Below are positions 1 to 58,099 of a stretch of DNA of 58,099 nucleotides, piece after piece. Under the pieces are notes generated by a model that did not search any database, was not told where the DNA came from, and saw only the letters and a program-made list of their open reading frames with translations. This stretch comes from Cyanothece sp. BG0011 (GTDB lineage: Bacteria > Cyanobacteriota > Cyanobacteriia > Cyanobacteriales > Microcystaceae), in NCBI RefSeq assembly GCF_003013815.1, contig NZ_PRLH01000005.1, positions 1 to 58,099 on the forward strand, in the 5' to 3' direction. The position numbers were made by a program, and so were the translations under genes. The first letter of the stretch is position 1. Every line of letters starts with the position of its first letter.

Positions 1-115
1 AACAGTAGGATAATTTTTTATTCTGACATCTTGCACCCCTTACATAAAAACCAACCAAAAGACTAGAGAGAATCAATTCTCAATGAGTTACACTCAAAAA
101 TAAACACTATTGCTA

Positions 116-280
116 CCCCCTCTAACGCCCCCTTTTGTGAGGGGGAGAACCCTTGCCTATTCCCCATTCCCTACCCCCCCTGCCCCCTAACCCCCCCTGC
201 CCCCTAACCCCCCCTGCCCCCTAACCCCCCTGCCCCCCTTATAAAGGGGGGTGTGGGGGGTGTGGGGGGTGTGGGGGGTT
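116..280. repeat. G/C-rich short tandem and palindromic repeat array
   Basis: The stretch consists of repeated blocks of the form ccccctaacccccc/tgccccc, then a palindrome built around cccccttataaaggggg, then repeated gtggggggt units. It lies downstream of the MFS pseudogene on the minus strand. It carries no ORF of its own. The same palindrome class recurs inside several PKS/NRPS genes in this window (see the repeats at 17531, 20947, 30019 and 51841), so it looks like a dispersed cyanobacterial repeat family. Bases 1-115 show nothing I can identify. Confidence 0.7.
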
Positions 281-282
281 AT

Positions 283-1036
283 TTATTGATGACGAAACCC
301 CAATAGTAATATAAAACTAGCTAAAATAGCCAACAAACTTCCTAATAAAAAAGGAGTTTGAGGAGTAGTTATTTGCCACAAAAACCCTGCTAAATAGTTA
401 GCCGGCAATAATTCGTTTTTCTTGAGAGGAAGGGGTTTCTTGAATCCCTTTAACCAGTAGGCACACAGATATGATTCCTGATACAAGAGCAACCCAAAAC
501 ACCAGACGAAAATTTTGCCCAGAGATTAAAAGGATAAGAGTGGCTGCTAAAGGACCAGAAAATGCGCCAATGGTATCAAGGGTTTGACGTAACCCGTAAG
601 CGGCCCCCCGTTGCTCTATGGGGGTAACATCGGCAACTAAAGCGTTACGGGGAGCGACTCGAATCCCTTTTCCCAGGCGATCGCCAAACCGCGCCATTAA
701 GACCCAAATTGGACTATTAGCTAAGGCAAATAAAGGAATAATTGCTGTTGAGAGTCCGTATCCAAGGATTGCTAGTTCTTTGCGCCGTCCCCAATAATCA
801 CTTAATGCCCCTGAAAACAGTTTCAAAATCGAGGCGGTAGATTCAGCAATTCCTTCAATCAGCCCTATGATACTGACATTAGCACCTAAAATAGACACCA
901 AAAACAAGGGTAAAATCGATTGAATGGCTTTTGTCCCAAAATCTGTAAATAGGCTAACTAAGCCCAAGATCCAGACATTACGATCAATATTTTTTAATCC
1001 TTTCTTTGATTGACTTGAGGGTTTATGAGAAGACAT
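283..1036 (-). pseudogene. Decayed MFS transporter (internal deletion plus frameshift)
   Basis: The reading frame from 1036 down to 398 encodes only 212 residues: the N-terminal six-helix half of a major facilitator transporter, with the loop 2-3 motif around DYWGRRKELA and a second motif GDRLGKGIRVAPR. It stops just after SQEKRIIAG. Directly downstream, in another frame (about 400 down to 283), is a typical last-helix segment, NYLAGFLWQITTPQTPFLLG followed by a hydrophobic helix. The middle helices (roughly TM7 to TM10/11) are missing. I read this as one gene of about 400 or more residues that lost its centre and shifted frame. It is the last gene of the minus-strand transport block. Either a sequencing artefact or a functional half-transporter is possible but less likely. 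Confidence 0.7.
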
Positions 1037-1089
1037 GAAACTAATTGAGAGTGATTAAGTAAATAGACATAATTAAATGGATAAAACTT

Positions 1090-1161
1090 GTAGGGTGGGC
1101 AATGTCTCAAATAGTTTCTGATTCAGGTTTGTCAGCTTTTTCTTAACATTGCCCACCTTAC
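1090..1161. repeat. Long inverted repeat, MITE-like
   Basis: A 16-base arm at 1090-1105 (GTAGGGTGGGCAATGT) is matched by its inverted copy at 1146-1161 with one mismatch, separated by about 40 bases. It sits between the MFS exporter gene and the MFS pseudogene. It could be a small non-autonomous element or a stem-loop in read-through RNA; no target duplication is obvious. Confidence 0.6.
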
Positions 1162-1213
1162 GTTTATTGATAACCAGCTACATAGTTACGAGATTTTAGA
1201 AATTATTAATTAT

Positions 1214-1242
1214 GTAGGGGCTTAATAATATTAAGCCCCTAC
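1214..1242 (-). terminator. Hairpin overlapping the stop codon of the MFS exporter
   Basis: A nearly perfect 29-base palindrome, with 13-bp arms GTAGGGGCTTAAT and a 3-base loop, covers the TAG stop codon of the upstream minus-strand MFS gene (1239-1241). It is not followed by a clear T run on the minus strand, so its role as an intrinsic terminator or 3' stabiliser is inferred from position. Confidence 0.5.
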
Positions 1243-2558
1243 GGTAGTTTTTCCAAAGAACTATAATCACAATCAGGTAAATTCTTCTCTAAATTTTGTA
1301 AAAGAGGGAGACGATAGCCCAATAAACAAAGTAGCACGCCAATGGCTGATAATAAAGCACATTGTAAAGCCATTCCTGCCCCCTCTCCTGTGCCAAAAAT
1401 ACCCCCCAAAAGGTTAGCTAAAACCGCTCCTTTCTCCATAGCCGGTTCAAAAAGATAATCGGCCATCGGTCCACCGATAACCAAAGCTAAGGTTAACACA
1501 ATTTGACTGATTAAAGAGCGAGTGGCAAACACTTTTCCCTGTACAGAAGTGTCTACTTTAGATAGCCAAATACTTTGATAAAAACTCCCTGGGAATAGAG
1601 CAAAAAAGCCCCCACTAAAAGCAAAAATAATCCAAATAATAGGATCAGGAAATAATCCTAACATCATTAAACTACCTAATTGTAACCCTCGACCTAACAA
1701 AAGATTATTGACCCGATTTTTTGTTCCTCCCCAAATGGTCATAAAAACAGCACTTAACATATTACCAATACCAAAAATCATCATAACCGTTCCTAAGACT
1801 TTTTCTTGAGTTCCACTCCTCGCTAAAACCATCGGAGACAAAATAGCTACATTAGTATTTAAAATAAAAAGATGAACCAAAAAAATGGAAAGTAAAGCCA
1901 CTAAACTCGGACGCTGACTTAAATAATTAAACCCAAAAGTTAACTCTTGAAAAAAAGTTTCCCAGTTGAGAAATTTTTGAGTTATATTTTCAGGAGTAGA
2001 ACCGGGAGGAATCCTGACATAAATAATTGTAGCAATTGCGATAATAAACGTAATTAAATCAACAGTAAGAACCCCTGAAAATCCAATATAAGCATAGAGA
2101 AATCCGGCTGACATGGGGGCAACTGTATAAGCGATTCCTTGTTGTACCCCATTCATAGCGCTTGCCCTTGTGTAGTGTTTTTTAGGAACCATTAAAGCAA
2201 TTAATGGCAGAAAGGTTAGGGTTTGAATCTGGCTAAATAATCCATTAATGGCACCGGTCAAATATAAGTGCCAAATTTGCAAATCATTAGTTAAAAAAAG
2301 TAATAAAATAACGATAGTAGATAGTCCAGCTACTCCATCACCAATCATTAATAATTGTTTGCGATCAAAACGATCAACAATGACCCCCGCAAACAAAGCA
2401 GCGAGGATTTTAGGGGTTTGAGAGAAAAAGAGAAGTAGGGATAACGGGGTGGCTTGCCCTGTGGTTTCCCAAGCCCAAATAGTGACAGCAAAATTGGTCA
2501 TTTCTGAACCAATTAAAGAAGCCAGTTGACCTAACCAAATGATAAAAAAAGTAACCAT
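1239..2558 (-). CDS. MFS exporter, EntS-like (putative siderophore export)
   Basis: About 439 residues with some 12 hydrophobic helices and the family start FFIIWLGQLASLIGS, plus the loop motif DRFDRKQLLMIGDG. This resembles the MFS_3/EntS branch of drug and siderophore exporters. I place the start at the ATG at 2558, two bases after the stop of the upstream binding-protein gene. The longer frame back to 2630 would overlap that gene by 70 bases and adds a polar leader atypical for the family. Tight spacing indicates co-transcription with the FecB-like lipoprotein and probably the TonB receptor. The context suggests release of the siderophore made by the adjacent PKS/NRPS or recycling of its fragments from the periplasm; the substrate is inferred from neighbours only. 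Confidence 0.8.
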   Translation of the reverse strand: MVTFFIIWLGQLASLIGSEMTNFAVTIWAWETTGQATPLSLLLFFSQTPKILAALFAGVIVDRFDRKQLLMIGDGVAGLSTIVILLLFLTNDLQIWHLYLTGAINGLFSQIQTLTFLPLIALMVPKKHYTRASAMNGVQQGIAYTVAPMSAGFLYAYIGFSGVLTVDLITFIIAIATIIYVRIPPGSTPENITQKFLNWETFFQELTFGFNYLSQRPSLVALLSIFLVHLFILNTNVAILSPMVLARSGTQEKVLGTVMMIFGIGNMLSAVFMTIWGGTKNRVNNLLLGRGLQLGSLMMLGLFPDPIIWIIFAFSGGFFALFPGSFYQSIWLSKVDTSVQGKVFATRSLISQIVLTLALVIGGPMADYLFEPAMEKGAVLANLLGGIFGTGEGAGMALQCALLSAIGVLLCLLGYRLPLLQNLEKNLPDCDYSSLEKLP

Positions 2559-2560
2559 AA

Positions 2561-3643
2561 TTACAGCAAAAAGTCTCGTAATTCTTCTAGGATTAATTGA
2601 GTTCCGTTGGGTCCGTTGAGTCCATTCCAAAGATGATAAGTTGTAAAATAAACTCTGTCGTTTTGACTGGCTTCTAAACCATTAGCAATTTGATTATTTT
2701 GCCAACTCTGTTGGGCTGGTTTTGATTGACTGGTTTTAACAAAAGAATCCAGAGATTTTTCTGATGAACTGTCTATGGTTTCGTCTGTATCCTGACTGTA
2801 ACCCATCACAATAATAATATCCGCTTCATTTAATTGAGGTAACGCTTCAACGGAAATGGGAATACTGGGACCTTTTGCCTTGACAGAGGGTAAAGAAACT
2901 ATCTCAAAACCGACCCCTTGCATCACTTCTCCTAGATAAGTATTCGGTTGAATAACAATCACTTGATCTTGTAAATTATTCATCCCCAAAAGTAATAATT
3001 TCGGGGATTTTTCCACCACAGAAGCTAAGTCTTGACGGGCTTGATCAATGGCTTTTTGATGAGTTGCGATCGCTTGTTCGGCCTTTTCTTCATCCCCTAA
3101 AATTTTGGCCATATCTTTGATGGTTTCTTGCCATTGTCCCCCCACCGTACGAACCCCCCAAATAAAAGTAGGGGCAATTTGTTTAAGGAGATCATAACTG
3201 CCTTTATTTCTAATTTCTCCGAAAATAACATCAGGTTTCAACGCGGCCAATTTTTCTAAAGAGGGTTCCCCCCCTAAACCCACATTAACCGGCTGTGTGG
3301 TCACTTTTTCCCCTAAATAGGGTATTTGTTGAGACGGATTGTTAAATCTATCTTCTGGTTGAAAAACCCCCGGTGCAGCGTAAGGAAACCCATACCCAGT
3401 CGGTTGATAACCCAAGGATAAAAGTAAGTCGAGATAATGAGGACTCAAGACGACAATTTTCTCTGGTTTGCCACATATTTCGGTGGTATCTACAGCGTGT
3501 TCAATGGTACGACAATCGTTATTAGATGGATTACTATTCGATGTTTGTTGAACCGTTGTATCAGAAGCACTACAAGCAACAATCATTAAGGAGGTAATAA
3601 GACTCAGAAAGATTAATTTTAGGGTTTTAGAAATGGTTAACAT
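2561..3643 (-). CDS. FecB-like Fe-siderophore substrate-binding lipoprotein
   Basis: 360 residues. The N-terminus has a lipoprotein signal: a hydrophobic stretch ending in SLMIVACSAS, with Cys24 as the probable lipidated residue. The mature part has the type III (helical backbone) binding-protein pattern: CRTIEHAVDTTEICGKPEK, then KIVVLSPHYLDLLLSLGYQP, a Lys-rich inter-domain helix, and a C-terminal lobe with EADIIIVMGYS and NDRVYFTTYHLWNG. It would sit in the periplasm and pass a ferric siderophore to an inner-membrane ABC importer, or handle it for reduction. No FecCD permease or ATPase gene is visible in the window. It follows the TonB receptor gene after 145 bases and precedes the MFS exporter by two bases. 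Confidence 0.85.
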   Translation of the reverse strand: MLTISKTLKLIFLSLITSLMIVACSASDTTVQQTSNSNPSNNDCRTIEHAVDTTEICGKPEKIVVLSPHYLDLLLSLGYQPTGYGFPYAAPGVFQPEDRFNNPSQQIPYLGEKVTTQPVNVGLGGEPSLEKLAALKPDVIFGEIRNKGSYDLLKQIAPTFIWGVRTVGGQWQETIKDMAKILGDEEKAEQAIATHQKAIDQARQDLASVVEKSPKLLLLGMNNLQDQVIVIQPNTYLGEVMQGVGFEIVSLPSVKAKGPSIPISVEALPQLNEADIIIVMGYSQDTDETIDSSSEKSLDSFVKTSQSKPAQQSWQNNQIANGLEASQNDRVYFTTYHLWNGLNGPNGTQLILEELRDFLL

Positions 3644-3788
3644 AAGCTGTTTAAGTGAGATAAGAACATAAGTAGGGGTTAAAGCAGTTATCAGTTATTA
3701 AAAATTGATAATTGAGAATTAGTTAAATATTCTAAATTCTGCATTCTACATTCTTAATTCTATTCACTGTTGCTAACCCCTGAATTGG

Positions 3789-6293
3789 TTAAAAACGAAT
3801 CGTAAAACTTCCAATAGCGGTAAAGGGTTCCCCTGGATAAATTTCATCATTACGGCTATTTTCACTACCTTGAATATAATTATCATCAAAAACATTTCTA
3901 ATATTCAAAGCTAACCGCCAATTATCCCGTTCATAAAAGATAGCTGCATTTGCTAGGGTATAACTTTCGAGACGAAAACTATTATCAAGATCCCCAAAGC
4001 GATCGTCAACATAGTTCACACCACCGCCAAATCCTAACCCCTGAAAAAAGCCGTCTTGAATTTGATAAGTTACCCAGAAATTAGCACTATGTTCAGGGAC
4101 ATTAAACAAACGATTACCGATGAGACTTATATCATTATCTTCTGTGATTTCTGCGGTAATATTAGCATAGTTAAAAACAACATTTAACCCTGGAATAATT
4201 TCACCGATAACATCTAATTCAACCCCTCGACTATTTTGTTCTCCCACCGCTACTGAAAAATTAGGAAATAGGGGATCAGCTACAGCGACATTATTTTTAG
4301 TAATATCAAAATAAGCCAAATTAATAGACAGCTTTTTATTCAAAAGTTCTGCCCGAATGCCAATTTCATACTGTTCAGATTGTTCTGGATCGAGAAATTC
4401 AAGATCAACTGTTTGAGCGCTATTAGGAAAGAAAGATTCACTATAACTTCCATACAAGGAAACTTCTTCTATGGGTTGATACACAATACCTACCCTCGGA
4501 GAAACTGCGTCTTCATACTGTACATTTTCATCCGCATTAGGATTATTTCTGTTCAAGCTTTCTTGTTCTGTACTGTCATAACGAAACCCTGCCACTACCT
4601 TTAAATTTTCAAATAATTCAATTTGATCTTGCACCGAAACCCCTAAACGATCAACTTGAGTATCAATAAAAGTAAAAATGGGTTCTTGATTAAAATCAGG
4701 ACGAGGAACCGTTCCATAAACTGGATCAAAAACATTTAAAGGAATAAAACCAGATGGGGAAAAACGTCCTCTTCCAATATTACCTAATTGCTCTCGTCGG
4801 TTGAGATCCAAACCCACTAAAAATTTATGTTTGATTGACCAAGTATTAAACTTACTAATTAATTTCGTTTGCATTTCATAGTTGGTACTGGGTTGATCCA
4901 ATTCAATAAAGCTACGAAAAAGAGTATCGGTTTGTTCATCAAAAAAGATACTAAACGCATTCGTAAACTTGGTATCATACCGCAAATAGGTAAAGCCATT
5001 TTCAAACTTGAAGTTATCGCTAAATTCATGTTCAAATTTATAGCCAACCCTTAAGGTTTCTCCTCTTAAAAAGTCTTGAGGTTCTCCAAAAACACGGGCA
5101 TTGGGGGTACTAATTACCGCATCGCCAATGGCAAGTACCCCAAAGTCCGCAGGGCGATCATCGTCGGAATATTCCAGGTTAATGTTCAATTTTGTCTGAT
5201 CGCTCGGTTGCCAGGTTAAACTAGGGGCGATAAATTTCCGCTCCATATAAGTGTCAAAGTCTCGGAAACTTTCTTCATTACGATAGGAAAAATTGATGCG
5301 ATACAATAGGGTTTTATCCGCATTGAGGGGACTATTCAAATCAATGCTAGGACTTAAAAACCCTCGATTTCCGGCTTGAAATTGTACTTCATAAAAGGGT
5401 TCTTCTTGGGGTTGTTTGGTAACAATATTGATTACCCCACCGGGTTCGGATGCACCGTATAAAATGGAAGCCGGCCCCTTTAACACAGTGACACTTTCGA
5501 CGTTGGTTAAATCTTGGAAACCACTGTTACCAGTTCTTCCAAAGGTTTGCCGAAATCCATCTCGCAATACGCTAGAACTATCAAACCCCCGTATCTGGAA
5601 CCGTTGACCCCTGGGATCTCTTGAGTTTTGCTGGACCCCACTGACATTCCTTAATGCATCATCAAGGCGGATCACTTGTTGATCTCGAAGAACCTCTTCG
5701 GGAACGGTTTGAACGGAAAAAGGAATATCCCTTAAGGGTGTATCAGTTCCTACGGCGGTACGACTAGTTGCCGGTGAATCGGGGTTAAAATACCCGCTTC
5801 CTTCAACTTCATCCGTTACCACTAATTCGATCGCTTCGTCGTCTTCTGTGGTTTCTTCTGTTGGGGTTTCTTCGGTTTCGGTGTCTGGGGGTTGTTCGGT
5901 TGTATCTAAACTCAACACCAGTCGTCCATCTTCCCTATTGAGATTTACTGTCGGTAAGCTTTCTCTACCAATGACAGTAATCTCAACCACATTATTGGGT
6001 AGTTGGGTCACCCTAATGCTTTCAACTCCTTCTGTGGGGTTTTCTTGCAGAAAGTTTCCCCCGGTCAAAAGATTTAATTGTGCGTTAGAGATTTCAGCAA
6101 AAAAGGTGGTTCCGAAACTCCCTGAAAAAATGGCAGGCTCGGCTCCTGGTGGGGTTTCTAAGATGATCTCTAGCCCTCCGTCTGTTGGATTGATTTGGAT
6201 ATTGGTAACACTGATTTGTGCTTGGACTGAAGGGGCAATACACACGGCCATTGCACCCCATAACACTCCAGAAACAACATTATTTAATTTCAT
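3789..6293 (-). CDS. TonB-dependent ferric siderophore receptor with N-terminal AMIN domain
   Basis: About 834 residues from the ATG at 6293; the frame also has an upstream ATG at 6305, but MKLNNVV starts a normal signal peptide ending near SVQAQ. Residues about 28-130 form an AMIN domain (ISVTNIQINPTDGGLEIILE), typical of cyanobacterial siderophore receptors. An acidic Thr/Glu-rich linker and a probable TonB box (AIELVVTDE) follow. The plug begins near TPLRDIPFSVQTVPEEVLRD and contains ALRNVSGVQQNSRDPRGQRF and VLKGPASILYGASEPGGVIN. A 22-strand-type barrel ends in GSFTIRF with the C-terminal Phe usual for outer-membrane proteins. It imports a ferric siderophore across the outer membrane. The Fur-like site about 70 bases upstream predicts iron repression. 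Which siderophore it takes is inferred from the adjacent synthesis genes. Confidence 0.92.
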   Translation of the reverse strand: MKLNNVVSGVLWGAMAVCIAPSVQAQISVTNIQINPTDGGLEIILETPPGAEPAIFSGSFGTTFFAEISNAQLNLLTGGNFLQENPTEGVESIRVTQLPNNVVEITVIGRESLPTVNLNREDGRLVLSLDTTEQPPDTETEETPTEETTEDDEAIELVVTDEVEGSGYFNPDSPATSRTAVGTDTPLRDIPFSVQTVPEEVLRDQQVIRLDDALRNVSGVQQNSRDPRGQRFQIRGFDSSSVLRDGFRQTFGRTGNSGFQDLTNVESVTVLKGPASILYGASEPGGVINIVTKQPQEEPFYEVQFQAGNRGFLSPSIDLNSPLNADKTLLYRINFSYRNEESFRDFDTYMERKFIAPSLTWQPSDQTKLNINLEYSDDDRPADFGVLAIGDAVISTPNARVFGEPQDFLRGETLRVGYKFEHEFSDNFKFENGFTYLRYDTKFTNAFSIFFDEQTDTLFRSFIELDQPSTNYEMQTKLISKFNTWSIKHKFLVGLDLNRREQLGNIGRGRFSPSGFIPLNVFDPVYGTVPRPDFNQEPIFTFIDTQVDRLGVSVQDQIELFENLKVVAGFRYDSTEQESLNRNNPNADENVQYEDAVSPRVGIVYQPIEEVSLYGSYSESFFPNSAQTVDLEFLDPEQSEQYEIGIRAELLNKKLSINLAYFDITKNNVAVADPLFPNFSVAVGEQNSRGVELDVIGEIIPGLNVVFNYANITAEITEDNDISLIGNRLFNVPEHSANFWVTYQIQDGFFQGLGFGGGVNYVDDRFGDLDNSFRLESYTLANAAIFYERDNWRLALNIRNVFDDNYIQGSENSRNDEIYPGEPFTAIGSFTIRF

Positions 6294-6365
6294 TTCACAC
6301 CACAAAATTAACGATTAAATCCTTAATGCTCTATTAAGAATTTTTCCTAAGTAAATACGGTAATT

Positions 6366-6384
6366 GATAATGATAATTTTTGTC
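6366..6384. promoter_or_regulatory. Fur box upstream of the TonB receptor gene
   Basis: GATAATGATAATTTTTGTC matches the classical 19-base Fur consensus (GATAATGATAATCATTATC) at 16 positions by my count. It lies 73 bases upstream of the receptor start. On the minus strand it overlaps the end of a TTGACA element (complement of 6381-6386) that could serve as a -35 box, so Fur binding would block the promoter. No good -10 at 16-18 bases was seen. Confidence 0.65.
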
Positions 6385-6525
6385 AAATATTTTTCAAGGC
6401 TCAAAGGGATCTGGTTTCAGTTAATCAATTCATAGGAAATATTGCCCTTAAACAGAGTTAAGGACAGGGGTTGCCTGAGATTAATTCTTAGGATAGGTGG
6501 GTTAAATCACCAATAATTTTGAGCT

Positions 6526-6549
6526 TATTATCAATAGATATTATCAATA
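6526..6549. repeat. Direct repeat TATTATCAATA (x2), possible extra Fur half-sites
   Basis: The 11-mer TATTATCAATA occurs at 6526-6536 and 6539-6549 (period 13), in the 344-base gap between exbD and the receptor gene. A third copy is at 7753-7763 upstream of exbB. The ATTATC core equals the Fur half-site, so these may be weak or cooperative Fur sites. The rest of the gap holds only the Fur box at 6366 and a short AT-rich leader. Confidence 0.35.
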
Positions 6550-6637
6550 AGAAGACAAAAAATTTTAAGTAAAGAAGAGAATAAAGAGCAGGGGGAGGAA
6601 ACGGTTGATCTTCTTTCGACTCTCCCTACACTGGCGA

Positions 6638-7039
6638 TCACTGTTTAGTCGCTGCGATCGCTAATTTAGCCCCTTGAACTTGGCGAACCCTATCCATTAC
6701 CGTAACAACACGACCATGATCCACTTGTTTATCAGCATTAATAATCACTAAACCTTGCTGATTTTCCCCAATTAAGCCTGTAATCGAACTTTTAAGACTA
6801 TCCACTTGAGTTGGCTGACGATCAACAAAGATGTCTCCATCCGGCTCAATAGTAACGTTAATTTGCTTGGTTTGTTGGGGTTCGGCAGTTTTCGCCGAGG
6901 GTAAATTAATGGGTAATCCCTCAGAACGGGTTAAAAACATGGTAGAAATGATAACAAAGGCCAAAATTGAGAAAATAACGTCAATCATCGGCACAATATT
7001 AATTTCTGCCGTGGTTTCGGTTTCATCGGGAAGTCGCAT
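6638..7039 (-). CDS. exbD: ExbD-like TonB energy-transduction protein
   Basis: About 133 residues starting at the ATG at 7039, chosen because AAGGAGG lies just upstream; an ATG at 7060 is in frame but has no such site. The short cytoplasmic N-terminus ETETTAEINIVPMIDVIFSI contains the conserved membrane Asp of the ExbD/TolR proton path, followed by one transmembrane helix and a periplasmic domain (QINVTIEPDGDIFVD, VIINADKQVDHGRVVTVMD). It works with ExbB to power TonB-dependent receptors. The start overlaps the end of exbB by 17 bases, indicating translational coupling. No TonB gene is visible in the window, so the energy-transducing partner must come from elsewhere. Confidence 0.88.
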   Translation of the reverse strand: MRLPDETETTAEINIVPMIDVIFSILAFVIISTMFLTRSEGLPINLPSAKTAEPQQTKQINVTIEPDGDIFVDRQPTQVDSLKSSITGLIGENQQGLVIINADKQVDHGRVVTVMDRVRQVQGAKLAIAATKQ

Positions 7040-7679
7040 AGCTTTTTCCTCCTTTTTCATAAAACATACGATACAAGAGTTCTAACTGACCGCCATATTC
7101 TTGAATTGAAGCCAGTTCTCTTAAATAAAAAGAGCGAAACGAGTTGGCAAAGACAAGGGTAAAAATAGCCACTACTAACCCCATTACTGTCGAGGTTAAC
7201 GCTTCGGAGATACCCCCTGTTACCCCGGCCGCATTGGTTCCGCCGACATTACCGATGTCCAAGGCAGAAAAAGACTGCATCAATCCTAAAATTGTCCCTA
7301 ACAGCCCTAATAAAGGGGAAACAGCGATAATTGTTTGGAATAACGTATTAAAGCGTTTAAAAAGGGGTAATTCGGCTTGAGTTGCCGTTTCTAAGGCTAA
7401 GCGAAAATCTGTCGGGGTGGCATTTTCCAGGGCTAAAGCTTCGAGAAAAATACGACAAATGGGGAGATCGAGATTTTGCTTAAGTTTTGCGATCGCCGCA
7501 ATCCCTTGCTCAGCCCGATAGAGTTTTAACACTGTCGTCACTACTTTGCTTTGGCGAGACTTGATGCGATACCAAAAAATCCCTCGCTCAATAATTAAGG
7601 CCACACCTAACAAGGAAAACAATAAGAGTGGCCAGGCCACAATACCACCAGAGACAAAAAAGTTTGTAAGAGACATCAC
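7023..7679 (-). CDS. exbB: ExbB-like proton channel protein
   Basis: 218 residues of the MotA/TolQ/ExbB family. There is an N-terminal helix (GGIVAWPLLLFSLLGVALII), a cytoplasmic segment, and two further helices with the conserved stretches PLLGLLGTILGLMQSF and GGISEALTSTVMGLVVAIF. It forms the inner-membrane proton channel that drives TonB together with ExbD. The gene order exbB-exbD and the position beside a TonB receptor and FecB-like protein point to siderophore uptake rather than Tol function. A 230-base gap separates it from the thioesterase gene; that gap carries a TATTATCAATA copy at 7753-7763 and is a likely promoter region. Confidence 0.9.
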   Translation of the reverse strand: MMSLTNFFVSGGIVAWPLLLFSLLGVALIIERGIFWYRIKSRQSKVVTTVLKLYRAEQGIAAIAKLKQNLDLPICRIFLEALALENATPTDFRLALETATQAELPLFKRFNTLFQTIIAVSPLLGLLGTILGLMQSFSALDIGNVGGTNAAGVTGGISEALTSTVMGLVVAIFTLVFANSFRSFYLRELASIQEYGGQLELLYRMFYEKGGKSYATSR

Positions 7680-7909
7680 TTATCGATAGCTATCTGTTTA
7701 TTGAGAATCTATTTCAATGTATTGTATACTAACTTTTATAAATTTTGACAAGTATTATCAATAATTTTTTGATAACCGAGGTGAGCTATGGGGTAAGGGC
7801 TTCAATTGCAAATCATCAAAAACCCCTTAAAATAAAGGTTTTCAGCCAAAAACTTATCTTAACTTATCCACCTATGAAAATCTCTTATCCAAAATTATTA
7901 TCAAAATAA

Positions 7910-8680
7910 TCAAGAAGATTGCTGATGGTCTAGACACTGGATCAGCGATCGCTCCAAAATGGGAAAAATTTCCAATTGGGCCGAGTGAATAAAGAAGTGA
8001 TCCCCAGGAAACAGATAATGTTCAAATGAGTTATTTGTGTGCTGAGACCAGGGGACTAATTCAGTTTCATTAGCTTCGGGATCATTGAGTCCGCCAAAAA
8101 CAGTAATGGGACAGTTTAAAGGAGGTTTGGGTGTGTAATGATAGGTTTCTAAAATTTCAAAATCTGCCCTTAAAATTGGCATCAAAAGCTGCATTAATTC
8201 CTTGTCTTCTAATACTTGTTTCGGGGTTCCATTTAACTTATTAATTTCTTTGATAAAATCAGGCTCTGGTAATTGATGAATTGGGGGATCGAGATCCGGT
8301 AATTGAGGCGCAGGATGACCGGAAGCAAAAAGAAAAAAGGGTTGTATGCCGTAGTTTTGACGTAATTGATGGGCGACTTCAAAACAGACTAATGAACCTA
8401 AACTATGACCAAAAAAAGCGAAAGGTTTATCGAGATAAGGAAGTAAATTGGGGGTTATAGTTTCTACTAAATCAAGAAGTTTAGTCAAGGGGGTTTCTGA
8501 GATTCTTCCTTCTCTTCCCGGTAGTCGAATCGCACAAATTTCAATGGTATCTGATAAATGATTGGGCCAATGTCGAAAGATTCGAGTTCCGCCTCCTGCA
8601 TAGGGGAAACAAAAAAGACGAATTTTTGCCTTAGGATTCGGCTGAGGTAAGTAAAGCCAAGGATTAGTAGAAAGCACCAT
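7910..8680 (-). CDS. Type II (editing) thioesterase of the PKS/NRPS
   Basis: 256 residues of the GrsT/TEII alpha/beta-hydrolase family: LFCFPYAGGGTRIFRHWP and IRLPGREGRI near the N-terminus, nucleophile Ser93 in FFGHSLGSLVCFE, an Asp near GGLNDPEA and a C-terminal His in PGDHFFIH. Such enzymes clear misprimed or stalled acyl groups from carrier proteins and can release slow intermediates. It lies 21 bases after the RND pump gene on the minus strand, so it is probably the last gene of the efflux operon although its substrates are the carrier domains of the divergently transcribed assembly line. No integrated TE domain is seen in the part of the assembly line included here, so final release is unresolved. 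Confidence 0.92.
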   Translation of the reverse strand: MVLSTNPWLYLPQPNPKAKIRLFCFPYAGGGTRIFRHWPNHLSDTIEICAIRLPGREGRISETPLTKLLDLVETITPNLLPYLDKPFAFFGHSLGSLVCFEVAHQLRQNYGIQPFFLFASGHPAPQLPDLDPPIHQLPEPDFIKEINKLNGTPKQVLEDKELMQLLMPILRADFEILETYHYTPKPPLNCPITVFGGLNDPEANETELVPWSQHTNNSFEHYLFPGDHFFIHSAQLEIFPILERSLIQCLDHQQSS

Positions 8681-8701
8681 TTTTTTTGAATTAAGGAAAA
8701 C

Positions 8702-11700
8702 TTACTGTTTGAGTTTCATCTTGAGAGAGCGGTTTATCTTTTTGTTAAAAGTCATCAAATCAGCCATATAGCTAAAGATGACAGGAATGACTATTAATGT
8801 CAATAAAGTAGAGGTACATAAACCACCAATGACGGCAATGGCCATAGGACTTCGCACTTCTCCATCGGCACCCCAGGCCAAAGCGATGGGTAACATTCCG
8901 GCAATGGTGGAGAGGGTTGTCATGGAAATGGGGCGCAAACGGCATAACCCTGCCCCCACCAAGGCCTTAAATTTGGGCTGATTTTTTTCCATAGCAGCTA
9001 AGGCAAAATCAACCAATAAAATTGCATTTTTAGTGACCAAACCCATCAATAAAACAATCCCAATTAAAGCAAATAAACCTAATTCCTTTTGAGTTAATAA
9101 TAATCCCAATAAAGCCCCACCAATGGATAGAGGTAAAGACATCATAATGGTCAAAGGATAGAGAAAATTGCTGTAAAGTAAGACTAAAATCACATAAATA
9201 CAGAGAATTGATAAACTCAACGCCCCCAAAAAGCGACTGAAGATATCCTTCATAATCTTGGCATCTCCAAAAGGTTCTTCAGACACTTCAGGGGGTAAAG
9301 GATTCATGGCAGGTAAGGCCCTAATTTGGTCTAGAGCATCCCCCAAAGAAATGCCTTGTAAATTGCCAGAAAGTTCCACTTGACGATAACGATTAAATCG
9401 CCGTATTTGGGCCGGTCCGCTACCATAACGCAGGGTGGCCACAGCATTTAATGGAACTAACGTTCCATCATCCCTAGGAACTCGAAGATTTTTGAGGGTA
9501 TTAATATCCTGTTGTTGCTCAGAAGCCACTTTAACGCGGATGGGAATTTGGCGATCTGGCAGGTTAAATTTAGCTAAATTAAAGTTGACATCTCCTAAAA
9601 AAGCTAAGCTGGTGGTTTGGGCGATCGCTTGTACAGATACCCCTAAATCCGTTGCCCGTTGGGGGTCAGGTTCAACGATAATCTCTGGTTTAACTAAACT
9701 GAGACTAGAGGTTACTTCCACCAAACCGGGAATTTGTGCCATCTGTTGTTCTAAGGTCTTAGCTGTGGTGGTTAAAGCCATGGGGTTACTACTTTTGAGA
9801 ATGATCGATAAGTCTTTACTACCACTCACAGCCCCTTCGCTTCTAAAGGTGACTCTAGCTCCGGGTATAGCGGATAATTGAGGACGAATTTCCTCTTTAA
9901 ACCCTTGTTCTGATATATTTCGCTCATCTTTCGGTAGTAATTTAATGTACATTAGAGCTTCATTCACCTGTCCATCATCCCCCACATGGGACAGAATTTG
10001 AGCCACCGCCGGATGGGGTTGCATCATAGCCGTCGCCTGTTGCACCACCTCTTCTGTATCTTGCAAAGTTGACCCTGGTGGTAACTCAACACTGACACGA
10101 CTTAACCCTGTATCTCCTGCATTAAATAAACCCTTGGGAATAAACGGAACCAACTGTAAACTGGCAATAAAAAAAACAATCGCTAACAAAAGCGTCACCA
10201 TAGGATGACGTAAAGACCAAATCAAGAGACGACGATAAAGATTGAGAGGATAAAATTGCTGAGGCTCAAGGTTATTATTATTTTTCTTTCGAGGTTTTGA
10301 TTGCAGTAACCGTGAACATAATAGGGGAATAATCGTAGTAGCCACTAAAGTAGAAAACAGGGTAGCTACCGAGACAGTTACCCCAAAAGGCTGAAAATAT
10401 TGACCCGGAATACCCCCCATAAACCCAAGGGGCATAAATACCCCGACAATAGTGGCGGTGGTGGCCACCACCGCTAAACCAATTTCTACCGAACCGTCCC
10501 AAGCCGCTTGTAAGGGATCTTTGCCTCTTTGCAGATGAGAGTCGATATTTTCAATCATACAAATCGCATCATCCACTAAATTCCCAATAGCCAGAGCCAG
10601 TGCCAACAAAGTCATGCTATTGAGAGTATAGTTAAGCAAACCCATGACGGCAAAGGTAGGAATGAGGGATAAAGGCAGAGCAATAGAGGTGATCAGGGTT
10701 GCTCGCCAATCTTTTAAAAATAAACCCACGACTATCACGGTTAAAAGACAACCCAACATTAAAGCGTCAAAGGTTCCTTTGTAAGTGCTGCGAATGTAAT
10801 CTCCCAAAGTAAAAATTAAGGTAAATTGAATATCGTCGGCAAGGGTTTGTTCTAATGCTTGAACCACTTGACGCACTTGTTCTTCTACCGTGACTAAGGT
10901 GCTGCCCGTACTGCGAACTACGGAGAACCCAACCACAGGTTGACCGTTGAGATAGGCTGACTGTCTCGGATCAGCGTAACTATCTTGAATCTCTCCTAAA
11001 CTGTCCAAAGCAATGCGATCGCCGTTACTTAAAATAATGGGATAATCTTTTAAAGCGGAGATAGACTGAACACTACCGAGGGTGCGAATATTTTGTTCTT
11101 GTCCCCCAATTTGTGAGCGTCCCCCTGGTAAATTAAGATTAAAGTTACGAATTTGTTCATTTACTTCTGTTGCCGTAATACCGTAAGCTAAGAGGGCATC
11201 TGGCTCTAAATCCACTCGAATTTCACGGTCAACCCCTCCTAAACGGTTCACTTGCCCTACCCCTTCTATATTCAATAAGGCTCTGGCAATGTCACGGTCA
11301 ACGAGATCGCTTAATTCTTCGACCGATCGTTGTTGAGAAGCCACCCCATAGGTTAGGATCGCTCCCCCGGCAAAGTCTACCCGTTTGACAATGGGTTCAT
11401 CAATATCTTGGGGTAAGTCTTGACGAATACCATTGACGGCATTTTGAACATCATTGCTGGCTTGATTAGCATCGGTTCCCAGGACAAAGTTAATGATGGT
11501 GTTACTATTTTCGTCGGTTACAGTGGAGAGAATTTCTTCGATATTTCCTAATCCTGCCACAGCATCCTCAATTTTTTGGGTAACTTGTGTTTCCAATTCC
11601 GTGGGACTTGCTCCTCGCTGAGTAATATTGATACTAACGACAGGAACATCAATATTGGGTTCATTATCAATGCCTAGATTAGTAAAAGACACCAGGCCAA

Positions 11701-11776
11701 TGAGCGTTATTGTCAGAAAGACCACAAGAACGGGAATGGGATTTTTAATCGACCAAGTGGAAAGGTGAAAGGACAT
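8702..11776 (-). CDS. RND multidrug/siderophore efflux pump (AcrB family)
   Basis: 1024 residues, the usual length for HAE1-type RND pumps. The first transmembrane helix (NPIPVLVVFLTITLIGLVSF) is followed by a large periplasmic loop with the DIDEPIVKRVDFAGG region. A helix bundle contains the paired acidic residues of the proton relay in LAIGNLVDDAICMIENID. The second half repeats the fold, ending with LGLFALIGIVLLMGLVTKNAILLVDFA. It works as a trimer in the inner membrane with the adaptor encoded 47 bases upstream and an outer-membrane TolC-type channel, not present in this window. Next to a lipopeptide siderophore cluster, export of that product across the outer membrane is the likely role; general drug efflux is the alternative. 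Confidence 0.92.
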   Translation of the reverse strand: MSFHLSTWSIKNPIPVLVVFLTITLIGLVSFTNLGIDNEPNIDVPVVSINITQRGASPTELETQVTQKIEDAVAGLGNIEEILSTVTDENSNTIINFVLGTDANQASNDVQNAVNGIRQDLPQDIDEPIVKRVDFAGGAILTYGVASQQRSVEELSDLVDRDIARALLNIEGVGQVNRLGGVDREIRVDLEPDALLAYGITATEVNEQIRNFNLNLPGGRSQIGGQEQNIRTLGSVQSISALKDYPIILSNGDRIALDSLGEIQDSYADPRQSAYLNGQPVVGFSVVRSTGSTLVTVEEQVRQVVQALEQTLADDIQFTLIFTLGDYIRSTYKGTFDALMLGCLLTVIVVGLFLKDWRATLITSIALPLSLIPTFAVMGLLNYTLNSMTLLALALAIGNLVDDAICMIENIDSHLQRGKDPLQAAWDGSVEIGLAVVATTATIVGVFMPLGFMGGIPGQYFQPFGVTVSVATLFSTLVATTIIPLLCSRLLQSKPRKKNNNNLEPQQFYPLNLYRRLLIWSLRHPMVTLLLAIVFFIASLQLVPFIPKGLFNAGDTGLSRVSVELPPGSTLQDTEEVVQQATAMMQPHPAVAQILSHVGDDGQVNEALMYIKLLPKDERNISEQGFKEEIRPQLSAIPGARVTFRSEGAVSGSKDLSIILKSSNPMALTTTAKTLEQQMAQIPGLVEVTSSLSLVKPEIIVEPDPQRATDLGVSVQAIAQTTSLAFLGDVNFNLAKFNLPDRQIPIRVKVASEQQQDINTLKNLRVPRDDGTLVPLNAVATLRYGSGPAQIRRFNRYRQVELSGNLQGISLGDALDQIRALPAMNPLPPEVSEEPFGDAKIMKDIFSRFLGALSLSILCIYVILVLLYSNFLYPLTIMMSLPLSIGGALLGLLLTQKELGLFALIGIVLLMGLVTKNAILLVDFALAAMEKNQPKFKALVGAGLCRLRPISMTTLSTIAGMLPIALAWGADGEVRSPMAIAVIGGLCTSTLLTLIVIPVIFSYMADLMTFNKKINRSLKMKLKQ

Positions 11777-11823
11777 GATCTCAAATCTGTTGCAATACTA
11801 TAGTTTCTAGGAGGATAGGGGGC

Positions 11824-13215
11824 TTATTGAGGAAGAACAATGGGATCGCCATCTTTGAGATAGGCGGTTCCTTTGAGCACTAAAGTTTCTCCCTCTCTCA
11901 GTCCTTTGAGAATTTCGATCCGTTGGTTAGAGAGAATTTCTCCTGTTTCGACACGGCGCGCTTCAACGGTATTATCGGGTTTAACTAAGTAAACTAAAGC
12001 ACTGCCATCCTCTTGTGGTAACACTGACTCTAGGGGAACGCTTAAGGTGTTACTGATACGGGTAACAATGGTTCCTCGTAAAAACATTCCTGGTTTTAGG
12101 GAGGGGTTTGAAGGTAAATCGACCACTAATGTAGCTTGACGGGAGGTTTCATCAATTAATGGTTCGATTTCCCGTATTTTTGTTTGAAATTTTAGAGTTG
12201 GATCTTTATCTGAGGTAATGAGCACTGTTTGTCCTCGACGAATTCTGGTTAATTGTGTTTCAGGGATTTTGATTTGTAATTCTAAACGACCATTTTCAAT
12301 CACCGTAAATAAGGGACGTGAAGCAGTGGTAATATCTCCTAGTTTTGCCTCTCGTTTCGTGATTTTTCCCCTGACAGGACTAATGATTTTAGTGTTTTCC
12401 AGTTGGGCTAAACGGACTTGATATTCTGCTTTGGCTTCTGCTAACTCGGCCACTGCTTGAGCAATGGTTTCTCTTCGTGGACCGGCTTCTAGTTGGGCGA
12501 GTTTCTCTTTTGCTTCTGTGAGACGGGCTTGATTTTCTTCTAATGTCCCTCTTTTGATGCGTTCCTCGTTGATCACTTCATCTAAGCGATCGCGAGTAAT
12601 GACACTCTCGGCTTCTAAGCTTTGATTTCTCTGGACTCGTTCCTGTGCTAAGGTTAAATCGGCTTCGGCTTGAGCAAGGTTGGCTTCCATTTGTTGAACG
12701 CTGGCCTTGGCTTGAGCAATTTCCTCAACTCGGTTCCCAGCGCGCAGTTCGGCTAAACGGGCCTCGTGCTTAGCCACCCTCGCTTTGGCTTGTTGTAATT
12801 GGGCTTGTTCGACTGAATTATCCAAACTCACTAAGGTTTGACCCGGGTTAATCCACTCCCCTTCATCGGCAAAGATTTCTAGAATTTGTAATCCTGTCTT
12901 TTGGGAGTAAATGGGGATCGATTCCACCGGAACAATTGTTCCTGTGGCTTCAAGGGTATGCTTAAGGGGATAGGTCTCAACGCTAGTTACTGTCACTGTT
13001 TGTGGTGTCTTTGGGGACTGAGTTATGGGTGTAGCAGTGGTTGGCGACTCTTCTGTTGACAGCATGGGTAATAGTTTGATTGCGCCAAAGGTGATCATCA
13101 TCCCCATTGCGATCCCTAAAATCAGTTGTTTGTCTTTGAAAAACCCACGGGAAAAGACATTTTTCTTTTTCTCTGTTGATAAAACGGAGTCTTGGTTAAG
13201 AGAGTTATTCGCCAC
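11824..13215 (-). CDS. RND efflux periplasmic adaptor (HlyD/AcrA family)
   Basis: About 463 residues from a GTG at 13215. The frame stays open to an ATG at 13326, but that extension shows no signal or membrane segment, so I prefer the GTG; upstream Shine-Dalgarno support is poor for both. An N-terminal anchor helix (LILGIAMGMMITFGAIKLLP) is followed by a biotinyl-lipoyl-like half motif (VPVESIPIYSQKTGLQILEI, EGEWINPGQTLVSLD). A long Ala/Glu-rich coiled-coil hairpin precedes the second lipoyl half (IISPVRGKITKREAKLGDIT), then a beta-barrel and membrane-proximal domain ending KDGDPIVLPQ. It bridges the RND pump to an outer-membrane channel. It is the first gene of the minus-strand operon adaptor-pump-thioesterase. 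Confidence 0.88.
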   Translation of the reverse strand: MANNSLNQDSVLSTEKKKNVFSRGFFKDKQLILGIAMGMMITFGAIKLLPMLSTEESPTTATPITQSPKTPQTVTVTSVETYPLKHTLEATGTIVPVESIPIYSQKTGLQILEIFADEGEWINPGQTLVSLDNSVEQAQLQQAKARVAKHEARLAELRAGNRVEEIAQAKASVQQMEANLAQAEADLTLAQERVQRNQSLEAESVITRDRLDEVINEERIKRGTLEENQARLTEAKEKLAQLEAGPRRETIAQAVAELAEAKAEYQVRLAQLENTKIISPVRGKITKREAKLGDITTASRPLFTVIENGRLELQIKIPETQLTRIRRGQTVLITSDKDPTLKFQTKIREIEPLIDETSRQATLVVDLPSNPSLKPGMFLRGTIVTRISNTLSVPLESVLPQEDGSALVYLVKPDNTVEARRVETGEILSNQRIEILKGLREGETLVLKGTAYLKDGDPIVLPQ

Positions 13216-13683
13216 GATAATTTTTAAAATTGTTCTGACATATAGAAGTTTAACATTGACAAAAAAACAATAATGTGCATCCACTATTGAAAACTCATAT
13301 TGATTAATAATTGAGAATTTTTTCAATAACAGTCTAGCAAACCTTACAAATATATCATGTAACTATTGTCATGAGCATTTGGCTCTTGCTAAGTCTCTTC
13401 TCTAAAAATGCTTTCAAAAGCCAGTTGTAGAGGAAAATCTGAACCAACCATCGTCTAACATCTCAAGATTAGTGATAATTAATTTCATTAATACCTTGAC
13501 TATTATCAAAATCTGGTTTAGCATCATCTCTAGATTATTGATAGAGACTCTCATTAAGCTCCAACTAATCATAGGACTCAAATCTGAAAAAATCTGACAA
13601 ACATCGAATTACGGCTATTAGCAGTAATTCTGAGTTAATGCCTCACCGTGACCATAACTTTTAGGGCCATATAGGACTATAAA
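13216..13683. promoter_or_regulatory. Divergent promoter region between efflux operon and assembly-line genes
   Basis: This 468-base gap has no convincing gene. It must hold the promoters for the minus-strand adaptor-pump-thioesterase operon and for the plus-strand FAAL and downstream megasynthase genes. On the plus strand I see TTGACT (13496-13501), a 17-base spacer and TAGCAT (13519-13524), with a Fur-like sequence just upstream (13474-13492), leaving an untranslated leader of roughly 150 bases before the ATG at 13684. The minus-strand promoter was not resolved. Confidence 0.5.
13474..13492. promoter_or_regulatory. Weak Fur-box-like site before the biosynthetic operon
   Basis: GATAATTAATTTCATTAAT matches the 19-base Fur consensus at 13 positions by my count and sits immediately upstream of the putative -35 element at 13496. 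The spacer of that promoter also contains ATTATC. It is much weaker than the site at 6366, and in an AT-rich gap a match of this quality can arise by chance. Confidence 0.35.
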
Positions 13684-15738
13684 ATGACTGTTTGCTTAGA
13701 AAACCAGTTGAATTTACTTGAATCCACGAACTTAGTCGATATTCTGCGCTATCGGGGAGAATATCAACCCGATAAATCCGCTTACACTTTCTTAGCAGAT
13801 GGAGAAACAGAAACCGATCAGCTAACTTATGGAACATTACTCGCGTCAGCAGAAGCGATCGCGGTTGAACTACAATCACGCATTTCCCCAGGCGATCGGG
13901 CGTTATTACTCTATCCATCGGGTTTAGAGTTTATTTCCGCTTTTTTTGGCTGTTTATTAGCTGGTGTTGTGGCTATTCCCGTTAATTTGCCCAAGAAGAA
14001 CCAAAAAATGAAGCGAGTGGCTTCTATTCTCGAAAATGCACAAACAAACGTCATTTTAAGCACTCAGTCTCAAATATCAGCCTTAGCCTCTCAATTAGCG
14101 TTAGAAAACGTAACTTATCTCGCAACAGATACCTTAAATAAAGAAAAGAATTCCCAGTTTCAAATAATAGAGATATCAGGAGATACCTTAGCTTTTTTGC
14201 AATATACCTCTGGTTCAACTGGCGATCCCAAAGGAGTGATGGTTAGTCATGAAAATATCTTAACTAACTTACTGGATCAAGATTTAGGGGCAAAACACGA
14301 TCAAGATAGCGTAATCGTCACTTGGTTACCAGCTTTTCACGATATGGGGCTACTTTATGGCATTTTATTCCCTGTTTACAAAGGAATTACCTGTTATATG
14401 ATGCCCCCCATCGCCTTTTTACAGCGTCCTATTCGTTGGTTACAAGTCATTTCTAAATATGGTGGAACTCACACGGCGGCCCCTAATTTTGCCTATCAGC
14501 GTTGTGTTGATAAGATTACAGAAGAACAAATCAAAGCGTTAGACTTAAAAGGGTGGAAAGCTGCGTTTAATGGTGCAGAACCCATAAAAATAGCAACTTT
14601 AAAAGAATTTGCTCAAAAATTTCACCCTTGTGGCTTTAATTTCCAAACTTTTTGTCCTGCTTATGGGTTAGCCGAAGCAACGTTAAAAGTCACAACCGTC
14701 ACTAAAGATCAGCTGATTCAAGTTTGTCAGGTTGAGAAAGAAGCTTTAAGTCAAAATAGAATTGTTATAACCGATAACTTAGATAATTCTCAACTATTAG
14801 TTAGTTGTGGACAGACAGAAATTGACACAGAGATAGCTATTGTCAACCCAGACACCCTGCAACGCTGTCAAAACGATGAAGTGGGAGAAATTTGGGTTAA
14901 GGGAAAAACCATAGCGCGAGGGTATTGGCAACGTCCTGAAGCGACACAAGAGACATTTTGTGCAACTATCGCAGATACGGGGGAAAGTCCGTATTTACGC
15001 ACAGGAGATAATGGTTTTCTTTATCAAGGTCAACTTTACATCACCGGACGGCTCAAAGATGTCATTATTATTCGGGGAGGTAACTATTATCCCCAAGATA
15101 TTGAACAGAGTGTGATTGAATCTCATCCTGACTTATTGGCTGATTGTAGCGCAGCTTTTACCATAGAAGTGGAGGGAGAAGAACAATTAGTGATTGTTCA
15201 AGAAGTGGCAAGAACTGCGATAAGACGGTTAAATGAAGTAGAGGTAATAGAAGCTATTTGTCAAGCGGTTTTTGAAGCATTTGAATTGTCTGTTTATGCC
15301 ATTGCTTTAATTAAACCAGCCTCCATTCCTAAGACTTCGAGTGGTAAGATTCAGCGTCGTTTGTGTCGTCAACAATTTCTAAATGATCAACTTAAATTAG
15401 TTAGTAATTGGATAAACCCGACAGCAAAAAAAGGTCTGACTGATGATCGAAATGAGAAGGAAAGTTTAGGTCATTCGGTTATTTCAAGAGAGGATATAAC
15501 AGCAAGAGATATTCAAGATTGGTTGGTTACTTATTTTTCTAAAATATTAAACAAAAAACCTCAAAACCTTAGTATAAATACTCCTTTAGCCAATTATGGA
15601 TTAGATTCTGTTATAGGAATTGAACTAATTGAAGCCTTGGAAAAATGGTTGAATATTGAAATTGAACCCACCATTTACTATGACTATCCTACCATTAAAG
15701 CTTTAGCAGAAGGATTAGCAGAAGAAATCAATGAATAA
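13684..15738 (+). CDS. Fatty acyl-AMP ligase fused to an acyl carrier protein (FAAL-ACP)
   Basis: 684 residues. Residues about 1-585 form a fatty acyl-AMP ligase with the adenylate motif YTSGSTGDPKGVMVSH near residue 174, WLPAFHDMGLLYG, and PAYGLAEATLKVTTV followed by the region where FAALs differ from CoA ligases. The A8-like segment reads YLRTGDNGFL, then GRLKDVIIIRGGNYYPQDIE, and the C-terminal lysine loop PKTSSGKIQRR. Residues about 605-684 are an ACP with the phosphopantetheine Ser in YGLDSVIGIEL. It activates a free fatty acid as acyl-adenylate and loads it on its own ACP, starting the assembly line. The start ATG follows a 468-base divergent promoter region. Chain length cannot be read from sequence. 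Confidence 0.93.
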   Translation: MTVCLENQLNLLESTNLVDILRYRGEYQPDKSAYTFLADGETETDQLTYGTLLASAEAIAVELQSRISPGDRALLLYPSGLEFISAFFGCLLAGVVAIPVNLPKKNQKMKRVASILENAQTNVILSTQSQISALASQLALENVTYLATDTLNKEKNSQFQIIEISGDTLAFLQYTSGSTGDPKGVMVSHENILTNLLDQDLGAKHDQDSVIVTWLPAFHDMGLLYGILFPVYKGITCYMMPPIAFLQRPIRWLQVISKYGGTHTAAPNFAYQRCVDKITEEQIKALDLKGWKAAFNGAEPIKIATLKEFAQKFHPCGFNFQTFCPAYGLAEATLKVTTVTKDQLIQVCQVEKEALSQNRIVITDNLDNSQLLVSCGQTEIDTEIAIVNPDTLQRCQNDEVGEIWVKGKTIARGYWQRPEATQETFCATIADTGESPYLRTGDNGFLYQGQLYITGRLKDVIIIRGGNYYPQDIEQSVIESHPDLLADCSAAFTIEVEGEEQLVIVQEVARTAIRRLNEVEVIEAICQAVFEAFELSVYAIALIKPASIPKTSSGKIQRRLCRQQFLNDQLKLVSNWINPTAKKGLTDDRNEKESLGHSVISREDITARDIQDWLVTYFSKILNKKPQNLSINTPLANYGLDSVIGIELIEALEKWLNIEIEPTIYYDYPTIKALAEGLAEEINE

Positions 15739-15787
15739 AAAAATACGAATTTTGTTAATTTTAATAGGAAAGATTCTGTGAGGGAAA

Positions 15788-18700
15788 ATGGTTAACAATA
15801 AATCAAGAAAAGACATTGCTATCATTGGTATGGGTTGTCGTTTTCCAGGGGCAAAACATCCCCAAGAATTTTGGGAATTATTGAAAACGGGCAAAAATGC
15901 CGTTACAGAAGTCCCATTGCAACGATGGGATATTGAAAAATATTATCATCAAGATCCTGATATTCCAGGGACCATGAATACACGCTGGGGTGGTTTTCTC
16001 CATAATATTGATCAATTTGATGCTCATTTTTTCGGCATTTCTCCCCGTGAATGTCAACATTTAGATCCCCAACAGCGATTAATTTTAGAAGTGGCTTGGG
16101 AAGCGTTAGAAGACGGGGGTATTATTCCTGAAACCCTGAGTGGTAGTCAGACAGGGGTATTTATGGGACTGAGTAACCAAGACTATCATCGTCTTTTGTA
16201 TCAAGATGCAGCCCGTTGTGATGCTTATTGTAGTACCGGGACTTCTCCAGCGATCGCAGCTAATCGCTTATCCTATTTATTAAATTTACAAGGGCCCAGT
16301 TTAACCCTTGACACCGCTTGTGCCTCTTCTTTGGTTGCGGTTCATTTAGCTTGTGGCAGTTTACAACAAAAAGAATCAAATCTCGCCTTAGTTGGGGGAG
16401 TTAACCTAATTATTTCACCCAATCAAACCATTGCCTTTTCTCGCAACCGTATGATGTCCCCTGATGGTAAATGTAAGACCTTTGATGCAGGGGCCAATGG
16501 ATATGTGCGAGGAGAAGGATGTGGGGTTGTTGTCTTGAAACCCTTAGAAGATGCGATAAGAGACGGAAACAATATTAAAGCCATCATTCGGGGTTCAGCT
16601 ATCAATCAAGATGGGTTAAGTCAAGGATTAACCGCCCCTAATAGCTTGGCGCAACAACGAGTCATTCGTCAAGCATTAGCCAATGCAGAGGTGAACCCTT
16701 CCGATATTAGTTATGTAGAAACCCACGGGACGGGGACATCTTTAGGGGACCCCATTGAGGTTAAGTCTCTTAAAAAAGTGTTAATGAAGGGACGAAATAC
16801 AGAGCAAACCTGCTGGTTAGGGTCAGTTAAGACCAATATTGGTCATTTAGAGTCGGCTGCGGGGATAGCAGGGTTAATTAAAACGGTGTTATGTTTGCAA
16901 AACAGAGAAATTCCTGCGGTTTTACATTTTGAGGCGTTAAACCCTTATATTTCTTTGAAAAAGACTACTTTTGTCATTCCCACAACCTGTGAACCCTGGA
17001 ACATCCAACAAGGGTCACGGTTAGCTGGCGTGAGTTCCTTTAGTTTTGGGGGAACCAATGCCCATCTTATTGTAGAAGAAGCTGCGGTTTTGGGTGATCA
17101 GAACAACGCAGACATCGCCAAAAATAACATTGAACGTCCGGTACATCTTCTTACCCTTTCAGCCAAAACTCAGAAAGCGTTAGGAAATTTAGTACAAGAT
17201 TATTACAGTTATTTACAATCTCCTCAAACTCCGACCCTTGCTGACATCTGTTTTAGTGCCAATACTGGCCGTTCGACCTTTGAGTATGGTTTAGCCATCG
17301 TGTCTCAGTCTCTTGAACAGTTAAAACAGCAGTTAGAAGGGTTAATGAGAGGGGAAACGGTGGTTGGTTGTTTTCAGGGACAAATAACAGAAGAAAGTGA
17401 TCCAAGGGTGGCTTTTTTGTTTACGGGACAGGGTTCTCAATATGTAAACATGGGTCAACAATTGTATGAAACGTCTCCTATTTTTCGTCAGGTTATTGAT
17501 GAATGCGATCACATTTTAAAGCCTTATTTAGATGACCCCCCCCTCGCCCCCCCTTATCAAGGTGGGGGAATAGATGACCCCCCCCTCGCCCCCCCTTATC
17601 AAGGTGGGGGAATAGATGACCCCCCCCTCGCCCCCCCTTATCAAGGTGGGGGAATAGATGAGACGATTTATACACAACCGGCTTTGTTTTCCATTGAATA
17701 TGCTTTGGCTAAACTATGGCAGTCATGGGGGGTTCATCCTACGGTTGTTATGGGTCATAGTGTGGGGGAATATGTAGCAGCTTGTATCGCTGGCGTGTTT
17801 AGTTTAGAAGATGGGTTAAAACTGATTGCGGCTAGAGGTAAATTGATGCAAGCTTTACCTAAAAATGGCTCAATGGTGGCTGTTTTAGGGACATTAGAAC
17901 AAGTAGATAGTATTATTAAACCCTATGAAGATAAGGTAGCGATCGCCGCTATTAATGGGCCCAGAAGTTTAGTGATATCTGGGGAAAATAAGGCGATCAA
18001 CGAAGTTATTAAGGGTTTAAAAGAGCAAGAGATTAAAACAAAAAAATTAATCGTTTCTCATGCTTTTCATTCTCCGTTGATGCAGCCAATGTTAGAGGAA
18101 TTTAAGAAAGTTGCTGAAGAGATTAACTATTCTTTGCCTAACATTGAAATCATTTCTAATGTCACGGGATGTTCTATTAAAGAAGAAATGACGAAACCTG
18201 ACTATTGGGTTAATCATGTTACGTCACCGGTTAACTTTTATGGGGGTTTTCAAAGTTTATTAAAGGAAGATTGTGACATCTTGTTAGAAATTGGTGCTAA
18301 ACCTATTTTATTAACTATGGGTAGAATGATTATTGAAGATAAGCAAGAAAAAACTTATCATTATTTACCTAGTTTACGTCCTGGTAAGGCTGACTGGGAA
18401 CAAATGTTAGAGAGTTTAGCTCAATTATCAATCAAAGGATATCAAATTAATTGGCAGCAATTTGAACAAGATTATAATCGTTCTTTTGTTTCTATTCCCA
18501 CCTATCCCTGGCAACGTTCCCGTTATTGGTTTGAGGAATCTTCCTCTGACTTGAAAACTCAAGAAACCTCTAATCTATCAAGAAAAATAGAAAGAATTAA
18601 AAACAAGATTAATATTGTTAATCATGATTCTTCATTGGAAAACTCTGAGTTTGTTGAGCAAATAAAAAATAGTTTTAAAAATGAACAATTATTGTTAATT

Positions 18701-19108
18701 ATCGAATATGTACAAGAACAAGTAGCCCTAGTTCTTGGGTTAGATAAATCTCAGGCACCCGGAGCCAAAGTAGGATTTTTTCAAATGGGGATGGACTCTT
18801 TAATGGCAGTAGAATTAAGGAATAAATTAGAAGCGACTTTTGGGTTAGCTTTATCAACCACATTGGCTTTTACTTATCCTAATATACAAACCTTATCAAC
18901 TTATTTATTAGAGCGTCTTAACCAGAGATGGAAAAGAGAAAAACTACGGGGAGGAAGACATAAATTTCCCTTGGATAAATTACAAAAAAATAGAAAAATT
19001 AAGACTAACAAAAGTCTTCACAGTTTAGTCAAAGAAATCAACCAATATTCTGATGAAGAAGTGGAAGCATTAATTAAGAAAAAAATCACAGAAATTTTAA
19101 ACGAGTAA
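15788..19108 (+). CDS. Type I PKS module KS-AT-ACP (no reductive domains)
   Basis: 1106 residues. The KS (about 10-430) has active Cys178 in LDTACASSL and the His motifs VETHGTGTSLGDPIEV and KTNIGHLESAAG. The AT (about 540-870) has FLFTGQGSQY, the nucleophile motif GHSVGEYVAAC and HAFHSPLM, predicting malonyl-CoA. The ACP near residue 1000 carries MGMDSLMAVEL. There is no KR, DH or ER, so the beta-keto group is kept. The C-terminal tail (SLVKEINQYSDEEVEALIKK) resembles a PKS docking helix. The AT contains three in-frame copies of a 14-residue repeat (17531-17656). It should elongate the FAAL-loaded fatty acid by one malonyl unit. The ATG at 15788 has GAGGGAAA upstream. Confidence 0.93.
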   Translation: MVNNKSRKDIAIIGMGCRFPGAKHPQEFWELLKTGKNAVTEVPLQRWDIEKYYHQDPDIPGTMNTRWGGFLHNIDQFDAHFFGISPRECQHLDPQQRLILEVAWEALEDGGIIPETLSGSQTGVFMGLSNQDYHRLLYQDAARCDAYCSTGTSPAIAANRLSYLLNLQGPSLTLDTACASSLVAVHLACGSLQQKESNLALVGGVNLIISPNQTIAFSRNRMMSPDGKCKTFDAGANGYVRGEGCGVVVLKPLEDAIRDGNNIKAIIRGSAINQDGLSQGLTAPNSLAQQRVIRQALANAEVNPSDISYVETHGTGTSLGDPIEVKSLKKVLMKGRNTEQTCWLGSVKTNIGHLESAAGIAGLIKTVLCLQNREIPAVLHFEALNPYISLKKTTFVIPTTCEPWNIQQGSRLAGVSSFSFGGTNAHLIVEEAAVLGDQNNADIAKNNIERPVHLLTLSAKTQKALGNLVQDYYSYLQSPQTPTLADICFSANTGRSTFEYGLAIVSQSLEQLKQQLEGLMRGETVVGCFQGQITEESDPRVAFLFTGQGSQYVNMGQQLYETSPIFRQVIDECDHILKPYLDDPPLAPPYQGGGIDDPPLAPPYQGGGIDDPPLAPPYQGGGIDETIYTQPALFSIEYALAKLWQSWGVHPTVVMGHSVGEYVAACIAGVFSLEDGLKLIAARGKLMQALPKNGSMVAVLGTLEQVDSIIKPYEDKVAIAAINGPRSLVISGENKAINEVIKGLKEQEIKTKKLIVSHAFHSPLMQPMLEEFKKVAEEINYSLPNIEIISNVTGCSIKEEMTKPDYWVNHVTSPVNFYGGFQSLLKEDCDILLEIGAKPILLTMGRMIIEDKQEKTYHYLPSLRPGKADWEQMLESLAQLSIKGYQINWQQFEQDYNRSFVSIPTYPWQRSRYWFEESSSDLKTQETSNLSRKIERIKNKINIVNHDSSLENSEFVEQIKNSFKNEQLLLIIEYVQEQVALVLGLDKSQAPGAKVGFFQMGMDSLMAVELRNKLEATFGLALSTTLAFTYPNIQTLSTYLLERLNQRWKREKLRGGRHKFPLDKLQKNRKIKTNKSLHSLVKEINQYSDEEVEALIKKKITEILNE
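17531..17656 (+). repeat. Three tandem 42-bp in-frame repeats inside the AT domain
   Basis: Three consecutive copies encode DDPPLAPPYQGGGI. Each copy contains the G/C-rich palindrome type cccccccttatcaaggtggggg. They lie in the AT domain between the first core motif (GQGSQY) and the active-site GHSVG, directly before DETIYTQPALFS. AT domains without the repeat, such as the one near 25860, run straight through this place, so it is an insertion in a surface loop. Confidence 0.9.
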
Positions 19109-19164
19109 GTCATCAAACCCCCATCAAATAATACAAAAATTTTGAAATATTGACTGATAAAACA

Positions 19165-22100
19165 ATGGCTCAGGATACCGTAAAAATTGCTCATTTATCT
19201 CCTATTAAACAAGCATTCCTTGCCCTAGAAGAAATGCAAAATAAACTAACAGAAAAAGAAAATAAAAATGAAGAGGCGATCGCTATTATTGGTCTGGGTT
19301 GTCGCTTTCCAGGAGGGGGCAATGATCCCGAAAGTTTCTGGCAACTGTTAAAGGATAAGAGAGATGCGGCGATTAAAATCCCTACAAGCCGTTGGAAATC
19401 ACAAAAAAAAGAACATTTTGGTAGCTTTTTAAATATTCCTGTTGATCAGTTTGATGCTTCCTTTTTTGGGGTTGCCCCCCGTGAAGCTAAATATCTTGAC
19501 CCCCAACAACGGTTATTATTAGAAATTAGTTGGGAAACCTTAGAATATGGAGCAATATCACCTAATAGCTTAAAAGATAGCCAAACAGGGGTATTTATCG
19601 GCATTAATTCCTCAGATTACCTACAATTACAACTAAACGACAAGGATCTCGATGCCTACGCCTTCACGGGAAACACCCCCAGTGTAGCAGCCGGACGACT
19701 CTCTTATTATTTAGGACTACAAGGACCAACTTTAGCCATAGACACCGCTTGTTCTTCCTCTCTGGTTGCCGTTCATCTTGCTTGTCAAAGTTTACGGAAC
19801 CGAGAATGTTCTCTGGCCTTAGCAGGGGGAGTTAACCTGATGTTGGCCCCTCAACCCTACGCTATCCTCTCTAAGATGCAAGCATTAGCCAAAGATGGAC
19901 GCTGCAAAACCTTCGATGCTAATGCGGACGGTTATGGACGGGGAGAAGGATGTGGGATGGTGTTACTGAAGCGATATAAAGATGCGATCGCCGATAATGA
20001 TCAAATTTTAGCAGTCATTCGCGGAACGGCCATTAACCATGATGGGTCCAGTAGTGGGTTAACGGTTCCCAACGGCCTAGCGCAAGAAAAGGTCATTAAA
20101 GACGCTTTAGGCAACGGACAAGTTGCCCCCCATCAAGTCAATTATATCGAGGTTCACGGCACAGGAACCGCCCTAGGAGACCCCATTGAGGTAGAGGCGT
20201 TAAGCAATGTCTATGGCTACCAGAGAACGGCGGAAAATCCCTTAATTTTGGGGTCAGTCAAGACCAATATTGGCCATTTAGAAGCAGCCGCCGGTATTGC
20301 CAGTTTAATTAAAGTTGTCCTCAGTTTACAACATCAAGAATTACCGGCCCATTTGCACTTAAAAACCCTTAATCCTGGGATTTCTTGGGATAATTTACCG
20401 TTAACCATTGCTATGGAGAAAATGGACTATATAAGACGGGATAATTCACCGAGAATGGCTGGTATTAGTTCATTTGGCATGAGTGGGACCAATGCCCATC
20501 TTATTGTAGAAGAAGCCCCCCAACCCTCTTTAGAAAGAGGGGCAAGAGAACGACCTTTGCACATTTTGACCTTATCTGCCAAGACGGAGAAGGCATTACA
20601 AGATTTAATTCAAAAATATCGCACCTATCTACAATCTCCTAATAGTCCTACTTTAGCTAATCTCTGTTATACCGCCAACGTAGGGCGATCGCATTTTGAT
20701 TATCGTTGCTATGCCCTTGCTTCTACCTTACCTGAGTTATCTCAACAGTTAGACACTTTATCCGAATCGATAAAAAAGGTGAAAAAACAGTCAAAAATTG
20801 CCTTTTTATTCACGGGACAAGGTTCTCAATACATCAATATGGGACGGGAGTTATACGAAACCTCTCCTTTATTTCATAATATTATTAATCAATGCGATCG
20901 GATTTTACAAAGTTATTTAAATGAGTCTTTAATTAATGTTTTATATGATCCCACCCTTGCCCCTCTTAGTCAGGGAGGTGGGGGAATAGATGACCCCCCC
21001 TTAGCCCCCCCTTATCAAGGTGGGGGAATAGATGACCCCCCCTTAACCCCCCCTTATCAAGGTGGGGGAATAGATGAAACGATTTATACACAACCGGCTT
21101 TATTTTCTCTTGAATATGCTTTGGCTAAACTGTGGCAATCTTGGGGTATTCATCCTGATGTGGTCATGGGGCATAGTGTGGGGGAATATGTAGCCGCTTG
21201 TCTGGCTGGGGTTTTCAGTTTAGAAGATGGGTTAAAATTGATCGCAGCTAGGGCAAAGTTAATGGAGTCGTTACCGCAACAGGGTAAAATGGCGGTTGTT
21301 TTTGCCTCTGAAATAGAGACTAAGCAGATTATCAAAAATTTTGATGTAGAAATAGCTGCTATTAATGGCCCTCGATGCTGTGTGATTACAGGGGAAAGAT
21401 TAGCCATTGATGAGACTGTTAAAAAAGTAGAATCTTTAGGGATAGAAAGTCGTTCACTAACGGTTTCTCAAGGGTTTCATTCTCATTTAATTGATCCTAT
21501 GTTAGATAAGTTTAGAAATGTAGCAAAAGAGATCAATTATGCTTTGCCTAATATGCCCATAATTTCTACGGTTACAGGGAAACGAATTCAACCTCAAGAC
21601 GTAATTAATGCTGATTATTGGCTTAAAAATTGTCGTCAAACGGTGCAATTTTTTAGAGGGATGCAAACCCTATCTGAACAAAACTATGACATCTTTTTAG
21701 AGATCGGGCCAAGTCCCACCTTGATAGGAATGGGCCGCCGTTGCTTACCAGAAAATGTGGGGGTATGGTTGCCATCCTTGCGATCAAACCAGTCTAACTG
21801 GGAAACGATGTTACAGAGTTTAGGGGAATTATACCGTTGTGGGATTGAAATAGATTGGCAACAGTTCGATCAAGACTATCCTCGTTTTCGTCTTCCGTTA
21901 CCCACTTATCCTTTCCAAAGACAGTCTTATTGGTTGGATACCCTTCCTAACCCTCAAACCCCTTCATCCCTACCCGAAAACGCATTTTATCAGAGGGTTT
22001 GGCAACCCCAACCGAAACAACCACAAGATCAACTCACTGGGGGCCATTGGTTACTGTTTGCCGACGATGGCAATGTGGCTATTACTCTAGCGCAAGAGTT

Positions 22101-23928
22101 AGAAGCAGAGGGACATCATTGTTATTTGGTGTTTCCGGGTGGGGAATATCAAAGCATCTCAGAGAAACAATGGACCATCAATATCCGTAACCCCCAAGAC
22201 TTTCACCGGTTGCTGAAAACCCTTCCCCGTTGCGATCGCATTGTTCATTGTTGGAACCTCAATAGTCACGCCACCGACGCATTAACCCCCCAAACCTTAC
22301 AAAATGATCAGTTACGCAACTGTGGTAGTCTGTTATATCTGGTACAAGCATTAAATACCGTTTCCTTGAACCCTCGTTTATGGGTAGTGACTCAGGGAAC
22401 GTTTAATGAAGAGTTACTACTAGAGACTGCAAGGGAGCAGGGAGCAGGGAGCAGGGAGAGTTTACAACCAGTTAAAAATAAGGAAGAAACTTTATCCCTT
22501 TCTCAAACACCAGTCTGGGGGTTAGGTCGAGTTATTGCCCTAGAATATCCTGATATTTGGGGCGGTTTAATTGATATTTCCCTAGAATATAGTAAAAATG
22601 TGATAAATGGTTTACGAGAAGAACTATTAAACCCAGAAATTGCCTCAGAGGTGGCTTTAACTTCTCAACAGCGTTATGTGTCTCGTTTGGTTGCATCCCC
22701 CCCTAACCCCCCCTTGGTAAGGGAGGGGAAAGACAATGGAGAGTTTTCTATGTCTGATCAAGGATCTTATGTAGTAACAGGGGGTTTAGGAGGGTTAGGA
22801 CTCAAATTATCGGCTTGGATGGTTGAAAATGGCGCAAAGCATCTAATTTTACTGGGTCGAAGTCAAGCCAAACCGGAAGCAAAAGCTGTTATTGCAGACT
22901 TACAACAGCAAGGAGTCACCATCGAAGTTAAGCAAGTGGATGTCTGTGATGCTGAAGCAGTGGCTAACCTATTACAAGACAATGACGATATACGGGGTAT
23001 TGTTCATTTAGCCGGCTGTTTAGATGATGGGGTATTAATTAATCAAAGTTGGCCACGGTTTGAAAAAGTTCTTTCTCCTAAACTTATGGGGGCATGGAAT
23101 TTACATCAATATTCTCAACATTTATCGTTAGATTTTTTCGTTTGTTTCTCTTCTATCGCTTCGGTTTTAGGGTCGCCTGGACAGGGAAATTATGCTGCAG
23201 GTAATGCGTTTTTAGATAGCTTATCTGACTATCGTAATAGTCGTAATTTACCAACTTTAACCATTAACTGGGGTCCTTGGGCAGAAACAGGTATGGCGGC
23301 TAATCTGACAAATAATAGTGAGAAACGATGGGAAAATGCCGGTGTTGACTTAATTGAACTTGATCAAGGATTAGCCACTTTAAAGGGACTGCTACAAGAA
23401 AAGGTGAGTCAAACAGCCGTTTTTCCTGTTGATTGGAAAAAGTTCTTACAACAGTTTCCTATTTATCAAAATAATGGGTTATTATCTGAGATTATTAAAC
23501 AGCATAATTTACAACCAAAAGCAAGCTTATGGGAACAATTACAACCCTTATCTACTAAAAAAAGAAAAGCCCTATTAATCGAAAAAATACAAGAAGATGT
23601 TACCCTATCTTTGGGGTTAAACGCTCAAGAAAATTTAGAGACCCAATTAGGGTTTTTCGACTTAGGAATGGACTCATTAATGGCCTTAGAATTTAGACAA
23701 CGTTTACAAACTCGGTTAGGGCGATCGCTTCCTAATACCCTAACTTTTGATTACCCCAATATTGAAGCAATTAGTAACTATATTTTAGAACAATTTAAAG
23801 ATGAAACTGAAACTCAAAAAGAGAGTAAAACCCAAGAAAAAAATGAATTTCAAGAACTAGAAGGACTTTCCGATGAAGAATTATCAGCTTTTATTGATAG
23901 TGAATTTAACCAAATTATAGAAACCTAA
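19165..23928 (+). CDS. Type I PKS module KS-AT-KR-ACP
   Basis: About 1587 residues from the ATG at 19165; the frame extends to a TTG at 19150 with nothing to favour it. An N-terminal coiled docking segment (LSPIKQAFLALEEMQNKLTE) precedes the KS with IDTACSSSL, VEVHGTGTALGDP and KTNIGHLEAAAG. The AT has GHSVGEYVAACLAG, but the usual HAFH is replaced by QGFH (VSQGFHSHLI), so its extender unit is uncertain. The KR (near 1200) has VTGGLGGLGLKLS, an LDD motif in AGCLDDGVL and the catalytic Tyr in GQGNYAAGNAFLD, indicating a B-type ketoreductase. The ACP carries GMDSLMALEF. The C-terminal tail is acidic (LSDEELSAFIDSEF). It would add a second unit and reduce it to the alcohol. The AT and KR contain inserted repeats. 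Confidence 0.92.
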   Translation: MAQDTVKIAHLSPIKQAFLALEEMQNKLTEKENKNEEAIAIIGLGCRFPGGGNDPESFWQLLKDKRDAAIKIPTSRWKSQKKEHFGSFLNIPVDQFDASFFGVAPREAKYLDPQQRLLLEISWETLEYGAISPNSLKDSQTGVFIGINSSDYLQLQLNDKDLDAYAFTGNTPSVAAGRLSYYLGLQGPTLAIDTACSSSLVAVHLACQSLRNRECSLALAGGVNLMLAPQPYAILSKMQALAKDGRCKTFDANADGYGRGEGCGMVLLKRYKDAIADNDQILAVIRGTAINHDGSSSGLTVPNGLAQEKVIKDALGNGQVAPHQVNYIEVHGTGTALGDPIEVEALSNVYGYQRTAENPLILGSVKTNIGHLEAAAGIASLIKVVLSLQHQELPAHLHLKTLNPGISWDNLPLTIAMEKMDYIRRDNSPRMAGISSFGMSGTNAHLIVEEAPQPSLERGARERPLHILTLSAKTEKALQDLIQKYRTYLQSPNSPTLANLCYTANVGRSHFDYRCYALASTLPELSQQLDTLSESIKKVKKQSKIAFLFTGQGSQYINMGRELYETSPLFHNIINQCDRILQSYLNESLINVLYDPTLAPLSQGGGGIDDPPLAPPYQGGGIDDPPLTPPYQGGGIDETIYTQPALFSLEYALAKLWQSWGIHPDVVMGHSVGEYVAACLAGVFSLEDGLKLIAARAKLMESLPQQGKMAVVFASEIETKQIIKNFDVEIAAINGPRCCVITGERLAIDETVKKVESLGIESRSLTVSQGFHSHLIDPMLDKFRNVAKEINYALPNMPIISTVTGKRIQPQDVINADYWLKNCRQTVQFFRGMQTLSEQNYDIFLEIGPSPTLIGMGRRCLPENVGVWLPSLRSNQSNWETMLQSLGELYRCGIEIDWQQFDQDYPRFRLPLPTYPFQRQSYWLDTLPNPQTPSSLPENAFYQRVWQPQPKQPQDQLTGGHWLLFADDGNVAITLAQELEAEGHHCYLVFPGGEYQSISEKQWTINIRNPQDFHRLLKTLPRCDRIVHCWNLNSHATDALTPQTLQNDQLRNCGSLLYLVQALNTVSLNPRLWVVTQGTFNEELLLETAREQGAGSRESLQPVKNKEETLSLSQTPVWGLGRVIALEYPDIWGGLIDISLEYSKNVINGLREELLNPEIASEVALTSQQRYVSRLVASPPNPPLVREGKDNGEFSMSDQGSYVVTGGLGGLGLKLSAWMVENGAKHLILLGRSQAKPEAKAVIADLQQQGVTIEVKQVDVCDAEAVANLLQDNDDIRGIVHLAGCLDDGVLINQSWPRFEKVLSPKLMGAWNLHQYSQHLSLDFFVCFSSIASVLGSPGQGNYAAGNAFLDSLSDYRNSRNLPTLTINWGPWAETGMAANLTNNSEKRWENAGVDLIELDQGLATLKGLLQEKVSQTAVFPVDWKKFLQQFPIYQNNGLLSEIIKQHNLQPKASLWEQLQPLSTKKRKALLIEKIQEDVTLSLGLNAQENLETQLGFFDLGMDSLMALEFRQRLQTRLGRSLPNTLTFDYPNIEAISNYILEQFKDETETQKESKTQEKNEFQELEGLSDEELSAFIDSEFNQIIET
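20947..21072 (+). repeat. Three 42-bp repeats inside the AT domain of the second PKS
   Basis: Three 42-base units encode DPTLAPLSQGGGGI, DDPPLAPPYQGGGI and DDPPLTPPYQGGGI. They occupy the same AT loop as the repeats in the preceding PKS and are likewise followed by DETIYTQPALFS. The first copy has diverged most. The shared position and length point to one ancestral insertion copied with the module, or to exchange between the two genes. Confidence 0.88.
22432..22460 (+). repeat. GGGAGCA short tandem repeat in the KR linker region
   Basis: Heptamer-type repeats (gggagcagggagcagggag) encode REQGAGSRE in frame within the structural part of the KR region. The same heptamer array occurs in three adenylation domains (43529, 49258, 52678). 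This is typical of short tandemly repeated repetitive sequences of cyanobacteria. Confidence 0.7.
22694..22733 (+). repeat. G/C-rich palindromic repeat in frame before the KR
   Basis: The sequence ccccccttggtaagggagggg encodes SPPNPPLVREGK just before the KR Rossmann motif. It is the same palindrome family as at 30019 and 51841. It lengthens an interdomain linker and keeps the frame. Confidence 0.75.
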
Positions 23929-23938
23929 CCTTAACATT

Positions 23939-23968
23939 GGTAGGGGTGAACGGCCATCAAACCCTACC
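23939..23968. repeat. Small hairpin between the second and third PKS genes
   Basis: Arms GGTAGGG (23939-23945) and CCCTACC (23962-23968) flank a 16-base loop in the 86-base gap after the second PKS. No T run follows, so it is more likely a dispersed repeat or RNA stabiliser than a terminator within this operon. Confidence 0.45.
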
Positions 23969-24014
23969 AAAAACCTGATTTTAAAACCCTAACCTAATAA
24001 AAATTGCTAGAAAA

Positions 24015-27000
24015 ATGAACAGTCAAAACAATAATTCTAACCAACTTTCCCCCTTACAAAAAGCGGCCTTAGCCGTCAAAGAAATGCGGGCTAAACTAGA
24101 GAAAATGGAACGGTCACAGACTGAACCTATCGCCATCGTCGGGATGGGTTGCCGATTTCCTGGCGGTATCAATAGTCCGGCTGCCTTTTGGGAAGCATTA
24201 TCTCAAGGGATAGACGCAATCACAGATATTCCTGAAAATCGCTGGAATGTGGACGCTTACTATGATAATAACCCAGATATTCCAGGGAAAAGCTACAGTA
24301 AACGAGGAGGCTTTATTGACAAGATAGACGAGTTTGACGGCGAGTTTTTCGGCCTCTCTCCTAGGGAAATAAACCCCATGGACCCCCAACAACGACTATT
24401 ATTAGAAGTCAGTTGGGAAGCCTTAGAAAATGCGGCCATTGCCCCTCGAACCCTCATGGGGAGTCAAACCGGTGTCTTTTTAGGCATCAGTGTCAACGAA
24501 TATAGTGAGGCCGCAGTTGAGGGAAACCCTAATGACATCGATGTTTACACCGCTACCGGCAACGCCTTAAGTATTGCTGCGGGCCGTCTTTCCCATTATT
24601 ACGGTTTCCAGGGTCCTGCGTTAGTCATCGATACGGCCTGTTCTTCTTCTTTAGTAGCCATTCACCTCGCTTGCCAAAGCTTACGGAAGCAAGAATGCGA
24701 TATGGCAGTAACAGGGGGTAGTTTTTTCATGTTATCCCCCAATAGTCTGATTTCTGTCGCAAAAATGAAAGCCTTATCTCCTGACGGCTATTGTAAGACC
24801 TTTGATGCTGCGGCCGATGGTTACGTTAGGGGGGAAGGTTGCGGCCTGGTGGTGTTAAAACGCCTTTCTGATGCAGTGGCCAACGGAGACAACATTTTAG
24901 GGGTTATTCGTGGGACCGCAACCAACCAAGATGGCCGCAGTAGCGGGTTAACGGTTCCCAATGGCCAGGCCCAGCAAGCTTGCATTCGGGCAGCCCTCAA
25001 AGATGGCAAGGTTGACCCCTCTCAGGTTAATTATATCGAAACTCACGGGACAGGAACCTCCTTAGGGGACCCCATAGAAGCTAAGGCGTTGACAGATGTT
25101 TTCTGCAAAGATGGCAGAGACACCCCTTTAACCTTGGGGTCTGTAAAAACCAATATTGGTCATTTAGAAGCGGCTGCCGGGGTAGCTAGTTTCATTAAAG
25201 TGGTGTTAGGGTTACAAAATAAGCAAATTCCGCCTCATTTACACTTAAAACAGTTAAATCCTCTCATTGAAGGACTGCCTATTCATATTCCGACTCAACT
25301 CACTCCGTGGACGATTAAAGAGGGTGAAAAACGCATGGCCGGGGTTAGTTCTTTTGGCTTTAGTGGAACCAACGCCCATCTTATTATTGAGGAATGGAAT
25401 ACAGAGAAGGCAGGAGGCAGAGGGCAGGAGGCAGGAGGTTATTTTTTATTACCTTTATCTGCTAAAAAGGGTCAAGCTTTGAAAGGGTTAGCTAAGGAGT
25501 ATCACAACTTTTTAAATAATCATCCTGAGATTAAGTTAGAAGATGTATGTTATACGGCTGCGGTGGGTCGAGATCATTTTAATTATCGGTTTGCTGCGGT
25601 GGGTCAAACTAGAGAAGATTTGCAACAAGAATTAGTTAATTTTCTTGAGTCAGATGAGAGTCAACCGAGTCCCAAAAAGCCGAAAATTGCCTTTTTATTT
25701 ACGGGTCAAGGGTCACAATATATCAACATGGGTTATGACCTTTATCAAAACTATTCGGTGTTTCGAGAGACATTGAATGAGTGTAATGACCTTTTAAATT
25801 CTTATTTAGAAATCCCTCTATTAGAAGTTTTATATGAAAGGAAAGATAAAAGTTTATTAGAGCAAACTGTTTACAGTCAACCGGCTTTATTTTCCCTCGA
25901 ATATGCCTTAGTTAAACTCTGGGAATCTTGGGGGGTTGAACCTGATATTATGATGGGTCATAGTGTGGGGGAATATGTAGCGGCTTGTGTGGCTGGAATC
26001 TTTAGTTTAACAGATGCTTTAAAACTCATTGCTTGTCGGGGTCGGTTGATGAATGAATTACCCCAAACTGGCGCAATGGTAGCTATCTTGACATCGGAAA
26101 AAGAGGTAAAAAAGATCCTGAGTCAGTTAGAGAGTCAGATTAGTATTGCTGCTGTCAACGGCCCGAAGAATGTGGTTATTTCTGGAGAAAAAGAAGCCAT
26201 CCAAAAAGGGATAACTAAGTTAGAAAATGAAGGAATTGAAACCAAATATTTGAATGTTTCTCATGCTTTCCATTCACCCTTAATGGAACCAATGATCAAA
26301 GAATTTTCAGCAGTGGCTAAGGAAATCACTTATCATCAGCATGAGATAGATATTGTTTCTAATTTAGGCGAAACCACGGAAAACATGGCAACTGCTGACT
26401 ACTGGTGTCGTCATATTATGAAAAAGGTTCAATTTTTTGAAGGAATCAAAACATTAGAAAGTAAAAACTATCAACTATTTTTAGAAATGGGGTCAATGCC
26501 AACCCTAACGAAGAGGGGACAACGCTGTTTTGATAATTTAACTAATACGGTTTGGCTGGCTTCTCTTCATCCTCAACAGTCTGATCAATCCCTGATTTTT
26601 AAATGCCTAAAAACTTTATATTCTCAAGGTTTAGATATTCATTGGCATGAGGTTTATAAAAGTCACCAATCTCAACAGAAAATTTCTCTACCAACCTATG
26701 CTTTTCAAAGAAAAAAATATTGGCACAATCAAAACAGGAGACAGGAGACAGAGGACAGACGGATAAGAATAGAACCCGATAAAACCATCAATTCTCCTCT
26801 GTTAGATCGCCGTATTCCTTCCCCTTTACAAGCCATTCAATTTCAATCAACAATTAATCTCGATCGCTTGCCTTTAGTTAAGGATCATTGTATCAATGGT
26901 ATTCCCTTAATGAACTTAGTGGTTTACCTAGAAATTCTCTCAGAAGGTGTTAAAGAAGTTTGGGATCAACTCCTAGGAGAGGTCAAAAATTTAAAAATTA

Positions 27001-28049
27001 TTGAAGCGTTAACCTTTCCCGATGAAAATAGTCATAATATCCAACTTATTTTAAACCCTACTGATGAGAAAACCGTCGAATTTCAAATCTTTAGTCAAAG
27101 GGATGCTTCTCAGTTAAAGTGGAAACTTCACGCCGTTGGAACTGTATTATTAGAAACTCCAAAAATTTCAAAAGACTCTCCAAAAAATGTAAATTTATCT
27201 TGCATTTCTAAGACAGATTGTGATATTATCTTAAAAGATAGATTCTATAAAAATCTTGAAGAAAAAGGGATTGTTCTTGGCCCAAGCTGTCAACAAATAG
27301 AACAAATCTGGCGAAAAGATCAAGAAGCCATAGCGAGTATTAACCCTAGTTCTCCTAACCCTTATTATTTGCCCTTAGGAGAAGTGGACGCTTGGATTCA
27401 ACTACTTTCAGCCATTTTTCAGCAAGATTCAGCCACTTACTTACTTACCGGTCTAGAAAGCTTTCGTTCTTACTCCTTAAGCCATTTTACCTCCCACAAA
27501 TCCCACACCCCTCTAACTCCTCACACTCCCCTGTATTGGGGGTATAGCCAGTTAACCCACAGTCAAGATCAAGGAAAGACCGTCTTTGGACACCTTTCTC
27601 TTTATGATAACGACGGTAACTTAGTGGCTGAGATAATCAACGCTGAGTTAAAACGGGTAAAATTTGACAAAATTAGAGATAAACAAAACAATGTAGGAGA
27701 AAAACTGCAAAAAATTACTCGTCAACAACTGTTAGATGCTAATTTAACAGATTGTCACAGGTTAATAGCCACCTATATTAAACAAACCTTAGCCCGATCA
27801 TTGCAAGTATCCCCCAGCGAGATCGACGCTGAACAGTCTTTAATCAACCTTTTAGACTCTTTAATGGCCATGGAATTAAGAAGTCATTTAGAACGGGATC
27901 TGGGGTTATCTGCGTCCCTCGAACAACTGTTAGGCGATCGCAGTATTCAACAACTGGCCAGCAGTTTGCAAGAACAAATTACCATTACTCAGATGACAAC
28001 TTCAACCCCAAACAGTAACCATGAGGACTTTGAGGAAATGACATTGTAA
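24015..28049 (+). CDS. Type I PKS module KS-AT-DH-like-ACP (possible aromatising module)
   Basis: 1344 residues. A coiled docking segment (LSPLQKAALAVKEMRAKLEK) precedes the KS with IDTACSSSL, IETHGTGTSLGDPIEA and KTNIGHLEAAAG. The AT (from about 559) has GHSVGEYVAAC and HAFHSPLM, so malonyl-CoA. Residues about 930-1210 form a DH-like double hotdog with the His in KDHCINGIPL (about 957) and Asp in DAWIQLL (about 1124); the usual Pro of HxxxGxxxxP is displaced. There is no KR. A DH without KR, placed after a KR module, recalls the 6-methylsalicylate synthase TH/DH domain, so it may drive cyclisation, dehydration or transfer. The ACP has LLDSLMAMEL. The tail EDFEEMTL is a likely docking peptide for the TubC-type domain of the next protein. 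Confidence 0.9.
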   Translation: MNSQNNNSNQLSPLQKAALAVKEMRAKLEKMERSQTEPIAIVGMGCRFPGGINSPAAFWEALSQGIDAITDIPENRWNVDAYYDNNPDIPGKSYSKRGGFIDKIDEFDGEFFGLSPREINPMDPQQRLLLEVSWEALENAAIAPRTLMGSQTGVFLGISVNEYSEAAVEGNPNDIDVYTATGNALSIAAGRLSHYYGFQGPALVIDTACSSSLVAIHLACQSLRKQECDMAVTGGSFFMLSPNSLISVAKMKALSPDGYCKTFDAAADGYVRGEGCGLVVLKRLSDAVANGDNILGVIRGTATNQDGRSSGLTVPNGQAQQACIRAALKDGKVDPSQVNYIETHGTGTSLGDPIEAKALTDVFCKDGRDTPLTLGSVKTNIGHLEAAAGVASFIKVVLGLQNKQIPPHLHLKQLNPLIEGLPIHIPTQLTPWTIKEGEKRMAGVSSFGFSGTNAHLIIEEWNTEKAGGRGQEAGGYFLLPLSAKKGQALKGLAKEYHNFLNNHPEIKLEDVCYTAAVGRDHFNYRFAAVGQTREDLQQELVNFLESDESQPSPKKPKIAFLFTGQGSQYINMGYDLYQNYSVFRETLNECNDLLNSYLEIPLLEVLYERKDKSLLEQTVYSQPALFSLEYALVKLWESWGVEPDIMMGHSVGEYVAACVAGIFSLTDALKLIACRGRLMNELPQTGAMVAILTSEKEVKKILSQLESQISIAAVNGPKNVVISGEKEAIQKGITKLENEGIETKYLNVSHAFHSPLMEPMIKEFSAVAKEITYHQHEIDIVSNLGETTENMATADYWCRHIMKKVQFFEGIKTLESKNYQLFLEMGSMPTLTKRGQRCFDNLTNTVWLASLHPQQSDQSLIFKCLKTLYSQGLDIHWHEVYKSHQSQQKISLPTYAFQRKKYWHNQNRRQETEDRRIRIEPDKTINSPLLDRRIPSPLQAIQFQSTINLDRLPLVKDHCINGIPLMNLVVYLEILSEGVKEVWDQLLGEVKNLKIIEALTFPDENSHNIQLILNPTDEKTVEFQIFSQRDASQLKWKLHAVGTVLLETPKISKDSPKNVNLSCISKTDCDIILKDRFYKNLEEKGIVLGPSCQQIEQIWRKDQEAIASINPSSPNPYYLPLGEVDAWIQLLSAIFQQDSATYLLTGLESFRSYSLSHFTSHKSHTPLTPHTPLYWGYSQLTHSQDQGKTVFGHLSLYDNDGNLVAEIINAELKRVKFDKIRDKQNNVGEKLQKITRQQLLDANLTDCHRLIATYIKQTLARSLQVSPSEIDAEQSLINLLDSLMAMELRSHLERDLGLSASLEQLLGDRSIQQLASSLQEQITITQMTTSTPNSNHEDFEEMTL
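25402..25441 (+). repeat. GGCAGGA short repeats in the KS-AT linker
   Basis: Repeats of ggcaggag/ggcagagg encode KAGGRGQEAGG in frame, in the linker after the KS of the third PKS. A similar ggagacagga array lies at 26744-26765 in the AT-to-DH linker. Both belong to the short tandem repeat class seen across the cluster. Confidence 0.6.
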
Positions 28050-28065
28050 CAGTGATCACTTACCA

Positions 28066-28084
28066 GTTATCAGTTATCAGTTAG
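28066..28084. repeat. CAGTTAT tandem heptamers in the gap before the Cy-NRPS
   Basis: The heptamer cagttat is repeated in the 49-base gap (ccagttatcagttatcagtta). Related sequence is found at 3684-3697 upstream of the FecB-like gene. It is a common intergenic heptamer repeat in cyanobacteria; no function is evident. Confidence 0.6.
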
Positions 28085-28098
28085 GAAAATTAGTGAAT

Positions 28099-31000
28099 AT
28101 GAATTTAAATCAATTATTAACAGAATTATCTCAAGCTGGTGTTCAACTTTGGACGGAAAATGATCAATTAAAAATCCGTGCAGGTAAAGGAGTATTAACG
28201 GACGAATATAAAGCATTACTCAAGGAAAATAAAACAGATATAATAAAGCTTTTACAACAAAATAAGCAAGCAAAAAATACTGGCTTACCCCCGATTATTG
28301 CCGATCCTGAGCATCGTTATCAGCCCTTTCCTTTAACGGATATGCAGCACGCTTTCTGGGTGGGTCGCATGGGAGTTTTAGAATTAGGCAATGTCGCCAA
28401 CCATGGTTATTATGAAATTGAAGGATATGATTTAAATTTAGATAGTTTAAACTGGGCATTAAACCAACTGATTAACCGTCATGATATGCTACGAGCAGTT
28501 ATGTTACCCGACGGAAGACAACAGGTATTAAAAGAAGTTTCTGACTACAAAATTAAAACCACAGATTTAAGAAAAAAAGATCAAAATACAATTAATAAGT
28601 ATTTAAATAGCATTCGTCAAGAAATGTCTCACCAAGTTTTACCCTGGGACAAATGGCCATTATTTGAATTTCGAGCAACCCTTTTAGACGAGAATAAAAT
28701 CAGGTTACATATTAGCTATGATTTACAAATTTTTGATGCTTGGAGTCTCTTTAGATTATTTGAAGAATGGTTTCAACTCTCTCAAGATTCTCAAGCCAGT
28801 TTACCTAATTTAGAGTTTACCTTTCGGGACTATATTTATGCTGAAAAAGCCTTACAAGAAACGGAACTTTATCAACAATCCCGTGATTATTGGTTAAGTC
28901 GAATTTCCAGTTTACCCCCTGCCCCTGATCTCCCTTTAGCCAAAAATCCAACCACTATTAAAAAACATCAATGTCAACGGTTTAAGGGTGAATTGGATCG
29001 TCGTACTTGGCAACAGTTAAAACAACGGGCCAAACAGTTGGGCATGACCGGATCGGGGGTGTTACTGGCTGCCTTTAGTGAAGTGTTAACCCGATGGGGA
29101 AAAAGTCCCCAATTTACCTTAAATTTAGCCTTATTTAACCGTCTTCCCTTTCATCCTGACATTCACAACATTTTAGGGGACTTTACCTCTGTCACTCTTC
29201 TGTCTGTGGATAACTCAGCCCTAGACACCTTTCAACAACGGGCCCAACGACTGCAACAACAACTATGGCAAGACCTGGATCATCGCTATTTTAGTGGGGT
29301 TCGGGTGATGCGAGAATTAAACCGTCTTCGCAGAGATGTTCCCACCGCTATGCCCATTGTTTTTACCAGTACCCTAGGGTTTGAAGCCTTGGGACAAGGC
29401 ACTTCCACCTTTGATCGCCTGGGTAAAATGGTGTATGGAGTCAGTCAAGCGTCACAAGTTTGGCTTGATCATCAAGTCAGTGAACAACAGGGCTGTTTAA
29501 ACTTTACCTGGGACGCGGTAGACGAGTTATTCCCCCCAGGTATGATCAATGATATGTTTGAGTCCTATTGTTCGTTGCTGCAACAGTTAGCCACCTCTGG
29601 AGACGTTTGGCAGCAAACCAGCTTAGACTTACTCCCTGCCTCTCAAGTCGCCCAAAGGGAGGCTATTAACGCCACCGAGATGGCTTTACCTGATGTGACG
29701 TTATGGGACTTATTTACTAAACAAGTCCGTCAAACCCCAGATAATGCGGCGGTGATTACATCAAAACGCACTTTAACCTATGAACAACTGTATCAACAAG
29801 CTTCTGCGATCGCCCATCAACTCCAGCAGTTAGGGGCCAAACCCAATCAATTAATTGCTGTGTTGATGGAAAAAGGATGGGAGCAAATTGTAGCAGTTAT
29901 GGGCATTTTAGGGTCTGGGGCTGCCTATGTTCCCATTGATCCCAATCTCCCTCAAGAACGCATTGATTATCTTCTAGAAAATAGTCAAGTTGACGTTATT
30001 TTAACTCAGTCGAAAGAAGGGAACCCCCCCTACCCCCCCTTGGTAAGGGGGGAAGGCAAGAGTCGAACTATCATCTCTGTCGATAAAAACCCGACACCCC
30101 ACACCCGACACCCCACACCCCACACCCCTGTTGCTGAGCTTGCCGAAGTACACACCCCCGACGATCTCGCCTACGTCATCTACACCTCCGGAACCACTGG
30201 TTTACCCAAAGGAGTGATGATCCCTCATCGTAACGTGGTTAATGTTGTCACCTATACAAATCAACGGTTTGGGGTGAAGGAAAGCGATCGCATCCTTGCG
30301 TTAACATCCCTTAATCATGATCTCTCAGTCTATGACATTTTCGGACCGTTAAGCGCCGGGGCCGCCATTGTATTACCCGATGCTGAGAGGGTGAAAGATG
30401 CCCAACACTGGACCGAGTTGATGCAGCAAGAAAATGTGACCCTGTGGAACTCTGTACCGACCATGATGGAGATGTTGCTAGAATACTTAGAAAATAACCA
30501 AGATTCAGCCCCAGACAGTTTAAGATTAGCTATTTTGGGGGGTGACTGGTTGCCCTTAAGTTTACCCAACCGTTTAAAATCATTGATCGAGGGGGTGACA
30601 CTCTTAAGTATAGGCGGACCGACGGAAACCACCATTTGGAACATTGGTTACGAAGTGGATAGGGTTGATCCCAACTGGAAGAGTATCCCCTACGGTAAAC
30701 CCATGGGGAATAGTAAATATTATGTTTTGAATGAACGATTAGAAGATTGTCCGGTGGGAGTTCCGGGTCAGATGTATTGTGCTGGTGTCCAGGTAGCAAA
30801 GGGTTATTGGAATAACGAAGAAAAAACCCACGAAAAATTTATTATTCATCCAAAAACAGGAGAAATAATTTATGGTACAGGGGATTTAGGTTGTTATATT
30901 CCTGATGGCAATATTAGAATTTTAGGACGAGTTGACTTTCAAATTAAGATCAGAGGTCATCGCATTGAACCGTCAGAAATTGAGTCAATTTTGTTGAAAC

Positions 31001-31590
31001 ACCTTGACATAAAATCTGCTTTAGTTAATTATAGTAATGGAAAATTAAGTGCCTACCTCATTCCTCACTCTGATTCATGCCCTGAAGTTGAAGGAATCAA
31101 AACTTATCTAAAAGAAAAGTTACCCGATTATATGATTCCTTCTTACTTCTTCTTTTTAGACTCATTTCCTTTATCCACTAATGGAAAAATTGATCGCCTA
31201 GCGTTACCGCAGTTTGATGAGGTTAATGATAGCAACGATGATAATTATGTTGCTCCACAAACAGAATTAGAAAAAATTATTTCTGATACCTGGAAAGAAG
31301 TATTAGAAGTAGATAAAATAGGCGTTAATCGTAACTTTTTTGACTTAGGAGGAAATTCCTTACTTATTACTAAAGTTTATAATGGTTTAAAGCAGTCTTT
31401 ACCAGAAAATAGTAAAAACTTCTCTGTGGTTGAACTGTTTAAATATCCCACAATTACAGCCTTTATTAATTACTTAAATCAACAAGACAATTCAGAGAAT
31501 AAAGCCCATGATAATCAAAAATTAGCTAACAATATCAAAAAAGGCAAAAATCGCATTCAAGAAAGGCGAAAAAGACTTAAAAGAAATTAA
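28099..31590 (+). CDS. NRPS module: TubC docking domain-Cy-A-T (azoline-forming)
   Basis: About 1163 residues from ATG 28099 (a GTG at 28093 is also in frame). Residues 1-60 match a TubC-type docking domain (MNLNQLLTELSQAGVQLW). Residues about 80-500 are a condensation-fold domain with DLQIFDAWS, the DxxxxDxxS signature of heterocyclisation domains. The A domain (about 525-1020) has YTSGTTGLPKGV and binding residues read as D-L-Y-N-I-G-I-I-W, close to the cysteine code DLYNLSLIWK of yersiniabactin-type Cy modules; Ser or Thr remain possible. The T domain has DLGGNSLL. No oxidase is present, so a thiazoline or oxazoline is expected unless oxidised in trans. It would join the upstream phenolate acyl chain to Cys and cyclise, giving a hydroxyphenyl-azoline iron ligand. 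Confidence 0.92.
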   Translation: MNLNQLLTELSQAGVQLWTENDQLKIRAGKGVLTDEYKALLKENKTDIIKLLQQNKQAKNTGLPPIIADPEHRYQPFPLTDMQHAFWVGRMGVLELGNVANHGYYEIEGYDLNLDSLNWALNQLINRHDMLRAVMLPDGRQQVLKEVSDYKIKTTDLRKKDQNTINKYLNSIRQEMSHQVLPWDKWPLFEFRATLLDENKIRLHISYDLQIFDAWSLFRLFEEWFQLSQDSQASLPNLEFTFRDYIYAEKALQETELYQQSRDYWLSRISSLPPAPDLPLAKNPTTIKKHQCQRFKGELDRRTWQQLKQRAKQLGMTGSGVLLAAFSEVLTRWGKSPQFTLNLALFNRLPFHPDIHNILGDFTSVTLLSVDNSALDTFQQRAQRLQQQLWQDLDHRYFSGVRVMRELNRLRRDVPTAMPIVFTSTLGFEALGQGTSTFDRLGKMVYGVSQASQVWLDHQVSEQQGCLNFTWDAVDELFPPGMINDMFESYCSLLQQLATSGDVWQQTSLDLLPASQVAQREAINATEMALPDVTLWDLFTKQVRQTPDNAAVITSKRTLTYEQLYQQASAIAHQLQQLGAKPNQLIAVLMEKGWEQIVAVMGILGSGAAYVPIDPNLPQERIDYLLENSQVDVILTQSKEGNPPYPPLVRGEGKSRTIISVDKNPTPHTRHPTPHTPVAELAEVHTPDDLAYVIYTSGTTGLPKGVMIPHRNVVNVVTYTNQRFGVKESDRILALTSLNHDLSVYDIFGPLSAGAAIVLPDAERVKDAQHWTELMQQENVTLWNSVPTMMEMLLEYLENNQDSAPDSLRLAILGGDWLPLSLPNRLKSLIEGVTLLSIGGPTETTIWNIGYEVDRVDPNWKSIPYGKPMGNSKYYVLNERLEDCPVGVPGQMYCAGVQVAKGYWNNEEKTHEKFIIHPKTGEIIYGTGDLGCYIPDGNIRILGRVDFQIKIRGHRIEPSEIESILLKHLDIKSALVNYSNGKLSAYLIPHSDSCPEVEGIKTYLKEKLPDYMIPSYFFFLDSFPLSTNGKIDRLALPQFDEVNDSNDDNYVAPQTELEKIISDTWKEVLEVDKIGVNRNFFDLGGNSLLITKVYNGLKQSLPENSKNFSVVELFKYPTITAFINYLNQQDNSENKAHDNQKLANNIKKGKNRIQERRKRLKRN
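30019..30158 (+). repeat. Two G/C-rich repeat insertions in the A2-A3 loop of the Cy-NRPS
   Basis: First element: aaccccccctacccccc followed by the palindrome CCCCCCTTGGTAAGGGGGG, encoding EGNPPYPPLVRGEGK. Second element (30091-30158): ccgacaccccacaccc repeats, then the dispersed word ttgctgagcttgccgaagta. Both are in frame between the A2 region and the P-loop A3 motif, right after the sequence ILTQSKEG. Confidence 0.8.
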
Positions 31591-31621
31591 AATTTTAATC
31601 AACTATTAACTATTAACTATC

Positions 31622-34600
31622 ATGAACTTTGAACAAAACGGCTTAGAAATTGCAATTATCGGTGTTTCGGGAAGATTCCCAGGCAGTAACAGTGTAGAAG
31701 ACTTTTGGCAAAACCTTCTAGATGGTAAAGAATTGACTTCTATCTTTTCTCAAAACAATGGGGAAAAAATCGAAGCCGGATCAATCTTAAAAGATGTGGA
31801 GAAATTTGATGCTTCCTTTTTTGGTTTTAATCCCAGAGAAGCCGAAATGTTAGATCCTCAACATCGTTTTGTATTAGAAACAGCCTGGGAAGCCTTAGAA
31901 ACCGCAGGGTATGATTCCGAAAGAGAAAAACGTCCCATTGGTGTCTTTGCCGGGGTGGGATTAAGTACCTATTGGATCAATAATATTTATGTCCATCCTA
32001 AAAAATTTGATAGTCGAGATGGCCTACAAAATGTGATCAGTTTTGATAAAGATTATGTGCCGACTTTGGTTTCCTATAAATTGAATTTAACAGGGCCCAG
32101 TGTTAGTGTGGGAACCGCTTGTTCGAGTTCATTAGTAGCGGTTCACTTAGCCTGTCAAAGCTTACTCGCAGGAGAATGTGATATAGCCCTAGCCGCAGGG
32201 GTTTCTGTCAAAATACCGCAAAATGAGACTACTTTATGCCCAGGGGAAGTGGTTTCTCCTGAAGGCAAATGTCGGACCTTTGATGCCAATGCAAAAGGCA
32301 TTGTCGGGGGTAATGGGGTGGGCGTTGTCACCCTAAAGCGCCTAGAAGATGCGATCGCTGATCGGGATTGCATCTATGCAGTGATTAAAGGCTCTGCCAT
32401 GAACAATGACGGAGCCATGAAGGTGGGATACACTGCCCCCAGTGAAACGGGACAGGTGAAGGTATTAAAGGCGGCTCAGATGATAGCTGAGGTGGACCCT
32501 GAAACCATTACTTACATTGAAGCACACGGCACAGGAACAGCTTTAGGGGACCCTATCGAAGTGTCTGCCATGACAGAGGCGTTTAGCAGTACCCAGAAGC
32601 AGGGTTATTGTGCCATCGGTTCGGTAAAAACCAACGTGGGGCATTTAGACGCAGCCGCAGGGATAACCGGGTTAATTAAGACAGTTTTAGCAGTGAAACA
32701 TGGGTTATTGCCACCGAGTTTGCATTTTGAACAACCGAACCCTCAAATTGATTTTGAAAATAGTCCTTTTTATGTCAATACAAAGTTAAAAGAATGGCAA
32801 CCTGAAAATATGCCGCGTCGGGCAGGGATTAGTTCTTTTGGTATTGGCGGCACCAATGTTCATGTCATTTTAGAAGAGGCTCCCAACTTACCAGAAAATA
32901 CTAATTCAAGATCCCATCAATTACTGTTATTATCAGCAAAAACTGACAGTGCTTTAGAGACAGCAACTCATAATTTAGGGGACTATTTAAGTCAACATTC
33001 CGATATCAATTTAGCTGACGTTGCTTATACCTTACAAGTGGGTCGAAAACAATTCCCACACCGACGGATGATGGTGGTTGAAAATCTAGATGATGCGGTG
33101 ACTATTTTAACGTCTGATGATGGCAAAAGAATCTTAACCCAAGAAACAAGAGATAGTAATCGTCCTGTTATTTTTATGTTTACGGGACAAGGGTCTCAAT
33201 ATGTCAATATGGCACGAGAGTTATATGAAACTGAAACAGTTTTTAGAGAAACTTGTGATCACTGTTTTGAGTTATTACAATCTCATCTTGATGTTGATTT
33301 AAAAGAGATTATTTATCCTGATTCTGAAGACATAGAAACAGCGATAAAACAATTACAAGAAACGGCGTTAACTCAACCAGCTTTATTTGTGATTGAGTAT
33401 GGTTTAGCTCAATTATGGATGTCTTGGGGGATTATTCCTCAAGCAATGATCGGTCATAGTATTGGGGAATATGTGGCGGCTTGTTTGGCTAATGTCTTCA
33501 GTCTTGAAGATGCTTTAATGTTGGTAGCTAATCGCGGTAAAATGATGCAGCAATTGCCATCTGGTGCGATGTTATCAGTTAATTTGTCTTCTGAAGAAAT
33601 CGAGAGGTTTTTAGATGATAATCTGTCCTTAGCTGCCATTAATAGTCCTAACTTATGTGTTGTTTCTGGTGAGTTAGAGGAGATCAAAAAATTAGAAACT
33701 AAGTTAACAGAAACATCGATTACCTATCGACGTTTACATACATCTCACGCCTTCCATTCTCCTATGATGGAGCCAATAATTAAGCCATTTACAGAATTAG
33801 TTAAAACCGTTTCTTTAAATGCTCCAAGTATTCCTTTTATTTCTAATGTAACCGGAAACTGGATAAAAGAGACAGAAGCAACTGCGCCCATTTATTGGGC
33901 AAGACATTTACGCCAACCTGTTAAGTTTTCTCCTGGAATGACTCAATTAATGCAACAGTCTTCATCTATCTTTTTAGAAGTGGGACCAGGACGAACATTA
34001 ACCACTTTAACCAAACAAATTGATCCCCAAAGAACGATTTTATCTTCCATTCGTCACCCTAAAGATAATCAGTCTGATCTTGCCTTTATTTTAGAAAGAT
34101 TGGGGCAATTATGGTTAACTGGAATTGACATTAATTGGGATAATTTTTATCAAGAAGAAGACCGCGATCGCATTCCTTTACCGACTTATCCCTTTGAACG
34201 TCAAAAATATTGGATCGAACCATCTCAAGCGTCTCAAATAGTTAGTAATACTCAAAAATCAGAGATTAAAGATTGGTTCTATCTTCCCTCTTGGAAGCGA
34301 TCAAAAACCCCCTCAGTTAATTTAAAACAAAGTGATAATTGTTGGTTACTCTTTGTAGATAATTGTGGGTTAGGAAAAGCAATTATTCAACGTCTTCAAA
34401 ATGAGGATAATCAAGACATTATTCAAGTGGAAATTGGGGAAGAATTCAAAGAAATTAATGAAGAGCATTATGTTATTAATCCTAATATTAAAGAGCATTA
34501 TCAAACAGTAGTAGAGAGACTATTTAAAACTAACAAAAATCCGATAATTGCTCATCTATGGACAGTCAATTCTGTTAACTCATTTGACGAATCTCAACAG

Positions 34601-36073
34601 TTAGGATATCAATCAATTATTCATTTGATTCAAACCATTGGCCATCGTAATGTAGAGCATCCTTTATGTCTTAATATTGTTTCTCAGCAACTGCAACAAG
34701 TGACAGGAGAAGAAACAATTTGTCCTGAAAAAGCGACCTTATTGGGGCCTGTTAAAGTTATTCCCCAAGAATATCTTAATCTAACTGCTAGAAGCATTGA
34801 TCTTGTCTTATCTAGCAATAAATTAGAGCAAAAATTGATCGATAATCTCATTGCTGAATTAACCACACCTCTGCAAGATTCTATTATTGCTTATCGGGGT
34901 AATTATCGCTGGATTGAGCATTATGAAGAACTACCTTTAGAAAAGAGAGAAAACCCATCTCGTTTGCGACAAGAAGGGGTTTATTTAATTACTGGAGGAA
35001 CGGGAGGTATTGGTTTAGTTTTAGCTGAATATTTAGCCAAAACAGTCCAAGCAAAATTAGTCTTATTAAGTCGTTCTACTAATTCAAGTAACTTGGAAAA
35101 AATACAAGAATTAGAACAACTGGGTTCCGAAGTTCTCCTCTTACAAGCAGATGTATCTGATGAAACACAAATGAGAGAAGCTTTTAATAAAATTTATCAA
35201 AAATTTGGTTGTCTTCATGGGATTATTCACGCAGCAGGATTATTAGGAAAAGGAGTGATTCAAGAACAAACTAAAACTCTTTCTGACCCCATTTTTGCCC
35301 CGAAAATCAAAGGAACTTTAATCTTAGAAAAACTCTGTCAAACGATTCCCTTAGATTTTCTCTATTTATGGTCATCGGTTAGTACAATTATGGGAGGGTT
35401 TGGACAAGTTGATTATGTAGCAGCTAATACTTTTCTTGACCGATTTGCTAATAGAAACTCTCAGTATTCTACTGTAGCCATTAACTGGGATTTTTGGCAA
35501 GAAGTTGGTTTAGGGGTCACTAATGCGTCAGCGTATCAACATCAGGAAAGTTATCAAGAACATTTACAGCAAGGTATCACTTCCCAGGAAGGAATTGAAG
35601 CATTTAATCGTATTTTAGCTGAAGAGATTCCTCAAATTATTGTTAGTACCCGCAACCTACCAAAAATGATGAGTATTCATCAGACTATTCAAAATCAATT
35701 AACGGCTAAAAATCGAAATAATCATCAAACCAAAAAAAGCTATTCTCGGCCCAACTTAGGTAATGCTTATGTTGCTCCTCGTAATGAAAAAGAACAAATT
35801 ATTGCTGAGATTTGGCAAGATATTTTAGGCACTGAAAAAGTAGGAATTTATGACAACTTCTTTGAATTGGGAGGACATTCTTTATTAGCGACACAAGTGA
35901 CATCTCGTTTACAAGAAGCTTTACAAGTTGAATTGTCAGTCAGAGAACTCTTTGCTTATCCAATGATTGCTGATTTGGCTAATTTTTTAGACAAAACCAA
36001 TTCAAAATCACCTGAAAAGAAACCATCAAAAATCACTGCCGTTTCTCGTGATTCCTATCGTTTGAAAAAATAA
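31622..36073 (+). CDS. Hybrid PKS module KS-AT-KR-T acting after the NRPS module
   Basis: 1483 residues. The KS (about 5-430) is of the type that accepts NRPS intermediates, with VGTACSSSL, VGGNGVGVVTLKRLEDA, IEAHGTGTALGDP and KTNVGHLDAAAG. The AT (about 515-830) has GHSIGEYVAACLA and SHAFHSPMM, predicting malonyl-CoA. The KR (about 1115-1330) has LITGGTGGIGLVLA and the Tyr in GQVDYVAANTFLD; it lacks an LDD motif. The carrier is T-like with ELGGHSLLATQV, as expected before an NRPS C domain. The C-terminus ends SRDSYRLKK, a probable docking tail. It extends the azoline-bound chain by a reduced two-carbon unit, as in yersiniabactin-like pathways. Confidence 0.93.
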   Translation: MNFEQNGLEIAIIGVSGRFPGSNSVEDFWQNLLDGKELTSIFSQNNGEKIEAGSILKDVEKFDASFFGFNPREAEMLDPQHRFVLETAWEALETAGYDSEREKRPIGVFAGVGLSTYWINNIYVHPKKFDSRDGLQNVISFDKDYVPTLVSYKLNLTGPSVSVGTACSSSLVAVHLACQSLLAGECDIALAAGVSVKIPQNETTLCPGEVVSPEGKCRTFDANAKGIVGGNGVGVVTLKRLEDAIADRDCIYAVIKGSAMNNDGAMKVGYTAPSETGQVKVLKAAQMIAEVDPETITYIEAHGTGTALGDPIEVSAMTEAFSSTQKQGYCAIGSVKTNVGHLDAAAGITGLIKTVLAVKHGLLPPSLHFEQPNPQIDFENSPFYVNTKLKEWQPENMPRRAGISSFGIGGTNVHVILEEAPNLPENTNSRSHQLLLLSAKTDSALETATHNLGDYLSQHSDINLADVAYTLQVGRKQFPHRRMMVVENLDDAVTILTSDDGKRILTQETRDSNRPVIFMFTGQGSQYVNMARELYETETVFRETCDHCFELLQSHLDVDLKEIIYPDSEDIETAIKQLQETALTQPALFVIEYGLAQLWMSWGIIPQAMIGHSIGEYVAACLANVFSLEDALMLVANRGKMMQQLPSGAMLSVNLSSEEIERFLDDNLSLAAINSPNLCVVSGELEEIKKLETKLTETSITYRRLHTSHAFHSPMMEPIIKPFTELVKTVSLNAPSIPFISNVTGNWIKETEATAPIYWARHLRQPVKFSPGMTQLMQQSSSIFLEVGPGRTLTTLTKQIDPQRTILSSIRHPKDNQSDLAFILERLGQLWLTGIDINWDNFYQEEDRDRIPLPTYPFERQKYWIEPSQASQIVSNTQKSEIKDWFYLPSWKRSKTPSVNLKQSDNCWLLFVDNCGLGKAIIQRLQNEDNQDIIQVEIGEEFKEINEEHYVINPNIKEHYQTVVERLFKTNKNPIIAHLWTVNSVNSFDESQQLGYQSIIHLIQTIGHRNVEHPLCLNIVSQQLQQVTGEETICPEKATLLGPVKVIPQEYLNLTARSIDLVLSSNKLEQKLIDNLIAELTTPLQDSIIAYRGNYRWIEHYEELPLEKRENPSRLRQEGVYLITGGTGGIGLVLAEYLAKTVQAKLVLLSRSTNSSNLEKIQELEQLGSEVLLLQADVSDETQMREAFNKIYQKFGCLHGIIHAAGLLGKGVIQEQTKTLSDPIFAPKIKGTLILEKLCQTIPLDFLYLWSSVSTIMGGFGQVDYVAANTFLDRFANRNSQYSTVAINWDFWQEVGLGVTNASAYQHQESYQEHLQQGITSQEGIEAFNRILAEEIPQIIVSTRNLPKMMSIHQTIQNQLTAKNRNNHQTKKSYSRPNLGNAYVAPRNEKEQIIAEIWQDILGTEKVGIYDNFFELGGHSLLATQVTSRLQEALQVELSVRELFAYPMIADLANFLDKTNSKSPEKKPSKITAVSRDSYRLKK

Positions 36074-36127
36074 AAAATAAAACTCAATAATAACATTTTA
36101 TCCTTTCACTTTAATTATTTGATTATC

Positions 36128-39100
36128 ATGAACCATCAACAAGAAATCATTTCAATTAATAATTATCTCGACAAATTTCATTCAGAAGATATTTTTATTT
36201 TCCCAACCTCTTCGGGTCAAGCAAGACTTTGCTTTTTAGCAGAATTAGAACCTGATAGTTTTGCCTATAATGAACAGTTTATCATTCAACTAAAAGGGAA
36301 ACTTGATATTTCTAAGTTAAAACAAAGCTTTAATGAAATTGTCCGTCGTCACGAAATTTTACGCACCCTTTTTACAACTGAAGAGGGTCAACCTTTTCAA
36401 GTGATTGTACCGAATTTAACTTTAAAATTGCCGGTCATTGATTTAACTGATCTTGTAGCAACAGAACAAGAGCGTGTTATTAAAAAAACCGCTATTAATG
36501 AAGTAAAAACCCCCTTTAATTTAACAGAAATTCCTCTGATTCGACTAAAATTATTACAGCTTAATGAAGAAGAAAATTTATTAATTATTACCTCACATCA
36601 TATTATTGCCGATGGTTGGTCAGGTAAAATTTTAATGGAAGAACTAGCCGTATTATATGAGGCTTTTTGTGCTGAAAAATCGTCTCCCCTTCCTCCTTTA
36701 GAAATTCAATACGCAGATTTTGCGCTGTGGCAAAATAATTATATTCAAGAAGATGCTATTATTGATCAACTTAATTACTGGAAAGATCAATTAGAGGGAA
36801 GTCCGAGCTTATTAAAACTGCCAACTGATTATTCTCGTCCTCCTGTACAAACCTATCAAGGGAGTTGTCAACACTTTCAGTTAACTCAAGAATTAACCGA
36901 AAAATTACAGCATCTCAGCAAAAACAATGGCACAACATTATTCATGTCATTACTAACAGGTTGGTCAATTTTACTCTCAAAATATAGTCAAGAAACCGAC
37001 CTGGTTATTGGTTCTCCTATTGCTAATCGAAATCGAACCGAAATAGAATCATTAATTGGATTTTTTGTCAATAGTTTAGCGTTAAGAATCGATTTATCCA
37101 ATAATCCCACTGTTAGCGAATTATTACAGCGAGTCAAACAAGTTTGTTTCGATGCTTATGATAATCAAGATGTCCCTTTTGAAAAATTAGTGGAAACCTT
37201 AAAACCTGAAAGAAATTTGAGCAACCATCCCATTTATCAGGTGATGTTTATTTTACAAAATGCTAATAATCAAAAGTTTAAAATACCAGGATTAGACCTT
37301 AAAATTAGGGAAAAAGAAAATATTGTCGCTAAACTCGATCTGACCCTAGAAATGCAAGAAACCCAAGAGGGAATAAGGGGAAAAATAGAATATCGAAGTG
37401 ACTTATTTAAACCGGCAACCATTGAACGGATGATCGGTCATTTTCAAAACATATTAGTAGAAATTTCGACCAATCCGACACAACCGATTAATAATTTATG
37501 CCTATTAACCTCCTTTGAAAAAGAACAAATATTAAACCAATGGAATCATACTCAAACTGATTATGCAAAAGATAAAGGTATTCATCAGTTATTTGAAGAA
37601 CAAGTTGTAAAGACCCCTGATGCAGTAGCCCTGGAATTTCAAGGGCAACAATTAACCTATGAAAAACTGAATCAACAGGCCAATCAACTAGCCCATTATT
37701 TGCGTTCTTTGGGGGTTGACTCAGGGGTTCTCGTCGGCATCTGTTTTGAACCTTCTATGGAGCTTTTGGTGAGTGTCCTAGGGGTTCTCAAAGCCAATGG
37801 GATCTATGTACCCTTAGATCCCAACTATCCCCAAGAACGACTAACGTATATGTTGGAAGATGCTAAGATGCAGATTTTGTTGACTCAAGAGCCATTAATT
37901 GCCAAAATTCCCCCTCAACAAGCTCAGATCGTTTGTCTGGATAGGGATAAGCAGGCTATTGCTCAACAAAGCAGCGAAAACTTAGCCAGTGATGCCACCT
38001 TAGAAGACCTAGTTTATGTTATTTATACCTCTGGCTCAACCGGAAGACCGAAAGGGGTTCTCGGTAAGATGCGGGGGCTGATTAATCGTTTACATTGGAT
38101 GTGGGAGAGTCTCCCCTTTGCGGATGATGAGGTTTGTGTGCAGAAAACCTCGATTAATTTTGTCGATCATGTTGCTGAAATCTTTTTGCCCCTTTTACAA
38201 GGCATTCCTCTGATCATCGTTCCCAAGGAGAGCCGGGGAGATGTTTTGGGGTTAATGAACTTATTAAAAGAACACAACGTAACGAGACTTGTTTTGGTTC
38301 CCTCCTTACTCAAAGCAATGATCGATAGTGCGCCTCAAGAACTTTCGGACCTGCGATCGCTTAAATATTTCTTTTGTAGTGGTGAAGCGTTGCCCCTAAG
38401 TTTAGCCGAAGAATTTCACCAGACACTGAGCGCGGCGAGATTGTTTAATCTTTACGGTTCCTCAGAAGTGTCCGCCGATGTTACCTATTTTGAGGTGAAT
38501 TTTTGGGAAACCGGTCAAAGAATCCTGCAATATTTCAAACCCGAAGTGGTTCGGGGTGCATCTGAAGATGGGGAGCAGAAACCCTTTACCCGGCCCGGTG
38601 TCAGTTCGGATATGCTGGCGAAACAGTTTCAACGCAGTGAGTTGCCTTTATATCCGGTCACCGTTGATGACTATTATGAGCAATTTAGCCAAGAAGTGCT
38701 ACCCTACGTCATTGATACCAGTTCCCCCACCTTCATCGGACATATGACCTCAGCTTTGCCGGATTTTCTCCACGATATGAGCAAGCTGATCTCACAGTTG
38801 AATCAAAATCTGGTCAAAATTGAGACATCCAAGTCGTTGTTATTCGTAGAAAGAGAGGCGATCGCCATGTTGCATCGTCTGGTTTATAACTTCTCAGAGG
38901 ACTTTTATCAAGAAAATATTCAACAAACCAATCGTAATTTGGGCCTTGTCACCACTGGCGGCACAACGGCCAACATCAGCGCCCTATTATGCGCCCGCAA
39001 TGCTGGATTATTAAATACAGAAAATCCTTGGGAGTTATCAAGAGACAGTCTTTATCAGGTTCTCAGTAAAAAAGGCTATGAAGACATTGTAATTATTGGC

Positions 39101-42100
39101 TCTCGTCTCATGCACTACTCCCTCAATAAAGCTGCTTCAATGTTGGGTTTAGGAACCAATAATATTGTCTTGATTGATAGTAATAGTGACGGTAAATTAA
39201 ACCTTAACCAAGTTGAAGCAAAAATCGAAGAATGTCGGAACAATAGATTATATATTTTGGCTTTGGTGGGTATTGCCGGAACAACCGAAACCGGGGAAAT
39301 TGATCCCTTATCAGAATTAGGAGAGATTGCCCAAAAATATAACATTCATTTTCATGTAGATGGTGCTTGGGGCGGCCCGACAGTCTTTTCTGACAAGCAT
39401 AAAGGAAAATTAAAAGGGATCGAAAAAGCCGATTCTGTCACCATTTGCGGTCATAAACAACTCTACTTACCCCAAGGTATTAGTGTTTGTTTGTTTAAAG
39501 ATCCCCAACTCTTAAACTTTGCTGCAACCACCGCCCGTTATCAGGCTCAGAGAAACACCTACGATGTCGGCAGATTCACCATTGAAGGGTCGCGATCGGC
39601 ACTGTCTTTATGTTTGCATGGGGCCCTTCATATTATTGGTAAAAAGGGATATGAGATCCTCATTAATAATGGCATCGAAAAAGCCCAATATTTCGCTCAA
39701 CTCATTGACCGTTTAGAGCCATTGGAACTGATTCGACAACCGGTTTTGAATATTGTTAATTATCGATATATTCCCGATGATTTAAGAGAAAAAGTTCAGC
39801 AAAAAGCTTTGAGTGATGATGAGATTCAACGCATTAATCAACTCAATCAACAGATACAAAAAGAACAATTTGAACAAGGAAGAACCTTTGTTTCAAAAAC
39901 AACCTTGCTTGACCCTGCTTATGGTCAAGAAATTGTGGTCTTTCGCACCGTTTTATCGAATCCTAATACAACAGCATCGGATTTACATCGGGTACTTGAG
40001 GATCAATTGAGAATTGCTTATCAAATTGAAGCAAGAAATCAAGGAAACCTTAACGTTAATCTTTTAGACAACCTGGTTATGCCAGAGATGACGGCAATAG
40101 CTCAAGAAGGGATAAGTTTGAGGTTTACCGAAGATCCCAACGCAGATTTAGAAGAATATCTCAAAAAAAATACCATTCCCATCGGCAAACCCATTGCCAA
40201 CACACAAATTTATATCCTCGACAACAATGGCAATCTTCTACCCCCAGGGTTGACAGGGGAGCTATATGTGGGAGGTGATGGACTGGCCCAGGGGTATTTG
40301 AATCGACCGGAGTTAACCCAGGATAAGTTTATTCCTAACCCTTTTAGTCAAGACAAGACCGAAAAATTGTATCGAATGGGGGATCTCGCTCGTTGGTTGC
40401 CCAATGGCAATATTGAATTTATCGGCCGTGTCGATCGCCAGGTGAAAATTCGCGGTTTCCGCATCGAACTCGGAGAAATTGAATCGGTACTCAATAGCCA
40501 TCCTCAAGTTAAAGAAACGGTGGTGATAGCAACGGAACAACTTCCTAACGACAAACGCTTAGTTGCCTATGTCATCAGTGAAGATGATTCCTTGAATCTT
40601 GAGCAACTCAGGGACTTTCTCAAAGAAAAGTTACCCGACTATATGATTCCTACGGCCTGGGTTCCCTTGCAGGAACTACCCCTTAATCCTAATGGGAAAG
40701 TCGATCGCAAAGCGTTACCCCTTCCGGACCAGGGAAAGGCCATGGCCGAAACCCCCTATATTGCCCCTCGTACCCCTGTAGAGGAAATCATCGTCAATAT
40801 TTGGCAACAAGTGCTAAATGTCGAACAAGTGGGCATTGAGGATAACTTTTTTGAATTGGGGGGACATTCTCTAATGGCCACTAAAGTTATCTCTAAGATC
40901 CGTCAAAGTTTATCCGTAGAATTGCCGTTACGTTCTCTATTTGAACACCCAACCGTGGTTAAATTAGCTGAACAATTGAACAAAGCTGACACTAATATAA
41001 ATATTCCGCCCATTCGTTCTGTCAGCAGAGAGGGAGAATTACCCTTATCATTTGCACAACAAAGATTATGGTTTCTTGAACAATTAGAAGAGACTAATGC
41101 TGCCTATAATCTTTCAGGGGCATTACGGTTAAAAGGGGTTCTCAATATTGAGGCATTATCAAACAGTATTAATGCTATTATTGCCCGTCATGAAGTCTTA
41201 AGAACCAATTTTAAGGCTCAAGCAGGGAAACCTGTCCAAATTATTAAAAATGTTTCCTCAGACCAATATCTTGAGATTAAGATTTTAGAAATTGACCCAG
41301 ACACTGAGATTAACCAATTAATTAATCAAGAAGCAACAAACCCCTTTGATTTAAGTCAAGATCATCTCATTCGAGTGAGTTTAATTCCCTTAGAAAAGGA
41401 GGAAAACATTTTACTCATCACCCTGCACCATATCATCTCAGATGGTTGGTCCCTTGATATCTTTATCAAAGAATTATCAATTTTTTATCAAAGTTATTGT
41501 CAAGGGGAAACCCCCTCTCTACCGACCTTAGACATTCAATATGCAGATTTTGCGGTGTGGCAACATGATTATTTACAAGGGGAGATTATAGAGAATCAAA
41601 TCAATTACTGGAAACATCAATTAAGGGGAATTCCTCCCTTATTAGAACTCCCGACGGATTATCCTCGTCCGCCAAAACAAACTTTTAATGGTGGTTGTCA
41701 AACGTTTCAATTACATCAGGAATTAACTGAGAAATTAAAAGAATTAAGTCAAGAAAATGAGGCAACTTTATTCATGACATTATTAAGCACATGGGGTTTA
41801 TTATTGTCAAAATATAGTCGTCAAGAAGATATTGTTATCGGTTCTCCTATTGCTAATCGTAATCGCGCTGAAATAGAGCCATTAATTGGTTTTTTCGTTA
41901 ACACATTAGTGATGAGAATCGATTTTTCTAATGACTTAAACTTTCATCAATTAATTGAACAAGTTAAACAGGTATGTTTAGAAGCTTATCAATATCAAGA
42001 TATTCCTTTTGAAAAGCTAGTGGAGGAATTGCAACCCGAAAGAAATTTAAGTCATACCCCTCTATTTCAGGTAATGTTTATCTTACAAAATGCTAATAAT

Positions 42101-45100
42101 CAAACGTTAGAATTATCAGGATTAGACCTAGACATTTTAGACAGAGAACATAGGGTTGCTAAATTTGATCTGACTTTATCCATGAAAGAAACTCAAGGAG
42201 AATTAGCTGGAGAAATAGAATATAATACAGACTTATTTGAAGCTTCAACCATTGAGCGGATGGTCGTTCATTTCCAGGAATTATTAACCGCTATAGCGAC
42301 AAATCCATGCCACTCCCTTCAGAAAATATCATTAGTAACGGAAAAAGAGAAGAAACAGTTATTAATTGATTGGAATAAAACCAAAGCAAACTATCCAAAA
42401 AATAAATGTCTTCATCAATTATTTGAAGAGCAAGTCTTAAACACATCTGATGCAGTAGCTATTGAATTTCAAGGGGAACAATTAACCTATTTTAAACTCA
42501 ATGAAAAAGCCAATCAATTAGCCTATTACTTGCAACAATCAGGAGTTAAACCTAACGATTTAGTGGCCATTTGTATGGAACGTTCTATTGAAATGGTCAT
42601 CGGACTTTTAGCCATTCTCAAAGTAGGAGGAACCTACATTCCTATTGACCCGGCTTATCCTTCTGAACGCATTAATTATATTTTAGAACATAGTCAAGTT
42701 GAGGTTATTTTAACTCAGTCAAAAGAAGGCAAGAGGCAAGAGGCAAAAGGCAAGAGTAAAAAATATACGATCATCGATATTAATACTATATTCTCCCTCC
42801 CCACACCCGACACCCTACACCCTACACCCTACACCCCACCCCCTCACCTAACCCCCCAAGACTTAGCCTACATCATCTACACCTCCGGGTCCACAGGAAA
42901 ACCCAAAGGGGTCGAAATATCCCACCAAGCTATTGTTAACTTTCTCTGGTCCATGGCCCAACAACCAGGGATAAACCCTCACGACGTTTTACTATCAGTA
43001 ACCACCTTATCTTTTGACATCGCAGGGTTAGAAATATTCTTACCTTTAATAACTGGTGCAAAAGTCGTCTTAGTCAGTGGAGAAACTGCTATGGATGGAG
43101 TTGCCTTAAGTGAGAAAATAGACCAATGTCACGCTAGTATGATGCAGGCAACGCCGGCCACTTGGCAGATGTTAATAGATGCAGGATGGCAAGGCAAACA
43201 AGACTTAAAAATACTCTGTGGTGGGGAAGCTTTGAGTCAAACTTTAGCCAAAGACTTACTCATAAAAAGTGGTGAACTCTGGAATATGTATGGGCCAACA
43301 GAGACCACCGTATGGTCAATGATTCAAAAAATAGAATCAGCAGAAAACATCACCATTGGTCGTCCGATTAATAATACTCAAATTTATATTTTAGATAACC
43401 ATTTACAACCCGTACCTGTAGGCGTACCAGGAGACCTTTATATCGGCGGAGATGGGTTAGCAAGGGGTTATGTGAACCGTCCAGACTTAACAGAAGAAAG
43501 ATTTATCAATAGTCCCTTTTTTCAAGGTGGGAGCAGGGAGCAGGGAGTTAGGGAGAAAATCTATAAAACAGGAGACTTAGCCAAATATTTACCCAGTGGC
43601 AAAGTAGAATATATTGGCAGAAGTGACTATCAAGTAAAAATTAGAGGTTTTAGAATCGAACTAGGGGAAATAGAAAGCCAGTTAAATCAACATTCAGCAC
43701 TCAAGAATGCTGTCGTCATTGCTAAAAAAGAAGCATCAGGAATTAACCGTTTAGTGGCTTATTATATTCCCAAAAAAGAAGAGAGTGTCACTAATGAAAA
43801 GTTAAGGAGTTATTTAAAGACAAAGTTACCCGATTATATGATTCCTTCGGCTTTTATTTCTTTAGATGAATTTCCTTTAACCCCGAATGGAAAAATCAAC
43901 CGTAAGGCTTTACCTGAACTTGACGAATTTGTGTTAAGTGATAATGATAACTTTGTCCCTCCTCAAACAGAAATTCAACAAGCGATCGCTGCTATTTGGT
44001 CAGAGGTACTCGGTTTAAATTCAGTAAGTATTAATAGTAACTTTTTTGAATTAGGAGGACATTCTTTATTAGCGACTCAAGTGATTTCAAAAATCCAAGA
44101 GATGTTGAAAGTAGAAGTTCCCATTAAGCATTTATTTGAAAACCCAACCATTGAAACTTTTAGCAGCGCAATAGAAACCGCTTCTCAAGATAAACAAGCG
44201 GTTGAATTATTACCTATTGAAGTCAGCAATCGTTCTTCATTCCTTCCCCTTTCTTTCTCTCAACAAAGACTTTGGTTTCTTGAACAGCTAGAAGGCTCAA
44301 ACTCAGCCTATACCATGGCAGGAGCGTTACAGTTAAGCGGTTCTTTGAATTTAGAAGCATTAGAAAATAGTGTTAATGCTATTATTAATCGTCACGAAAT
44401 TTTAAGAACAAGGTTTACAACTCAAGAAGGACAACCCATTCAAGTTATTAATAATGACCTTTCAGAATCATCTTTTAAAATTAAAGTTTTATCAGTCAAT
44501 TCTGATGATAATCTTCAAGAATTGATTGATAAAGAAGCAACAAAACCATTTGAGTTAAGTCAAGATAGTTTAATTAGAGTCAGCCTAATTCCTCTAGAAA
44601 AAGAAGAAAATATCTTAGTGATTGCCATGCACCATATTGTCTCTGATGCTTGGTCAATTGGGCTATTTATTCAAGAACTATCGACTTATTATCAGAGCTA
44701 TTGTCAAGGAGAACAACTATCTTTACCTCCCCTAAAAATTCAATACGCTGACTATGCTATCTGGCAAAGAAAATGGTTAAAAACAGAGTCATTTGAGCAA
44801 CAATTAAATTACTGGAAAAATCAATTAAAAGATGCCCCCACTTGCCTAAATTTCCCCCTTGATAACCCTCGTTCTCAACAACAAAATTATCAAGGAAATA
44901 GCTCAGAGTTTCAATTATCTTCTCAGTTGACAGAGCAACTCAAAACCTTGAGTCAAAGGGAAGGATCAACTTTATTTATGACCTTATTAACTGCTTTCAA
45001 TAGTTTGTTATATTCTTACAGTGAAGATGAGGATATTTGTCTCGGTTCTCCCATTGCCAATCGGCAAAGACAAGAAACTCAAAACCTAATTGGATTCTTT

Positions 45101-45634
45101 GTGAACACCTTAGTATTACGTACAAATTGTTCAGGAAATCCTACGTTTAGAGAACTTTTGCAAAGGGTTAAAACCATGGCTATTGATGCTTATTCCCATC
45201 AAGAAGTACCGTTTGAGAAGATAGTTGAAGCATTAAATATTGACCGAAATTTAAGCTATAATCCCCTATTTCAAGTCTGGTTTGTTATGGATGAGGATCT
45301 AAGTTCTAATTTAGTTTTACAGGATTTAAGCTGGAAAAGAAGAGACATTAATTACCGCTCAGTTCGTCATGATTTAAGTTTAAGATTGTCAGAAAAAGCA
45401 GGAGTAATGACTGGTTATTTTGAATATAAAACCAGCTTATTTAATCAAGATACGATCATTACTATGCAAGAAGATTTTAAACTAATCTTGACTGCTTTAG
45501 TTAATAATCCTGATCAACATTTAACTGATATCAAAGCTATGATTGACCAGAAAAGACAGGAAAGAAAAGCCCAAAAAGAACAAGCTTTATTGTCTAATAT
45601 GCGTCAAAAACTTAAACGTCGCAAACGTCAATAA
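36128..45634 (+). CDS. NRPS C-A(with inserted PLP decarboxylase)-T-C-A-T-C
   Basis: About 3168 residues from ATG 36128 (an upstream TTG is in frame). Order: C1 with HHIIADGWS (about 157); the first half of A1 to NLYGSSEVSADVTYFEV; a 550-residue PanP-like decarboxylase (about 791-1350); the second half of A1 (IGKPIANTQIYILD, YRMGDLARWLP); T1 GGHSLMATK; C2 HHIISDGWS; A2; T2 GGHSLLATQ; a terminal C3 with HHIVSDAWS and no following A domain. A1 residues read V-D-A-V-F-S-L-A-D, close to the beta-Ala code VDWVISLADK. A2 reads D-I-L-Q-L-G-M-V-W, the Gly pattern. The terminal C3 should condense onto the Asp loaded by the protein encoded at 46736. The basic C-terminus (MRQKLKRRKRQ) may be a docking tail. 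Confidence 0.93.
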   Translation: MNHQQEIISINNYLDKFHSEDIFIFPTSSGQARLCFLAELEPDSFAYNEQFIIQLKGKLDISKLKQSFNEIVRRHEILRTLFTTEEGQPFQVIVPNLTLKLPVIDLTDLVATEQERVIKKTAINEVKTPFNLTEIPLIRLKLLQLNEEENLLIITSHHIIADGWSGKILMEELAVLYEAFCAEKSSPLPPLEIQYADFALWQNNYIQEDAIIDQLNYWKDQLEGSPSLLKLPTDYSRPPVQTYQGSCQHFQLTQELTEKLQHLSKNNGTTLFMSLLTGWSILLSKYSQETDLVIGSPIANRNRTEIESLIGFFVNSLALRIDLSNNPTVSELLQRVKQVCFDAYDNQDVPFEKLVETLKPERNLSNHPIYQVMFILQNANNQKFKIPGLDLKIREKENIVAKLDLTLEMQETQEGIRGKIEYRSDLFKPATIERMIGHFQNILVEISTNPTQPINNLCLLTSFEKEQILNQWNHTQTDYAKDKGIHQLFEEQVVKTPDAVALEFQGQQLTYEKLNQQANQLAHYLRSLGVDSGVLVGICFEPSMELLVSVLGVLKANGIYVPLDPNYPQERLTYMLEDAKMQILLTQEPLIAKIPPQQAQIVCLDRDKQAIAQQSSENLASDATLEDLVYVIYTSGSTGRPKGVLGKMRGLINRLHWMWESLPFADDEVCVQKTSINFVDHVAEIFLPLLQGIPLIIVPKESRGDVLGLMNLLKEHNVTRLVLVPSLLKAMIDSAPQELSDLRSLKYFFCSGEALPLSLAEEFHQTLSAARLFNLYGSSEVSADVTYFEVNFWETGQRILQYFKPEVVRGASEDGEQKPFTRPGVSSDMLAKQFQRSELPLYPVTVDDYYEQFSQEVLPYVIDTSSPTFIGHMTSALPDFLHDMSKLISQLNQNLVKIETSKSLLFVEREAIAMLHRLVYNFSEDFYQENIQQTNRNLGLVTTGGTTANISALLCARNAGLLNTENPWELSRDSLYQVLSKKGYEDIVIIGSRLMHYSLNKAASMLGLGTNNIVLIDSNSDGKLNLNQVEAKIEECRNNRLYILALVGIAGTTETGEIDPLSELGEIAQKYNIHFHVDGAWGGPTVFSDKHKGKLKGIEKADSVTICGHKQLYLPQGISVCLFKDPQLLNFAATTARYQAQRNTYDVGRFTIEGSRSALSLCLHGALHIIGKKGYEILINNGIEKAQYFAQLIDRLEPLELIRQPVLNIVNYRYIPDDLREKVQQKALSDDEIQRINQLNQQIQKEQFEQGRTFVSKTTLLDPAYGQEIVVFRTVLSNPNTTASDLHRVLEDQLRIAYQIEARNQGNLNVNLLDNLVMPEMTAIAQEGISLRFTEDPNADLEEYLKKNTIPIGKPIANTQIYILDNNGNLLPPGLTGELYVGGDGLAQGYLNRPELTQDKFIPNPFSQDKTEKLYRMGDLARWLPNGNIEFIGRVDRQVKIRGFRIELGEIESVLNSHPQVKETVVIATEQLPNDKRLVAYVISEDDSLNLEQLRDFLKEKLPDYMIPTAWVPLQELPLNPNGKVDRKALPLPDQGKAMAETPYIAPRTPVEEIIVNIWQQVLNVEQVGIEDNFFELGGHSLMATKVISKIRQSLSVELPLRSLFEHPTVVKLAEQLNKADTNINIPPIRSVSREGELPLSFAQQRLWFLEQLEETNAAYNLSGALRLKGVLNIEALSNSINAIIARHEVLRTNFKAQAGKPVQIIKNVSSDQYLEIKILEIDPDTEINQLINQEATNPFDLSQDHLIRVSLIPLEKEENILLITLHHIISDGWSLDIFIKELSIFYQSYCQGETPSLPTLDIQYADFAVWQHDYLQGEIIENQINYWKHQLRGIPPLLELPTDYPRPPKQTFNGGCQTFQLHQELTEKLKELSQENEATLFMTLLSTWGLLLSKYSRQEDIVIGSPIANRNRAEIEPLIGFFVNTLVMRIDFSNDLNFHQLIEQVKQVCLEAYQYQDIPFEKLVEELQPERNLSHTPLFQVMFILQNANNQTLELSGLDLDILDREHRVAKFDLTLSMKETQGELAGEIEYNTDLFEASTIERMVVHFQELLTAIATNPCHSLQKISLVTEKEKKQLLIDWNKTKANYPKNKCLHQLFEEQVLNTSDAVAIEFQGEQLTYFKLNEKANQLAYYLQQSGVKPNDLVAICMERSIEMVIGLLAILKVGGTYIPIDPAYPSERINYILEHSQVEVILTQSKEGKRQEAKGKSKKYTIIDINTIFSLPTPDTLHPTPYTPPPHLTPQDLAYIIYTSGSTGKPKGVEISHQAIVNFLWSMAQQPGINPHDVLLSVTTLSFDIAGLEIFLPLITGAKVVLVSGETAMDGVALSEKIDQCHASMMQATPATWQMLIDAGWQGKQDLKILCGGEALSQTLAKDLLIKSGELWNMYGPTETTVWSMIQKIESAENITIGRPINNTQIYILDNHLQPVPVGVPGDLYIGGDGLARGYVNRPDLTEERFINSPFFQGGSREQGVREKIYKTGDLAKYLPSGKVEYIGRSDYQVKIRGFRIELGEIESQLNQHSALKNAVVIAKKEASGINRLVAYYIPKKEESVTNEKLRSYLKTKLPDYMIPSAFISLDEFPLTPNGKINRKALPELDEFVLSDNDNFVPPQTEIQQAIAAIWSEVLGLNSVSINSNFFELGGHSLLATQVISKIQEMLKVEVPIKHLFENPTIETFSSAIETASQDKQAVELLPIEVSNRSSFLPLSFSQQRLWFLEQLEGSNSAYTMAGALQLSGSLNLEALENSVNAIINRHEILRTRFTTQEGQPIQVINNDLSESSFKIKVLSVNSDDNLQELIDKEATKPFELSQDSLIRVSLIPLEKEENILVIAMHHIVSDAWSIGLFIQELSTYYQSYCQGEQLSLPPLKIQYADYAIWQRKWLKTESFEQQLNYWKNQLKDAPTCLNFPLDNPRSQQQNYQGNSSEFQLSSQLTEQLKTLSQREGSTLFMTLLTAFNSLLYSYSEDEDICLGSPIANRQRQETQNLIGFFVNTLVLRTNCSGNPTFRELLQRVKTMAIDAYSHQEVPFEKIVEALNIDRNLSYNPLFQVWFVMDEDLSSNLVLQDLSWKRRDINYRSVRHDLSLRLSEKAGVMTGYFEYKTSLFNQDTIITMQEDFKLILTALVNNPDQHLTDIKAMIDQKRQERKAQKEQALLSNMRQKLKRRKRQ
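38499..40180 (+). other. PanP-like PLP aspartate 1-decarboxylase domain embedded in an A domain
   Basis: This in-frame segment of about 550 residues interrupts the adenylation domain between motif A5 (YGSSEVSADVTYFEV) and the IGKPIANTQIY segment before A6. It is a group II PLP decarboxylase: SSPTFIGHMTSALPDFL and NQNLVKIETSK match the PLP-type aspartate decarboxylase PanP as I recall it. Also present are TTGGTTANISAL (phosphate contacts), MHYSLNKAA (cofactor-stacking His), HFHVDGAWGGP (Asp to the pyridine nitrogen) and the Schiff-base Lys in TICGHKQLYLP (codon 39455-39457). All expected catalytic residues seem present, so it is probably active: Asp to beta-alanine and CO2. Confidence 0.88.
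42727..42853 (+). repeat. GGCAAGA and CACCCTA repeats in the A2-A3 loop
   Basis: After ILTQSKEG come ggcaaga heptamers (42727-42756), and after a short spacer, caccctacaccctacaccc repeats (42797-42853), all in frame before the A3 motif. The position equals the insertions at 30019 and 51841 in other A domains. Confidence 0.75.
43529..43556 (+). repeat. GGGAGCA heptamer repeat before motif A7
   Basis: gggagcagggagcagggag encodes GGSREQGVRE between the LTEERF segment and KTGDLAKYL. The same insertion is in the A domains at 49258 and 52678. Confidence 0.75.
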
Positions 45635-45677
45635 TTAAGGAATTATCTCAGCTTGTTGTTAAAAAATTCAGATTAAA

Positions 45678-46676
45678 ATGATGACACCTAAAACTTTTAA
45701 AACCACTAAACGGCGCTCTATTAATCTATCGAATGCTCAAGTAACGAAACAATATTTATTAGATAATTGTGCCATTCCTTTAGTCATAGAAACACAACAA
45801 GAGCGAATTGATCTGATATCTTGGAGTCTTAATCATAGGGATTTGATTGATCACCATTTACAGCAAGAGGGTGCTATTTTATTCCGAGGATTTGAGATAG
45901 GAAATGTGGAGAAGTTTGAAAAATTTATGACTTCTGTGTTTGGTCATCTCCTTGATTATTCTTACGGTTCTACTCCCAGAAGTAAGCTAGACGGTAAAGT
46001 TTATACTTCTACAGAATATCCTTCTAATCAATCAATTTCCTTACATAATGAGATGTCTTATACATCAAATTACCCTTTAAAAATTGCTTTTTATTGTCTT
46101 AAAGCAGCCGAACAAGGGGGAGCCACTCCTATTGCTAATAGTCGAAAAATATTTAATAAAATTAATCCTAAAATTCGGGATAAGTTTCAGAATAAAGGGG
46201 TAATGTATGTTAGAAACTATAGCGATAAACTAGACTTACCTTGGCAAAAAGTCTTTCAAACTGATGATAAAGCTAAAGTTGAAGCCTATTGTAAACAAGC
46301 AGGGATTGACTTTCAATGGAGAGGAAATAACCTCAGAACCTGCGAAGTTTGTCAAGCTGTTGTTAAGCATCCTCACACACAAGAAATGGTTTGGTTTAAT
46401 CAAGCTCATTTATTCCATGTTTCTAGTTTACAACCAGAGGTTAAAGATAACCTTTTAGCTGTTTTAAAAGAGGAAGAATTACCCCGTAATACCTATTATG
46501 GCGATGGTAAACCGATAGAAGATTCAGTATTAGCAGAAATTCGTCATCTTTATGAACAAGAAGCAGTTTGCTTTCCTTGGCAGTCAGGGGATTTATTACT
46601 ACTTGATAATTTATTGACCGCTCACGGCCGCCAGCCTTTTTCTGGTTCCCGGCAAGTGGTTGTGGCAATGGGATAA
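45678..46676 (+). CDS. TauD/SyrP-type Fe(II)/2-oxoglutarate dioxygenase (putative Asp beta-hydroxylase)
   Basis: 332 residues of the TauD/TfdA superfamily, SyrP-like branch. The iron ligands are His123 and Glu125 in SLHNEMSYTS and the distal His316 in LTAHGRQPFSGSRQVVVAMG, with Arg for 2-oxoglutarate in the same stretch. It also has AILFRGFEIG near the N-terminus and GGATPIANSRKI. Members that use HxE and sit in NRPS clusters hydroxylate the beta carbon of carrier-bound aspartate. It lies 44 bases after an NRPS ending in a lone C domain and 60 bases before an interface-A(Asp)-T protein, the arrangement known for interface-associated Asp beta-hydroxylases of siderophore clusters. Its product would be beta-hydroxy-Asp, a bidentate iron ligand. 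Confidence 0.9.
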   Translation: MMTPKTFKTTKRRSINLSNAQVTKQYLLDNCAIPLVIETQQERIDLISWSLNHRDLIDHHLQQEGAILFRGFEIGNVEKFEKFMTSVFGHLLDYSYGSTPRSKLDGKVYTSTEYPSNQSISLHNEMSYTSNYPLKIAFYCLKAAEQGGATPIANSRKIFNKINPKIRDKFQNKGVMYVRNYSDKLDLPWQKVFQTDDKAKVEAYCKQAGIDFQWRGNNLRTCEVCQAVVKHPHTQEMVWFNQAHLFHVSSLQPEVKDNLLAVLKEEELPRNTYYGDGKPIEDSVLAEIRHLYEQEAVCFPWQSGDLLLLDNLLTAHGRQPFSGSRQVVVAMG

Positions 46677-46735
46677 ACTTATTGATAAATATTCTTAACT
46701 ATGTTATTCTCTATTGAGAGTGAGGAGCAATAACC

Positions 46736-49700
46736 ATGACAGAGATTGAAACATCTTTACAACCAGATATGAATGAGGGATTTCGCCTATCCCCTCAACA
46801 AGAAAGAATTTGGTTATTACAAGGATTAGAGTCTAGTTATCAATATCAAGTGAACGGTTCCCTAACTATTGAGGGTAATCTTGATATTGAACGTCTAAAA
46901 ATGGCTATTTATCAAGTCATGGAGCGTCATGAAATTTTGCGGACAATCTTCCCTTGTTTGCCAGGAATGAGTATTCCTTTTCAGCAGATAATAACCACCC
47001 CTAAATTAGACTGGCAAGAGGAAGATTTAAGAGAAATTGATTCTAAAAAAGGAGTAAAATCTGTTAACATTGTACAAACTGAGTTTAATCAAGTTCTATT
47101 TAACTTTGATAAATTTCCTCCCATTAAGTTTAAATTAGTGAGAGTATTAGATGATAAGTTTATTTTACTGATTCGTCTATCTGCTTTATGTGGAGATAGT
47201 CAGTCTTTTAACCTCTTGGTTAAAGAAATTATTGACGCTTATAAGGGTCAAAGTTTAGCAGATGTCGAGATACAATATGCTGATATTGCTGAATGGTTTC
47301 ATGAACTTTTAGAAGACGAAGAAGGGGCGATCGCTCGATCCTTTTGGCGCGAAAAAGGAGAGCAATATGAAGGACTTTCTTCTTTAGTTATTGAACAATA
47401 TAATCAACAATGTCTTGACTTTACTGCCCAGTTAGAGAGAATAGAGCTATCATCTGAACTCTGGGATAAGATCAAACAATTGGCAGAAAGCTGTGATATT
47501 TCCTTAGAAAACTTCTTTTATAGCAGTTTTGCGACATTTATTTATAAAATAACTGGAAAACCATCTTTTTTCTTGGGTAGAAAAACTCAGGGACGTAGTT
47601 ACGAAGAATTAGAACAAGGTATCGGGTTATTTGCTAAATATTTACCGGATCAAGTTGAGTTAAAGGAAACATCAACCTTTTTGGAAATACTAGAACTTAA
47701 TCAACTGAATGATTCAGAAAATAAGAAATGGCAAGACTATTTTACCTGGAATACTTTTCAGGAAAAAGAAAGAGAAATTAATCAAAGTATTTTGTCCTAT
47801 TCTTTTGAATGGGATGAGTCCATACCAGAAAAGAGAGTTAACAATGTTTCTTTTTCTTTGATTGATAAGATAAGTGTTACGGAACCCTTTAAACTTAAAT
47901 TATTTATTCAACAGCAAACGGATAATTTAAACCTATTTTTAGCTTATGATAAGAATAAATTTGACAGTAAAACTATTAAAATGCTGTGTAATCAGTATAA
48001 AATCTTATTACAAAACCTTATTGTTAAATCAAATTTACCCATCGATAAATTAAACATTCTCAGCCTCGAAGATAAAGAGAAGATTTTAAACCAATTTAAT
48101 CAAACTACCCAAGAATATTCCTTTCAAAACCTAATTTATCAACAATTTGAACAACAGGCAAAACAGACACCCGAACGACTTGCTATTGTTGACGAAAATC
48201 AATCATTAACCTATCAACAATTAAATCAAAAATCCAATCAACTCGCCCATTATCTCATCAAAAAAGGAGTCAAACCTGATCACATTGTTCCCCTATTTAT
48301 TGAGCGTTCCCTTGACTTTATCATCGGAATGTTAGCTATTCTCAAGGCAGGGGGGGCGTACCTTCCCTTGGATGCAACCTTACCCCAAGAAGCTCTTAAA
48401 TTGCGCTTAGAAGATGCTAAAGCCAGTTTAATCCTTACTCAAGAGCATTTAAAGCAAAATTTAGCTAATCTTCCTGTCAAAATATTGAATTTAGACCAAG
48501 AAGAGGATAACATTGCCCAAGAATCTACCGACAACCCCACTATTCCAGTGGCTCCCGAACATTTAGTATATGTGATCTATACATCGGGTTCAACAGGGAA
48601 ACCCAAAGGGGTGGGAGTCGAACATAAACAACTGTGTAACTACGTCTATGGCATTCAACAGAAGCTAGACTTTCCCCCAGAGAGTCGTTTTGCTAATGTG
48701 TCTAGTTTTGCAGCAGATTTAGGCAATACGGCTATTTTTCCGCCATTGTCCACAGGCGGCTGTGTCCATATTATCTCCCAAGATAGAATCATGGATGCAG
48801 AAAGGTTCGCCGAATATTTTGACCGTCATCCCATTGACTGTTTAAAGATTGTCCCATCGCACCTATCTACCCTATTAATCGCGGCTAAACATCCTGAGAA
48901 GATTTTACCTAAAAAACGGCTAATTTTAGGGGGAGAAGGGTTAAACTGGCAATTAATCCAAAAAATAAAACAATATGCTCCCCATTGTCCCATCTATAAC
49001 CATTATGGCCCCACCGAAACCACCATCGGCGTGTTAACCTATCCCGTCACCTCAGAGAAACCCGTCAGCGACTTGAACACCGTTCCCTTGGGGACTCCTC
49101 TCCCTAACACCCAAATCTACATTTTAGATAGATACTTGCAACCGGTTCCTATTGGGGTCGCAGGAGAACTCTATATTGGTGGGGATAACCTATCTAGAGG
49201 GTATCTCAATCAGCTAGAGTTAACCGAAGAGCGATTTATCGAGAATCCCTTCTTTAAAGCAGGGAGCAGGGAGCAGGGAGTAGGGAGAAAGTATTTGAGT
49301 CAAAAACTGTATAAAACGGGGGATTTAGCCCGATATTTACCCAATGGAACCATTGAATTTTTAGGAAGAAAAGACCGCCAGATTAAAATAAGAGGCTTTC
49401 GTATCGAGTTAGGGGAAGTCGAAGCCGCCTTAAGACAACATCCCCAGATACAAGAAACCGTCGTCACCCCTTGGGAAGCATCCCCAGGAAACCCTGGTTT
49501 AGTGGCTTATCTTATCAGTGTAGGGGAAGAAAAACCCGAAAACCAAACATTAAAACACTTTTTAGCGCAAAAACTCCCCGATTTCATGATTCCTAACCAT
49601 TTTCTGTGGTTGGACACCTTACCCTTAACCCCCAACGGCAAAATTAACCATAAACAACTGCCTGCCCCCAATAGAAACAGCCCTGAACTTAACTATGTTG

Positions 49701-50041
49701 CTCCTAACACTGTTATAGAAGAGATTTTATGCCATATTTGGCAAGATTTACTCTCTTTAGAAAAAGTAGGAGTCAATCACAGCTTTTTTGACCTTGGAGG
49801 ACATTCCTTATTAGCCACGCAACTCATTGCCCGTATTCGTCAAACCTTCCGCGCTGACATAACCCTAAGAGACTTGTTTGATGACCCCACCATCACCCAT
49901 TTAAGCCAAACCCTAGTATCCCGTGAACCCAAACCTGGCCAAACCGAAAAGATTGCCCAAACCCTGAAAAAGTTAAACAGTTTATCCCCCGAAGAAAAAC
50001 AAAGACTGCTGGCACAAAAACGACAAGGAGGACAACCATAA
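46736..50041 (+). CDS. NRPS interface-A(Asp)-T
   Basis: 1101 residues. Residues about 15-430 have a condensation fold start (LSPQQERIWLLQGLESS, VMERHEILRTIF), but the catalytic HHxxxDG is replaced by SALCGDS (about 147), so it cannot condense and matches the interface class that recruits Asp beta-hydroxylases. The A domain (about 460-960) has YTSGSTGKPKGVGV and binding residues D-L-T-K-I-G-H-I-G, nine of ten with Lys517 assumed compared with the Asp code DLTKVGHIGK. The T domain has DLGGHSLLATQL. A G/A-rich heptamer repeat is inserted at 49258. GAGGAG lies before the ATG, and the stop overlaps the next start (TAATG), implying translational coupling. Peptide bond formation here must come from the C domain ending the 36128 protein. 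Confidence 0.93.
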   Translation: MTEIETSLQPDMNEGFRLSPQQERIWLLQGLESSYQYQVNGSLTIEGNLDIERLKMAIYQVMERHEILRTIFPCLPGMSIPFQQIITTPKLDWQEEDLREIDSKKGVKSVNIVQTEFNQVLFNFDKFPPIKFKLVRVLDDKFILLIRLSALCGDSQSFNLLVKEIIDAYKGQSLADVEIQYADIAEWFHELLEDEEGAIARSFWREKGEQYEGLSSLVIEQYNQQCLDFTAQLERIELSSELWDKIKQLAESCDISLENFFYSSFATFIYKITGKPSFFLGRKTQGRSYEELEQGIGLFAKYLPDQVELKETSTFLEILELNQLNDSENKKWQDYFTWNTFQEKEREINQSILSYSFEWDESIPEKRVNNVSFSLIDKISVTEPFKLKLFIQQQTDNLNLFLAYDKNKFDSKTIKMLCNQYKILLQNLIVKSNLPIDKLNILSLEDKEKILNQFNQTTQEYSFQNLIYQQFEQQAKQTPERLAIVDENQSLTYQQLNQKSNQLAHYLIKKGVKPDHIVPLFIERSLDFIIGMLAILKAGGAYLPLDATLPQEALKLRLEDAKASLILTQEHLKQNLANLPVKILNLDQEEDNIAQESTDNPTIPVAPEHLVYVIYTSGSTGKPKGVGVEHKQLCNYVYGIQQKLDFPPESRFANVSSFAADLGNTAIFPPLSTGGCVHIISQDRIMDAERFAEYFDRHPIDCLKIVPSHLSTLLIAAKHPEKILPKKRLILGGEGLNWQLIQKIKQYAPHCPIYNHYGPTETTIGVLTYPVTSEKPVSDLNTVPLGTPLPNTQIYILDRYLQPVPIGVAGELYIGGDNLSRGYLNQLELTEERFIENPFFKAGSREQGVGRKYLSQKLYKTGDLARYLPNGTIEFLGRKDRQIKIRGFRIELGEVEAALRQHPQIQETVVTPWEASPGNPGLVAYLISVGEEKPENQTLKHFLAQKLPDFMIPNHFLWLDTLPLTPNGKINHKQLPAPNRNSPELNYVAPNTVIEEILCHIWQDLLSLEKVGVNHSFFDLGGHSLLATQLIARIRQTFRADITLRDLFDDPTITHLSQTLVSREPKPGQTEKIAQTLKKLNSLSPEEKQRLLAQKRQGGQP
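49258..49288 (+). repeat. GGGAGCA heptamer repeat in the Asp A domain
   Basis: gcagggagcagggagcagggag encodes KAGSREQGVGRK before KTGDLARYL, at the place of the insertions at 43529 and 52678. Confidence 0.7.
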
Positions 50042-53000
50042 TGCGTGCAGAAGACTTAGAATTATTTGAATATCTCCTCGAAGACGAAGGGGTAGACACT
50101 GCCTCACCTCAAGGTATTCCCCCACGAGACAACTCTGATGAGATACCCTTATCATCAGCGCAAACGAGACTCTGGTTTCTCACCCAGTTGGACCCAGACA
50201 GTTGCGCTTATAACTTGCCTGGGGGATTAAAATTAACAGGAAAACTGAATTTTCAGGCTCTTGAGGACAGTATTCATGAGATTGTCCAGCGTCATGAAGT
50301 TTTACGAACCAGTTTCACCGAAATTGAAGGAGAACCCCAGGCCCGAGTGATTCCTGAGGTCACCCTTACCATTCCTATTATCGACTTGCGGGGACAGTCG
50401 CCAGAAGCAACCGCCACCGAAGTGGAACGCATCAGCCGAGAAGAGGAAGAAACCCCCTTTAACTTGGCTAAAAGTCCTTTAATTCGCTTAAAACTGTTGC
50501 GTTTAACTGAAAATGAATACATACTACTCCTTAACCTCCATCATATTGTGTCCGATGCTTGGTCAAAAGGGGTTTTTATCGAAGAACTAAGACAACTTTA
50601 TCACGCCTTTTCCCAGGGAAAACCGTCCCCTCTGCCCGTTTTACCCATTCAATATGCCGATTTCGCCCACTGGCAACAAAAACGTCTCCAAGGGGAAGCC
50701 TTAGCCCATCAACTGGACTATTGGAAACAGCAACTCGCCCATATTACTCCCTTATCCTTGCCCACGGATAAACCCCGTCCCCTCACCTCAACCTTTAACG
50801 GGGCCAGTCAATGTTTTAGGTTGCCTTCTGAGGTAACACAACAGTTAAAAGCTTTAGCAAAGCAAGAGGATGCCACCCTATTTATGGTCTTGTTAAGTGC
50901 ATTTTTTGTCTTACTGTATCGCTACACTCAGCAAGAAGATATCTGTGTCGGTTCTCCCATTGCTAACCGCAGTCACCCAGAAATTGAGCCATTAATTGGT
51001 TTTTTCTTAAATACCTTAGTTTTTCGTGCCGACTTATCAGAAAATCCGAGTTTTTTAGAGGTATTAAATCGAGTTAAAACAGTTTGTTTAGATGCTTATG
51101 ACTATCAAGACTTTCCGTTTGAAAAATTAGTCGAACAATTACAACCCGAACGTCATTTAAATCATTCTCCTTTGTTTCAAGTGCTGTTTACTTTACAGAA
51201 AAATACGGCAAAAGAAAACCTTTCCTTACCTGGGTTATCCGTAGCGGTGATAGAGAAGGAATGGAAAACAGCAAAATTTGATTTATCCTTGAACATGGAA
51301 GAGACAGAGGAAGGGTTATGGGGGATGTTTGAGTATAAAACAGACCTCTTTGAAGCCGAAACCATCCAAAGAATGGTAGGACATTTTTTAACCCTATTAA
51401 ATAATATTCTTTTCCATCCTCGTCAGAGTATTCAAACCTTAGATTTATTAACAGAATTAGAAAAACAGAAACTGTTAATTAAATGGAATAAAACCGACGC
51501 TAATTATCCTAAAAATGATTGTTTACACCAACTATTTGAAAGACAAGTTAACCAAACCCCCCACACCATTGCTGTTGAATTTGACAACGAAAAATTAACT
51601 TATTCTCAACTCAATGAAAAAGCCAATCAATTAGCCTATTATCTCCAAGTATCAGGGGTTAAACCTAACGATTTAGTGGCCATTTGTATGGAACGTTCTC
51701 TTGAAATGGTCATCGGACTTTTAGCCATTCTCAAAGTAGGAGGAACCTACATTCCTCTTGACCCGGCTTATCCTTCTGAACGTATTAATTATATTTTAGA
51801 ACATAGTCAAGTTGAGGTTATTTTAACTCAGTCAAAAGAAGGCAACCCCCCCTACCCCCCCTTGGTAAGGGGGGAAGGGCAACCCCCCCTACCCCCCCTT
51901 AGTAAGGGGGGAGAGGCAAGAGGCAAGAGTCGAACTATCATAGAAGTTGATACCCTAACTCTAAACTCCGAACTCCGAACCCCGAACCCCGAACCCCGGA
52001 CACCCCAAGACTTAGCCTACATTATCTACACCTCTGGGTCCACAGGAAAACCCAAAGGGGTGGAAATATCCCACCAAGCTATTGTTAACTTTCTCTGGTC
52101 CATGGCCCAACAACCAGGGATAAACCCTCACGATGTTTTACTATCAGTAACCACCTTATCTTTTGACATCGCAGGGTTAGAAATATTCTTACCTTTAATA
52201 ACTGGTGCAAAAGTCGTCTTAGTCAGTGGAGAAACTGCTATGGATGGAGTTGCCTTAAGTGAGAAAATAGACCAATGTCACGCCAGTATCATGCAGGCAA
52301 CGCCGGCCACTTGGCAGATGTTAATAGATGCAGGATGGAAAGGAAAGAAAGACTTAAAAATACTCTGTGGTGGGGAAGCTTTGAGTCAAACTTTAGCCAA
52401 AGACTTACTCATAAAAAGTGGTGAACTGTGGAATATGTATGGGCCAACAGAGACCACCGTATGGTCAATGATTCAAAAAATAGAATCAGCAGACAACATC
52501 ACCATTGGTCGTCCGATTAATAATACTCAAATATATATCCTAGATAACCATTTACAACCCGTACCTGTCGGGGTACCAGGAGACCTTTATATCGGCGGAG
52601 ATGGGTTAGCAAGGGGTTATGTGAACCGCCCAGACTTAACGGAAGAAAGATTTATCAATAGTCCCTTTTTTCAAGGTGGGAGCAGGGAGCAGGGAGTTAG
52701 GGAGAAAATTTATAAAACAGGAGACTTAGCCAAATATTTACCCAGTGGCAAAGTAGAATATATCGGCAGAAGTGACTATCAAGTAAAAATCAGAGGTTTT
52801 AGAATAGAACTAGGGGAAATAGAAAGCCAGTTAAATCAACATTCAGCACTCAAGAATGCTGTGGTCATTGCTAAAAAAGAAGCATCAGGAATTAATCGTT
52901 TAGTGGCTTATTATATTCCTAAACAACCAGACAATATTACCAGGGAAGAGTTAAGGAGTTATTTAAAGAACAAATTACCTGACTATATGATACCTTCGGC

Positions 53001-55767
53001 TTTTATTTCTTTAGATGAATTTCCTTTAACCCCTAACGGAAAAATTGACCGCAAGGCTTTACCTGAACCTAATAAAACCTTTACAGATAAAACATTTACT
53101 CCCCCTAACACTCCTATAGAAAAAGAATTAGTCAGCATTTGGCAAGAAATTTTAGGGGTAAAACTTAGCATTAATGATGACTTTTTTACCGTCGGAGGAC
53201 ATTCTTTATTAGCTACTCAAGTTATCTCTAGAATTCGACAACAATTAAACATAGAAATTTCTTTGCGATCGCTTTTTGAATATCCTACCATTTCCCAGTT
53301 AAGTCAAGTAATTAATAACCACAAGACAACAGCCAAATCAAGCATTAAGAAAGTGTCTAGAGAGCAACCCTTACCCTTATCTTTTGCTCAACAAAGATTA
53401 TGGTTTTTAGATCAATTTGATCCTGGAAATCATAGCTATAATATGTCAGGGGCGATTCAGTTACAGGGACAATTAAATGAGGAGGCATTAGAAAAGAGTA
53501 TCAATGAAATTGTGAGACGACACGAAGCCCTGAGAACCACATTTAAAACGAATAATGGTCAACCCATTCAAGTGATCAATTCTCAAGTTTATATTTTTTT
53601 AGAAAAAGAGAACTTAGAGTTAGTATCTGAAGAGAAAAAAGAGGAAAAAATAAAAGAAATTGCCATCCAAGAGACCGAAACCCCTTTTAACTTAGAACAG
53701 GATACCTTATTGAGAACTAAGTTACTCAAATTAGAAGAAAAGAGTTACATTTTACTCTTTTCTTTGCATCATATTATTTTTGATGTTTGGTCAAGTGGGG
53801 TTATTGTTAAAGAACTCTCTAGCTTATATCAAGCTTTTTGTCAAGATAAGCCCTCACCTTTACCGGAATTACCCATACAATATGCTGACTTTGCTTACTG
53901 GGAACAGCAATGGTTACAAGGGGAGATTTTAGAACAAGAATCTCAATACTGGCTAGAAAAATTAGGTCATTTTCCTACTTTAAACCTTGCTGAGATCAAT
54001 AAAAAGCTTAGAAAGATTCCAGGTCAAAACCTATCTAATACATCTCAATCTTTTACCCTTTCTCCTACTTTATCAGAGCAACTTAATAAGATTTCACAGC
54101 AATCTGGTGTCACCCTATTTATGACCATTTTAGCTGCATTCAACGTCTTATTATATCGCTATACAAAAGAAGATGATCTCGTCATCGGAACGGATGTTGC
54201 TAACCGTAACCATAAAGAAACTGAGGCATTAATCGGCTTTTTTATTAACATTATTTTGTTAAGAAATGACCTATCAGGAAAGCCTACTTTTAGAGAATTA
54301 CTATCACGAGTTAGGGAAACTACCCTAGAAGCATACGCCCATCAAGACTTTCCCTTTGCCAAACTGGTCGAACTTTTACAACCCGAAAGAAGTCTTGACC
54401 AAACTCCTTTATTTCAAGTTCTTTTAGTGTTTCAAAATGCCCCCGTTCCCCCCTTAGAATTATCAGATTTAACCCTTAAACCGGTGCAACTTTATGAAGG
54501 AGAAGCAAGGTTTGATCTCGTTTTATTTATAGAAGAAACTAACGAAGGAATTAAAGGAACTTGGAAATATAAAAGTAACATCTTAACCCCTTCTACTGTT
54601 TATCAATTATCTAATCATTTTCAAACCCTTTTACAAAGCATTGTTAACAACCCAGACTTAACTATTGAGGAATTAGAAATGCAAAGCGAAGCCGAAAAAC
54701 AGCAACAAATTGAACAAAAATCTCAACGAGAAAAAGCCAAACTTAATAAGTTTAAAAAATTCAAACGTATTCAACCTAAAGCTGTCGCGGTATCCTCCGA
54801 ACAATTAATTAAAACCGAACAATTTCAACCAGATGAACCCTTACCCTTAATCATTAAGCCCAATATTAATGATATTGATATCATGGAATGGGCAAACAAT
54901 AATCGACCCTATTTAGAAGAAAAATTACAACAACATGGGGCAATTTTATTCAGAGGATTTAACTTTAATAAAGTCTCTGATTTTGAAGCATTATCTCAAG
55001 CCATTTGTCCTGATTTATTTGGTAATTACGGAGACTTACCCAGAGAAGGAATTAGTAATAAAGTTTACGGTTCAACCCCTTATCCGGCCGATAAAGCTAT
55101 CTTATTTCATAACGAAAGTTCTCATCTCAATAGTTGGCCACAAAAAATCTGGTTTTTCTGTGTTCAACCTGCGGAAAAAGGAGGAGAAACCCCCATTGTT
55201 GACTGTCGAAAAATTTATCAAAACCTTGATAGTAATATTAGAAAAACCTTAGAAGAAAAACAGTTAATGTATGTCCGTAATTACATCAAAGACTTTGACG
55301 TTAGCTGGCAAGACTTTTTTAAGACAGATGATAAACAAGAAGTCCAAAAATATTGTCAAAAAAATACCATTGACTGGGAATGGTTGCCTAATGATGGGTT
55401 AAGAACTAAGAAAGTTTGTCCCGCTATTATTCAACATCCTACCACTCAAGAATCTGTCTTTTTTAATCAAGTTCAATTACATCATATCTCTTTTCTTGAC
55501 CCTGATATTCGCCAATCTTTATTATCAAACTTTGGTTATGAAGGGCTTCCTAGAAATGTTTACTATGGGGATGGTTCACCCATTGAAGATGAAGTGATGA
55601 ACCAAATCAAAACAATTTATCAAGACTTATCGGTTAGTTTTCCTTGGGAAAAAGGCGATATTTTGATGTTAGATAATATGCTAACTGCTCATAGTCGAAA
55701 TCCCTACCAGGGAAAGCGTAAAATTGTTGTAGCAATGGGCAATTTAGTCAATTTAGCAGATAGATAA
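50041..55767 (+). CDS. NRPS C-A(Gly)-T-C with C-terminal TauD-type hydroxylase domain
   Basis: 1908 residues. C1 (about 30-460) has LHHIVSDAWS; A1 (about 485-990) has binding residues D-I-L-Q-L-G-M-V-W, the Gly pattern; T1 has VGGHSLLATQV (about 1050). C2 (about 1110-1540) has LHHIIFDVWS, with Gly of the motif replaced by Val as in many active C domains. After a basic linker, residues about 1590-1908 are a TauD/SyrP-like dioxygenase with FHNESSH (about 1690) and AHSRNPYQGKRKIVVAMG. This hydroxylase should act on the Asp of the next protein, whose first domain is an interface domain. The fusion reproduces, in one chain, the C plus free hydroxylase order seen at 44200-46676. Its ATG overlaps the upstream stop. 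Confidence 0.93.
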   Translation: MRAEDLELFEYLLEDEGVDTASPQGIPPRDNSDEIPLSSAQTRLWFLTQLDPDSCAYNLPGGLKLTGKLNFQALEDSIHEIVQRHEVLRTSFTEIEGEPQARVIPEVTLTIPIIDLRGQSPEATATEVERISREEEETPFNLAKSPLIRLKLLRLTENEYILLLNLHHIVSDAWSKGVFIEELRQLYHAFSQGKPSPLPVLPIQYADFAHWQQKRLQGEALAHQLDYWKQQLAHITPLSLPTDKPRPLTSTFNGASQCFRLPSEVTQQLKALAKQEDATLFMVLLSAFFVLLYRYTQQEDICVGSPIANRSHPEIEPLIGFFLNTLVFRADLSENPSFLEVLNRVKTVCLDAYDYQDFPFEKLVEQLQPERHLNHSPLFQVLFTLQKNTAKENLSLPGLSVAVIEKEWKTAKFDLSLNMEETEEGLWGMFEYKTDLFEAETIQRMVGHFLTLLNNILFHPRQSIQTLDLLTELEKQKLLIKWNKTDANYPKNDCLHQLFERQVNQTPHTIAVEFDNEKLTYSQLNEKANQLAYYLQVSGVKPNDLVAICMERSLEMVIGLLAILKVGGTYIPLDPAYPSERINYILEHSQVEVILTQSKEGNPPYPPLVRGEGQPPLPPLSKGGEARGKSRTIIEVDTLTLNSELRTPNPEPRTPQDLAYIIYTSGSTGKPKGVEISHQAIVNFLWSMAQQPGINPHDVLLSVTTLSFDIAGLEIFLPLITGAKVVLVSGETAMDGVALSEKIDQCHASIMQATPATWQMLIDAGWKGKKDLKILCGGEALSQTLAKDLLIKSGELWNMYGPTETTVWSMIQKIESADNITIGRPINNTQIYILDNHLQPVPVGVPGDLYIGGDGLARGYVNRPDLTEERFINSPFFQGGSREQGVREKIYKTGDLAKYLPSGKVEYIGRSDYQVKIRGFRIELGEIESQLNQHSALKNAVVIAKKEASGINRLVAYYIPKQPDNITREELRSYLKNKLPDYMIPSAFISLDEFPLTPNGKIDRKALPEPNKTFTDKTFTPPNTPIEKELVSIWQEILGVKLSINDDFFTVGGHSLLATQVISRIRQQLNIEISLRSLFEYPTISQLSQVINNHKTTAKSSIKKVSREQPLPLSFAQQRLWFLDQFDPGNHSYNMSGAIQLQGQLNEEALEKSINEIVRRHEALRTTFKTNNGQPIQVINSQVYIFLEKENLELVSEEKKEEKIKEIAIQETETPFNLEQDTLLRTKLLKLEEKSYILLFSLHHIIFDVWSSGVIVKELSSLYQAFCQDKPSPLPELPIQYADFAYWEQQWLQGEILEQESQYWLEKLGHFPTLNLAEINKKLRKIPGQNLSNTSQSFTLSPTLSEQLNKISQQSGVTLFMTILAAFNVLLYRYTKEDDLVIGTDVANRNHKETEALIGFFINIILLRNDLSGKPTFRELLSRVRETTLEAYAHQDFPFAKLVELLQPERSLDQTPLFQVLLVFQNAPVPPLELSDLTLKPVQLYEGEARFDLVLFIEETNEGIKGTWKYKSNILTPSTVYQLSNHFQTLLQSIVNNPDLTIEELEMQSEAEKQQQIEQKSQREKAKLNKFKKFKRIQPKAVAVSSEQLIKTEQFQPDEPLPLIIKPNINDIDIMEWANNNRPYLEEKLQQHGAILFRGFNFNKVSDFEALSQAICPDLFGNYGDLPREGISNKVYGSTPYPADKAILFHNESSHLNSWPQKIWFFCVQPAEKGGETPIVDCRKIYQNLDSNIRKTLEEKQLMYVRNYIKDFDVSWQDFFKTDDKQEVQKYCQKNTIDWEWLPNDGLRTKKVCPAIIQHPTTQESVFFNQVQLHHISFLDPDIRQSLLSNFGYEGLPRNVYYGDGSPIEDEVMNQIKTIYQDLSVSFPWEKGDILMLDNMLTAHSRNPYQGKRKIVVAMGNLVNLADR
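51841..52003 (+). repeat. Double palindromic repeat plus CCGAACC array in the A2-A3 loop
   Basis: Two tandem copies of the element ggcaaccccccctacccccc with tggtaagggggg/tagtaagggggg encode GNPPYPPLVRGEGQPPLPPL. A ggcaaga array and then aactccgaaccccgaacccc repeats (51961-51999) follow, all in frame before motif A3. The related copy of this A domain at 42503 lacks the palindromes at the same place. Confidence 0.85.
52678..52704 (+). repeat. GGGAGCA heptamer repeat before motif A7 (second Gly A domain)
   Basis: Identical in place and nearly in sequence to the repeat at 43529; encodes GGSREQGVRE. Confidence 0.75.
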
Positions 55768-55811
55768 ATTTCAAAATCAAATACTTTTTAAATTAAGAAG
55801 AGGATACCAAC

Positions 55812-58099
55812 ATGATTAATCAAACGATTCAAGGATTTCGTCTTTCCCCACAACAAAAATATGTATGGTTACAACAACAAACAGTTAACTCTACCTTTAG
55901 TAACCCATTTTGTTCACAAATTGCCCTTTTAATACAAGGCAACTTACAAATTAATCGCCTACAAAATGCTCTAGAAACCCTGATTAAAAGATATGATATT
56001 CTAAGAACAAATTATAAACAAATTCAAGGAATTAAGTTACCTGTCCAAGTTGTCAATGAATTTTTTTATCTCCATTGGCAACAAGATAAAACTTCCCCTG
56101 AATTCCTTGATCAAACCATTGAAAATATTTTTCAAACCCATCGAGAAAAGTTAAATAACCTAGAGGAAACGACCCTATTTTATTTATCCTTATTAACGGT
56201 TTCAGAAACCAAACATTTTTTACTGATTAGTTTACCTGCATTAAACGGCGATGCAGAAACCCTAAAAAATTTAACCCAAGAAATTTATAATATTTATCAT
56301 CAAAAAGATAATAATGACGAAATTATTGACTATTTACAGTTTTCTGAATGGCAAAACGAACTATTAGAAGAAGAAGAGGCAACCGAAGGCTTTAATTATT
56401 GGCAACAAGAAAAAAAACACCCTAAACCTAGTTTAAAACTTCCTTTTGAACAGCAAAATTCAAACTCTTTCAATCCGAAAACCTATACATTAGAAATTGG
56501 TAGAGAAATTACAGAAAAAATAAAAAGTTTTGCTACAAGTTATAATGTCACTATTGATAACTTTATTCTCACTTGCTGGCAAACTTTACTATCAAAACTA
56601 ACCAATGAAACCCATATTGTTGTTAATCATAACTACAAGGGAAGAATTTATGAAGAACTACAAGACATCTTAGGATTAGTTGATAAATCGATTCCTGTTT
56701 ATAGTCATATTGATCAATCAATGACCTTAAATGAGTTACTAATAAAAACCCATGAAACCGTTAGTAATCATCGTCCTTGGCAAGACTATTACTTAGGAGA
56801 TAAAAACGAAATTACGCCAATAGCATTTGAATTTCAAACCCAGGAAAAACAGTATCAAGGTGATGACATAACTATCAGTTTATATCAACAATATACCTGT
56901 AGCGATCGCTTTAAACTAAAACTCTTTTGTCTCCTCCAAGAAAATAGTCTCAAAACTCAATTTTATTATGATGCTAGTCTCTTCAACTTAGAAGAAGTCC
57001 AACGGTTTGCTGACTATTTTCAAACCCTATTAATGAACATTTTTACCCATCCTAACGCCCAAATCAAAGACATAGAAATACTCAATCATAACCATATTAA
57101 TGAATTACTAATTGAATTAAATAATACCAAAACTAAACATAATGAGTTAACCTCATTTAAAGAAAAATTTGAACAACAAGTTAAACAAACCCCCCAAAAT
57201 ACGGCCCTGGTTTATGAAGACAAAAAACTATCCTACGAACAATTAAACCAACAAGCCAACCAACTCGCCCATTACTTAATAAAACTCGGTGTTAAACCCG
57301 ATAGTCCCATCCCTGTTTATGGCGATCGCTCCTTAGAAATGATCATCGCCATGTTAGGCATTATTAAAGCAGGGGCAGCCTATTTACCCATCGATTCAGC
57401 CCTTCCCTTTGCCGGACTCCAACAACGGCTAAAAGAAGCAAAAGCCAACATTTTAATCACACAAAAATCTCTAGTTACCCCCCAATCTTTACCCAATTAT
57501 AAAGTTATTGATCTAGACAAAGATTGGCCAACCATCGCCCAAAATAGCAACCAAAATCCTCACATTCAACTAACCCCTGAAACCCTAGCCTATGTTATCT
57601 TTACCTCCGGTTCTACGGGACAACCCAAAGGGGTGGCCATCGAACACCGACAACTCCTTAACTACCTTCATAGTATTATCAAAGCATTAGATATTCCTCT
57701 CCATGCCAACTTTGCCCTAGTATCCACTTTAGCAGCAGACTTAGGCCATACTTGCATCTTTCCCGCCCTTACCACTGGGGGATGTCTGCATCTCATTTCT
57801 CAAGAAAGGGCTGCTAATGCAAAAATCCTGGCCGACTACTTCCAACACCATTCTATTGACTGCCTGAAAATCGTCCCCTCCCACCTCCAGGCGTTACTCG
57901 CAGCCGATCCCCAAGGATCATTTTTACCCCGTCAGCGACTCATATTAGGGGGAGAAGTAGCCCCTTGGGGACTCATTGACCAAATTCGGCAAAAAGCCCC
58001 TAACTGCCGTCTATTCAACCATTATGGACCCACAGAAACCACCGTGGGAGTCACCACCTACCCCATTGACTCCCAAACCCCCACCCTGGGAACCGTCCC
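55812..58099 (+). CDS. NRPS interface-A(Asp), truncated by the window end
   Basis: The frame is open from ATG 55812 (AGAGGA upstream) to the last base, at least 762 residues. Residues about 1-430 are a condensation-like domain (FRLSPQQKYVWLQQQ) whose HHxxxDG position reads PALNGDAE, so it is a second interface domain. The A domain begins near residue 450 and has FTSGSTGQPKGVAI and binding residues D-L-T-K-I-G-H-V-G, again the Asp pattern. It should load the second Asp, to be hydroxylated by the TauD domain that ends the preceding protein. The remaining A subdomain, T domain and probably a release domain lie beyond the window. Confidence 0.92.
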   Translation, partial: MINQTIQGFRLSPQQKYVWLQQQTVNSTFSNPFCSQIALLIQGNLQINRLQNALETLIKRYDILRTNYKQIQGIKLPVQVVNEFFYLHWQQDKTSPEFLDQTIENIFQTHREKLNNLEETTLFYLSLLTVSETKHFLLISLPALNGDAETLKNLTQEIYNIYHQKDNNDEIIDYLQFSEWQNELLEEEEATEGFNYWQQEKKHPKPSLKLPFEQQNSNSFNPKTYTLEIGREITEKIKSFATSYNVTIDNFILTCWQTLLSKLTNETHIVVNHNYKGRIYEELQDILGLVDKSIPVYSHIDQSMTLNELLIKTHETVSNHRPWQDYYLGDKNEITPIAFEFQTQEKQYQGDDITISLYQQYTCSDRFKLKLFCLLQENSLKTQFYYDASLFNLEEVQRFADYFQTLLMNIFTHPNAQIKDIEILNHNHINELLIELNNTKTKHNELTSFKEKFEQQVKQTPQNTALVYEDKKLSYEQLNQQANQLAHYLIKLGVKPDSPIPVYGDRSLEMIIAMLGIIKAGAAYLPIDSALPFAGLQQRLKEAKANILITQKSLVTPQSLPNYKVIDLDKDWPTIAQNSNQNPHIQLTPETLAYVIFTSGSTGQPKGVAIEHRQLLNYLHSIIKALDIPLHANFALVSTLAADLGHTCIFPALTTGGCLHLISQERAANAKILADYFQHHSIDCLKIVPSHLQALLAADPQGSFLPRQRLILGGEVAPWGLIDQIRQKAPNCRLFNHYGPTETTVGVTTYPIDSQTPTLGTV

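Follow-up and report, generated by a model that had tools for sequence, protein, structure and literature searches.

The module and its surroundings

The window, by which is meant the whole stretch of 58,099 nucleotides of Cyanothece sp. BG0011 analysed here, contains an assembly line of PKS and NRPS genes in which one NRPS gene carries a PLP decarboxylase nested within its first adenylation (A) domain. The features of the window, with the evidence for them in brackets, are the following:

3789-6305: TonB-dependent receptor with an AMIN domain, upstream
7910-13326, minus strand: genes for a thioesterase, an RND pump (AcrB family) and HlyD-type membrane fusion proteins, adjoining the cluster
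13684-15738: FAAL-ACP gene, start of the assembly line
after the FAAL-ACP gene and before 28093: three PKS genes
28093-31590: NRPS gene
31622-36073, plus strand: fourth PKS gene, KS-AT-KR-ACP, immediately upstream of the putative beta-alanine module (domain scan)
36128-45634, plus strand: NRPS gene C-A(PLP decarboxylase)-PCP-C-A-PCP-C (open frame, Pfam)
36176-37498, plus strand: first condensation domain, limits approximate, which takes over the chain of the upstream PKS (PF00668)
37505-38497, plus strand: interrupted A domain, N-terminal half, up to FEV (residue 793) and holding all nine code residues (Pfam, motifs, 1amu sequence match)
38498-40168, plus strand: inserted segment, residues 794-1350 (557 aa), between A5 and A6 (alignment with CrpD and embedded relatives)
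38513-40036, plus strand: PanP-like PLP decarboxylase proper, about residues 799-1306 (Pfam, NCBIfam, motifs, alignment)
39455-39457, plus strand: codon of the catalytic Lys1113
40037-40168, plus strand: C-terminal linker of the insert (1307-1350), fast-evolving, a homologue of which survives in CrpD together with the last decarboxylase helix
40169-40726, plus strand: interrupted A domain, C-terminal half, motifs A6-A10 (Pfam, motifs, model)
40787-40975, plus strand: carrier protein of the putative beta-alanine module (PF00550 at 1557-1619)
41030-45634, plus strand: C-A-PCP-C, A code DILQLGMVW (Pfam, code columns)
45678-46676, plus strand: TauD-family dioxygenase gene, directly downstream, after the terminal C domain (PF02668)
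50041-55767: another NRPS with a C-TauD end, the second TauD domain of the window

The open frame of the central gene starts at 36119 (TTG) or 36128 (ATG) and runs to 45634, encoding 3171 aa from the TTG with no internal stop; residues are numbered here from that TTG, which places them three higher than in the first-pass annotation of this DNA. Pfam recognises three Condensation, three AMP-binding (the first A domain being split in two) and two PP-binding stretches in the product, giving the order C-A(PLP)-PCP-C-A-PCP-C. The code of the second A domain, DILQLGMVW, is taken to specify glycine. Taken together, the TauD gene, the C-TauD end and the TonB receptor suggest that the cluster makes a beta-hydroxy-aspartate lipopeptide siderophore, presumably of the cyanochelin-like type, and the genes at 7910-13326 are possibly its editing and export genes.

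The nested decarboxylase and its host A domain

The first A domain retains its motifs on both sides of the insert: A3 (637) and A5, NLYGSSE (777), stand before it, and A6, GELYVGG, A7, YRMGDL (1418), and A10, NGKVDR (1525), after it, while the junctions read FEV (to 793) and NTIPIG (from 1351). The motif order, the Pfam matches and the alignment of the junctions thus confirm the first-pass observation of a PLP decarboxylase of about 550 residues between A5 and A6, the alignment putting the insert at 557 aa. Counted from the Glu of A5 to the IGKP that precedes A6, the window protein has 571 residues and CrpD 75 (pattern IGxP), whereas the same distance is 16-23 residues in the 44 measured of 56 uninterrupted A domains. 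Nine of the remaining 12 gave no pattern match (seven are short by eye, and two, L099 and L124, end after A5) and three had no A5 motif that could be found. With an auxiliary enzyme between A motifs and motifs kept on either side, the protein belongs with the interrupted A domains, although its a5-a6 site differs from the usual, not strictly defining, a8-a9 or a2-a3.

The nine-residue code reads V-D-A-V-F-S-L-A-D in the code columns, with Val235 and Asp236, in agreement with the earlier reading; judged by the ranges of its match to 1AMU, which stops at residue 785 (chain position 329), the sequence is in register with those columns. Such a code is of the beta-alanine type (Val-Asp at 235/236, kind VDxVxSLAD), a specificity that we assume from known examples, as we do Gly for DILQLGLIW and Asn for DLTKIGHVG in the same columns elsewhere in the set.

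As regards the fold, a structure prediction of the fusion, proposed in the first-pass annotation, was successful for the A domain and not for the insert. In the AlphaFold model of the fusion (pLDDT 64) the A halves are good (68-97 for the block of the N-terminal half) and the insert is poor, as it is when modelled alone (pLDDT 50), so that no active-site distance could be obtained. Foldseek on the poor insert model listed group II decarboxylases at a query TM of only 0.30-0.35. Both A halves of the fused model together match 4d4i across the insert (TMt 0.87), and since the model fits solved A domains in this way, the A fold is very likely kept despite the insertion.

The family of the insert is better defined by its sequence, which matches 43 distinct solved chains, mostly group II decarboxylases. 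PF00282 (Pyridoxal_deC) covers residues 843-1217 (7.4e-46; 157 bits against a gathering score of 27; profile 13-374 of 375). The best NCBIfam match is TIGR03799 (PanP), with 522 bits over profile positions 53-522 of 522, followed by diaminobutyrate decarboxylase with 146 bits. The PF00282 and PanP searches that the first-pass annotation had suggested therefore bear out its term "PanP-like", although the equivalog cut-off of 606 bits is not reached. The seven other embedded inserts described below score 510-534 bits, with no other family above E 1e-60; the cut-off is exceeded by none of the eight embedded inserts and by three of the four freestanding proteins scored, and the embedded inserts lack roughly the first 37-53 positions of the profile.

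In an alignment of 41 sequences (8 embedded, 31 freestanding and 2 close freestanding ones), 111 positions are invariant, including H999, D1081, K1113, Y1141, R1276 and the GGTxAN loop. The Lys, His, Asp and phosphate loop noticed at first sight are therefore conserved throughout, and the residue set of a group II PLP decarboxylase (K1113, H999, D1081, R1276) is present in 41 of 41. We take Lys1113 to be the catalytic residue that binds PLP, His999 to stack on it, Asp1081 to contact the pyridine nitrogen and Arg1276, which aligns with Arg567 of GAD67, to bind the carboxylate.

The embedded clade is 44-48% identical to freestanding PanP, and there are 29 positions, fixed in all eight embedded sequences, at which 95% or more of the 31 freestanding sequences differ, an example being an Asp to Cys difference at 1110, near Lys1113. 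Given these differences, the scores below the cut-off and the absent N-terminal profile positions, the substrate of the embedded enzyme could have shifted from that of PanP. Decarboxylation of another acid (3-methylaspartate, glutamate or 2,4-diaminobutyrate), with the A domain taking the matching product, would accommodate this divergence, and CrpD illustrates that an A pocket of this kind can change to an alpha-methyl analogue. Nevertheless, we regard such a substrate as improbable: Val235 leaves less room for a methyl group than the Gly235 of CrpD, the pocket residues suit a small beta-amino acid and the best family other than PanP lies at 146 bits against 522.

Selection on the insert was estimated by comparison with the unicellular cyanobacterium SU3, a near relative. 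The decarboxylase has a dN/dS ratio of 0.069, the C-terminal half of the A domain one of 0.066 and the N-terminal half one of 0.228; the C, PCP and second A domains lie at 0.13-0.20 and the linker (taken as 1307-1353) at 0.332. The insert is under strong purifying selection, and the contrast between 0.332 and 0.069 indicates a linker that is free to vary beside a constrained enzyme. An inactive relic or structural spacer might have been imagined from the apparent loss of the insert in CrpD and from L083, whose cluster is fragmented and apparently decaying; it was rejected as very improbable on account of the catalytic residues kept in all eight embedded copies and of a dN/dS lower than in every other domain measured except the C-terminal A half.

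Distribution of the embedded and freestanding forms

The search for other A domains with the same insertion, also envisaged in the first-pass annotation, yielded seven further cyanobacterial loci, from other assemblies, with this insert at this junction (eight with the window); phyla beyond cyanobacteria were covered by the close-relative scan only. The embedded form is found in:

L031: Mastigocoleus testarum BC008
L032: Acaryochloris MAG
L033: Plectonema LEGE 06105
L034: Richelia MAG
L035: Hyella patelloides
L037: unicellular cyanobacterium SU3
L083: genome G202

An assembly or chimera artefact, named at the outset as what would undo the observation, was rejected, its chance being negligible when different assemblies share the same junctions at eight loci and the frames are continuous through the module in seven of the eight. 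The junction alignment was made with the loci other than L083, whose frame breaks after the insert; in this G202 cluster (L083, 1-20000) the genes are broken into many short frames. The A domain code is VDAVFSLAD in seven of the eight embedded proteins and VDAVFSFAD in one. The neighbouring modules vary among these clusters, and for this reason the module appears to have moved between assembly lines.

Near the embedded clade, two further A domains were noticed (L099:1054-3942, also L151, and L124:1141-3939; codes IDWVVSLAD and VDWVVSLAD). They break off right after A5, what comes next being a carrier-like domain that lacks the customary Ser, and the frame contains no A6-A10 half beyond this point. 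A5-A6 may be a recurrent break point of A domains.

Freestanding PanP genes were compared at 34 places (E 1e-130 or better), to the exclusion of the embedded clade and of the two freestanding copies close to it; all 34 were examined with up to 20 kb of DNA and nine with wider flanks, A domains being counted with HMMs. At 21 of these trans loci the adjacent upstream module has an A domain with the code VDWxxSLAD, 2.9-3.1 kb from the Lys motif, and at 24 such a domain is present somewhere in the DNA examined; when the type is widened to VDW..S.A(D/N) the count rises to 32, the exceptions being L138 (a 4.8-kb contig) and L144. The directly upstream module is not of the VDW..AD type at 13 of the 34, which speaks against the function proposed below, and at several loci the adjacent upstream code is DLFNNALTY or DILQLGMIW, with only the ..AN type further off. 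A domains with the code VDW(V/I)IS(L/F)AN, frequent in PanP clusters, form a clade of their own (6 rows, 100/100), as exemplified by L031:18859-20421, L033:11587-13149, L091 and others. Relatives of the TauD proteins of the window occur at 13 of the 34 trans loci and at two of the seven other embedded loci, within the DNA examined.

At the level of genomes, 30 of the 38 with a PanP-type match (1e-130) also have a host-like A half (1e-95), versus 6 of the 350 without PanP; without the four embedded cases, in which the link is trivial, the figure is 26 of 34. These counts, from 388 genomes with up to five candidates scored in each, ignore kinship. Among the six genomes with a host-like A half and no PanP are G289, where the code is different, and the genome of CrpD. 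The linkage of PanP to such A domains supports the beta-alanine meaning of the VDxVxSLAD code, and is as expected if free beta-alanine is made.

The second line of comparison comes from the cryptophycin cluster. A plasmid search found no record covering 80% of the query and led to the Nostoc sp. ATCC 53789 locus L038, whose genes we take to be crpD and crpG of the cryptophycin synthetase, CrpD presumably activating alpha-methyl-beta-alanine. The first A domain of CrpD (one strain, one assembly) has no decarboxylase and a code, GDAVFSLAD, that differs from VDAVFSLAD by Gly235 alone. It forms one clade with the embedded A domains (9 rows, 100/100), the support in the tree for a position inside or beside them being low (54/42). 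Between FEV and NTIPIG lies an interval of 61 residues, KLRIANQIEAKSKEKLDALKN...EALEEYLKR, that corresponds to the linker of the embedded proteins and the final helix of their decarboxylase (66% over 74 columns with L034, 63% over 71 with L031, 45% with the window).

The simplest reading of this scar is that the CrpD lineage lost the decarboxylase by internal deletion, which suggests that the cryptophycin enzyme once carried an embedded decarboxylase. A linker older than the insert would also account for the interval, but is disfavoured because part of the scar is homologous to the final helix of freestanding PanPs, which have a similar helix at their end; recombination of the C-terminal A half from an embedded relative is possible. 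The cluster holds a gene annotated as panD, which we take to be crpG, and the Val235Gly change fits the extra methyl group of the CrpD substrate. CrpG decarboxylates 3-methylaspartate, supplying the amino acid of CrpD (PMC7459860). The first-pass view that the host code is close to the beta-alanine code is accordingly backed on two sides, by the PanP/VDW linkage and by the code and scar of CrpD.

Finally, the genus of the window also contains freestanding forms. G002 (L036/L086) and G007 (L085) have a copy of the decarboxylase without A-domain parts, 78-80% identical and scoring 519 and 519 bits against TIGR03799 for L086 and L085, below 606; the copies at L085:2029-3726 and L086:1652-3259 adjoin a glycerol-3-phosphate dehydrogenase gene. 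In a midpoint-rooted tree with 18 of the 31 freestanding sequences, they nest within the embedded clade as sister of the window and SU3 (100/100), and on account of this nesting the decarboxylase probably left the synthetase to become a freestanding gene in the genus.

PanD was detected in G002, and no match was found in G007, which has a free copy; this absence alone proves little, as G038-G040 gave no match either. PanD is over the cut-off in seven of the eight genomes with the embedded form, so that CoA synthesis need not depend on the embedded enzyme in those seven. The exception is the genome of the window itself, where TIGR00223 finds panD (G000:C136:18942-19288, L153) only as two overlapping fragments that lie in different frames, whereas SU3 (G006) has one intact match; the split may reflect a sequencing error or a genuine loss.

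Proposed function and known systems

The reading that we prefer, with a probability of roughly 0.75, is that the insert decarboxylates free L-aspartate to beta-alanine, which the surrounding A domain activates for its own carrier. The group II enzyme of the PanP type would split off the alpha-carboxylate of the free amino acid; the host A domain, its fold kept, would adenylate the beta-alanine formed and load it on its own carrier protein, and one module would both make and load its own building block. The sequence supports an intact decarboxylase with its catalytic residues, a pocket of the beta-amino-acid type, and an A domain and carrier that are both intact, all under purifying selection; that aspartate is the substrate, that it is free rather than carrier-bound and that proximity brings a gain is what we infer beyond this. 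In fold-type-I decarboxylases the active site is built by two subunits (PMC3870968), and for this reason the synthetase would be expected to dimerise through the insert.

The A domain might instead load aspartate by its beta-carboxylate, decarboxylation then taking place on the carrier to give beta-Ala-S-PCP. The carboxyl of beta-alanine being the side-chain carboxyl of aspartate, this chemistry needs no rearrangement, and it follows the logic of the known tailoring insertions: methyltransferase insertions work on the carrier-bound residue (PMC11355689) and Milano et al. speculate on a carrier-bound alpha-decarboxylation for the domain family (PMC3870968). We consider it unlikely, given that VDAVFSLAD has no basic residue for holding a free alpha-carboxylate, that CrpD, with a code identical bar one residue, is served by an enzyme acting on 3-methylaspartate (PMC7459860), and that the freestanding genes for PanP show a link to VDW-type A domains.

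Returning to decarboxylation of free aspartate, a wider history can be put forward tentatively, and it is rather doubtful that all of its parts hold together: the beta-alanine of the insert would pass straight to the A pocket; the embedded form would have arisen once and spread among clusters; the decarboxylase would have been lost in the ancestor of CrpD, a PanD-type enzyme in trans and one change of the pocket taking its place; and it would have been freed in the host genus, maybe replacing PanD in CoA synthesis.

The idea of a substrate-making insert is testable, since the family includes a cis form (window), a trans form (PanP next to a VDW module) and a scar form (CrpD) to set side by side. 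Moreover, the family offers a history for the well-known anticancer pathway of cryptophycin, a genomic marker by which orphan clusters with beta-alanine residues could be recognised, and a natural building part for modules engineered to bring their own precursor.

Jamaicamide, to which JamL belongs, contains beta-alanine. The A-PLP-A architecture itself is not new, as JamL (Lyngbya majuscula; Q6E7J8, Table 2), in print since 2013, has a Pyridoxal_deC embedded in an NRPS A domain, in the order KS-AT-ADH-KR-CP-C-HxxPF-A-PLP4-A-CP, with a precise function that the authors describe as not clarified (Milano et al. 2013, PMC3870968). A search for JamL matched none of 20 genomes of one family, a set not shown to include JamL itself. 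The literature covered, which did not extend to the original jamaicamide and cryptophycin papers, gave no second report of such an insert, and none of an embedded family, a shared code, the CrpD scar or an apparently liberated copy in the genus of the host.

Among known systems, JamL is the closest in layout: as in the window, the decarboxylase is embedded in an A domain and a PKS module precedes it, the comparison being one of published domain orders (PMC3870968), with insertion point, code and tree position outside it. The A domains interrupted by methyltransferases, oxidases or ketoreductases share with the window the presence of an auxiliary enzyme within the A domain. Unlike the a5-a6 insert described here, theirs lie at a8-a9 or a2-a3 and are listed in two reviews as tailoring enzymes that modify the bound residue (PMC8949500, PMC11355689), whereas the present one would make the substrate. 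PanP, freestanding in cyanobacterial NRPS clusters, resembles the insert in family (TIGR03799), catalytic residues and genomic link to beta-alanine-type A domains, and differs from it in being encoded by separate genes and only 44-48% identical. Finally, the CrpD/CrpG pair has an A domain of the same clade, with the code GDAVFSLAD and the linker and last helix kept, but no decarboxylase within it, its amino acid coming instead from a separate PanD-type enzyme that acts on 3-methylaspartate (PMC7459860).
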